From an uncultured Prevotellaceae bacterium (GTDB lineage: Bacteria > Bacteroidota > Bacteroidia > Bacteroidales > Bacteroidaceae), in NCBI GenBank assembly GCA_947167835.1, contig CAMVJO010000005.1, positions 1-40,897 on the forward strand: DNA of 40,897 bases. Direction: 5' to 3'. The translations under genes were made by a program, and so were the position numbers. Position 1 is the stretch's first letter. Each line of letters begins with the position of its first letter. Below are positions 1 to 40,897 of this stretch, piece after piece. Below the pieces are notes generated by a model. That model did no database searches and was not told the DNA's origin. It saw only the letters and a list, made by a program, of their open reading frames with translations.

Positions 1-454
1 ATTTGCTTCGAGGAACATCTGTATCCTGCTGTTCCAACGTTTTGCTTATTACAACGTAATCTGTATTACTTAATCCTTTGAAAGTATCTCCTACATCAAG
101 TGAGAAATCATACAGAAGCTTTTCAGTATCTGTAGCCTCATCATAAAGATATACTTTCCTATCTTCCTCGCGAAGCCATGTAGATAAAGCCGGAAAAGAT
201 TCAGAATCTAAAACATAATCAAAATAGTTGATTTCTGTATATTCCTTTCCGTTGAATTCACTCTTACGCAAGTCAAATATATACGTAAATAATTCTATTG
301 GAAGCATTTCCTTTTCTTTAAGGTTGAATACCAGCACAGACCAACACTTATCGCTTTGAATCAAAGGCTGATATGTTTCCTGTGCAGACGAACCCACACA
401 AAATGCCATGAATAAGCTTAGCATGACAAATCTAAGGAGTACTTTGTTTTTCAT
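1..454 (-). CDS. Secreted hypothetical protein, 3' end cut off by the window
   Basis: The gene is read on the minus strand from the ATG at 454-452 and stays open to base 1, giving 151 codons with no stop. The N-terminus (MKNKVLLRFVMLSLFMAFCVGSSAQ) is a signal peptide ending in the SSAQ cleavage context common in Bacteroidota. The mature part carries motifs such as NGKEYTEINYFDYVL, WLREEDRKVYLYD and LLYDFSLDVGDTF. This pattern is often seen in Bacteroidota secreted proteins that end in a type IX sorting domain; that is my recollection, and the C-terminus is outside the window. A TAnnTTTG box lies 32 bases upstream. Function unknown. Confidence 0.75.
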   Translation of the reverse strand, partial: MKNKVLLRFVMLSLFMAFCVGSSAQETYQPLIQSDKCWSVLVFNLKEKEMLPIELFTYIFDLRKSEFNGKEYTEINYFDYVLDSESFPALSTWLREEDRKVYLYDEATDTEKLLYDFSLDVGDTFKGLSNTDYVVISKTLEQQDTDVPRSK

Positions 455-485
455 AATACTTTTCAATTAGTGGTTAAACTTGTGG

Positions 486-493
486 CAAAGATA
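486..493 (-). promoter_or_regulatory. Predicted -7 box for the minus-strand gene starting at 454
   Basis: On the minus strand the bases read TATCTTTG, matching the Bacteroides -7 consensus TAnnTTTG. It would place the transcription start about 25 bases before the ATG. No TTTG was seen at the usual -33 distance, so support is the -7 box and its position only. Confidence 0.4.
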
Positions 494-714
494 GTAAAAG
501 AAATCATATCTTCTCTATTTTGCCATGGATTTAGTTGTATATATATATTTATGGTGTATGATTGAAATTATCAGAATGTTCCGTCGGCAAAGTTAGAGCA
601 AGTATTTTACAGCAAATGTTAAAAACGTTATAGAAAAATAGGCTAAAGTTGTAGATTTTTAGTATGTTTTTGCTAAAACCATCCATTTTATCGATATCAA
701 ATTTACTTTATTAG

Positions 715-722
715 TATTTTTG
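715..722 (+). promoter_or_regulatory. Predicted -7 box for the TPR lipoprotein gene
   Basis: TATTTTTG matches TAnnTTTG and lies 30 bases before the ATG at 753. The -33 element is not clear. The divergent region 455-752 is AT-rich and holds no other feature I can support, apart from a second minus-strand TAnnTTTG match at 588-595. Confidence 0.4.
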
Positions 723-752
723 TAAACAAAAAACCTTTTTATTTTCTCAAGA

Positions 753-2441
753 ATGAAAAAGATATACTTACTGTTGATAACAGCTTTCTTTTTGATTAAT
801 GCGTGTGAGCAAAAAGAAAATCATTATGATAAAGAAATAGCAGATAACCTGAACGATGTTTATCGTTGCCTTTATATAAATGTGGATTCTGCTGAAAGAA
901 TCCTCCACCAATCAGACAGTTTGCTTTCGAATGCAACAGAATTGGGAAGAAACAGGTATTTGCTTGCCTCATATCATGTCAGGAACAATAAATGGGAGCC
1001 ATTACAATTAACTGATACTTTACAAAAATTACATTCATTCATAGAACAGCATGGTACACAAAGTGAAAAAATGCGCATGTACTATTTAGTCGGACGCTGC
1101 TTTGAACGGCAAGGAGATATACTCACGGCACTGGAATGGTTTCAAAAGGGATGGGATCTTGCACAGCAGGAAAAAGAATATGGATTTGACTATTCCATTT
1201 ATTCCTATATAGGATCTAAAATTGGTTTCATATTAATGCAGGAAGGTGCATGCCTCTTAGCAAAAGATTACATTATCAAAAGTATTCAGTATGTGAATTT
1301 GCAATCTGATTCCATAACAGCATATTGCGACAAAGCTAATGCATTTTTTATAATAGAGAAATATGACAGTGCTAAGCATTATGCAGATTATTTTTTAGAA
1401 TTAATAAAGAATCAAACCATTGAAGAAAGTTATTTTAAGCCTGCCTTATGGTCAGTGATGTCAATATATGAAGAGCTTGATGATTGGAAAGGTGCAGAAA
1501 TGTGTATAAAATATATTTCACCGAGCATAAACGACTGCTCTTCTTTGTTTTCGATATATTTGTATGCTAACTGGTTAATTCATTGTGGAGATTTGACCGA
1601 AGCAAATAAGGTCCTAAATAATACATCAAAGGAGGGGACAACAAAACACAGATATGAATATACCAAAAGTCTATTTCGTTTGTATCACGAGAAAAATAAT
1701 ATCGATAGTATCGTACGATATGCTAATATGTGCATTCAATATGAAGATTCTCTGCTCAAAGAAACAGATTATTCCCAAGGACACATTGTAGATAGGCTTT
1801 ATAACCTCAAAAAAGCACAGCAAAAAGAGAATGAGGCCCTGAAAGCCAAAATCAAAGCCATTTGGATGGCAATTGTTACGGTGATTTCACTGATTTTTGT
1901 CACCATGCTGCTCATTTTTGTGCGTAGAAAATATCGAAAGATTACACAAATCTTGAAGAAAGAAAACCTAAAAAAAGATGAAAACGTTGCATTCCTAAAA
2001 AAGAATATGAAAATGATGACAAAGAATCATCAAAACCTGATTGACAAAACAAATGATTTGATGAAAAAGGAACAACAAAGGACTTTACCCTACGATTATA
2101 AAAGCGTTTTAGAACAAATCAAACTGAAATCATTGAATACAAATAATATCGAAAAAGAAGATAAAGAAAAGGTAAAAGAAATCTGTGACCATCTCTACCC
2201 TGATTGGGAAAGTAAACTTGAAACTTTAATCCCAAACGTCAGTGTTCATCACAAAACCGTATGTATGCTCACCTTATTAGGATTTAATACAAAAATGATG
2301 CAGAACTATACCCAAAACAATAAACACAGCATATCCTACAGTCGTAAATACTTGAATGAGAAACTAAGCAGAGAAAATAACAGTAAGGAAGAATTCTTGA
2401 AAAACACCTTAGAAAGCATTTTCGGACCATTACAAGATTAA
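753..2441 (+). CDS. TPR-repeat lipoprotein with a central transmembrane helix (probable signalling or regulatory protein)
   Basis: 562 aa. The signal peptide ends in a lipobox-like FLINAC with Cys18, suggesting export and lipidation. Residues about 30-350 are helical and read as degenerate TPR repeats (YYLVGRCFERQGDILTALEWFQKG is the clearest). One hydrophobic helix follows at about 370-391 (MAIVTVISLIFVTMLLIFV), then basic RRKYRK and a Lys/Glu-rich coiled coil. The C-terminal 90 residues include VCMLTLLGFNTKMM, which resembles a weak helix-turn-helix. Bacteroidota have many TPR-TM-HTH proteins that may link the envelope to gene control; placing this one there is inference. If the lipobox is real, the protein is anchored at the N-terminus and also crosses the membrane, which is unusual. 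MITE copy A follows the stop. Confidence 0.85.
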   Translation: MKKIYLLLITAFFLINACEQKENHYDKEIADNLNDVYRCLYINVDSAERILHQSDSLLSNATELGRNRYLLASYHVRNNKWEPLQLTDTLQKLHSFIEQHGTQSEKMRMYYLVGRCFERQGDILTALEWFQKGWDLAQQEKEYGFDYSIYSYIGSKIGFILMQEGACLLAKDYIIKSIQYVNLQSDSITAYCDKANAFFIIEKYDSAKHYADYFLELIKNQTIEESYFKPALWSVMSIYEELDDWKGAEMCIKYISPSINDCSSLFSIYLYANWLIHCGDLTEANKVLNNTSKEGTTKHRYEYTKSLFRLYHEKNNIDSIVRYANMCIQYEDSLLKETDYSQGHIVDRLYNLKKAQQKENEALKAKIKAIWMAIVTVISLIFVTMLLIFVRRKYRKITQILKKENLKKDENVAFLKKNMKMMTKNHQNLIDKTNDLMKKEQQRTLPYDYKSVLEQIKLKSLNTNNIEKEDKEKVKEICDHLYPDWESKLETLIPNVSVHHKTVCMLTLLGFNTKMMQNYTQNNKHSISYSRKYLNEKLSRENNSKEEFLKNTLESIFGPLQD

Positions 2442-2466
2442 AGCATGGGGAAATATCTTTCATTAA

Positions 2467-2518
2467 GGGTAGTTCTAAAAATTAGGTTTTAAAATTTTGT
2501 GAAGCTTTTTTTTGTCTG
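2467..2518 (+). mobile_element. MITE-like element, copy A (left end only, truncated)
   Basis: Begins GGGTAGTTCTAAAAATTAGG and continues as in copies C and F for about 52 bases, then stops matching after GTCTG. It is preceded by TTAA, as in the complete copies B and D. No right end was found downstream, so this is a remnant. It lies between the 3' ends of two convergent genes. Confidence 0.75.
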
Positions 2519-2561
2519 CCCATGAACTGGGTTACAAGATTTCGCACCTCGCCACAAACAC

Positions 2562-2594
2562 AAAAAAAAAGCCCCGCAAAACAATTTGCGGAGC
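2562..2594 (-). terminator. Rho-independent terminator of the minus-strand sigma operon
   Basis: On the minus strand CCGCAAA pairs with TTTGCGG around a 4-base loop, followed by GC and an unbroken run of nine T. It lies 34 bases past the stop of the Spy-like gene, as expected for the end of the 4115-2629 operon. Confidence 0.85.
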
Positions 2595-2628
2595 AGAGAA
2601 CCATCTTACAATATTACCAAAAACTAAT

Positions 2629-3147
2629 TTATTTGTGGTTCTTTTTATGATTTCTCATTTCATGAAAAACTTTTCTTCCGAAACGTTCATCGGCATCCTT
2701 GATGCGTATGATTTTTGAGGCGGGCAATCCCAAGTTACGTAACTGCTTGTAACATTCCACTTCGGCATTTGCGGCCTGAAGTGTCATACTTTCTATTTCA
2801 CGTAGCATACGTTCGCAGTCACCCTCGGTCAATTGTTCTTTACGCAGGCGCTTTGATGCTTTAATTATCTTGGAGCGATAATCACGTTGCTTATCTTTCA
2901 TAGCAAGATAGACTGGCATCGCTTTTTCTGCCTCCTGCTGCGTGAGACCTGCCTCGCGGATGATGAAATTACGGAGTTTTTCTTCAAATTCACGGGGATT
3001 GAATTGCGGACGTTCGGGACGTTTTTCTGCACGTGCGCCTTCTTTTTTGTTTTGCTGGAAGAATTCAACCTCAGGTGCGGAATAAACTACATTACTGAGG
3101 GAGAACACAGCAACAATGAGTAATAAAAATCTTTTTATGTCTTTCAT
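2629..3147 (-). CDS. Periplasmic Spy/CpxP-like protein of an ECF sigma operon
   Basis: 172 aa with an N-terminal signal peptide (MKDIKRFLLLIVAVFSLSNVVYS). The mature part is highly charged and helical, with a segment EEKLRNFIIREAGLTQQEAEKAMPVY followed by Arg/Lys-rich helices. The shape recalls Spy/CpxP-type periplasmic chaperones and the heavy-metal-sensor helical fold; the match is by pattern only. It is the last gene of a three-gene minus-strand operon, 12 bases after the membrane protein, and is followed by a strong terminator. Its position suggests an envelope stress output or feedback role for the sigma factor (inference). Confidence 0.75.
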   Translation of the reverse strand: MKDIKRFLLLIVAVFSLSNVVYSAPEVEFFQQNKKEGARAEKRPERPQFNPREFEEKLRNFIIREAGLTQQEAEKAMPVYLAMKDKQRDYRSKIIKASKRLRKEQLTEGDCERMLREIESMTLQAANAEVECYKQLRNLGLPASKIIRIKDADERFGRKVFHEMRNHKKNHK

Positions 3148-3159
3148 TTTAATAATTAC

Positions 3160-3516
3160 TTAGGGGTTTTCAATGATATCTACGTTATCCAGCAGCATAT
3201 AGTCGTAGGCATTATCGGTTTCCACGTCACTATTTACTGCAACTGCTGAGGAAACGTTTTGTACATAAGGAGTAGATGCTGCTGCCTCGGCCTTAAACGA
3301 ACGAGAGAACAGGACTACGAGCGTAATCATGGCAGCAAATCCTATTACCCTGCCCACTTCCGCACGAATGCGCTGACCTAAAGGAATGATTCTTGCCGGC
3401 TGCACTTCGGTTTCGGGGATCAAATTCATCATACGAGACGAGAACTGTTCAAAATAGTCGTCAGGTACAACGAAAGGGTCGGCCTTCAGATGTTTATTTT
3501 CCAATATCGAATTCAT
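3160..3516 (-). CDS. Small single-pass membrane protein, probable anti-sigma partner
   Basis: 118 aa. The N-terminal half is cytoplasmic in character (FVVPDDYFEQFSSRMMNLIP, a motif common in short Bacteroidota proteins next to ECF sigma genes). One hydrophobic helix lies at about 56-72 (IGFAAMITLVVLFSRSF), followed by a periplasmic tail ending DYMLLDNVDIIENP. It sits between the sigma gene (71-base gap) and the Spy-like gene (12-base gap). The anti-sigma role is inferred from order and topology; no ASD or zinc motif is visible. A possible internal -7 box, TACGTTTG, lies at 3557-3564 on the minus strand. Confidence 0.75.
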   Translation of the reverse strand: MNSILENKHLKADPFVVPDDYFEQFSSRMMNLIPETEVQPARIIPLGQRIRAEVGRVIGFAAMITLVVLFSRSFKAEAAASTPYVQNVSSAVAVNSDVETDNAYDYMLLDNVDIIENP

Positions 3517-3587
3517 ATGACTATGCTATTTCAAAGTTTGTCTGATTTATCTCTTTCAAACGTAAGATATTTTTCTCTTAAAAAGGT

Positions 3588-4115
3588 TTAATCGTTATTT
3601 TCAAAAAACTCTTCGATTTTTTTCACGGCGAAATGATAGGAAGCCTTCAAAGCACCGACGCTTGTTTGGAGTATTTCGCTCATTTCCTCGTATTTCATTT
3701 CATCATAGTACTTCATATTAAACACGATGCGCTGCTTTTCGGGCAGTAGGCTCACGGCTTTTTGCAGTTTTGTCTGCAACTCGTCGCCGTCAAACCACGG
3801 ATCACTTTCAAGTGTCCGCTCGGCTTCGCTATCGTCCAGGGAAACGGCGGCTTTCTGCTTGGCGAGGAACGCAAGGCTCTCATTCAGCGCGATTCTGTAG
3901 AGCCATGACGAAATCTGTGCCTCACCTTTATAATTGTCCAAGCCCGCCCACGCTTTCAAGAACGTCTCTTGCAAAACGTCGTCGGCATCTTCGTGCCAAA
4001 TAACCAGACGACGAATCTGCCGGTACAGCTGTGGCGAATATTTCTGCACCACTTCTGTAAAGGCTTCCCGACGTGTTGTCGGATTCATAAGACGTTCATA
4101 TAAAGGCTCCGTCAT
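3588..4115 (-). CDS. ECF-type RNA polymerase sigma factor (sigma-70 family)
   Basis: 175 aa, normal for ECF sigma factors. Region 2 spans about 19-88 and contains YRQIRRLVIWHEDADDVLQETFLKAW and SSWLYRIALNESL. Region 4 spans about 115-165 (LPEKQRIVFNMKYYDEMKYEEMSEILQTSVGALKASYHFAVKKIEEFF), with the helix-turn-helix in the second half. First gene of the operon with a membrane protein and a Spy-like protein. I see no ECF-type AAC/CGTC self-promoter upstream, unlike the second sigma gene in this window. A terminator-like hairpin ends a few bases before the ATG, so transcription through the leader may be controlled. Confidence 0.92.
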   Translation of the reverse strand: MTEPLYERLMNPTTRREAFTEVVQKYSPQLYRQIRRLVIWHEDADDVLQETFLKAWAGLDNYKGEAQISSWLYRIALNESLAFLAKQKAAVSLDDSEAERTLESDPWFDGDELQTKLQKAVSLLPEKQRIVFNMKYYDEMKYEEMSEILQTSVGALKASYHFAVKKIEEFFENND

Positions 4116-4126
4116 AAAATCAAAAA

Positions 4127-4152
4127 AAACGGGACTTGAAAATCCCGTTTTA
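4127..4152 (-). terminator. Terminator-like hairpin in the sigma gene leader
   Basis: Minus strand: AAAACGGGA pairs with TCCCGTTTT, then a T run, and the sigma ATG follows within about 12 bases. It could be the old terminator of the upstream gene (4729-4403), now separated from it by MITE copy B, or an attenuator of the sigma operon. The sequence alone does not decide. Confidence 0.6.
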
Positions 4153-4202
4153 CTTATTATTGAAAATTGTTGTTGCTAAAAATCCGGCTTAGCCTGATTT
4201 AA

Positions 4203-4387
4203 GGGATGTTCTATAAATTACGTTTTTAAGAAACTGGTCTCTATTTTATTCTGCTTGTTTTTGAAATCTTTTTGCCGTCTTTAGCTTTAATTCCTTGAAC
4301 CGTAGCTCGCTACGCTCCTTCGTCATTAAAGCTAAATCCAATCAAAATCTAAACAAAAACAATGCAGCCTAATTTTTAGAACATCCC
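4203..4387 (+). mobile_element. MITE-like element, copy B (complete, diverged)
   Basis: 185 bp. Left end GGGATGTTCTATAAATTACG, right end CCTAATTTTTAGAACATCCC, flanked by TTAA on both sides (4199-4202 and 4388-4391). The interior is the most diverged of the six but keeps ATTCCTTGAACC and the central hairpin as CGTAG-CTCG-CTACG. No ORF. It lies between a secreted-protein gene and the sigma operon, both on the minus strand. Confidence 0.8.
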
Positions 4388-4402
4388 TTAAGAAGTTCTA
4401 AC

Positions 4403-4729
4403 TCATAGAACGGAAATTCTTCTAACGAGATTGCCAACCTTTACTATGTAGCAACCTTTAGTAAGATTGAGGCCAGCGCTTTCATCGTTGGAGGAAATCT
4501 TGATAGAGGCAATCTTTGCTCCGGTTATGCTATAGACTTCGAGTACAAGTCCCTGGGCATTTTGCACGTGTATGTCATTTCCTTTCACTTGCAGCCTGAC
4601 AGGAGTAACATTCTCGGGTTCTCCAAGAATTTCCATACCTTCGTTGGATGCTACTACGGCTTCATCGGCAGCAAAAGCGCCGGTAAAACTGAAAAGGCTA
4701 ATGATTAAGAGAAGTATATATTGCTTCAT
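4403..4729 (-). CDS. Small secreted protein ending in a type IX-like sorting domain
   Basis: 108 aa from the ATG at 4729-4727. This start gives a clean signal peptide (MKQYILLLIISLFSFTGAFA) and is preferred over an in-frame ATG at 4795, which would add 22 non-signal residues and sit almost on the predicted transcription start. The second half (VYSITGAKIASIKI ... GLNLTKGCYIVKVGNLVRRISVL) has the beta-strand pattern of the Por/type IX type A C-terminal domain. Almost the whole mature protein is this domain, leaving only about 30 residues of cargo, so function is unknown. Predicted -7 box at 4808-4815. Confidence 0.75.
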   Translation of the reverse strand: MKQYILLLIISLFSFTGAFAADEAVVASNEGMEILGEPENVTPVRLQVKGNDIHVQNAQGLVLEVYSITGAKIASIKISSNDESAGLNLTKGCYIVKVGNLVRRISVL

Positions 4730-4807
4730 AGGCTTTTTGTCTGTTTTATGTGTCCGAAAGTAAGCAGAAATAGCACGTTTCGCGACACTATACAATTATT
4801 CTTGGGG

Positions 4808-4815
4808 CAAAGGTA
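4808..4815 (-). promoter_or_regulatory. Predicted -7 box for the small secreted protein gene
   Basis: Minus strand TACCTTTG, matching TAnnTTTG. It implies a leader of about 70 bases to the ATG at 4729. Confidence 0.4.
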
Positions 4816-4958
4816 AAAATAAATTTCTTATTACGGAAAATATTTTGCCTTTTTTTTCGTTACACGCCCAAAAAGAGGGTTAAAAGGCGGGATTATCAGA
4901 TTATCCAGCGGATTTATTCTGTTCTTTTGGAGCGAAACCTATCTCCTACCCGACTTAA

Positions 4959-5933
4959 TTATTCCTTAATGAAGATATCCTTGAGAATACTCATGGACTC
5001 AGGATTATCCTGTACGAAGGAATCTATATGACGCATACGCTTTTGTTCAAGAATCTCGTCCACCGCAATCAAGATGCCGGTTTCTTCAACTTCGCCGAAC
5101 TCATGATTTACGGCTGTGCCGAAAACGCGCATGGTAGGACTGAGTCCCATATAAGCATTTACGAGCGGTGGAATATTAAATCCCGTCTTGCGCACGTTGG
5201 TGTTGAGCAAATAATAATCTTCCTTGAAGTTATCCTTATTAAACAAGGCCCGCAATTCTTCCTCGGGCGTTTCGGTTTGCAAAGGACAGATGGGCGTAAC
5301 GAGATTGTCGTTGTCTGCAAAATGCTTGTGCAGGAAAAAGAGAATCATGTCGCGCGCCTGACGATTAAAGGAGGGATACATGGTCATCTTGCCGAAGAAA
5401 TACTTCGTTTCGGGCATGATAATAGTAAGTGCTCCGAGGCCATCCCAAAGATTGTCGAGGGCATAAAGACTTTTGTAGGACTTTTGAGAACTTTGGTACT
5501 CAAGCGTTACAAAAGAACGGCCGAGTTCCACCGTCTTGTCCATATATTTCTCTATAAACTCCTTAGAGAAATGGAACATGTGTCCGGTTGCCAAGATGGG
5601 TTGTCCCTGCGAATCGTATTTAATGTCCTTTCCAAAAATAAAACGGTAACCTCCCAAAATTTCTTCTGTCTGCGGACACCATACGATAAGCTGATAATAG
5701 GCATTAGGGCCTACATCAAATTCGTCAAGGTCACAGTCTTTTCCCGTACCTCCCCCTGCCGTGCGAAAAGCTATCTCGCGCAGACGACCTATCTCCCGCA
5801 AAACATTGGGAGAATCCTTATACGTAACGATATAAATCTCGTTATTACTTTTATTGGTGGTTCTGAGGCGCTTATCGGGCGTCAGTTCCTTTTTAAGCAG
5901 GTCGCGGCTTACAGGAGGTATGATTTGCTGCAT
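4959..5933 (-). CDS. glsB: GlsB-like N-acyltransferase (glycine lipid synthesis)
   Basis: 324 aa. It belongs to the OlsB-like GNAT family often labelled hemolysin: IYIVTYKDSPNVLREIGRLREIAFR at about 33-57, AYYQLIVWCPQTEEILGGYRF at about 78-98, and VELGRSFVTLEYQ at about 135-147 are the acyl-ACP GNAT signature. In Bacteroides thetaiotaomicron the equivalent enzyme, GlsB, attaches a 3-hydroxy fatty acid to the amino group of glycine, the first step to glycine lipids and flavolipin. It lies 15 bases after the PlsC-like gene in the same direction, the pair seen in Bacteroides, which supports the call. Substrate identity is from family knowledge. Confidence 0.85.
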   Translation of the reverse strand: MQQIIPPVSRDLLKKELTPDKRLRTTNKSNNEIYIVTYKDSPNVLREIGRLREIAFRTAGGGTGKDCDLDEFDVGPNAYYQLIVWCPQTEEILGGYRFIFGKDIKYDSQGQPILATGHMFHFSKEFIEKYMDKTVELGRSFVTLEYQSSQKSYKSLYALDNLWDGLGALTIIMPETKYFFGKMTMYPSFNRQARDMILFFLHKHFADNDNLVTPICPLQTETPEEELRALFNKDNFKEDYYLLNTNVRKTGFNIPPLVNAYMGLSPTMRVFGTAVNHEFGEVEETGILIAVDEILEQKRMRHIDSFVQDNPESMSILKDIFIKE

Positions 5934-5948
5934 ATTATATAAGGAGAG

Positions 5949-6779
5949 TTATTTTTTTTCGGGTATCTTGTAAACGATATCTTCTACATAAAGTGCCCAT
6001 TCGCGGTGGGTTTTACAGCTATCGAAGGTTTGCCAGGGAATAGGCTTGCCAATATGAAGCGTAAATGTCTTTCCGCGATTCTTAAACATCTCATCCACAA
6101 GAAAAAGCATGGCGATATTGAATTTTATGCCAAGTTTCTTGCTGATATTGGCCAGACGATAGAAGAAATTGGAGTTCTGTCCTTCAAAAAACATGGGAAC
6201 GACATCGCGATGTGTCTCAACGCTTTTGCTCACGAAGGTCTTTTTCCAGGGAAGGTCGTGAATCACACCGTTATTGCGGCGCGAACAGAGGTCGGCTGGG
6301 AAGATGATGACATTATTGTCGGAGTTGAACATTTCATCTACCTGAACGGCAAAATTGTGTCCCTGCTTTCCGAATTTATTGACGCCAATAAAGAAAGGAG
6401 CCAAGCCATGAATATTCATAAGCAGGTCATTCACAATATATTTAATGTGTCCGTTGTATTGATGTCCCAACACTTGTCCGATAGCCACGCCGTCGATACC
6501 GCCAAGAGGGTGATTGCTGACGAAAGTGTAGCGCTTTCCATCATCAGGTGCGGGAAGGTTCTCCCTACCTTCGACATGGAGCGTCATATCAAGAAACTCC
6601 AGAGCATCATCCAGCCAGGGAACGCCTTGTTTGTCGCCTTCCTGAACGAAGAACTGGTTGATTTCGTCCTGATGTATGATCTTTTTCAGCCAATTCACAA
6701 CAAAACCCGGAACATAGCGGGCTTTATCTCCTGCTTTGTCTCGGAGAATCTTATTGATATCAACAGTAAATACTGACAT
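5949..6779 (-). CDS. glsA: GlsA-like O-acyltransferase (PlsC family)
   Basis: 276 aa. Acyltransferase motif I appears as FVSNHPLGGIDG at about 89-100, motif III as VIIFPADLCSRR, and a VPMFFEGQNSNFFYRLA block follows. No signal peptide; probably a peripheral inner-membrane enzyme. In Bacteroides, GlsA adds the second fatty acid to N-acyl glycine. First gene of the glsA-glsB operon. The predicted -7 box is at 6890-6897 and the roughly 105-base leader holds repeats phased at 21 bp. Alternative: a general lysophospholipid acyltransferase, made less likely by the adjacent glsB. Confidence 0.83.
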   Translation of the reverse strand: MSVFTVDINKILRDKAGDKARYVPGFVVNWLKKIIHQDEINQFFVQEGDKQGVPWLDDALEFLDMTLHVEGRENLPAPDDGKRYTFVSNHPLGGIDGVAIGQVLGHQYNGHIKYIVNDLLMNIHGLAPFFIGVNKFGKQGHNFAVQVDEMFNSDNNVIIFPADLCSRRNNGVIHDLPWKKTFVSKSVETHRDVVPMFFEGQNSNFFYRLANISKKLGIKFNIAMLFLVDEMFKNRGKTFTLHIGKPIPWQTFDSCKTHREWALYVEDIVYKIPEKK

Positions 6780-6790
6780 GTAAGGAATGA

Positions 6791-6865
6791 TGTTTGTTTT
6801 GTTGATTGTTGCGTTTGAACTGACAACAACAATGTTTGTTTTGTCGTTATGGGTGTTTGTTTTGT
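6791..6865. repeat. Three exact 12-mers plus one degenerate copy, phased at 21 bp, in the glsA leader
   Basis: TGTTTGTTTTGT starts at 6791, 6833 and 6854. A degenerate copy (CGTTTGAACTGA, 7 of 12) starts at 6812. All four starts lie on one 21 bp grid, two helical turns. In the glsA transcript they would appear as ACAAAACAAACA blocks between the predicted start and the ATG. Confidence 0.75.
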
Positions 6866-6889
6866 CGGACTGAAAAGCCCTATTTCCTG

Positions 6890-6897
6890 CAAAATTA
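6890..6897 (-). promoter_or_regulatory. Predicted -7 box for glsA
   Basis: Minus strand TAATTTTG matches TAnnTTTG. No good -33 TTTG at 19-21 bases. It would put the whole 21 bp repeat set inside the 5' leader. Confidence 0.4.
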
Positions 6898-7068
6898 CTT
6901 TTTTCTTACAAAATAACTAACGAAATCACAGGTTTTTTCGCAAGAAATATGATAGAAAGTCAATTTAATTAGAAAAAAACATTCTTTCGATGCAGGAGAA
7001 AGTGAGTTTTTCTGCGCACGATGGTTTCAGACAAGCACAAAAACGAGTTGGAAACGCAGACAAAAAAA

Positions 7069-7152
7069 TTCTCATCGCGATGAGAAAAGATTATCATGGC
7101 GATGAGAAAATTTTCTCTTCGCGATGAGAAAGTTTTCTCAACGCGAAGAGAA
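7069..7152. repeat. Array 1 of four 22 bp palindromic units (TTCTC..GCG..GAGAA family)
   Basis: The motif GATGAGAAA or its variant starts at 7079, 7101, 7123 and 7145, exactly 22 bp apart. The first unit is the perfect palindrome CTCATCGCGATGAG. The others vary in the middle (ATGGCGAT, TTCGCGAT, AACGCGAA). It lies just past the aminotransferase stop at 7159. The rest of 6898-7068 is AT-rich with nothing else I can support. Confidence 0.85.
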
Positions 7153-7158
7153 TGAATG

Positions 7159-8355
7159 TTACGCAAGTTTTTCGAGCGCAGTCTTGATGCGGGAAATGGC
7201 TTCGCGTATATTTTCGTCGCTTGTAGCGTAACTCATGCGGAAACAGTCGGGCGAACCAAAAGCATCGCCGCCTACTGTTGCTACATGTGCCTCTTCAAGC
7301 AAATAAATGGCGAGGTCTGTGCTGGTTTTGATGACACGTTTCCCGTCTGTCTTGCCGAAAAAGCTGCTGCAACGCGGGAAAAGATAAAACGCACCTTGAG
7401 GATTGTTCACTTCCAGCCCACTAATCTCGCGGGTGAGCGACACAATCAGATTTTTTCTGCGTTCAAATGCCTGACGCATCTCCTCTACACAATCCTGAGA
7501 ACCGAGATATGCGGCTAAAGCTGCCTGCTGGCTGACAGAAGATGGGCCACTGGTATACTGACCTTGGAGTTTTGTGCAGGCTTTGGCTACCTGTAAGGGA
7601 GCGGCTACGAAGCCAATGCGCCAACCTGTCATTGCGTAGGCTTTAGATACACCATTTATTATAATAGTGCGCTCCTTCATTCCCTTACATGTGGCAATAG
7701 AAGCGTGGTGTCCTACATAATTGATGTGTTCGTAGATCTCGTCGCAGACAACCCAGACCTGCGGATGGCGAAGCAGGACTTCGGACAGTTTTTCGAGTTC
7801 TTCCTGGCTGTAAACTGAGCCTGTAGGATTACTGGGTGTGCACAAAATCAGCATTTTGGTGCGCGGAGTGATCGTAGCCTCGAGTTGTTCGGGCGTAATC
7901 TTGAAGTCTTGTTCGATAGTGGCCTCTACCGTCACAGGAGTGCCGTCTGCCAAAAGCACCATTTGGGGATAACTCACCCAATATGGGGCAGGAATAATGA
8001 CTTCGTCGCCTTTCCCCACTAAAGCCATGACAGCATTGCAAACAGATTGCTTGGCACCATTGGAAACTACGATTTCGTCGGCCGTATATTCCAAGTTGTT
8101 TTCGTTTTTCAGTTTGGCAACGATGGCTTTACGCAGGTCTGCATATCCTGCTACGGGAGAATAACGTGTATATCCCTCGTCAATGGCTTTTTTGCCGGCC
8201 TCGCTGATATGAAGCGGCGTGTTGAAATCGGGTTCGCCGACAGAGAGATTGATTACATCGACACCCTGTTCCTTGAGTTCGGCACTTTTTTGAGACATCA
8301 CCAACGTAGCCGAAGGTGAGAGGCGGTTAAGTCTGTCTGATAGTATGGTATTCAT
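7159..8355 (-). CDS. aspC: PLP-dependent aminotransferase, aspartate aminotransferase type (class I/II)
   Basis: 398 aa, full length for fold type I class I/II. Visible residues: substrate-loop LSVGEPDFNTP at 37-47, Asn176 in TPSNPTGS, Asp205 in VVCDEIYEH, the PLP Schiff-base Lys238 in NGVSKAYAMTGWRIGF, and a C-terminal Arg in CFRMSYATS. Cytoplasmic. It most likely converts aspartate and 2-oxoglutarate to oxaloacetate and glutamate; substrate range cannot be fixed from sequence, so the symbol is tentative. It lies 29 bases after the BI-1 gene, so they may be co-transcribed. The 22 bp palindrome array 1 follows its stop. Confidence 0.88.
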   Translation of the reverse strand: MNTILSDRLNRLSPSATLVMSQKSAELKEQGVDVINLSVGEPDFNTPLHISEAGKKAIDEGYTRYSPVAGYADLRKAIVAKLKNENNLEYTADEIVVSNGAKQSVCNAVMALVGKGDEVIIPAPYWVSYPQMVLLADGTPVTVEATIEQDFKITPEQLEATITPRTKMLILCTPSNPTGSVYSQEELEKLSEVLLRHPQVWVVCDEIYEHINYVGHHASIATCKGMKERTIIINGVSKAYAMTGWRIGFVAAPLQVAKACTKLQGQYTSGPSSVSQQAALAAYLGSQDCVEEMRQAFERRKNLIVSLTREISGLEVNNPQGAFYLFPRCSSFFGKTDGKRVIKTSTDLAIYLLEEAHVATVGGDAFGSPDCFRMSYATSDENIREAISRIKTALEKLA

Positions 8356-8384
8356 AAATATCCTATTAACAAAATTAGATTCAC

Positions 8385-9119
8385 TTACTTTCTGTCACCG
8401 AAAATACGTAACAAATACAAAAAGAGGTTCACAAAATCAAGATAAAGCATCAGACTGCCGGACAAAGCCAACTTCATCTGATTTTCCTCGGTATAATTCT
8501 GCGACTGAATCAGGAGATTCTTGATTTTCTGGGCATCAAAAGCCGTAAGTCCGACGAATATCAAAACGCCGGCGTAGGATATCACGAGATCCAAGCCAGA
8601 ACTGTTCAAAAACATATTGACTACCGTAGCAATAATCAGCCCAATGAGTGCCATAATGAGGATACGTCCGATGGCAGACAGGTCTTTTTTTACAAAACTG
8701 CCGACCAACGCCATTCCAGCAAAGGTTCCCGCAGCGATATAAAAGGTTGTGGCAATGCTGGCTTCGGTATAAACCATGAATACGAGGGACAACGTTACGC
8801 CATTCAGTATGGAATAAACGATAAAGAGCACTCCAGCCACAGGGAACGAGAGCTTTTGAATAGCAGCCGAGAGACTTAATACTAAAGCGAACTCACCAAT
8901 TATAGCACCCCAGAAGATAAAAGGATGTTCTCCGATGAGATTCAAAAATGCATAAGACTCCGACAAATAAAATGCCGTCATACCAGTCACTACAAGTGCC
9001 AAAGTCATCCATAGATACACATTACGCATCAATGTGGCGACACTTTTTTCTCTTACAATCAATTCTTCTGCCGATGAAAAGCCGGCAGCTTCAGAATTCT
9101 GGAAATAATTATAATCCAT
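8385..9119 (-). CDS. Bax inhibitor-1 / YccA family membrane protein
   Basis: 244 aa with seven predicted transmembrane helices starting at about residue 33. Family signatures: TLMRNVYLWMTLALVVTGMTAFYLS, GAIIGEFALVLSLS, YSILNGVTLSLVF and FVGLTAFDAQKIKNL, with the conserved acidic Asp near the C-terminus. In bacteria the family includes pH-sensitive calcium leak channels and the FtsH-interacting YccA; which role applies here is unknown. Upstream of the aminotransferase with a 29-base gap. Confidence 0.9.
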   Translation of the reverse strand: MDYNYFQNSEAAGFSSAEELIVREKSVATLMRNVYLWMTLALVVTGMTAFYLSESYAFLNLIGEHPFIFWGAIIGEFALVLSLSAAIQKLSFPVAGVLFIVYSILNGVTLSLVFMVYTEASIATTFYIAAGTFAGMALVGSFVKKDLSAIGRILIMALIGLIIATVVNMFLNSSGLDLVISYAGVLIFVGLTAFDAQKIKNLLIQSQNYTEENQMKLALSGSLMLYLDFVNLFLYLLRIFGDRK

Positions 9120-9244
9120 CTTTGTTCTATTTATTATTTATGTTTTACTTTCTGATTTTATATTCGAGCATAGGATAAAAGATGCCAGGAATTTATACAC
9201 TTGAATAGGGTAAATATATTTTCCCCAAGCGATATCCTCCCGCA

Positions 9245-9391
9245 GGCCGTATCCTTATTTTTTTAAGCCATATCTTTATTCCTATAGCCTGTATCTTTAA
9301 TCCTTTAGCTTGTATCTTTATTCCTTTAGCTTGTATCTTTATTCCTTTAGCTTGTATCTTTATTCCTTTAGGCCGTAACTTTATTTTTTTA
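9245..9391. repeat. Seven tandem 21 bp units running into the end of ribBA
   Basis: Units start at 9245, 9266, 9287, 9308, 9329, 9350 and 9371. Units 4-6 are identical (GCTTGTATCTTTATTCCTTT plus A). Units 2-3 differ slightly. The two outermost units share GGCCGTA and TTATTTTTTTA. The last unit includes the ribBA stop codon at 9381-9383 and its last two Lys codons. Interval 9120-9244 shows no other feature. Confidence 0.88.
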
Positions 9392-10583
9392 GGTGCAAAG
9401 TATGCCCCATTCTATTCTTCTTAGTCAGAAGATACTGCTCGTTGTATGGCGTTGGCTCAATCTCAATGGGAACGTTCTCCACGATTTCAAGTCCGTAAGC
9501 CTCTAAACCGACACGTTTCACGGGGTTATTCGACATTAGCCGCATACTGGTGACGCCTATCTCGCGCAAAATCTGAGCGCCCACGCCATAATCGCGTTCA
9601 TCCGGGTCGTAACCTAAATGTATGTTGGCATCAACGGTATCAAGTCCCTCTTCCTGGAGTTTATATGCCGCGATTTTTGCCATTAAACCGATGCCACGTC
9701 CTTCTTGGTTCAGGTAAAGAATCACTCCCTTGCCGGCTTTTTCCACCATCTCCATAGCTTTATGCAGTTGTGCCCCGCAATCGCAACGTTGACTGCCGAA
9801 AATATCACCTGTCATGCAGGAAGAATGTACACGAACGAGGATTGGCTCGTTTTTCTCCCACGTACCCTTGATTAGTGCGATGTGTTCTTTTCCATTGCTC
9901 TTTTGACGGAAAGGTATCAGGCGAAAATGTCCGAATTCCGTAGGCATATCAACTTCTTCTCCGCGTTCCACTAGAGTTTCGTACTGCAAACGGAATGCTA
10001 TCAAGTCTTTTATCGTTATCAACTTCAGACCAAATTTCTGAGCGAACGCCACTAATTGTGGCATTCGCGCCATTGTTCCATCTTCGTTCAGGATTTCTAT
10101 CAGACAGGCGGCGGGCTGTAAACCGGAGAGTCTGGCCAAATCTACAGCAGCTTCGGTATGTCCGGCACGAGCCAGCACTCCTCGTTCTTGAGCGTAGAGC
10201 GGAGAAATATGACCTGGGCGTCCAAAAGTTTCAGGTCGGCTTTCCGGATCGGCTAATGCCCTGATAGTTGCAGCTCGGTCGGCAGCACTGACACCTGTCG
10301 TGCAGCCTTCGAGTTTATCTACCGTCACAGTAAATGGTGTGCCGAGCATACTGGTATTTTCCTCCACTTGATGCGGAAGATTCAACGCAGCAGCGCGTTC
10401 TATCGTGACGGGAGCACAAAGTACTCCGCGACCGTTTTTCAACATGAAGTTCACAGCTTCTGGTGTCGTCAACTCTGCGGCCATTATCAGGTCGCCTTCG
10501 TTTTCGCGCTCTTCGTCATCTACTACTATCACGAACTTACCGTTTCGGAAGTCTTCGAGTGCTTCGGGTATGGTTGATATCAT
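9381..10583 (-). CDS. ribBA: RibBA: 3,4-dihydroxy-2-butanone-4-phosphate synthase / GTP cyclohydrolase II
   Basis: 400 aa fusion of the two enzymes that start riboflavin synthesis. The N-terminal DHBP synthase (about 1-200) shows [10 protein letters not shown] at 22-31, [10 protein letters not shown] at 94-103 and [11 protein letters not shown] at 139-149. The C-terminal GTP cyclohydrolase II shows the zinc cysteines 256, 267 and 269 in [14 protein letters not shown] and NQEGRGIGL at 292-300. Both active sites look intact. Cytoplasmic. Its last codons lie inside a seven-unit 21 bp repeat, so the array has either spread into the gene or grown from its end. The gap to the upstream LptF-like gene is 105 bases. 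Confidence 0.95.
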
Positions 10584-10688
10584 AATTTGTACTCCTTATA
10601 TAATATATACTGACACGAACATTTTACAATCTTAGAACGACATAGGTAAATAACTCTTGGGATAACATCGGATGAGCACCAAAGTTTC

Positions 10689-12689
10689 TTAACTTTCGTC
10701 CGTTTCTTCAGATTTTGTAAAGCGTTCGGCCTGTATTTCCTGTTGTATTTGTATGAGTAGTTCGTCACTTGTTTTCTGTATCACTTTGATATCGCGGAAT
10801 AGTCGCAGGCGGAATCGCCAAATGCGTGCCCAAAGAATCAATCCGAACGGGAAAACGATTCCTGCAAGGATATTCCAGCGATGTAAGTCGAAGGGAGTGG
10901 TATGGGCATGGACGTAAATCTGCGGATACTGGTTGATAAGATGCAGAATGTTCTTGCTACGGGTATTTGAAAGTTCCGTAACGATATTTTCGAGCGTCTC
11001 GCCGATTTGTTCCACCTCACGATCTATATTGTGCCTGAAGAAAAGTCTGAAATAGTTGGGAGCTAAATACAATTTATGTCGCTCATTATAACTATGACAG
11101 GCAGCCTTCAGATTTTCTATGCGTTCATAAACGGCAGGATAGTCGGGATTGTCGATGATAACTTCCTTACGCGGAATGTTTCTCTTGGTGCGCCATCCGA
11201 AGAAGCGGCGCATAGTCTGCATATATACGTCGATATTGAATACTACCGAGTCGCCATTTGATTTATATGTCAGGAAAACACCGAGTGGCGCCAAGACAAC
11301 CGTACTTAGCCACATACCAAAAACCATATTCCAGCTGCCATCGCGCGCCATCTTCATGCCACTGGTATTTAGGATGAAGTAAAATACGAATATGATGACA
11401 CTAATGACAGCGGGAAGCCCAAGTCCGCCTTTTCTAATGATAGCTCCAAGCGGAGCGCCTATGAAAAAGAAAATAATGCACGCCAGTGACAACGTCATCT
11501 TCTGATGCCATTCCACCCAGTGCTTACGTATGAAACTGGCGGTCTGACTTGACATCTGCTGCCTCCAATCCAAATCTATTTTATAACCACTTACCTGCGA
11601 AGCAGCGCTTTGTGTATAAGCCAACTTCTCGTTATTCGGAACGTCGGCCCACAGTTTTTCAAAAGATATGGCGGGAACATTTTTCGTATCTACCTTCTGC
11701 GTTCTGTATTCGCCGTAGGAATAATACGGATCGCTCTTGCGCATTTCGTTACGTGCCTCCGAAGTCTTTTCTCCGTCCAGACGATATACTCTTGCTACGG
11801 CATCATAATAATTTACGCGCCCCAAGCTGTCGAGTTCGGTGGACATCGTATCAACAGACAGTTCTATTTGACGCATATTCTTGGCCTGTGCCATATCGCG
11901 CAGCATATTTGCGTCAATCATGTTGAAGTTGGCGTCGAAATCTATGAGAATCGTTTTCTGAGTAAAGGTTTCTCTGTCGTAAGGTACGTCGCTATTTCGC
12001 AGAGAACCGACCATATTTTGCGATTGCAGGTTCTGAAACTGTTCGCCCTGCCACAAATCCAGCAACAAGTGCTGCTTGTCTTCGGTCATCTCCATCCTAC
12101 CGGAATCTGCCAGTACAATCTGCGCTTTTTCAAAGCCCTGATCCGTTTTATACAGGATGATTTGATACAACATACCCGTAGCAACATTCTTTTTCTGCAC
12201 GTAAAGATTTACGTTGGGCACACCATTATAAAACACCCCTTCGGGAATTTCCAATGCCGGCGAGGTCTGCTTCATACTGAGCAGCAAAGTGGTGAGTTTC
12301 AGCTGAGCTTCGGGCGATGTCTTGTTCTGAAAATAAAATGACGTGCCGCCGAGCATCATGGCTACGCAGATCAGGGGTGCCATAATCCGGATAAGCGGGA
12401 TTCCCGCACTCTTCATGGCCAAAAGTTCCAACTGTTCGCCCATATTACCGAAGGCGATGAGCGATGCCAGAAGGATAGCCAGCGGTAATGACGTGGGAAC
12501 GAGCGTGATGCCCATGTACCAGAAGAATTTGGCAAGGATATCCAGTGTTAATCCCTTTCCCACAAGTTCATCTACGTACCTCCACGTGAATTGCATCATA
12601 AAAACGAATAGGCACACGCAGAAAGATGCAGCAAAGACCAGAAGGAATTTGCTCATCACGAAGCGATCTATTCGTTTTATCAGGATCAT
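10689..12689 (-). CDS. LptF/LptG family permease (LPS export), long Bacteroidota form
   Basis: 666 aa. Opens with KRIDRFVMSKFLLVFAASFCVCLFVFMMQFTWRYVDELVGKGL, the YjgP/YjgQ signature. Helices fall near 15-35, 60-80 and 100-120, then a long periplasmic domain, then helices near 395-480 (IIFFFIGAPLGAIIRKGGLGLP). A C-terminal extension of roughly 130 residues with two more hydrophobic segments (WNILAGIVFPFGLILWARIW) goes beyond the usual 360 aa of proteobacterial LptF/G. These proteins pull LPS from the inner membrane with LptB. Whether it acts as LptF or LptG cannot be told. It lies upstream of ribBA on the same strand. Confidence 0.88.
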   Translation of the reverse strand: MILIKRIDRFVMSKFLLVFAASFCVCLFVFMMQFTWRYVDELVGKGLTLDILAKFFWYMGITLVPTSLPLAILLASLIAFGNMGEQLELLAMKSAGIPLIRIMAPLICVAMMLGGTSFYFQNKTSPEAQLKLTTLLLSMKQTSPALEIPEGVFYNGVPNVNLYVQKKNVATGMLYQIILYKTDQGFEKAQIVLADSGRMEMTEDKQHLLLDLWQGEQFQNLQSQNMVGSLRNSDVPYDRETFTQKTILIDFDANFNMIDANMLRDMAQAKNMRQIELSVDTMSTELDSLGRVNYYDAVARVYRLDGEKTSEARNEMRKSDPYYSYGEYRTQKVDTKNVPAISFEKLWADVPNNEKLAYTQSAASQVSGYKIDLDWRQQMSSQTASFIRKHWVEWHQKMTLSLACIIFFFIGAPLGAIIRKGGLGLPAVISVIIFVFYFILNTSGMKMARDGSWNMVFGMWLSTVVLAPLGVFLTYKSNGDSVVFNIDVYMQTMRRFFGWRTKRNIPRKEVIIDNPDYPAVYERIENLKAACHSYNERHKLYLAPNYFRLFFRHNIDREVEQIGETLENIVTELSNTRSKNILHLINQYPQIYVHAHTTPFDLHRWNILAGIVFPFGLILWARIWRFRLRLFRDIKVIQKTSDELLIQIQQEIQAERFTKSEETDES

Positions 12690-12904
12690 AAACTTTATCT
12701 CAGACTTATTGCCAAAATATTGCCTGCAAATTTACAAAAAAAGCCGTGTATGACATTATTTTTAGGGAAGTTTATGATTTCGCTGTCGTTTTACGGGGTT
12801 TTTCGCGCGTTTTCTCCCGTTTTTTGTACGATTTCTGAAAAATTAGCCATAACAAAACAGGAAAAGCCCGTGCCACGATCCGCTTTCCCCGTTGATTTTT
12901 TCAG

Positions 12905-12987
12905 TCTCATCGCGTTGAGAAAGTTTTCTCACGGCGTAGAGAATCTTTTCTCATCGTGATGAGAAAGTTTTCTCAACGCGAAGAGAA
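12905..12987. repeat. Array 2 of four 22 bp palindromic units
   Basis: Repeated motif starts at 12914 (GTTGAGAAA), 12936 (GTAGAGAAT), 12958 (GATGAGAAA) and 12980 (GAAGAGAAT), all exactly 22 bp apart. The last unit, TTTTCTCAACGCGAAGAGAA, is identical to the last unit of array 1. The 5' flank GATTTTTTCAGTCTCATCGC nearly matches that of array 3. Confidence 0.85.
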
Positions 12988-13041
12988 TGGCGCTGCGCAG
13001 GAGTTTTTCTATTTTTCTGCCATTGACAAGTTGCTTGCCGC

Positions 13042-13072
13042 TTGCTTATTTCCTAAATAATTCGTATTTTTG
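13042..13072 (+). promoter_or_regulatory. Bacteroides-type promoter of the alpha-galactosidase gene
   Basis: TTGC at 13042-13045, a 19-base spacer, then TATTTTTG at 13065-13072 (consensus TTTG, 19-21 bases, TAnnTTTG). An upstream in-frame ATG at 13070 falls inside the -7 box and cannot be the start, which supports the ATG at 13118. Confidence 0.6.
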
Positions 13073-13117
13073 CAGAAACATGGACATTGTCTGAATATGT
13101 ATCACACCCCAAAATAC

Positions 13118-14872
13118 ATGAAAACAAGATTTGCCATCACTGCTGCCGCCATATTTTGCAGCATCAACGCTTTTTCGCAAGAAAGTCCGACGATGGGCTG
13201 GAGTTCCTGGAACACCTTTGCTCTTAATATCAACGAAGATATCATTAAAGGCCAGACAGATGCTATGGTCTCCACAGGACTGAGTGATGCCGGCTACAGA
13301 TTCATCAATATCGACGACGGATATTTCGGTGGTCGCAACCCTGAAACGGGAAAGTTGCTCATACATCCCACTCGCTTCCCGAATGGACTGCGTCCCCTCG
13401 TAGATTATATTCACTCCAAGGGACTAAAGGCCGGAATATACAGCGATGCGGGACACAATACGTGCGGCAACTTTTGGGGAGGTGACAGCATTGGACAAGG
13501 AGTGGGGATGTACGAACACGATCAGCAGGATGCCGATTTGTTTTTTAAGGAGCTCGACTTCGATTTCATCAAGGTAGATTATTGCGGTGGCGTGGCAAGT
13601 AACAATTCCGAGAAGTTGAATCTGGATGAACGCCAGAGATATACAGATATCGCACAGGCCATACGAAATACCGGGCGTACCGATGTGCGTATGAACGCGT
13701 GCCGCTGGGATTTCCCAGGCACATGGATTAAGGACGTGGCTTTTTCGTGGCGTACCACCTTTGATATTTACGATAGTTGGAAGGCCGTGAAGGATATTCT
13801 GGCAGAAAACCTGTATCTCTCGGCATACTGTTACGATGGTCGGTACAACGATATGGATATGCTGGAGGTAGGGCGCTCCATGACGGCAGAAGAAGACAAA
13901 ACCCACTTCGGAATGTGGTGTATCATGACATCTCCGCTGCTTATCGGCTGCGACATGACAAAAATCAAGGAAGAAACTTTGGCGCTCCTGAAGAACAGAG
14001 AACTTATTGCCCTCAATCAGGATTCTTTGCACCTGCAAGCATATATTGCCGAGAAGCAAAACAGTTGTTTCGTGATGGTAAAAGACATTGAGACACGCTT
14101 TGGCAACCGTCGCGCCTTTGCAGTTTATAATCCTACCGATGCACAGAAAACCGTAATGGTGGAATTTTCAAAAATAGACCTTGCAGGCAAAGTTTCCCTC
14201 CGCGATGTGTATGAACAAACCGACTTAGGGGAATTTGAGACGAACTATACCGTCACTATCCCCGCACACGGCACGCGTATCTACGTGGCAGATGCCGAAA
14301 CAAGGCTGGAACGCACACGCTATGAGGCAGAAACAGGATATATCAGCGACTATCAGGAACTGAAAAACAACGAAACCGAAGAAACAGGCGTATATATCAA
14401 AGATTCCAACTGCTCTGGCGGTTACAAAGCTGGATGGCTGGGCAAAAAGAACGACAATGACCTCATTTGGCGCGACGTTTACAGTCTGGAAGGTGGGAAA
14501 TACACGATGACAGTGGCGTTTATTTCGGGTGAAAACCGCAACATAACCATTCATGTGAACGGGGAAAAGGCTAAAACCGTGACACTAAATGGCGATAGTT
14601 GGAGCAATGTGGCAAAAAAAGACGTTGTTATTCAGTTGAAAAAGGGAGTAAATACTATCCGCCTCAGCAATAATGACGGTTGGATGCCGGATATCGACTA
14701 CATAGACCTGGTTTGCAATAATCCGCAGACAGGTATTAAGAAAAAGGTTGCCGAAAACAATAGTTACCCTGGCAATAACATCGTCTATAACCTTGACGGA
14801 CGAATTGACAACAGTAAAAATTCTACACAGCGCGTAGTTATTAAGAATCATCGCAAGCAACTGGTGAAATAA
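13118..14872 (+). CDS. GH27 alpha-galactosidase with a C-terminal carbohydrate-binding domain
   Basis: 584 aa from ATG 13118, which opens a signal peptide (MKTRFAITAAAIFCSINAFSQ). GH27 catalytic barrel at about 24-395: MGWSSWNTF, FINIDDGYFGGR at 62-73, the nucleophile Asp154 in FIKVDYCGG, and RYNDMDMLEVG holding the probable acid/base. Residues about 405-550 (YEAETGYISDY ... GGYKAGWLG ... NTIRLSNNDGWMPDIDYIDLV) look like a CBM35/CBM6-type beta-sandwich. The last 40 residues (NIVYNLDGRI ...) weakly recall a type IX sorting tail. It should remove terminal alpha-galactose from glycans outside the cytoplasm. It has no SusC/SusD neighbours. Confidence 0.9.
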   Translation: MKTRFAITAAAIFCSINAFSQESPTMGWSSWNTFALNINEDIIKGQTDAMVSTGLSDAGYRFINIDDGYFGGRNPETGKLLIHPTRFPNGLRPLVDYIHSKGLKAGIYSDAGHNTCGNFWGGDSIGQGVGMYEHDQQDADLFFKELDFDFIKVDYCGGVASNNSEKLNLDERQRYTDIAQAIRNTGRTDVRMNACRWDFPGTWIKDVAFSWRTTFDIYDSWKAVKDILAENLYLSAYCYDGRYNDMDMLEVGRSMTAEEDKTHFGMWCIMTSPLLIGCDMTKIKEETLALLKNRELIALNQDSLHLQAYIAEKQNSCFVMVKDIETRFGNRRAFAVYNPTDAQKTVMVEFSKIDLAGKVSLRDVYEQTDLGEFETNYTVTIPAHGTRIYVADAETRLERTRYEAETGYISDYQELKNNETEETGVYIKDSNCSGGYKAGWLGKKNDNDLIWRDVYSLEGGKYTMTVAFISGENRNITIHVNGEKAKTVTLNGDSWSNVAKKDVVIQLKKGVNTIRLSNNDGWMPDIDYIDLVCNNPQTGIKKKVAENNSYPGNNIVYNLDGRIDNSKNSTQRVVIKNHRKQLVK

Positions 14873-14920
14873 AGACGCGTTTCCACTCAACAGCTCTACA
14901 TTCATTTACATTATCCCACT

Positions 14921-14938
14921 CCTTATTATATTATAAGG
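14921..14938 (+). promoter_or_regulatory. Small hairpin over the AAGG before the methyltransferase start
   Basis: CCTTAT pairs with ATAAGG around TATATT. The AAGG strand ends five bases before the ATG at 14943. It could mask a ribosome site, but Bacteroidota use such sites weakly, so the effect is uncertain. Confidence 0.3.
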
Positions 14939-14942
14939 CCAC

Positions 14943-16265
14943 ATGACTTCCATCGAAGCATTGATATTAGAACACCGCACGGAAGACGTAAACCGTCTCT
15001 CGCTGAAATGGCATGGTATGCCCGAGGCGGCATGGATGATTGCACAGGTGGAAGGCTGGCAAAAGCTGAGAAAAAAAGTTCCCTCGTGGACAAATATCGA
15101 AAGCCTGCACTATCCTAAGCGTTTGTCGGTGGAACAATGTTCAAGTGAGCAGACAGCAAAATACAAAGCAGATATCATTCGTCGTAAGTTGCAACAACGT
15201 CCCCACCCTGCGGCGATAGCCGACATTACCGGCGGGTTTGGTGTGGATTGTTCTTTTCTCTCCCCACTTTTCTCTAAAGCTTTTTACGTAGAACGCGACG
15301 AAGCATTGTGTAGCACCATGCATCACAATGCTCCCCTGCTGCAACTCGACAATCTCTCCATAGTAAATGAAGATGGTACGGAGTGGCTGCAAAAACAATC
15401 GCACTTCGATTTCGTTTTCATCGATCCGGCACGACGTAGCAGCGGTGGGAAAAAACTGATATCCCTTTTGGACTGCGAACCCAACGTATTAGATTTACTT
15501 CCCACGCTGAAAGAAAAAGCTACCTGGGTGATGCTGAAGCTTTCTCCCATGCTCGATATCAGTATGGCGCTGAAACAAACCGAGAACTACGCAGAAGAAG
15601 TGCATATTCTGGGAGTAAACGGCGAATGTAAGGAGCTACTTTTGCTGATGAACATGGAAAAACAAACAAGCGACCCGATAATCGTCTGCACCGACGGAAA
15701 AGAATTGCTGAGGTTCACGCAACAGGAGGAAAACACGGCTTCTTTTTTAGCTACCTCTTTGCAAAATGAAAATACTTCCAGACAAAACAATAATATTTCT
15801 TCGCAAGACAAAGCAGGCTCTACAAAGAATGAGGACACTTCGATACAAAATGAGGCTATCTCTTCGCCCAAAAATACCAACACGCCACAATCATACTACG
15901 CCACGGATATTGCAGCATATTTGTACGAGCCAAATCCTACTATCCTCAAGGCAGGAGCATTTCACACGGTAGCAAAACGATACAGCCTACAGAAACTGCA
16001 TCCCAATACGCACCTTTATACTGCTAACACGCTGGTAACGGATTTCCCCGGCAGGGTTTTTCGAGTTATAAGCGTAATAGAATATTCCAAAAAGGAACTG
16101 AAAAAGATTAGTAACAGACAAACCAATCTCAGTGCGCGTAATTTTACTGAAACGACCGAACAACTGCGCAAGAAACTCCGGCTTCGCGATGGCGGCTCCG
16201 AGTATTGGTTTGCTACCACGTACTATCCTTCCAGAAAAGCCGTCATCATTTGCGAAAAAGCATAG
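14943..16265 (+). CDS. Class I SAM-dependent methyltransferase with THUMP-like C-terminal domain
   Basis: 440 aa. The Rossmann SAM motif IADITGGFGVDCSFL is at about 92-106, the acidic loop FYVERD at about 114-119, and the catalytic-type motif FVFIDPARRSSGGKK at about 153-167. The C-terminal part (YEPNPTILKAGAFHTVAKRY ... FPGRVFRVISV) matches the PG_1098/THUMP-like group of putative nucleic-acid methyltransferases conserved in Bacteroidota. The substrate is unknown; RNA is a guess from the THUMP-like fold. A low-complexity insertion at about 274-316 holds two similar 21-residue units (starting NENTSRQ and NEDTSIQ), rich in Asn, Ser and Gln, between the two domains. Upstream gene 70 bases away. 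Confidence 0.83.
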   Translation: MTSIEALILEHRTEDVNRLSLKWHGMPEAAWMIAQVEGWQKLRKKVPSWTNIESLHYPKRLSVEQCSSEQTAKYKADIIRRKLQQRPHPAAIADITGGFGVDCSFLSPLFSKAFYVERDEALCSTMHHNAPLLQLDNLSIVNEDGTEWLQKQSHFDFVFIDPARRSSGGKKLISLLDCEPNVLDLLPTLKEKATWVMLKLSPMLDISMALKQTENYAEEVHILGVNGECKELLLLMNMEKQTSDPIIVCTDGKELLRFTQQEENTASFLATSLQNENTSRQNNNISSQDKAGSTKNEDTSIQNEAISSPKNTNTPQSYYATDIAAYLYEPNPTILKAGAFHTVAKRYSLQKLHPNTHLYTANTLVTDFPGRVFRVISVIEYSKKELKKISNRQTNLSARNFTETTEQLRKKLRLRDGGSEYWFATTYYPSRKAVIICEKA

Positions 16266-16337
16266 CAAACTTTTTCTGCATCCCATACATTTTACCATCC
16301 TTCAGAAAAAAAACTGAAAAAAACTGAGATTTTTTGT

Positions 16338-16360
16338 AACCTTTCCCCTTTTCATCCGTC
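16338..16360 (+). promoter_or_regulatory. ECF-type promoter (AAC - 16 bases - CGTC), probably self-regulated by the downstream sigma
   Basis: TTTTTGTAAC ends at 16340 and CGTC covers 16357-16360, a 16-base gap typical of ECF -35 and -10 elements. It lies 17 bases before the sigma ATG at 16377. Self-activation is inferred from this form and position. Confidence 0.6.
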
Positions 16361-16376
16361 TTACTATTAGAAAGCA

Positions 16377-16889
16377 ATGAGAATAACAGACTTCCGACAC
16401 GATTTACTGCCACTAAGCGACCGTTTATTCCGGTTAGCATACAGTATCGTACAGCATCGCGAAGAAGCCGAAGACATTGTTGAAGATACGCTCATTAAAA
16501 TTTGGGAAAGGCGCGAAGAACTCGGCGAACTGAGGTCGATAGAATCCTATAGCTTCACTATCTGCAAAAATATGTCGCTCGACCGCATCGAAAAAAAGGA
16601 GATGCAAAACATTCCCCTTGACATCGAAACAAACGACTGCGCAGATGCAACCTACGGCCCCGACATTCAACTCGAACAGTCCGAGCAACTTCAAATCATT
16701 CAGCAACTATTCAATCATTTGCCGCCCACACAACGCATGGTTATGCAGTTACGCGACATTGAAGGCAAGACAACTGCAGAAACCGCCGAGATACTGAACA
16801 TTACTCCCGCTAATGTAAAGGTTTTACTCCTAAGAGCACGTCAGTACATCAGGGCAGAAATCGAAAAAATCGACAATCATGGATTATAA
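16377..16889 (+). CDS. ECF-type RNA polymerase sigma factor
   Basis: 170 aa. Region 2 spans about 10-75 (FRLAYSIVQHREEAEDIVEDTLIKIWERREEL, SYSFTICKNMSLDRI). Region 4 spans about 112-162 (LPPTQRMVMQLRDIEGKTTAETAEILNITPANVKVLLLRARQYI). First gene of a three-gene plus-strand operon whose last 11 bases overlap the next start. An ECF-type promoter precedes it, so it probably drives its own transcription. It is clearly different from the sigma factor at 3588-4115. Confidence 0.93.
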   Translation: MRITDFRHDLLPLSDRLFRLAYSIVQHREEAEDIVEDTLIKIWERREELGELRSIESYSFTICKNMSLDRIEKKEMQNIPLDIETNDCADATYGPDIQLEQSEQLQIIQQLFNHLPPTQRMVMQLRDIEGKTTAETAEILNITPANVKVLLLRARQYIRAEIEKIDNHGL

Positions 16890-17415
16890 ATACATCGAAC
16901 AATTATTAGAACGCTACTGGAAAGCAGAAACAAGCCTGGAAGAAGAAAATATCCTCCATGCTTTTTTCAGCCAAGGCCAAGTGCCCGAACATCTGGCGCA
17001 GTATAAATCCTTGTTCGACTTCCAAAAAAATCGTCAGAACCTGCATATCTCAGAAAACTTCGCGAATCGCATCATGCAACGCGTAGAAAATATGGAAGAG
17101 AAGCCAGTCGTTGCAAAACGCATCCCTCTTATCGTGAGATTGCGCCCATTCCTCAACGCTGCTGCCGTAGTAGCCGTTGTAATGCTCGTGGGTATGGCTG
17201 CACAGCACTCCTTTAATGGAGAAAATACCCCATCTTGGGATTACAATGCCCAGAGTTACACCGATACTTACGACACTCCCGAGGCGGCTCTCGACGAAAC
17301 CATGAATGCTTTCCGCATTATCGGAAACGGACTGCGTACTGCCGAAGCCATTGACAGCCTAAATAATGTTGATGCCGAAACTAATATCGAAAATGATGAA
17401 GCAAACCATCATTAA
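16879..17415 (+). CDS. Single-pass membrane protein, probable anti-sigma partner of the upstream ECF sigma
   Basis: 178 aa. The cytoplasmic N-terminus (YIEQLLERYWKAETSLEEENILHAFF) is a motif common in Bacteroidota proteins encoded after ECF sigma genes. One membrane helix lies at about 93-110 (PFLNAAAVVAVVMLVGMAA), then a periplasmic part with Thr/Asp/Asn-rich stretches. Its start overlaps the sigma stop by 11 bases, implying translational coupling and a fixed ratio, as expected for sigma/anti-sigma pairs. No zinc-binding ZAS motif is visible, so the role is inferred from context. Confidence 0.82.
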   Translation: MDYKYIEQLLERYWKAETSLEEENILHAFFSQGQVPEHLAQYKSLFDFQKNRQNLHISENFANRIMQRVENMEEKPVVAKRIPLIVRLRPFLNAAAVVAVVMLVGMAAQHSFNGENTPSWDYNAQSYTDTYDTPEAALDETMNAFRIIGNGLRTAEAIDSLNNVDAETNIENDEANHH

Positions 17416-17884
17416 GTGCGCCATCGCTCTTTGCTTATTCGCCTGTACCGTTAGCCTGAACGCGCAAAACGAACGCGACTTCGCATATCATTTCATCGAG
17501 AAAGCTGATAAAAATGAATTGGTCGTCAAAACCATCAGTCCGCAAATGATGGAACGAATGTTAGGCCTACAGGAAATTCAGGAGAACGACACCTTGCAGA
17601 CTTTACTGCGACAGTTGAAATCCATACGTGTGGTTTCTGCAAAACAACATGCCGGTAAGAATTTCGATACGGTCGAAGAATTGGCAAAGCGCAACCACAA
17701 AAGATATACTTGCAAGTATATCACGCCACAAAAGCTCATGCTGACGCGAATGCGCCACAAGAAAATCGTGGAACTCGTGCTGGCATCGCAGGAAAACGAA
17801 AGACTATTGCTCATTGACCTCACGGGAAATATGAACGAAGACTTCATAGATTTCATTACCCACTACCCTGCTTCAGGAAACTAA
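17396..17884 (+). CDS. DUF4252-type secreted protein of the ECF sigma operon
   Basis: 162 aa from the ATG at 17396 (an ATG at 17393 is equally possible), with a signal peptide MKQTIIKCAIALCLFACTVSLNAQ. The start lies inside the end of the preceding gene, a 20-base overlap. The mature part (LVVKTISPQMMERMLGL ... LLLIDLTGNMNEDFIDFI) fits the DUF4252 pattern seen beside ECF sigma genes in Bacteroidota. Function unknown; probably a periplasmic effector or sensor. A hairpin terminator follows about 255 bases later. Confidence 0.78.
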   Translation: MKQTIIKCAIALCLFACTVSLNAQNERDFAYHFIEKADKNELVVKTISPQMMERMLGLQEIQENDTLQTLLRQLKSIRVVSAKQHAGKNFDTVEELAKRNHKRYTCKYITPQKLMLTRMRHKKIVELVLASQENERLLLIDLTGNMNEDFIDFITHYPASGN

Positions 17885-17893
17885 GGGGGAATA

Positions 17894-17995
17894 ATGAAAA
17901 CGACAGAGAAAACAAGTCGAAAGACGAACAGAAATAAACGAATAACCAACCTTACTGAAAACAACATTAAACTAATACAAGGAAACAGCCGCTAA
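17894..17995 (+). CDS. Possible 33-residue basic peptide downstream of the DUF4252 gene
   Basis: ATG at 17894 after AAGGGGG (17883-17889), 9 bases past the previous stop; stop at 17993. The peptide is rich in Lys, Arg, Thr and Asn and starts MKTTEKTSRKTNRNKR. It has no recognised domain. The spacing and purine run are the only support; it may be untranslated leader. Confidence 0.2.
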   Translation: MKTTEKTSRKTNRNKRITNLTENNIKLIQGNSR

Positions 17996-18138
17996 GAAAC
18001 AAAAACCTCAACATAGTGATTTCTGCGTGAGCAGCAATTTACTTGCTTATTAAAACAACATTTTGTTTCGACGCGAACAAAATAAACAGTTTCAGTTCTC
18101 TCTCAACTTACTTCAACCCTATCATCAGGGACAAACAC

Positions 18139-18183
18139 GAGATTGCCAAATGTGTCGGACACTATGGCAATCTCTTTTGTTTT
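18139..18183 (+). terminator. Terminator of the second sigma operon
   Basis: GAGATTGCCA (18139-18148) pairs with TGGCAATCTC (18165-18174), with an inner GTGTC/GACAC stem, followed by TTTTGTTTT. On the plus strand past 17884. The stretch 17996-18138 before it shows no gene. Confidence 0.75.
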
Positions 18184-18237
18184 ATTTCGGGTTTCGTGGC
18201 ATATCAAAGCATAAACAGGGTGTCCGAAACAAAAGCA

Positions 18238-18270
18238 AAGAGAGCCGGCAGAATATCTACCGACTCTCTT
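18238..18270 (-). terminator. Hairpin, possible terminator of the minus-strand lipoprotein gene
   Basis: AAGAGAG and CGG pair with CCG and CTCTCTT with one mismatch between, loop of about 11. On the minus strand it is followed by TGCTTTTG, a weak T tract. It is now separated from the gene's stop at 18574 by MITE copy C. Confidence 0.4.
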
Positions 18271-18287
18271 ATTATTAAACGATTAAA

Positions 18288-18558
18288 GGGTTGTTCTAAA
18301 AATTAGGCTGTTTTGATTTGCTTACACTCTCTATACGTTTGTTCCTGCAACCCGCAGAGCTTCACCCTACGGGGCAGACAACAAACAGAGTGTGCGCGAA
18401 GAATTCAAAGATTTTTGAGTGATTTTGTTTTTAATGCCGCAGAAGCATAGCGAGCTATGGTTCAAGGAATTAAAGACAATGGCGCCAAAAAGATTGAAAA
18501 AGCATACAGACCAAAAAAAACTTCACAAAATTTTAAAACCTAATTTTTAGAACTACCC
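18288..18558 (-). mobile_element. MITE-like element, copy C (complete, 271 bp, with an inner insertion)
   Basis: Ends GGGTTGTTCTAAAAATTAGG and CCTAATTTTTAGAACTACCC (one mismatch in the 20 bp inverted repeat). Flanked by TAAA on both sides (18284-18287, 18559-18562), a non-palindromic 4 bp target duplication that proves the ends. It lies in reverse orientation to copies A, B, D, E and F. About 87 extra bases (18317-18403) near one end form a long hairpin. It lies between two convergent genes. Confidence 0.85.
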
Positions 18559-18573
18559 TAAAGATATAAATAC

Positions 18574-18972
18574 CTATTCTTCTGTTTTTTCTTCGGCTGC
18601 ACTACGAGCTTTTTCTGCGGCATCATCCAGTTCTTTCATGACTTGCTTGAAATCTTCGTCTTCATTCAAAGTTGAAAGAGCCTGAGCCAAGGAAGTTCCA
18701 TTTGCTGTTTTTGCACACAAAACGGACAATTCACTCGTTTTGCTTTCAAATTCGCGTATTTCTTCCTTAGTGGGTTCAAAGTTGTAGAAACTCTTTTGAA
18801 TTTTTGTCATAGACTTAAAAACATCCATCCAGCCATCTTTATCATAGTCTGCCCCTTCTTTTTCAACCTTTTCACAAAGAGCTGTGAGGTCCTCAATAGG
18901 ATTTCCACCACCGCAAGAAGTTAATAGACCAAGTGTAAAGACAAAAATCAAAGACAAGAAAATCTTTTTCAT
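18574..18972 (-). CDS. Small lipoprotein of unknown function
   Basis: 132 aa from the ATG at 18972; an ATG two codons earlier (18978) is possible. The signal peptide MKKIFLSLIFVFTLGLLTSC has lipobox LTSC followed by GGG, so it is probably a lipoprotein. The mature part is acidic and helical, ending in a coiled-coil-like DAAEKARSAAEEKTEE. DYDKDGW looks like a partial calcium loop but stands alone. Function unknown. A -7 box lies at 19012-19019. MITE copy C starts 15 bases past the stop. Confidence 0.75.
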   Translation of the reverse strand: MKKIFLSLIFVFTLGLLTSCGGGNPIEDLTALCEKVEKEGADYDKDGWMDVFKSMTKIQKSFYNFEPTKEEIREFESKTSELSVLCAKTANGTSLAQALSTLNEDEDFKQVMKELDDAAEKARSAAEEKTEE

Positions 18973-19011
18973 AATCATAATATTTTTTGCTTAGTAATAG
19001 TTTTCGATTTA

Positions 19012-19019
19012 CAAATATA
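19012..19019 (-). promoter_or_regulatory. Predicted -7 box for the small lipoprotein gene
   Basis: Minus strand TATATTTG matches TAnnTTTG. The nearest TTTG upstream is 23 bases away, slightly beyond the usual 19-21. Confidence 0.4.
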
Positions 19020-19120
19020 GACTATTCTTCTGAAAAACAGAACAAAAATAACAAAAAATGAATATTGAGAATCTTGTAAACGAGATATTCAATTTGCAGA
19101 TCGAAAAAATGAGGAAAAAA

Positions 19121-19152
19121 TTTGGCCAACTCGGAAATTATTCCCAACTTTG
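19121..19152 (+). promoter_or_regulatory. Promoter of the tRNA-Met gene
   Basis: TTTG at 19121-19124, a 20-base spacer, then CAACTTTG at 19145-19152, one base off TAnnTTTG. The start would fall about 20 bases before the tRNA. Confidence 0.5.
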
Positions 19153-19181
19153 CATCCGATTTCAGCAAAACATGAAATTTT

Positions 19182-19255
19182 GGCGCGGTAGCTCAGCTGG
19201 TTAGAGCGCATGATTCATAATCATGAGGTCGAGGGATCATGCCCCCCCCGCGCTA
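19182..19255 (+). tRNA. tRNA-Met (anticodon CAT), elongator-like, with an abnormal T-arm
   Basis: Acceptor GGCGCGG/CCGCGCT (first pair G-T), D-arm GCTC/GAGC, anticodon arm CATGA-TTCATAA-TCATG with CAT, variable loop AGGTC. The T-arm reads GAGGG-ATCATGC-CCCCC: the stem has an A-C mismatch, and the loop has A and T at positions 54 and 58 where T and A are near-universal. The bases after the discriminator A are CGA instead of CCA. It may be a real but odd tRNA, a decaying copy, or a sequence error near the run of eight C. Confidence 0.75.
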
Positions 19256-19497
19256 CGAAACATCCGCTTGTTTGCAAATAGCAAATGAGCGGATGTTCGT
19301 TTTAATATACCCTATCCACAGTCGTGTGCGTCCGCACCCTGAAAAACGTTCCAGAAACTAAGTCGGAGATAATTTTAAGTATCTCACAATTAGTTTTTGG
19401 AAACTTAAAGTTTCACATATATATGCGCCTTTTATTCATCGGCGTTTGCAGGATATTTTGAAGTACGGAAAAATACCCCTGAAAAACAAGCAAATAG

Positions 19498-19587
19498 CTC
19501 CGAGATAAAAAAATTATCTCCGAGATAAATTTAAAAAGTGTCGAGCTATTTTTATTTTGCTCGGAGATAATTTTTCATATCTCCGAG
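19498..19587. repeat. Five CTCCGAG/CTCGGAG motifs at about 21 bp steps
   Basis: Motif centres at 19501, 19521, 19542, 19563 and 19584, steps of 20 or 21. Three read CTCCGAG, one CTCGGAG and one GTCGAG, with ATAA or TTAT on the A/T side. The same family occurs at 35657-35900. Confidence 0.75.
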
Positions 19588-19653
19588 CCCATTAACCCCA
19601 TATCGCCCAAATCGCCCATTTTCCTCAAAGAAATCATTTTCAAAAAGCTCGTT

Positions 19654-19685
19654 ATAACGAAATAACGGCATAACGTAATAACGAA
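19654..19685. repeat. Four 8 bp ATAACGnn units
   Basis: ATAACG starts at 19654, 19662, 19670 and 19678, followed by AA, GC, TA and AA. Confidence 0.7.
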
Positions 19686-19742
19686 ATCAGCAAGAAAAAC
19701 CGAAATCCTGCCATTCCCCAAAAACAAAGCATAAGAAAACTC

Positions 19743-19880
19743 CGTGAAATGCCTGAATGCATTTCACAGAGCGTAACTGAATTTGAATATTGCCGAAGCA
19801 AGTCCTGGATACGTCCGAAGTGAATTGCATTGGCAGCATATCTGCCAATATCCCTCGGACTAAACTCAAGACGTACCGAT
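19743..19880. other. Structured region: two strong hairpins, no recognised RNA family
   Basis: GTGAAATGC pairs perfectly with GCATTTCAC over a 6-base loop. ATTGGCAG pairs with CTGCCAAT over CATAT, and an outer GTCCGA/TCGGAC may enclose the second. An open frame on the minus strand covers this but extends into MITE copy D. Could be an ncRNA or a remnant. Confidence 0.35.
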
Positions 19881-19887
19881 GAATTAA

Positions 19888-20073
19888 GGGTTGTTCTAAA
19901 AATTAGTTTATAAATATTGGGAAGTCCATTTAAGTCTGTATGATTTTTCAATCTTTTTGGCGCTTTTGTCTTTTATTCCTTGAACCATAGGTTACTATGC
20001 TTCTGCGAAATTAAATACAAAATCACTCAAAAATCTTCGAAAACTCAAAACAGCCTAATTTTTAGAACAACCC
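19888..20073 (+). mobile_element. MITE-like element, copy D (complete, 186 bp)
   Basis: Inverted ends GGGTTGTTCTAAAAATTAG and CTAATTTTTAGAACAACCC (19 bp, perfect). TTAA flanks at 19884-19887 and 20074-20077. Reading base by base, I find it identical to copy E. The right TTAA contains the stop codon of the helicase gene. Central hairpin CATAG-GTTA-CTATG. Confidence 0.87.
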
Positions 20074-22431
20074 TTAAATCAATTCGAGTTGGGCAAATTT
20101 GAGCAGCAAGGTCTTTTCGCCGGTATGCTCGAAGACAATAGTTGCTTTCGAGCTGTCGCCCGCAAGTTCAAGGCGCTTAATGCTGCCTTCGCCGAAGCGG
20201 TCGTGTCTTACTCTTGAACCGACACGGAGTTTCAGTCCCTTAAATGTAATTTCGCTCACGGCAGTGGTGTGCGATGAAGACTTTTCGATGGGTGTAAGCC
20301 TTCTGAAATCTGCAAACTTAGTTTCCATAGGTTTTTTGTTTTGTTCTCTGTCCAACAGAGCGTTTATATTAAATTTATTCTGATTATTATTTTCTTTTTT
20401 GAATAAGGGCAAAGGTTTTGAGAGCAGCCTACTGATTGAGGATGCGGGCTTAGCTGGCGCTCCTTGCTCAACAAATCTGGAATCTATCTCGCTAAGGAAC
20501 GGACTGGGTGCCATAAATTCGGGTTTGCCAAACTTATAACGATTGTCTGCATGGGAAAGGATACATTGCTCCTTGGCACGTGTGATGGCCACGTAGAATA
20601 GTCGGCGTTCCTCCTCCATCTCACGCGGATTGAGCAAGGCATTCGACGTTGGGAACAAGCCATCCTCCATTCCCGTGATGAAAACGGTATGAAACTCCAA
20701 GCCTTTGGCCGCGTGTACGGTCATCAACGTTACTCGCTCGGTATTATCGTCTTCTTTCTTGTCGGCATCGGTCTGTAGCACGGCCTGCCCCAGATATTCT
20801 GCCAACGTAATATTTTCTATACCACGTTCCTCGCGCTGTTCGTCCTGATAAACCTGCACGCTGTTCAGGAGTTCTTGAATATTCTCAAGCCTACTCTGAT
20901 TTTCTATGGAGAGATCGCTCTTCAAGTCCTCGGCAATACCGCTTCCATAGAAGATTTCGCAGGCAAGTTCGTAGGCATTCATTCCCGAAAGTGACTGCTG
21001 ACGGTATAGTTCGATGAGGTCGTGGAATTGCTGTAGCTTTTTTGCTGTAGCCGCCGAGATATCCACACCGAAGTCGCTGGGATGGCCGGATATCTCGTAC
21101 ATACTTACGCCTTTCACCACGGCAGCATCGATAAGTTTGGACAGCGTAGTATTTCCTATGCCACGAGCCGGATAATTCACCACGCGACGGAATGCTTCAT
21201 CGTCAGCAGGATTGACAACCAGGCGGAAATAGGCCAGCATATCCTTGATTTCCTTGCGTTGATAGAACGAAAGATTACCATATACGCGGTAAGGGATTCC
21301 CATGTCGCGCATAGACTCCTCAAGCACGCGGCTCTGTGCATTTGTGCGGTAGAGAACAGCCACTTCCTCGGGTGAGACATGATCGTAGCGGCAGGCATTC
21401 TGAATCATCTTGGCCACTTTCATGGCTTCCTCCTTGTCGCTATACGATGAAAGGATTTTAAGTCGCTTTCCCTCCACGTTTTCCGAATATATAGTCTTTT
21501 GAATCTGCCGTTTGTTGTGGGCAATCACGCTATTCGCGGCATTCACAATGTTTTGCGTGGACCTGTAATTGCGTTCCAGCTTCACAATTTTCAGTTCCGG
21601 GTATTGCTTCTGAAATCCCAGTATGTTATCAATATTGGCTCCGCGGAAACTGTAAATGCTCTGCGCGTCATCACCCACTACGCACACGTTATGATGCAGT
21701 TGCGTGAGTTGGCAGATAATTTGGTGCTGGGCATAGTTCGTATCTTGGTACTCATCCACCAATATATAGCGGAAACGCTCGGAATAGAACTGACAAACCT
21801 CGGGGAAGTTACGCAGAATCAGGTACATATTCAGCAGCAAGTCGTCGAAATCCATGACATTCATCTGCTTACATCTGGCTGCATACAATTTATATATGCG
21901 TGGCACATGCGGAATGTTGGCTCTCTGGTTTTGTTCAGCGGCATAACCATCGTTTTCGTAGGCATCGGGAAGCATAAGCCGGTTCTTGGCATCGCTAATC
22001 CGGCCTAAAATCTTGGAAGGCTTGTACACCTTATCGTCCAGTCCGAGTTCTTTGATGATATGCTTGACTAAAGTCTGCGAATCGCCGTCATCATAGATGA
22101 TAAAGTCGCGCGTATATCCCAGACGTGGGGCTTCCTTGCGCAAGATGCGGGCAAAAATGGAATGGAACGTGCCCGACCACATTTTCGAGGTAATATCTTT
22201 TTCGACAAGCTGGTCTATGCGTTCGTTCATCTCGCGTGCGGCCTTATTTGTAAAGGTTAAGGCAAGGATATTCCAGGGCTTGAATCCATTTTGCAGCATA
22301 TAGGCAATCTTATATGTCAGCACACGCGTCTTACCTGAGCCTGCACCAGCAATAATCAGGAGCGGGCCGTCGAAATATTCGACTGCCTCCAACTGAGCTG
22401 GGTTGAGTTCCTGTCTATAATCGAGATTCAT
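20074..22431 (-). CDS. uvrD: UvrD/PcrA-type superfamily 1 DNA helicase
   Basis: 785 aa from ATG 22431, chosen because its ATGA overlaps the stop of the upstream gene and the following LNPAQLEAVEYFDGPLLIIAGAGSGKT is the normal UvrD start. Walker A GAGSGKT at 29-35; Walker B LVDEYQDTNYAQ; VVGDDAQSIYSFRGA (motif III); LERNYRST (motif IV); VTLMTVHAAKGLEFHTVFI (motif V); EEERRLFYVAITRAK (motif VI). The C-terminus (VGSRVRHDRFGEGSI) is the PcrA-type Tudor-like RNA polymerase-binding tail. It unwinds DNA 3'-5' in repair. The stop codon lies in the target duplication of MITE copy D. Last gene of the tamB operon. Confidence 0.95.
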   Translation of the reverse strand: MNLDYRQELNPAQLEAVEYFDGPLLIIAGAGSGKTRVLTYKIAYMLQNGFKPWNILALTFTNKAAREMNERIDQLVEKDITSKMWSGTFHSIFARILRKEAPRLGYTRDFIIYDDGDSQTLVKHIIKELGLDDKVYKPSKILGRISDAKNRLMLPDAYENDGYAAEQNQRANIPHVPRIYKLYAARCKQMNVMDFDDLLLNMYLILRNFPEVCQFYSERFRYILVDEYQDTNYAQHQIICQLTQLHHNVCVVGDDAQSIYSFRGANIDNILGFQKQYPELKIVKLERNYRSTQNIVNAANSVIAHNKRQIQKTIYSENVEGKRLKILSSYSDKEEAMKVAKMIQNACRYDHVSPEEVAVLYRTNAQSRVLEESMRDMGIPYRVYGNLSFYQRKEIKDMLAYFRLVVNPADDEAFRRVVNYPARGIGNTTLSKLIDAAVVKGVSMYEISGHPSDFGVDISAATAKKLQQFHDLIELYRQQSLSGMNAYELACEIFYGSGIAEDLKSDLSIENQSRLENIQELLNSVQVYQDEQREERGIENITLAEYLGQAVLQTDADKKEDDNTERVTLMTVHAAKGLEFHTVFITGMEDGLFPTSNALLNPREMEEERRLFYVAITRAKEQCILSHADNRYKFGKPEFMAPSPFLSEIDSRFVEQGAPAKPASSISRLLSKPLPLFKKENNNQNKFNINALLDREQNKKPMETKFADFRRLTPIEKSSSHTTAVSEITFKGLKLRVGSRVRHDRFGEGSIKRLELAGDSSKATIVFEHTGEKTLLLKFAQLELI

Positions 22432-22865
22432 TTTTCTTGTCGCGTTTCTTTGACTTTTACCTGTCTGTCGTGCTCCAGTTTCTTCGTATAGAATGTGACT
22501 TTGTTGCACAAATCCTCAAATTGCGAACTATAACGTGCATCTGTAACGCTGTCATTGGGATGATCAGCCACGAAAGTTTCGAGTTCTTTCTTGGATTGCA
22601 GAAGTTGTATGCTGTCTAAAAGCAATATGCCCTGTTCACGTGCAGATATTGCGTGGGGATAGAGTTTTGATACGGACAGAACTTCCTTTATGGCCGCATC
22701 AAAATCCTGTGAAGCGAGGTAAGTGCGGGCTTTGTCCAGGCATTGTGCGCCTAAAGGCTCCTGTTCTTGTCGTATCTTACTATAACCCTCGTTTTTGTCC
22801 TTAGATTGGCATGAGAAAAGCACCACTAAAAGGACGAAAGTCATGTATATCAAATTTTTCTTCAT
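22428..22865 (-). CDS. Small lipoprotein with TPR-like helices, between tamB and uvrD
   Basis: 145 aa. Signal peptide MKKNLIYMTFVLLVVLFSC with lipobox LFSC. The mature part (CLDKARTYLASQDFDAAIKEVLSVSKLYP) reads as one or two TPR-like helical pairs, followed by a basic C-terminal coil. Start overlaps the tamB stop as ATGA (22862-22865), and its stop overlaps the helicase start as ATGA (22428-22431). Function unknown; coupling to TamB suggests an envelope role (inference). Confidence 0.82.
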   Translation of the reverse strand: MKKNLIYMTFVLLVVLFSCQSKDKNEGYSKIRQEQEPLGAQCLDKARTYLASQDFDAAIKEVLSVSKLYPHAISAREQGILLLDSIQLLQSKKELETFVADHPNDSVTDARYSSQFEDLCNKVTFYTKKLEHDRQVKVKETRQEK

Positions 22866-25800
22866 TTCTCTGAATTGGTTTTAGACTTGTTACGTCTGGT
22901 TCGTGTGAACAATTGTCGGATATTGTTGAAGTCTCTTTGGACAGTTACGCCGATACCTTGAGTAGTCAGGGTACTTTTTGTGAAATATCGGTCGTTCGTC
23001 TGACTATATGCTTTCAAACGCAACGTACCATTGGGAGTTAATAGATATTGTATGTCGAAATCGCCCACAAAACCGGCGTTTTGAGGTTGTTCCACCCTAT
23101 CTCTGTATCCAAAGTTGCCGTTTATCAGCAGACGGTCGTTAAGTAATCTTCCGCTAAGCATGGCTTCCACTTCCAAATCGCGCCACCCGTAATCGCCAGT
23201 GCTGAGGTTTGTTCCAAGACGCCAATTATTACTTTTGACAGCATCGGAAATAAATTCATTAAGTTGGCCGCTAAGCGTACTACTCAAGAAGGAATTGACG
23301 GCAGCTGCCTCACCCGAAGGAGTAGCGTTGTTCTGCGCAGAGACATAGTCGGACTGATAACGGTAAAAGCGACCTACTCCCAAAAGATATACGATTTGCT
23401 GATTCATTTCTTCCTCAGTACTAACAAGACGTCGGACAGCCTGCTTCACTTCTTCGCCGGCAGAGGGAAGTTCCAGGTCGAATTTCACTTCAGGTGCGCT
23501 TACCGTTCCGCTCATGTTGAGCAAACAATTCACTTTGACGGTATTGCTTCCGATACTTGAGGGGAAATTCAAATCAGACAGGGAAACAGAATTGATAGGA
23601 TAGGAAGCCTGCAAATTAAGTTGGCCATCGAAGGGACGACCATTGAAATAAACTTTTCCACCGCTGGAGAACTGCAAGTTTTTGTGTATCACGTCCTGAA
23701 TACGCAACTTATATTCGCCGCGTTCTACGTTATAAGTTCCGAAAAGTTGGAAGGTGCCTTTATTATACCAGGTAGCGTGAAGAGTTCCATTGCCATAAAC
23801 CACGATATTGTCGGACGTTTTAGCATTCATGATGACTTTTAGCGGAACATTGTCACGCATATCAAAATTTAATGACAGGTGAACATCTGTACCTGTGTTG
23901 CCGTGTGGAATAAAGTCGTCCAAAGGTGCTATTTCGGCCTGCATGATGGTATCTACTCCCTCATTTTCTGCACGAAGTCCGACCGGTCGGATACGAAGTA
24001 GCTGCTGCGAAGCATAATCCTGGGGAGTATCTACGGTATATTCGAACGTAGTGCGTCCATCGGGGACTAAAGACATACTTAAGTCGAGCGAACCAGGTTT
24101 TCCCTTGATTTTCACATTTCCGCTGGAGAAGAAACGAGAATCAATGGGGAGACCGTTGGACGGACGTCGGTCATATATCAGCATATCCTCGGCATCAATA
24201 TTAAAATCATAGACAAACTTACCCAGATTGGCGTGATACACATTTCCAGATGCTGATGCGCGACCATTATGTGCATCATTCAATTCAATATCCTCGAAAG
24301 ACATGTGATTAGGTATGAGCTTTACGTGGGCGCTACGGACATTGTATTCAGTATTGGTGACTGGCAGATAGAATTGTCCGGTAATATCATTTTCTCCTTC
24401 GAGTTGCAGCGCCTTAAACAGGCCGAAAAGACGGGTATGTCCGTAGGCTCTGCCACCGAAACGACCGAAAAATCCACTAAAGTAGGGAGAAAGAAAAGCA
24501 AGGTTGGTTCCTTTACTTTTTATGTCGAGATCCAAACCTTTTCCTCCGATAAAGATACCGCCAGCTACGGAAGTATGGCATTTTTCTCGGTCCTCAATTT
24601 CAGCAGCCAGGTTCACGGTTTCTTTATTCACGTTATATTCTCCGTCAATCAGGGCTCTTCCCAAATTACCTCCATTGATTCCAAAATCGTCTATGTCCAA
24701 ATGGGCATAAAGCTGGGGAGAATTTTCCGAAATACGGAGCACTGCCTCACCAGAGGCGAAGCCAGAGAAATCTACGGGATGGAAATCAAGTAAATCGAAC
24801 AGATATGTCAAATCTACTCCGTTCAAAACGGCAGTAAGTGAATCATTGTGTTCTTTAGAGAAGATTCCATTGACGCGAACTCCCTGCTCCGAATTGCTAA
24901 GGTTGAGGTTTTGAATTTCTACGAAGTCATGATTAAAAAGAACGCGGTCTGCGCTTAAAGACCATACGGTATCATTTATAAGAATCTCGGTCGGTTCAAA
25001 AACGGTGCGGAGCACAGTTTGGCCGTCCCGACTTGAATCAACGTCTCTGCGGGTAACAGCTTTCACTTGTCCGGCATACGCATCGCTATTGCGGTCTTTC
25101 CATTTCAAATCGAACAGTAAAGATTCATCAGATGTCTCTACAGACAATTCAGACTTGACTAAACTCTCAGAAAACTCCTTATCGAATTGTAAAAAGAGGC
25201 TATATGCTCCCTGATGTCCGTGAAAATAAACTTTTGGTTCAACAAAAGGAATCTTACCTACGTGCAACTCGTTCATTGAGGCAGTCAAAGACGAATACTG
25301 TCCGTTCAAATCAACCGTACCGTCAAGAAACATATCGCCTTTTACGTCAATAGGAATATTTATGAACTCGCGAATAGGACTGATGTCGCTCAAATGTGCT
25401 GAAATATGCCAGGGAGCACCATTGCGCGACACACTTTTAGAAAGTGATGCGGATTTTTCAGACAACAGCACCTCACTGTCTTTCCATACCATGCCGAAAA
25501 ACCGTGTAACGTCGTCTTTGACATTTTTTAGTGAGAGCGGACCGTCAATTCTGGCATCCAGAAAATCACTATCAAGGGTTAAATGCGTACCATCTGCCAA
25601 CTGTTTCACATTAAGTTGGAGATTGTTTACATGAGCGGCCAGCGAATCGGATTTATAAAGGACTAAGTCGGAGATAACGGAAGACAAATCCAATCTTTCG
25701 CTGCGAACAGACGGAGCATCAACGTCTATATCAAAACTAAGTACATCCTGCGAAGAAAGGAAGTCGAGTCCCAAACGTTTAGGAGCGAAAGAAAGACAAT

Positions 25801-27337
25801 TGGCGTAAAGATTCAGACTTTGAAGTACGTTATCAAAGACACCGGCATCGAAGTCTGTGCTGATATCCAAGGGAGAATTATGTGAAACCAGGTTTCCTAC
25901 AAAATGATTACGGCTCAAATTACCAGAAGATGTGACGTGTTCTAAAGTCTCATTCTGATAATGCAATTTTGAGAGCAGCAAATCCCACTTCCCGCTGACA
26001 GGCTGACTGTTTTCGCTCAGCAAGAAATCGACATCCAGGGTTCCCGATATATTTGTGGGGACTTCATACACCGTCTTTCCCAACAACTTTGCGAGATCTA
26101 CGTCATCGAATATGAAATCACCGTTTGCCTTATCATTTGCGTAGGAAAAATCATGGTTTATCCTACCCAAATCTGTTTCAAGTACTCCTTTTAAATAATA
26201 TAAGGAGTCAGAATATATTTTTATGTCGCCCTGATAAGAAAGACGTCCGTTCCGTTGAAGATAAGTATAGACTTCGCTTTCGCCAAGCAAGGACTTCAGG
26301 AAATTTGGGGCATCAAGTCGAGCATCAAGCTGGAGTCCGTTGAAATCAAATCGTAGATTAGGAGTGGAAAAGTCGGCAAAGAAATCGGTATCAAGGCTTA
26401 AATCATTATGATTGCCGACAAGAGTAAAAAACGAAACGCTCAATCTACAGCTATCAGCGACAAAATAACCAGAGAAGTCGTAGGAATCTGTAAGACCTCG
26501 CAGGCGTGGTTCAATAAAGAAGAAGTCTGCCGGACTGATGCGGGCATCCGTCAGATTCAGACTGGTCTTTAAGGTTTTAAGCAGGCTGTTACTATTGAAT
26601 TTGGCGTGCAATCTGTCGAAAGCCACGTGACTTTGTGGAAGCTCCAGCCTGAATTTAGAAATCTCGGCAAAGGATTCCTTCCCGTTAAGGATAAAACTCA
26701 GATGACGTACGTCCAAACCGCTTTTTTCTACGAACGAAAGGTGGCGAAGTCGGAGTTTTAGATTATCATCGGTAAGCGATTTCAAACTAATGTTGGCATC
26801 TATATCACTAAAGCACAGATGATTGGCATCAAGTGTGGGTAATTTCTGAACACCCAACACATCGTATTTCAAAGCACAGCGCCGTAAGATAATACTGTTG
26901 ATGCGAAAATCTTTTTCGCTGGGTTCTTCTTCGTCTTCTGCTGACAAACGATCTATTATAAACTGGCAATTAAGCGGTGCGTCCTGACTATTCTTATACA
27001 GGTCAATGTTAGCATCCAACAGGCTGATGGTACGGAAATAAAAACGCCCATGAATGAAATTCGACAGCGACACACGCGTGGATATGTTCTTGGCACGCAA
27101 CAACGGCTGGTGACTTTGGTCGAATATCGTCACGTCAGAAAGATTTACCTGGTTGAAAAGCCGCAATTCTATGTTGCCTATCGAAACTTCTGTCTGGAAA
27201 TACTCACTCAGAGACTGAGTAACCCAAAGATTGATGCGCTGGTGCAAAGGACCGAAGTTAAATAATACCAAAAGCAACAGATAGACTCCTATAAAGAAGC
27301 CTACTATCACCCATAATGTATTCCTTAACTTGCGCAT
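22862..27337 (-). CDS. tamB: TamB-like translocation and assembly module protein (large periplasmic bridge)
   Basis: About 1491 aa from ATG 27337 (MRKLRNTLWVIVGFFIGVYLLLLVLF: one N-terminal membrane helix). In-frame starts at 27352 and 27388 are possible. The body is long repetitive beta-structure typical of AsmA/TamB-like lipid-transfer bridges, e.g. LDANIDLYKN, FDFNGLQLDARLD and GRASASGNVYHANLGKFVYDFNI. The C-terminal 300 residues (EYKLRIQDVIHKNLQFSSGGKVYFNGRPFDGQLNLQASYP ... VSTEEEMNQQIVYLLGVGRF ... LRLKAYSQTNDRYF) are the DUF490/TamB domain. Likely moves phospholipids toward, or helps assemble, the outer membrane. First gene of the tamB-lipoprotein-uvrD operon. Confidence 0.9.
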   Translation of the reverse strand: MRKLRNTLWVIVGFFIGVYLLLLVLFNFGPLHQRINLWVTQSLSEYFQTEVSIGNIELRLFNQVNLSDVTIFDQSHQPLLRAKNISTRVSLSNFIHGRFYFRTISLLDANIDLYKNSQDAPLNCQFIIDRLSAEDEEEPSEKDFRINSIILRRCALKYDVLGVQKLPTLDANHLCFSDIDANISLKSLTDDNLKLRLRHLSFVEKSGLDVRHLSFILNGKESFAEISKFRLELPQSHVAFDRLHAKFNSNSLLKTLKTSLNLTDARISPADFFFIEPRLRGLTDSYDFSGYFVADSCRLSVSFFTLVGNHNDLSLDTDFFADFSTPNLRFDFNGLQLDARLDAPNFLKSLLGESEVYTYLQRNGRLSYQGDIKIYSDSLYYLKGVLETDLGRINHDFSYANDKANGDFIFDDVDLAKLLGKTVYEVPTNISGTLDVDFLLSENSQPVSGKWDLLLSKLHYQNETLEHVTSSGNLSRNHFVGNLVSHNSPLDISTDFDAGVFDNVLQSLNLYANCLSFAPKRLGLDFLSSQDVLSFDIDVDAPSVRSERLDLSSVISDLVLYKSDSLAAHVNNLQLNVKQLADGTHLTLDSDFLDARIDGPLSLKNVKDDVTRFFGMVWKDSEVLLSEKSASLSKSVSRNGAPWHISAHLSDISPIREFINIPIDVKGDMFLDGTVDLNGQYSSLTASMNELHVGKIPFVEPKVYFHGHQGAYSLFLQFDKEFSESLVKSELSVETSDESLLFDLKWKDRNSDAYAGQVKAVTRRDVDSSRDGQTVLRTVFEPTEILINDTVWSLSADRVLFNHDFVEIQNLNLSNSEQGVRVNGIFSKEHNDSLTAVLNGVDLTYLFDLLDFHPVDFSGFASGEAVLRISENSPQLYAHLDIDDFGINGGNLGRALIDGEYNVNKETVNLAAEIEDREKCHTSVAGGIFIGGKGLDLDIKSKGTNLAFLSPYFSGFFGRFGGRAYGHTRLFGLFKALQLEGENDITGQFYLPVTNTEYNVRSAHVKLIPNHMSFEDIELNDAHNGRASASGNVYHANLGKFVYDFNIDAEDMLIYDRRPSNGLPIDSRFFSSGNVKIKGKPGSLDLSMSLVPDGRTTFEYTVDTPQDYASQQLLRIRPVGLRAENEGVDTIMQAEIAPLDDFIPHGNTGTDVHLSLNFDMRDNVPLKVIMNAKTSDNIVVYGNGTLHATWYNKGTFQLFGTYNVERGEYKLRIQDVIHKNLQFSSGGKVYFNGRPFDGQLNLQASYPINSVSLSDLNFPSSIGSNTVKVNCLLNMSGTVSAPEVKFDLELPSAGEEVKQAVRRLVSTEEEMNQQIVYLLGVGRFYRYQSDYVSAQNNATPSGEAAAVNSFLSSTLSGQLNEFISDAVKSNNWRLGTNLSTGDYGWRDLEVEAMLSGRLLNDRLLINGNFGYRDRVEQPQNAGFVGDFDIQYLLTPNGTLRLKAYSQTNDRYFTKSTLTTQGIGVTVQRDFNNIRQLFTRTRRNKSKTNSEK

Positions 27338-27470
27338 CGTGTTTGAAAACATTTTCAAGAGCATAGACAGAACCGACACAAGGCACACTCATCATTCGCG
27401 ATGTTTTGTTATGCAAAAAAACTTGCGTCAGTGCTGTCTATCTCTCTAATGAAAAAGTAGATTTACTATA

Positions 27471-27656
27471 GGGTTGTTCTAAAAATTAGTTTATAAATAT
27501 TGGGAAGTCCATTTAAGTCTGTATGATTTTTCAATCTTTTTGGCGCTTTTGTCTTTTATTCCTTGAACCATAGGTTACTATGCTTCTGCGAAATTAAATA
27601 CAAAATCACTCAAAAATCTTCGAAAACTCAAAACAGCCTAATTTTTAGAACAACCC
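27471..27656 (+). mobile_element. MITE-like element, copy E (complete, 186 bp, identical to copy D)
   Basis: Same 19 bp inverted ends as copy D and, reading base by base, the same interior. Flanked by TATA on both sides (27467-27470, 27657-27660). It lies between the 5' side of tamB and the 3' end of the MFS gene, both on the minus strand. The remainder of 27338-27686 shows no gene. Confidence 0.87.
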
Positions 27657-27686
27657 TATATTAAATTCGTATTACTCAAAGTATTA

Positions 27687-29342
27687 TTACTGAATATTGG
27701 GGTCTTCCAAACCAAGATGCTGCTTTTTATCCACAATCTTGAGGACAAATCCTAATACGAGGGCAGCTACACCAAGACATGCCAACATAATCAGCGCATT
27801 CGTGTAGTCATACGAAGTTGCTGCGACCTCGGGATCCATTGTGCCGTTGGCAACAGCGGCTGTAATGTCGGGATTGGAATTTTTCAGCACCTTACCAATC
27901 AACAACGGGAAGAGCCACAAACCGATGTTCTGAATCCAGAAAATCAGAGCGTATGCACTTCCGATGATCTTGGCATCAACAAGTTTTGGTACGCTGGGCC
28001 ACAAAGATGCCGGCACAAGAGAGAAACTTGCTCCCAAGACAAGAATAGTTACGTAGGCAACAACAATACCGCCTGCCGCACTATCATGGAACATCGGCAG
28101 GATAAATGCAAATGTCAAGTGACAAACGATCAGTAATACGCTACCTAACACAAGCATTGAAGCAGCTTTTCCCTTGTGATCCACGTAATTGCCCAAAATA
28201 GGTGTGATACCTACAGCCAGAAGTGGGAACACAGCAAAAACAGCACTGGCACTCTGGCGCATATATCCCATATAGCAGTAAACTATCAACGAGACAATGG
28301 CCAAAGCAAGGAGGCCATATTTATAAGTTGCACGCTTCATGAAATTGCTGGCGAAGGAACTTGCAGCTACCACGAGCATAATGAAATATTGCACCAAGGT
28401 AACTGTATCGCTTGCCCAGAAACTGCCTTCTGCAGGCGCTTCAAAACTGATATTGCACTGAAGCATATTTACGGCATACTTCTGGAACGGGAAAATAGCC
28501 GAATAATACAACACACAGAGCAGGGCTACCAACCAGAAACCGCCACTTGAGAGAATTTTACCCAGGTCTTTTATCTGGAAAGGATCGTCTTTTTCCTCGG
28601 CTTCTCCGGTTTGTGCATCGAGTTTCTTGTCCATAAAGAAATATACGATGAACATAATCAAGGCTATCATCAACAAAACGACGCCGAAAGCCACAGAACG
28701 GGAAACGTCTATCTTACCTCCGAAATTTGCAAAGAGAGGTGAGAATATCATACACGTAGCAACGCCAAGACGGGCGAGAGCCATTTCGGAACCCATGGCG
28801 AGAGCCATTTCACGGCCCTTGAACCATTTTACGATACCGCGCGACACCGTGATACCAGCCATCTCTACGCCGCAGCCAAATATCATAAAACCGATAGCAG
28901 CGAACTTAGCGGAAGCAGGCATACCCAGATAAAATGGCGATACTCCGAGTTCATCGAAAACAGGTATGTAGTTGAGATTTTCCGTGAACCACGTTTGCAA
29001 AGAACTGGCGGCAAAACTTTCGGTTACTGCGTACCAATTTATTACTGCTCCGACAAGCATTACACAACCGGAGAGCACTGCCGTAAAGCGTACGCCCAGT
29101 TTGTCGAGAATGATACCTGCAAAAATCAGGAAGAAGATAAATACGTTGAGGAATGTCTCAGAACCTTGCATTGTTCCGAAAGCATCCGAATCCCATCCAC
29201 GGGTTGATTCCATCAAGTCCTTGATGGGCGAGAGAATGTCCATGAAAATGTATGAACAGAACATGGCAAATGCAAGCAAGAGCAAGGCTGTCCATCTCAA
29301 TGCGGCACTATCTCTCAATGTTTGTGTTTTTAATTCTGACAT
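27687..29342 (-). CDS. Major facilitator superfamily transporter
   Basis: 551 aa with about 12 membrane helices in two halves, split by a cytoplasmic loop (KKLDAQTGEAEEKDDPFQIKDLGKIL, about 245-270). N-terminal ALRWTALLLLAFAMFCSYIFMDILSPIKDLM, FAGIILDKLGVRFTAVLSG (motif A-like) and WFKGREMALAMGSEMALARLG are recognisable MFS features. Long for an MFS protein (usually 400-450 aa) because of extra loops. The substrate is unknown. The WFKGREMALAMG segment recalls the nitrate/oxalate-formate-type branch, weakly. Not clearly in an operon: MITE copy E follows and array 3 precedes. Confidence 0.88.
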   Translation of the reverse strand: MSELKTQTLRDSAALRWTALLLLAFAMFCSYIFMDILSPIKDLMESTRGWDSDAFGTMQGSETFLNVFIFFLIFAGIILDKLGVRFTAVLSGCVMLVGAVINWYAVTESFAASSLQTWFTENLNYIPVFDELGVSPFYLGMPASAKFAAIGFMIFGCGVEMAGITVSRGIVKWFKGREMALAMGSEMALARLGVATCMIFSPLFANFGGKIDVSRSVAFGVVLLMIALIMFIVYFFMDKKLDAQTGEAEEKDDPFQIKDLGKILSSGGFWLVALLCVLYYSAIFPFQKYAVNMLQCNISFEAPAEGSFWASDTVTLVQYFIMLVVAASSFASNFMKRATYKYGLLALAIVSLIVYCYMGYMRQSASAVFAVFPLLAVGITPILGNYVDHKGKAASMLVLGSVLLIVCHLTFAFILPMFHDSAAGGIVVAYVTILVLGASFSLVPASLWPSVPKLVDAKIIGSAYALIFWIQNIGLWLFPLLIGKVLKNSNPDITAAVANGTMDPEVAATSYDYTNALIMLACLGVAALVLGFVLKIVDKKQHLGLEDPNIQ

Positions 29343-29465
29343 TGTATGAATAAAATTTTAAAAGTTTGAAAATTCTGTTATCCTATTGTTGAGAAAATCC
29401 GGGAAATGTCGCAATCACCTGTAAACAAAGGGCGTTCAGAGGTAAATTGTCCGGATTTTTCTCAG

Positions 29466-29548
29466 TCTCATCGCGATGAGAAAGTTTTCTCTTCGCGTTG
29501 AGAAAATATTATCATGGCGATGAGACAATTTTCTCACGGCGATGAGAA
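29466..29548. repeat. Array 3 of four 22 bp palindromic units
   Basis: Motif starts at 29475 (GATGAGAAA), 29497 (GTTGAGAAA), 29519 (GATGAGACA) and 29541 (GATGAGAAT), all 22 bp apart. The third unit shares TATCATGGCGATGAGA with unit 2 of array 1. It lies between the MFS start and the DPP5 stop. The rest of 29343-29635 shows nothing else. Confidence 0.85.
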
Positions 29549-29635
29549 TATTTATATCGCACTAATCTAATTATAGGCTTAGGCGTATCAAACGCTTGCC
29601 CGAACCTTTCTTCTTTTTGGAAGGGGAAAAGGGAA

Positions 29636-31783
29636 TTATTTCTTGAGCCATTTATCCAACCATCCGAAGAAAGTGCGTTGCCAAAGGATGCCGTTTTGGG
29701 GTTTGAGCACCCAGTGGTTTTCATCGGGGAAAAGGAGCAACTGAGCGGGGACTCCACGCATTTTTGCTGCGGTGAAAGCACTCTCGGCCTGGGTATATTC
29801 TATGCGGAAGTCGCGCTGTCCGTGAATACATAGGATGGGAGCATCCCATTTATCTACATAGAGATGCGGACTTTCGCGATATGCTTTCTGCATCTGACCG
29901 TAAGCATTCTTAACCCAGGGAGCAGATTTCAAATCCCAGTTGGGGAACCAGAGTTCTTCGGTTTCCACATATTGTTGCTGGGTATTGTAAATGCCATCGT
30001 GGGCAATGAAAGCCTTAAATCGGCCATTGTGATTTCCGGCAAGCCAATATACGCTGAAACCACCGAAGCTGGCTCCGACTGCACCCATGTGTTCATTATC
30101 CACGTAGGGTTCTTTTGCAATATCGTCAATAGCACTCAGGTAATCCTGCATACAAAGTCCTGTGTAGTCGCCACTAATTTCCTCAAGCCACTCCATACCG
30201 AATCCTGGCAGGCCGCGACGATTCGGTGCAATGATGATATAATCGTTTGCCGCCATGATTTGGAAATTCCAACGGTAGCTCCAGAACTGGCTGACGGGAG
30301 ATTGCGGACCTCCCTCGCAGAAAAGAAGCGCAGGATATTTTTTATTCGGATCGAAGTGCGGGGGATAAATCACCCAACACTTTTCTTTTTTACCATCTAC
30401 GGTAGTAACCCAACGTTCCTTGACATCGCCCATCGTGATGTGGTCGTAAGTATATTTGTTCTCAAAGGTAAGTTGCGAAACCTTGCCGTCAAGAGAAACT
30501 TCATAGACTTCATCAGCGGCTTTAATGGAGTGGCGCTTCACCAAGAGCGTATTCTTTTTCGGCGAGAGCGACAAAAGCGTGTAATCATAGTCGCCAGTTG
30601 TGATTTGCTTGACTTTACCCTTTAAGTTTGTGGAGTAAACATGCGTTACTGCGTGCCATACGCCCGTGAAGTATAGGTCTTTACTATTCGGAGCCCAGCA
30701 AAATTCGTTTACACCACTCTCAAAGGATTCTGTCACGTAACTCTTTTCGCCTGTTGCAAGGTTATAGACACAAAGTCGGGTGCGATCGCTTTCATATCCG
30801 TCGCGTTCCATACTTGTCCACGCCACATATTTTCCGTCGGGCGAGAATTGCGGATTTTGGTCGTAACCAAGGTTTGCATCTACCCCACCCTTTTTATTTA
30901 CCGCCTGGTCTTCCAAAGAAGACGTGGCATCTACAGCAGGTTCTACGTAGCCTTCGGGTTTGCAAAGGTTCTTAACGGATTTTGTTGCCACATCATAGAG
31001 GAATATGTCGCTATCGGTGCTCAGGGCATACAACTTACCCACTTTTTTGCGGCAGGTGTAGGCAATTTTCGCACCGTCAGGACTCCAACAAAGCTGCTCA
31101 ATTCCTCCAAATGGCAACATAGGACATTCGTATGGCTCATCTTTCAGAATATCCTCGGCTTCCGTTATTTTGTTGTCCGACACTTTTGCCACGAAAGGAT
31201 GAGGTATTGCTTTAACATACGTATCCCAATGCTTGTACATCAAGTCGTTAACAACCATACCCGTAGCTTTTGGTAAATCGTCCGGATTCTTTGCGATAGA
31301 AGTCGTAGTGGGTACTTCCTTGATCAGGATAATGCGCTTTTCGTCCGGCGAGAACAGAAATTCTGCCACGTCATCGGCTTCGTTACTCATCTTCTGGCGT
31401 CCCGTTCCGTCGGGATTCATCATCCAAACCTGGGACGAACCGCTTTCAGAACTGAGGAAAGCGATTTTGGTGCCGTTCTGAATAAAGACGGGAGCGTTTT
31501 CGCTTTTCTCGCTAACGGTTAATTGTTTTTCTTCGCCGCCATTCGCTTTGAAATAGATGACACTATGACTTTTATTCTGTTCCTTGCTGTAATAAGTCAC
31601 GTTATAGACTGCATCGCCTTTGTCATTCTGGCTGTAACTGCCGATTCTTCCCATAGCCCATAGGACTTCCGGAGTCATTCTGTCAGACTTCATTTCGATT
31701 TGCTGACGTCCGATGAAAGTTTGTGCCGTTGCAGCCATAGGAAGTAGTAATGTTATGATTAAAAAATGACTGAGATTCTTCAT
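29636..31783 (-). CDS. S9 family peptidase, dipeptidyl-peptidase 5 type
   Basis: 715 aa. Signal peptide MKNLSHFLIITLLLPMAATAQ, so periplasmic. Residues about 50-440 form a beta-propeller with WD40-like repeats (SPDEKRIILIKEV, WSPDGAKIAYTCRKK, FSPDGKYVAWTSMERDG). The catalytic alpha/beta hydrolase follows with Ser572 in GASFGGFS, Asp658 in GQRDFRI and His690 in DENHWV, a complete triad. In Porphyromonas and relatives DPP5 removes dipeptides from short peptides in asaccharolytic growth. It lies 28 bases after yidC on the same strand, so it is probably co-transcribed. Confidence 0.9.
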   Translation of the reverse strand: MKNLSHFLIITLLLPMAATAQTFIGRQQIEMKSDRMTPEVLWAMGRIGSYSQNDKGDAVYNVTYYSKEQNKSHSVIYFKANGGEEKQLTVSEKSENAPVFIQNGTKIAFLSSESGSSQVWMMNPDGTGRQKMSNEADDVAEFLFSPDEKRIILIKEVPTTTSIAKNPDDLPKATGMVVNDLMYKHWDTYVKAIPHPFVAKVSDNKITEAEDILKDEPYECPMLPFGGIEQLCWSPDGAKIAYTCRKKVGKLYALSTDSDIFLYDVATKSVKNLCKPEGYVEPAVDATSSLEDQAVNKKGGVDANLGYDQNPQFSPDGKYVAWTSMERDGYESDRTRLCVYNLATGEKSYVTESFESGVNEFCWAPNSKDLYFTGVWHAVTHVYSTNLKGKVKQITTGDYDYTLLSLSPKKNTLLVKRHSIKAADEVYEVSLDGKVSQLTFENKYTYDHITMGDVKERWVTTVDGKKEKCWVIYPPHFDPNKKYPALLFCEGGPQSPVSQFWSYRWNFQIMAANDYIIIAPNRRGLPGFGMEWLEEISGDYTGLCMQDYLSAIDDIAKEPYVDNEHMGAVGASFGGFSVYWLAGNHNGRFKAFIAHDGIYNTQQQYVETEELWFPNWDLKSAPWVKNAYGQMQKAYRESPHLYVDKWDAPILCIHGQRDFRIEYTQAESAFTAAKMRGVPAQLLLFPDENHWVLKPQNGILWQRTFFGWLDKWLKK

Positions 31784-31811
31784 TTGCGTTTACTATTATT
31801 TTTACAGAGCG

Positions 31812-33719
31812 TTAGTTCAGTTTCTTTTTGCGGTTCCTTCTCTCCTCTTCCTTCTTCTGTTGTAATTCTACCTGCTGTTCCTGCAAAGCAGCCAGGCGTG
31901 CAGCCAAACCGCCTCCGCGTTTCTGCGGATTATGCTTGTTGGCCTGATAGTTTGCTTCCAACTTTGCCAGAAGTTTGGCGTCATCCGTAGTTTTACGCAT
32001 GTACCACATTGTCAAAGCTCCGGCCAAAAGGGAGATAAAGTAGTAGTAGTTCAAACCTGCGGAGTACTTATTAAACATGAAGAAGAAGAAAACCGACATT
32101 AAGAACATCATCCATTGCATTACCTTCATCTGTTGTGCCTGTTCTGAGGACATTGTGTCGCGTTGCTGGCGCATCATAATGATACTGTACACGATATTCG
32201 TTCCGCAGAAGAGCAAACAGAACAAACTCAGGTGATCACCAATCAGAGGCACGGAGGTATTGAAACTTATCAGGCTGTCATAAGTCGAAAGGTCCTCAGC
32301 AAAAAGGAAAGACTCCTGACGAAGTTCGATAGCGTTCGGCACAAAATTAAACATTGCAATCCAAATCGGCATTTGCACCAGCATTGGCAAACATCCGCCC
32401 ATAGGACTTACTCCGTATTGGCTATACAACGACATGGTTTCCTGCTGGCGTTTCATAGCATCTTCCTGCTTCGGATATTTCTTGGCTATCTCATCGATTT
32501 TTGGTTTCAGCACACGCATTTTAGCACTACTCAAATAACTTTTCTTTGAGGGCACATAAACGATAGCGCGGAGCAAAAGTGTGATAAGCAGCAAGACAAT
32601 TCCCATTGGCAGGCCAAGTTGTGTAAACCAGTCGAAGACATAAATGGTGAAGTAACGGTTAATCCATTTGAACAGCGGCCAACCCAGATATACCAGGTCT
32701 TCCAAATCCTGATCCTCACCAGTAATCTTAAATTCGTCCATGGACTGTAACAATCGGTAGTTATTAGGACCGAAATAATACTGGAAATCGGTAGTTTTGC
32801 TGCCACTCGGATCAAATACCACGTCGGCTTCGGCTGTATAGTCCTTGAGATATCCGCTTCCCTCCTCTTGTTTCAGACTTTTCAGGTTTACATTTCTGAA
32901 ATCCTCCTTGGCAATCAAAAGACTGCTGAAGTATTGATTCTTGAAAGCAATCCAATCTACTTTTCCCGTGACGGAAACTTCGTCATCCTCCTGATCGTTG
33001 AGTTTTTCCGAGCTGTCGTCTGAAACTTTGTATGTCAAAGCAGAATACATGTTCTCGAAATAATAACCTTTCTCCTGCTGGCGGATTTTGTCCTGCCAGT
33101 AAAGTTGCAAAGTATTGTTCTTTGCCGAAACTTCGTCCTGGAAACCAATGGTTTGCACGCTGAAATTCATCAGGTAGTTGTCGGGCAACAGCGTGTAGGT
33201 ATAGACTATTTTCTTGTCTCCATCGGCTAATTCAAAGACTACCGACGAATCTGTCTTTTCGCTCAGAGTAAAGAGATAATCCGAAAGGTTTAAGTTCTTT
33301 GTTTTGGTCTCCAACATGAAATTCATGGAGGCATCGCCACTCTTTGCGTCGTACAAAAGGAGCGGAACTTCCTTGCCCTCGTTGTAATTCTGGTAACTCT
33401 TGAATTCCGGCAGGGAGACCTGTGAAATCATGGCGCCCTTGGTGTTGAAGACTACCGAAACTTTGTTGTTTTTCAGCACGACATCTTCGCCTTTATCAGC
33501 CTTGGCAGCAAAGAACAAGGCGGTAGAGTCTTCTACTGCGGGTTGTTCGGCCACAGCCTCGGCCTTCTTAGCCGTTTGCTTGGGGGCATCTTCTTTTTGT
33601 ACAGTCTCAGTATTGTTTACTTCGGTCTGCGAAGCATCATAGTTGGGAGCGTTGAAATAACTGAACCCAATAATGGTCAATACTATCAAGATCAATCCTA
33701 TTACTGTATTCTTATCCAC
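31812..33719 (-). CDS. yidC: YidC membrane protein insertase
   Basis: 635 aa, the long form with a periplasmic domain typical of Gram-negative bacteria. Helix 1 at about 5-22 (VIGLILIVLTIIGFSYFNAP) and the P1 periplasmic beta-domain to about 355. The conserved insertase core spans about 360-590: WFTQLGLPMGIVLLLITLLLRAIVYVPSKKSYLSSAKMRVLKPKIDEIAKKY, GVSPMGGCLPMLVQMPIWIAMF, SAGLNYYYFISLLAGALTMWYMRK. The C-terminus is very basic (KKEEERRNRKKKLN) and may bind ribosomes. Lies between pyrG (55 bases) and DPP5 (28 bases), all on the minus strand. Confidence 0.95.
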   Translation of the reverse strand: MDKNTVIGLILIVLTIIGFSYFNAPNYDASQTEVNNTETVQKEDAPKQTAKKAEAVAEQPAVEDSTALFFAAKADKGEDVVLKNNKVSVVFNTKGAMISQVSLPEFKSYQNYNEGKEVPLLLYDAKSGDASMNFMLETKTKNLNLSDYLFTLSEKTDSSVVFELADGDKKIVYTYTLLPDNYLMNFSVQTIGFQDEVSAKNNTLQLYWQDKIRQQEKGYYFENMYSALTYKVSDDSSEKLNDQEDDEVSVTGKVDWIAFKNQYFSSLLIAKEDFRNVNLKSLKQEEGSGYLKDYTAEADVVFDPSGSKTTDFQYYFGPNNYRLLQSMDEFKITGEDQDLEDLVYLGWPLFKWINRYFTIYVFDWFTQLGLPMGIVLLLITLLLRAIVYVPSKKSYLSSAKMRVLKPKIDEIAKKYPKQEDAMKRQQETMSLYSQYGVSPMGGCLPMLVQMPIWIAMFNFVPNAIELRQESFLFAEDLSTYDSLISFNTSVPLIGDHLSLFCLLFCGTNIVYSIIMMRQQRDTMSSEQAQQMKVMQWMMFLMSVFFFFMFNKYSAGLNYYYFISLLAGALTMWYMRKTTDDAKLLAKLEANYQANKHNPQKRGGGLAARLAALQEQQVELQQKKEEERRNRKKKLN

Positions 33720-33774
33720 TTTTTTATAGTTTTTGAATGATTATTTATTCTGAATTTTATTGTTTCCCTGATAA

Positions 33775-35391
<1,617 letters not shown>

Positions 35392-35452
35392 CTAAATATG
35401 ATTTTGACAACAACAAATCGCACCTTGTTAAGACATGGGCACAATTCAGCGC

Positions 35453-35460
35453 CAAAATTA
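35453..35460 (-). promoter_or_regulatory. Predicted -7 box for pyrG
   Basis: Minus strand TAATTTTG matches TAnnTTTG. No TTTG at the -33 distance. It implies a leader of about 65 bases. Confidence 0.35.
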
Positions 35461-35656
35461 GCAAAAAAATTTGACGTAAACGGCTTTTTATCTACGATAA
35501 ATTCACTCTGTTTCAGACATATCTGATAATCGCACCCATATTTTACCCGAAAATGGGGAAAACGAGGAAAAATTTGGGTAAGAAAAGCAAATTTCTGGCA
35601 GAAAACAGGCAGTTTGAGCGAGATAGGTGCAATTAGTTCGGACCGATCATTTTTTA

Positions 35657-35900
35657 TATCCGAGCTAATTAATTTTTGCTCGGCACTATTTAAATTTAGC
35701 TCCGAGATAAAAAAATTTGCTCGGAGCTATTTTCACGTTTTTTGTAGGTAAAAAATCGTACTTCCAAACATCGCGAAAACACCAATGAATAAAGGGCGCA
35801 TAGATGCTAATATCTTTCCCATATCAAGGACTAATTGGGAGATAAATTAAATTAGTTGGGAGATAATTAAATTTATCTCCGAGCTATTTTTCGGAGCGGG
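35657..35900. repeat. Second locus of the CTCCGAG/CTCGGAG family, two clusters
   Basis: Cluster 1 centres near 35661 (CCGAG), 35681 (CTCGG), 35703 (CTCCGAG) and 35723 (CTCGGAG), steps of 20, 22 and 20. Cluster 2 has GGGAGATAA at 35837 and 35858, CTCCGAG at 35877 and TTCGGAG near 35893. Same ATAA/TTAT context as at 19498-19587. Confidence 0.7.
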
Positions 35901-35937
35901 TTTTACAGCCTTGGAAATACAGTCATCGACTCACGGA

Positions 35938-35977
35938 AAAACAAAGAAAAGGCGAAGATACGGATTGCATCTTCGCC
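35938..35977 (-). terminator. Terminator of the aldolase gene
   Basis: Minus strand GGCGAAGAT pairs perfectly with ATCTTCGCC over 9 bases, followed by TTTTCTTTGTTTTT. It lies 62 bases past the aldolase stop. Confidence 0.85.
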
Positions 35978-36038
35978 AGAATGAAATGATATGGAAACAT
36001 TACTTACGAGCAAAATGCCCATAAGTAATTATTTGGGC

Positions 36039-37043
36039 TTACTGAGCCAATTTGTTGTCAGAACCAAGAACTTCTTTAATCTTGTGTTCGTAGAGTTCTG
36101 TCATCAAATCGCGAGCAGGTCCGCAGTATTTACGTGGATCGAACTCACCTGGTTTTTCAGCAAACACCTTGCGAACAGCAGCGGTGAATGCCAAACGGCT
36201 ATCTGAGTCGATGTTGATTTTGCAAACGGCACTTTTAGAAGCCTTGCGGAGTTGTTCTTCAGGAATACCAACTGCATCGGGCAATTTACCGCCATTAGCG
36301 TTGATCATATCAACATATTCCTGTGGTACGCTACTTGAACCGTGCAATACGATGGGGAATCCGGGAAGTTGTTCCATGATAGCATCGAGTACGTCGAATG
36401 CAAGTGGCGGTGGAACGAGGCGGCCAGTCTTCGGGTCGCGGGTGCACTGTTCGGGCTTGAACTTATATGCACCGTGGCTCGTACCAATAGAAATTGCAAG
36501 GCTGTCAACACCTGTGCGGCTTACGAAATCGATAACTTCTTCGGGCTTAGTGTAGTGAGATTCCTCAGCAACAACTTCGTCCTCGACACCAGCCAACACT
36601 CCGAGTTCACCTTCTACGGTTACATCGTACTTGTGAGCATATTCTACGACTTTCTTTGTCAATGCAATGTTCTCTTCGTAAGGAAGTGAGCTACCGTCAA
36701 TCATTACGCTTGAGAAACCGAAATCTACGCAAGACTTGCAGAGTTCAAAGCTGTCACCATGGTCAAGGTGGAGCACGATTTCAGGATGTTCGCAGCCAAG
36801 TTCCTTTGCATATTCCACAGCACCCTGTGCCATATAACGGAGCAAAGTTTGGTTAGCATAGTTGCGGGCGCCTTTAGATACCTGCAAAATAACCGGAGAA
36901 CGGAGTTCGCTGCTGGCTTTGATGATAGCCTGCAATTGTTCCATGTTATTAAAGTTGAAAGCAGGGATGGCATAACCGCCATTGATGGCTCTTTTGAACA
37001 TATCACGAGTGTTCACGAGGCCGAGTTCTTTGTAACTTACCAT
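36039..37043 (-). CDS. fba: Class II fructose-1,6-bisphosphate aldolase
   Basis: 334 aa. Zinc-site motifs HLDHGDSFELCKSCVDFGFSSVMIDGS at about 92-118, GELGVLAGVEDEV, ISIGTSHGAYKF and VLHGSSSVP, the class II order. Splits or joins fructose-1,6-bisphosphate and the two triose phosphates in glycolysis and gluconeogenesis. Single-gene unit: a TAACTTTG box at 37087-37094 upstream and a strong terminator downstream. Cytoplasmic; expected to be highly expressed. Confidence 0.96.
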   Translation of the reverse strand: MVSYKELGLVNTRDMFKRAINGGYAIPAFNFNNMEQLQAIIKASSELRSPVILQVSKGARNYANQTLLRYMAQGAVEYAKELGCEHPEIVLHLDHGDSFELCKSCVDFGFSSVMIDGSSLPYEENIALTKKVVEYAHKYDVTVEGELGVLAGVEDEVVAEESHYTKPEEVIDFVSRTGVDSLAISIGTSHGAYKFKPEQCTRDPKTGRLVPPPLAFDVLDAIMEQLPGFPIVLHGSSSVPQEYVDMINANGGKLPDAVGIPEEQLRKASKSAVCKINIDSDSRLAFTAAVRKVFAEKPGEFDPRKYCGPARDLMTELYEHKIKEVLGSDNKLAQ

Positions 37044-37086
37044 AATTGTTTAAGATTATAAATTAGTTGATTAAATTTTCGTGTCG

Positions 37087-37094
37087 CAAAGTTA
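37087..37094 (-). promoter_or_regulatory. Predicted -7 box for the aldolase gene
   Basis: Minus strand TAACTTTG, a full TAnnTTTG match, 44 bases before the ATG. Confidence 0.5.
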
Positions 37095-37161
37095 ATATTA
37101 AAAAATGAATAATGATTTCGTTTTGATAGAAATATCTAAAAAATGGTGTATTTTCCTTATT

Positions 37162-40100
37162 TCAACGTTTCAGGAGTAAACGTTTTGATACAGAAGTGCC
37201 ATTTTGATATATCATTCTGACAATTACAACCGATGGCGCAGCATTTTCCAACGGTAAGCAGAAAACCTTACCTGCTGTGGCATGATGCGTCCCAAGTCGT
37301 GCGCCTTTGAGAGAATATACCTCTATGCGATTTATCTGCTCCGAACATTCGGTTATAAGTTGTCCGTTTTCGTAACGCCAAGCGGTACCACTCTCCGCAT
37401 CCACGCTACGAATACCTGTATATACGGCAATTTCATCACCTAAGTCCTGCTCAATCTCGTAGATATCGGGAGCAACGCTTCCAGTCCAGCCAATACGTAC
37501 GGCTTGTGCCGAGGGATATGGTGTCATGTCAAGGATATGAAGCGATGTCGAAGTCTGATCTACCTTTTGCCACGACGAATTTTCCTGTACGTAGAGATTC
37601 AGAGTATTTACCTTCGTAGCATCGTGATAAATGTAAAGGGATTTCACTTCATTTGGCTGGGAAAGAACATAAGTCACGGACTTAGCATTCGTGGGTGTAC
37701 ACTTTGTTCCTGCCTTTCCGTCATATACCGCCGGCAAATTACGACCTTTGTCATCATAGCATAGGGATGACGACAGAGAGTGCTTATTTACTTCCATTTC
37801 AAACAGGCGCAACCATTTGTTTGTTTTGGCACTCACGACACGAAGTCTGACATATTTTGCCGTTTTCCCGTCGCCATCGAAATCACAACACTTCATTTCG
37901 TTGCCGTTATCGACGACACTACTATGTGACAGCGTGAAATTAGCGTCGGATGTGCCCCATATCTTCAAGGCAGTCCAGGAATTTCCGTCTTCGGACACCT
38001 CTACTCTTGCAGAATTCATGTAATCATCGTTCTTAGTTCCGACACAAATCCTAACATCGTAGATAGAAACGGGCTCAGATAGGTTCAAAGTATAGGTGTC
38101 GCCGTTTTTCTGATTTGCTTTTACGGCCCACCATGTATTATAGTTGCCATCCGTCAGATTTGACAAGGGTTGATTTTCTGCATTCTCGCCGGAAGGAACG
38201 CTTACACTTGATATAGTAGGTGCTTTCAAGGGAGAAAGAATAAGATTCTTGGAATTCGTGCGGATTGTCTGCGCCTCGTCTTGCTGATTCACTACAATCA
38301 GATATTTTACATAAGGGAGCTCGATGGCTGCATCCTTACTGAAAGTTGTCCACTCCCTGGCATCAGCAGAATACTGCACACAGAAACGCGAAAGGATGTC
38401 GTCATCGACTGTTATCGCCGAGACTTTGACGGCTTCGGGCAAAGAAAGTCCGAAATACTCGTTCTTACCCAAGGTTATATCCCTGGTGCAATTCAAATAG
38501 TAATCCTTTGACGTGGAATTCTGACGTGCCGATATGCCTGAAGTGCTGGCTAAATTGCTGATGAGCTGCACTTTCGTAGGCAAGGTGCGGGAAAGGAATG
38601 TGTTGAGGGCATTTTCCTGTAGCCAACTCATAAAAGGAGTGAAATACAAATAAGATACTCTTGTATTATGCGAACTTACGCTGATACCGCTGCCCATTCC
38701 CTCAAGCGCATAGGCAATGTATTTTTCAGCAGTATTGAGGTCGTTGATATTATTGTTGGCCTGTAGGAAATCTTCCCATATTTCCACGGGATCACCTTCC
38801 TTGATATTTGAAGCAAGCCGACACATTGTAAGAGCATTGGCGGCCATATCATGTAATTTAAGGAGCCAAGGTTCGATATCCTTATAGAAAAGTCTGTCAG
38901 TAGCCTTCTCCGAATCCTTAAAGGCGATGAAAGTGTTGCAAGCCTTCTCAATTTTTTCCAAGCGGTTCACCAAACTTTGATATTGTGTGCTGGAAGCATT
39001 CGTCAGTTTCGACTTAGCCGAATTTAATATCGTATTAAATGCAGCAGGGTCGTTATAACTCAAATAATCTGCCAGGAACATATAATCTTCAGCGGCGGCT
39101 TCGCCCACAACTGCCTTGACAGCAGCCTGCCAACTGGACTTATTCAAAAATTTCGAGGTGTTCCACGAATAGTCTGCCACACTAAACAATGGTATCTTCG
39201 ACAATTCTCCTTCTTGCATGGGATTACTTACAATTCCAACGCCGTAATCAAGTGTAGAAGGCACCTGTCCGTTTCCATCAACGGCAGGCATATCATAAAA
39301 GTTGCCGTACATATCTCTAACAAACAGCTGTCCGTCGGCATTATCGTTACACGGATAATTCCACCACCAGGCTACGTTGCGGCCAAGGTGACGGGAAATT
39401 GCATTTAGGTCGCTCGAATTAGGAATACTCCAAACGCCCCATCCCGTAGTGTAGATTACTACATTTTTAGGTGTGGCAGCCAATGCGTTAAAGAAGCCCT
39501 CTCGTTCAGTATTGTTCACAAAACCTGCGGCATAAGCCTGCGGAACAAAATGAATGGGCTTTACCGTATCAGAAGGTGCAGCTCCTTCTATATTATATTT
39601 GGTTTCAAGAGCTCTTTGTACCTCAGTCAGTCGTGTAGCGTTGAGTGTATATTTATCTGATGCGGGTAAACCTACGTCATCCACGAAGATGCCAAACTGA
39701 CGTACGCCCAAATTATACATACGGTTGAACTTCGTCATAATATCGCTGACAACGGTAGAAGAATTGATGAAGCTATTTCCCGGATGTATGGCCCAAATAA
39801 AGTTTACCTTCGTCTGAAGCGAAAGTTCTGCCACTTCCTTAAGCATTTGCTGCGACATCCATCCGTTTTTCACCTGTTCATCTGTCAAAGAGGTCGGATA
39901 TGCGTCCTTCCACTTCTCCGAATGATAAGGATCGCTCTTAGCTCCGTAAAGATAGGTGTTCATTTTGTAGCGCATCATAAAGCGTAAAAGATCTTTTTTC
40001 ACTTCAACGCTATAAGGATAGCCATAATATCCCTCTACAAGTCCACGACTTTGCAAATCGGCATAGTCGAAAAAGTTCACACAGGCGAACTCTTCCTCCG

Positions 40101-40569
40101 TTTGATCCATCATTTGCTCAAGAGTGGCGAGGCCAATGAAAGTAGCATCGGTATTTTCGCCAAGAACGAGGACTTGAGCCATATCCTTATCCGAGAAGAG
40201 AGAGAGTATATGGCGGTCAAATTTTCCTTCCTTTGTCAAAACGCTTTTATCCAGCGAACGAGTTGTAGCAAGTTCATCGGTTATTCCACCCGAACCGGCA
40301 GTTCCGAGATAAAGGTTCGATGCCGCATTACTGGGCGACATAGAAAAAGTGACGCTGTGCCCATGTTCTTCCAAAATCTCCTTGGCACGGTTTTTTGTGT
40401 ACTCATCTATCTTACTTTCGTACACCACATTCACACGTTCGCTGAAACTTACCTTTCCGTCCATCGCCTTTTGGGTATGGGGAATGGGATAAATGACGTA
40501 TTGTGCCTGAACAAGACAAGGCACAGCCGACATTAATGCAAAAAACAACAGGGTATAAATTTTCTTCAT
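37162..40569 (-). CDS. GH84 beta-N-acetylglucosaminidase, multidomain, secreted
   Basis: 1135 aa with signal peptide MKKIYTLLFFALMSAVPCLVQAQ. A GH20b-like N-terminal domain spans about 25-165. The GH84 barrel starts at RGLVEGYYGYPY (175-186) and has the catalytic pair Asp297-Asp298 in QFGIFVDDVG. A helical domain follows at about 480-650. Residues about 790-930 (LSNLTDGNYNTWWAVKAN ... KYVRLRVVSAKTNKWLRLFEMEV) look like an F5/8 type C (CBM32) module. The last 75 residues (NRIEVYSLKGARLG ... VVIVRMIYQNGTSVSKRLLLKR) match a type IX-like sorting domain. It should remove terminal beta-GlcNAc from glycoproteins or glycosaminoglycans outside the cytoplasm. Stands alone, with its own promoter region. 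Confidence 0.92.
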   Translation of the reverse strand: MKKIYTLLFFALMSAVPCLVQAQYVIYPIPHTQKAMDGKVSFSERVNVVYESKIDEYTKNRAKEILEEHGHSVTFSMSPSNAASNLYLGTAGSGGITDELATTRSLDKSVLTKEGKFDRHILSLFSDKDMAQVLVLGENTDATFIGLATLEQMMDQTEEEFACVNFFDYADLQSRGLVEGYYGYPYSVEVKKDLLRFMMRYKMNTYLYGAKSDPYHSEKWKDAYPTSLTDEQVKNGWMSQQMLKEVAELSLQTKVNFIWAIHPGNSFINSSTVVSDIMTKFNRMYNLGVRQFGIFVDDVGLPASDKYTLNATRLTEVQRALETKYNIEGAAPSDTVKPIHFVPQAYAAGFVNNTEREGFFNALAATPKNVVIYTTGWGVWSIPNSSDLNAISRHLGRNVAWWWNYPCNDNADGQLFVRDMYGNFYDMPAVDGNGQVPSTLDYGVGIVSNPMQEGELSKIPLFSVADYSWNTSKFLNKSSWQAAVKAVVGEAAAEDYMFLADYLSYNDPAAFNTILNSAKSKLTNASSTQYQSLVNRLEKIEKACNTFIAFKDSEKATDRLFYKDIEPWLLKLHDMAANALTMCRLASNIKEGDPVEIWEDFLQANNNINDLNTAEKYIAYALEGMGSGISVSSHNTRVSYLYFTPFMSWLQENALNTFLSRTLPTKVQLISNLASTSGISARQNSTSKDYYLNCTRDITLGKNEYFGLSLPEAVKVSAITVDDDILSRFCVQYSADAREWTTFSKDAAIELPYVKYLIVVNQQDEAQTIRTNSKNLILSPLKAPTISSVSVPSGENAENQPLSNLTDGNYNTWWAVKANQKNGDTYTLNLSEPVSIYDVRICVGTKNDDYMNSARVEVSEDGNSWTALKIWGTSDANFTLSHSSVVDNGNEMKCCDFDGDGKTAKYVRLRVVSAKTNKWLRLFEMEVNKHSLSSSLCYDDKGRNLPAVYDGKAGTKCTPTNAKSVTYVLSQPNEVKSLYIYHDATKVNTLNLYVQENSSWQKVDQTSTSLHILDMTPYPSAQAVRIGWTGSVAPDIYEIEQDLGDEIAVYTGIRSVDAESGTAWRYENGQLITECSEQINRIEVYSLKGARLGTHHATAGKVFCLPLENAAPSVVIVRMIYQNGTSVSKRLLLKR

Positions 40570-40699
40570 AGCCAGTAATACTAAACGGTTGGTAATAAGG
40601 TCAAATTATCACACGCTAAATCATATCAGCATAAGGGAAAAGATAGAATATCTACATTCAAATTCCAACAATATGCTGAATATCAAAAAGGATGTGCTG

Positions 40700-40729
40700 C
40701 AAATTTATAAAAAACAAAGGAAATGCAAA
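40700..40729 (-). promoter_or_regulatory. Predicted promoter of the GH84 gene
   Basis: Minus strand TTTG at 40729-40726, an 18-base spacer, then TAAATTTG at 40707-40700. The spacer is one base short of usual. The -33 part lies within the hairpin arm at 40719-40758. Leader of about 124 bases to the ATG at 40569. Confidence 0.4.
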
Positions 40730-40758
40730 AGAAATGTCTCCATTTCTTTTGCATTTCC
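40719..40758 (-). terminator. Perfect 18 bp hairpin, minus-strand terminator
   Basis: GGAAATGCAAAAGAAATG (40719-40736) pairs without mismatch with CATTTCTTTTGCATTTCC (40741-40758) over a 4-base loop. On the minus strand it is followed by TTTGTTTTTTA. It would end a minus-strand gene lying beyond the right edge, with MITE copy F between. Confidence 0.75.
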
Positions 40759-40810
40759 CCATTTTCAAGACGCATCTATCGTCCGTTTTCGAGAATATAC
40801 TCCTTTTTAA

Positions 40811-40897
40811 GGGTAGTTCTAAAAATTAGGTTTTAAAATTTTATGAAGCTTTTTTTGGTCTGTATGCTTTTTCAATCTTTTTGGCGCCATTGTCTTT
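40811..40897 (+). mobile_element. MITE-like element, copy F (cut by the window end)
   Basis: Starts GGGTAGTTCTAAAAATTAGG after TTAA and matches copy C (reversed) nearly base for base up to the window edge, including TTGGCGCCATTGTCTTT. The right end is not visible. Confidence 0.8.

Follow-up and report, generated by a model that had tools for sequence, protein, structure and literature searches.

The window analysed here, a stretch of 40,897 nucleotides from an uncultured Prevotellaceae bacterium, possesses three arrays that are each built of four imperfect 18-bp palindromes placed at exact 22-bp steps, none of them assigned to a strand. Array 1 (7069..7152; units starting at 7069, 7091, 7113 and 7135) begins 6 bp past the stop codon of an aminotransferase gene (Pfam PF00155), array 2 (12904..12987; units starting at 12904, 12926, 12948 and 12970) is flanked by divergent genes for an LptF/LptG-type permease and an alpha-galactosidase (Pfam), and array 3 (29465..29548; units starting at 29465, 29487, 29509 and 29531) separates two same-strand genes for an MFS transporter and an S9 peptidase (Pfam). 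An initial annotation had reported four-unit arrays at these three loci and placed them after a gene, in a divergent region and between two same-strand genes, all of which proved correct; its coordinates were right for array 1, but arrays 2 and 3 each start one base earlier than it gave. Of the palindromic core that it described as keeping TTCTC and GAGAA, GAGAA does close 11 of the 12 window units, but TTCTC opens only 8. Given this incomplete retention, and since the perfect core CTCATCGCGATGAG is found in 2 of the 12, most window units are imperfect dyads. The consensus TTCTCATCGCGATGAGAA, allowing up to 3 mismatches, matched 11 times in the window against 0.00 expected from 100 shuffles. 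The window also contains MITE-like elements with ends GGGTTGTTCTAAAAATTAG...CTAATTTTTAGAACAACCC (4197-4396, 18282-18570, 19881-20079, 27461-27668 and 40802-40897) and a tRNA gene at 19182-19255, its sole Rfam match at gathering thresholds, and a strandless oscillation of GC content at 21.04 and 10.52 bp runs along its whole length (1..40897). An intergenic 21-bp tandem repeat of 6.9 copies (9249-9392) has a period close to that of this wave.

The source genome is a draft of 2.25 Mb in 157 contigs and is 89.6% complete. The genome-wide search at 22-bp steps that the initial annotation had proposed gave 78 forward and 77 reverse matches to a four-unit pattern (at most 3 mismatches), versus none in the same genome for a reversed-pattern control. 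From these we retrieved 66 arrays, all with 22-bp steps; as 68 of the 78 forward matches belong to them, the genome total is estimated at 76 arrays, about 10 of which fall outside the retrieved set. The genome contains 153 exact units; 137 lie within the 66 arrays, and the other 16 would fit the arrays outside the set. When a two-unit pattern with a variable gap was used instead, the step was 22 bp in every case among the matches listed.

Because the 66 arrays had been preselected by the four-unit pattern, we also surveyed 787 kb (35% of the genome) in stretches of 32 contigs, namely 20 chosen as array-free in the match lists, 11 chosen as array-bearing, and the window. The survey, with single units scoring 12/14 excluded, revealed two word families: family 1 with 30 quartets, one pair (a spurious third unit on contig C33 was left out) and one single, and family 2 (word AGTATCNNCNNGNNGATACT) with 4 quartets plus a triple and a pair. 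The family 2 sites (contig and position C7:2338, C9:29274, C15:162, C43:3431, C39:18751 and C20:7632) include four copies with a common flank resembling GGAAATGTCCCTGCAAAAAATC. A motif-free scan of the 787 kb for four successive palindromes yielded 34 sets with a step of 22 and a single set with a step of 24, the remaining steps from 16 to 29 giving nothing. Four-unit scores were bimodal, with 30 survey arrays at 51-55 of 56 and all else at 37 or below, and half-decayed quartets were absent from the survey by this scoring.

The exact 22-bp step seen in the window thus holds across the source genome in both the retrieved arrays and the survey. Unit number, which had been taken as fixed, is nearly but not absolutely so: four units were found in 64 of the 66 retrieved arrays (the other two have five) and in 34 of the 38 surveyed arrays of both families, and the free variation that the initial annotation had named as a refuting outcome was not seen genome-wide. 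Growth by slippage, as in minisatellites, might be read from the two five-unit arrays, both of which include runs of identical or near-identical units. This near-constancy of four, together with the lack of indels and the combinatorial choice of words, makes such an origin extremely improbable.

Across 254 units from 63 arrays, bases 4, 5, 14, 15 and 17 are invariant, although these are bases that the search pattern itself favoured. The two bases at positions 6-7 and those at 12-13 of the unit are drawn from few words, and the linkers are 4 bp long and come from a small word set. CRISPR was rejected, as the initial annotation had already suggested, since no unique repeat-length spacers are present. 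Its remark that arrays share unit variants in different orders also extends to the whole genome. An array differs from its nearest neighbour at a mean of 8.4 positions, compared with 9.0 (sd 0.2) after unit shuffling; the arrays look like near-random word assemblies, with a mutual similarity slightly above that of shuffled ones.

In the 64 four-unit arrays (the two five-unit arrays were left out of the half-site analysis) the outermost half-sites are CGAA, CGAT or CGAG in 63 cases on the left and 59 on the right. Inverted half-sites facing each other across the three linkers are equal in 2, 1 and 0 arrays, versus 11.5, 9.6 and 12.5 in permutations, and those inside units 2 and 3 are equal in two arrays each versus about 12 when permuted, with a weak effect inside the end units (7 versus 9.1 and 5 versus 9.5). 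Many units of genome G171 are perfect palindromes, and the avoidance of equal inverted half-sites is therefore not a general rule.

The 66 arrays are mostly intergenic; 12 overlap an open frame of at least 70 codons, and 9 of these 12 frames are shorter than 120 codons. Excluding 11 arrays that lack two neighbours, the remaining 55 lie between 37 tandem, 9 convergent and 9 divergent gene pairs, which resembles array-free gaps and indicates no preference for a gene context. Mostly intergenic location and strong predicted RNA folds on both strands, found for all three window arrays (z -7.3 to -9.5), are what RNA hairpins serving as terminators, attenuators or REP/BIME-like elements would show. 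However, gene ends are not preferred in these orientation counts, adjoining inverted half-sites avoid identity, and none of the 7 pairs predicted by RNAalifold from 30 arrays covaries, a weak test given that most pairs are invariant. The REP tyrosine transposase (Y1, PF01797), which matches in 28 of 58 genomes of the genus, has no match in the 89.6% complete source genome, where RAYT-driven REP was rejected on this ground. Taken together these observations render the RNA explanation very unlikely.

Array spacing along the chromosome is regular. The 20 inter-array gaps on 11 surveyed multi-array contigs, counting both families, span 5.3 to 26.4 kb; none is shorter than 5 kb versus 8.8 expected, an outcome reached in 0 of 20,000 simulations that fixed the number of arrays per contig, and the gaps vary about half as much as random ones (P 0.0006). 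Spacing was testable in the source genome alone, arrays being sparse in genomes G041 and G056 (about 4 in G056). Confinement to part of the chromosome was rejected, as 20 of the 46 largest contigs are without family-1 arrays among the matches listed and 17.9 would be expected. Also rejected was a conserved regulon, with no orthologous neighbours between 118 proteins encoded beside source arrays and 101 beside arrays of other genomes, the comparison giving three weak paralogue matches at 23-26% identity.

Among relatives, the four-unit pattern of the source had no match in the 57 other genomes of the genus. A sequence model built from 30 source arrays (E up to 0.001, scoring the best 10 candidates at most per genome) matched in 75 of 399 family genomes and 18 of 30 genera, the source included, and seven congeners match it with other words. 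Conservation in relatives, which the initial annotation had raised, fails for the source words within the genus but extends across the family for quartets with other words; judging from these matches, quartets are not general in the genus. Under a lax palindrome rule, the best 30 loci comprise 20 with four units at step 22 and one with four units at step 23, the rest having five units (3), three (4) or two (1), with one unresolved. The step-23 quartet, from one family genome, is of the style TTCTCA...TGAGAA seen in the source arrays. Four units were likewise found in 15 of 21 further loci, a count that excludes a Parabacteroides distasonis array in which the rule scores three units and a weak fourth can be seen by eye.

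Unit words differ among species, and number and step vary more outside the source genome. At an orthologous locus in genus g30 the array has kept its position and its CGCG cores, with different words in each of the four units; some g30 arrays lie inside a repeated element with common flanks. Arrays of TTNTAGAA, suggested by one relative, were found in none of 58 genomes, and a viral origin was rejected, with no exact match to the two-unit pattern in viral contigs. A Treponema MAG (JAITIK010000099.1, positions 425-718) carries 13.5 tandem 22-bp palindromic units whose word variation is of the same style as in the source arrays.

The GC wave was significant (z above 2) at 21.04 bp in 29 of 34 non-overlapping 1.2-kb blocks of the window, where chance would give 1.8% for each, and its phase drifts across kilobases and shifts at all three arrays. 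Spectra of 28 source segments of 18 kb contain sharp lines at 10.51-10.53 and 21.03-21.05 bp, the strongest reaching 41 times the median at 10.51 bp and 37 times at 21.05 bp. In the survey 433 of 637 blocks exceed z of 2 at 21.04 bp and 507 of 637 at 10.52 bp, compared with 13 of 637 at an off-line control period and 0-9% of blocks in seven comparison genomes that include E. coli K-12. Phase coherence has a half-life of about 4.1 kb at 21.04 bp and about 0.95 kb at 10.52 bp. Within 187 gene blocks third codon positions show an amplitude of 0.154, compared with 0.045 at first and 0.027 at second positions, all in phase; in 28 E. coli blocks the amplitude is essentially nil. As the line is located at 21.04 and not 21.00 bp, the wave is not codon-locked.

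When 530 held-out blocks were folded by the phase of their neighbours (omitting blocks whose neighbours have a weak wave), GC content swung from 0.37 to 0.62 in a dyad-symmetric profile, with T/C before and G/A after the centre, which is the pattern of the array unit. The 409 blocks lying 3 kb or more from any array gave the same profile. A strong 10.98-bp wave with kilobase coherence, strongest at third codon positions, was also found in Prevotella sp. oral taxon 299 (NC_022111), in 137 of 207 blocks of the 250 kb examined.

The arrays stand in register with this wave. Mean GC over 132 flanks peaks at 13-14, 24, 33, 44 and 54 bp from the array, with fitted periods of 21.04 and 10.51 bp that are alike on the left and right. 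The 21-bp oscillation is in step with the arrays in 17 of 17 intervals of 105 bp, out to 1785 bp, and its amplitude over 119 flanks is 0.106 near the array and 0.039-0.070 beyond, against a null 95% level of 0.016-0.025 (flanks too short for the interval were omitted from phase analyses). The phase at 21 bp is 167 degrees for family 1 (120 flanks), 162 for family 2 (6 flanks) and 173 for the relative G041 (16 flanks); at 10.5 bp the flanks of family 2, taken by themselves, fall short of significance (P 0.07). Across 27 arrays the phase shifts by -44 degrees, versus +6 at 50 control points 2.5 kb off, and a shift of about -66 degrees would be expected from four units that each measure 22 bp instead of 21.04.

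The spectral lines of G041 lie at 21.10 and 10.56 bp, and 52 and 29 of 234 blocks pass at them. Genomes G157, G354 and G008 possess arrays and gave no spectral line in the stretches sampled, so quartets do not need a visible wave; oral taxon 299, despite its wave, had no clear quartet in 150 kb scanned, so the wave does not need quartets either.

The palindromic words, the concerted word change at the orthologous array, the defined outer half-sites and the regular spacing would all suit discrete docking sites of a sequence-specific protein, with a role in nucleoid occlusion, macrodomain formation or segregation and no causal link to the wave. The matS, Noc and SlmA sites are of this general kind, being dispersed, short, mostly palindromic and bound by a chromosome-organising protein. 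Those sites are single and not quartets, however, and we know of no helical wave associated with them. Docking sites would leave both the kilobase phase lock and the unit-like dyad pattern of the wave unexplained, and family-1 arrays are unbiased among contigs, so that we regard this account as improbable. With the 21.04-bp wave in register with them, the arrays more likely mark the register of a chromosome structure than act as local binding sites.

A second way to obtain the register is for a small mobile or selfish repeat to insert at a preferred phase of a pre-existing wave, target immunity providing the minimum spacing and the wave being a separate property of the nucleoid. We consider this unlikely, although several observations speak for it: copy number is very different between species, arrays of the source and other genomes share no orthologous neighbour genes, some g30 arrays sit inside a repeated element, four of the six family 2 copies have a common flank sequence, arrays are slightly closer to one another than unit-shuffled ones, and a wave without quartets exists in oral taxon 299. 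Against it, the flanks of family-1 arrays are unique, and across the 66 arrays flank complementarity is no higher than in shuffles, indicating no terminal inverted repeats (TIRs), and flanking direct repeats, at 5-6 bp slightly more frequent than in shuffles (14 versus 9.5 and 7 versus 3.5), show no clear excess that would indicate target site duplications. Moreover, a mobile repeat would hardly account for the absence of half-decayed quartets, and the real MITEs of the survey follow no spacing rule. These elements, 73 in the 787 kb with lengths clustering at 185-189 and 270-272 bp, are randomly placed on the survey contigs (26 of 48 gaps below 5 kb versus 25.5 expected). Their flanks show a borderline phase preference at 21 bp (0.025 against a null 95% level of 0.026; P 0.029 in a second analysis) and none at 10.52 bp (P 0.56), some of the ends used being rounded. 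Adding a presumed TA duplication of 2 bp to the modal lengths of 186 and 271 bp brings them close to 9 and 13 times 21.04 bp, with a deviation of at most about 1.4 bp, and the mean phase jump across 20 MITEs is small (-13 degrees at 21 bp).

Our preferred reading, which we hold to be about evenly balanced between right and wrong, is that a chromatin-like nucleoprotein fibre is nucleated or phased at the arrays. The 22-bp unit would represent a near-ideal form of the degenerate 21-bp dyad pattern (a GC-rich centre with T/C on its left and G/A on its right) found along most of the surveyed chromosome. A putative homodimeric DNA-binding protein would occupy one unit per two helical turns, four successive ideal units would start a cooperative fibre, and this fibre would spread for kilobases in both directions with its rotational register fixed. 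Selection or position-dependent mutation could then write the register into silent sites, cause running from array and fibre to the wave, and the regular spacing of arrays would keep the register set. The initial annotation had envisaged a protein oligomer bound along one face of DNA; such a protein would fit the dyad form of the units, their step of two turns and the helical wave. If the quartet is where a cooperative coat of dimers begins, its unit number, dyad, step, spacing, non-decay and phase lock would have one joint explanation.

It is possible, and we offer it more tentatively, that a periodic scaffold of protein, with a dimer every 21 bp, packs most of the chromosome. The inherited rotational register of this scaffold would be set by regularly spaced quartets and written in the silent positions of codons, and mobile elements between genes may be best tolerated near whole-number repeat lengths. 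If so, the chromatin of some bacteria would have its rotational phase positioned by cis elements, and a structural code would be carried by the choice among synonymous codons.

We recognised no report of such quartets or phase-locked marks in the literature, which was consulted mostly outside subscription papers. As far as the accessible parts of the sources describe them, the closest known repeats are REP, BrickBuilt and PINSR, and the closest known phenomenon is persistent periodicity (PMC3431218, PMC7537859, PMC3733652, PMC4596501, PMC4755523). REP/BIME elements resemble the arrays in being short extragenic palindromes that are of high copy, clustered and often species-specific, to judge from the available portion of PMC3733652, but the arrays differ in their 22-bp step, their mostly four units, their regular chromosomal spacing and their lack of a covarying hairpin. 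The BrickBuilt MITE of Porphyromonas gingivalis, likewise from a Bacteroidales genome, consists of intergenic tandem repeats of similar unit length (23 nt) in 19 elements; its repeat number is described as variable, and TIRs are present in its leader and tail, all of which family-1 arrays lack (PMC4596501). The g30 arrays within repeated elements and the step-23 quartet look closer to BrickBuilt. PINSR of Prevotella intermedia is similarly a lineage-specific intergenic repeat without TIRs (177-184 copies), likened here by its description, as partly available, and not by sequence; unlike the arrays it is a repeat of 188 bp (PMC4755523).

Persistent DNA-curvature-related periodicity is, in the accessible text of its reports, a genome-wide 10-11 bp signal that has been linked to nucleoid structure, as for the 10.9-bp signal across nearly the whole genome of Mycoplasma hyopneumoniae (PMC3431218, PMC7537859); one report, in the part available, argues that selection acts on it and that it does not stem from protein motifs (PMC7537859). 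The source genome has a likewise 10-11 bp signal over most of the surveyed chromosome (10.52 bp), measured on GC instead of A-tracts and in 35% of the genome. It goes beyond persistent periodicity in its 21.04-bp component, its kilobase-coherent phase and its palindromic quartets at one phase, neither phase-locked marks nor kilobase coherence being mentioned in the accessible text of these reports (PMC3431218, PMC7537859). A general question about strong 10-11 bp periodicity in bacteria is whether a nucleoprotein structure truly lies behind it, and it is the register of the wave with visible marks that makes this question testable here at the level of single bases.
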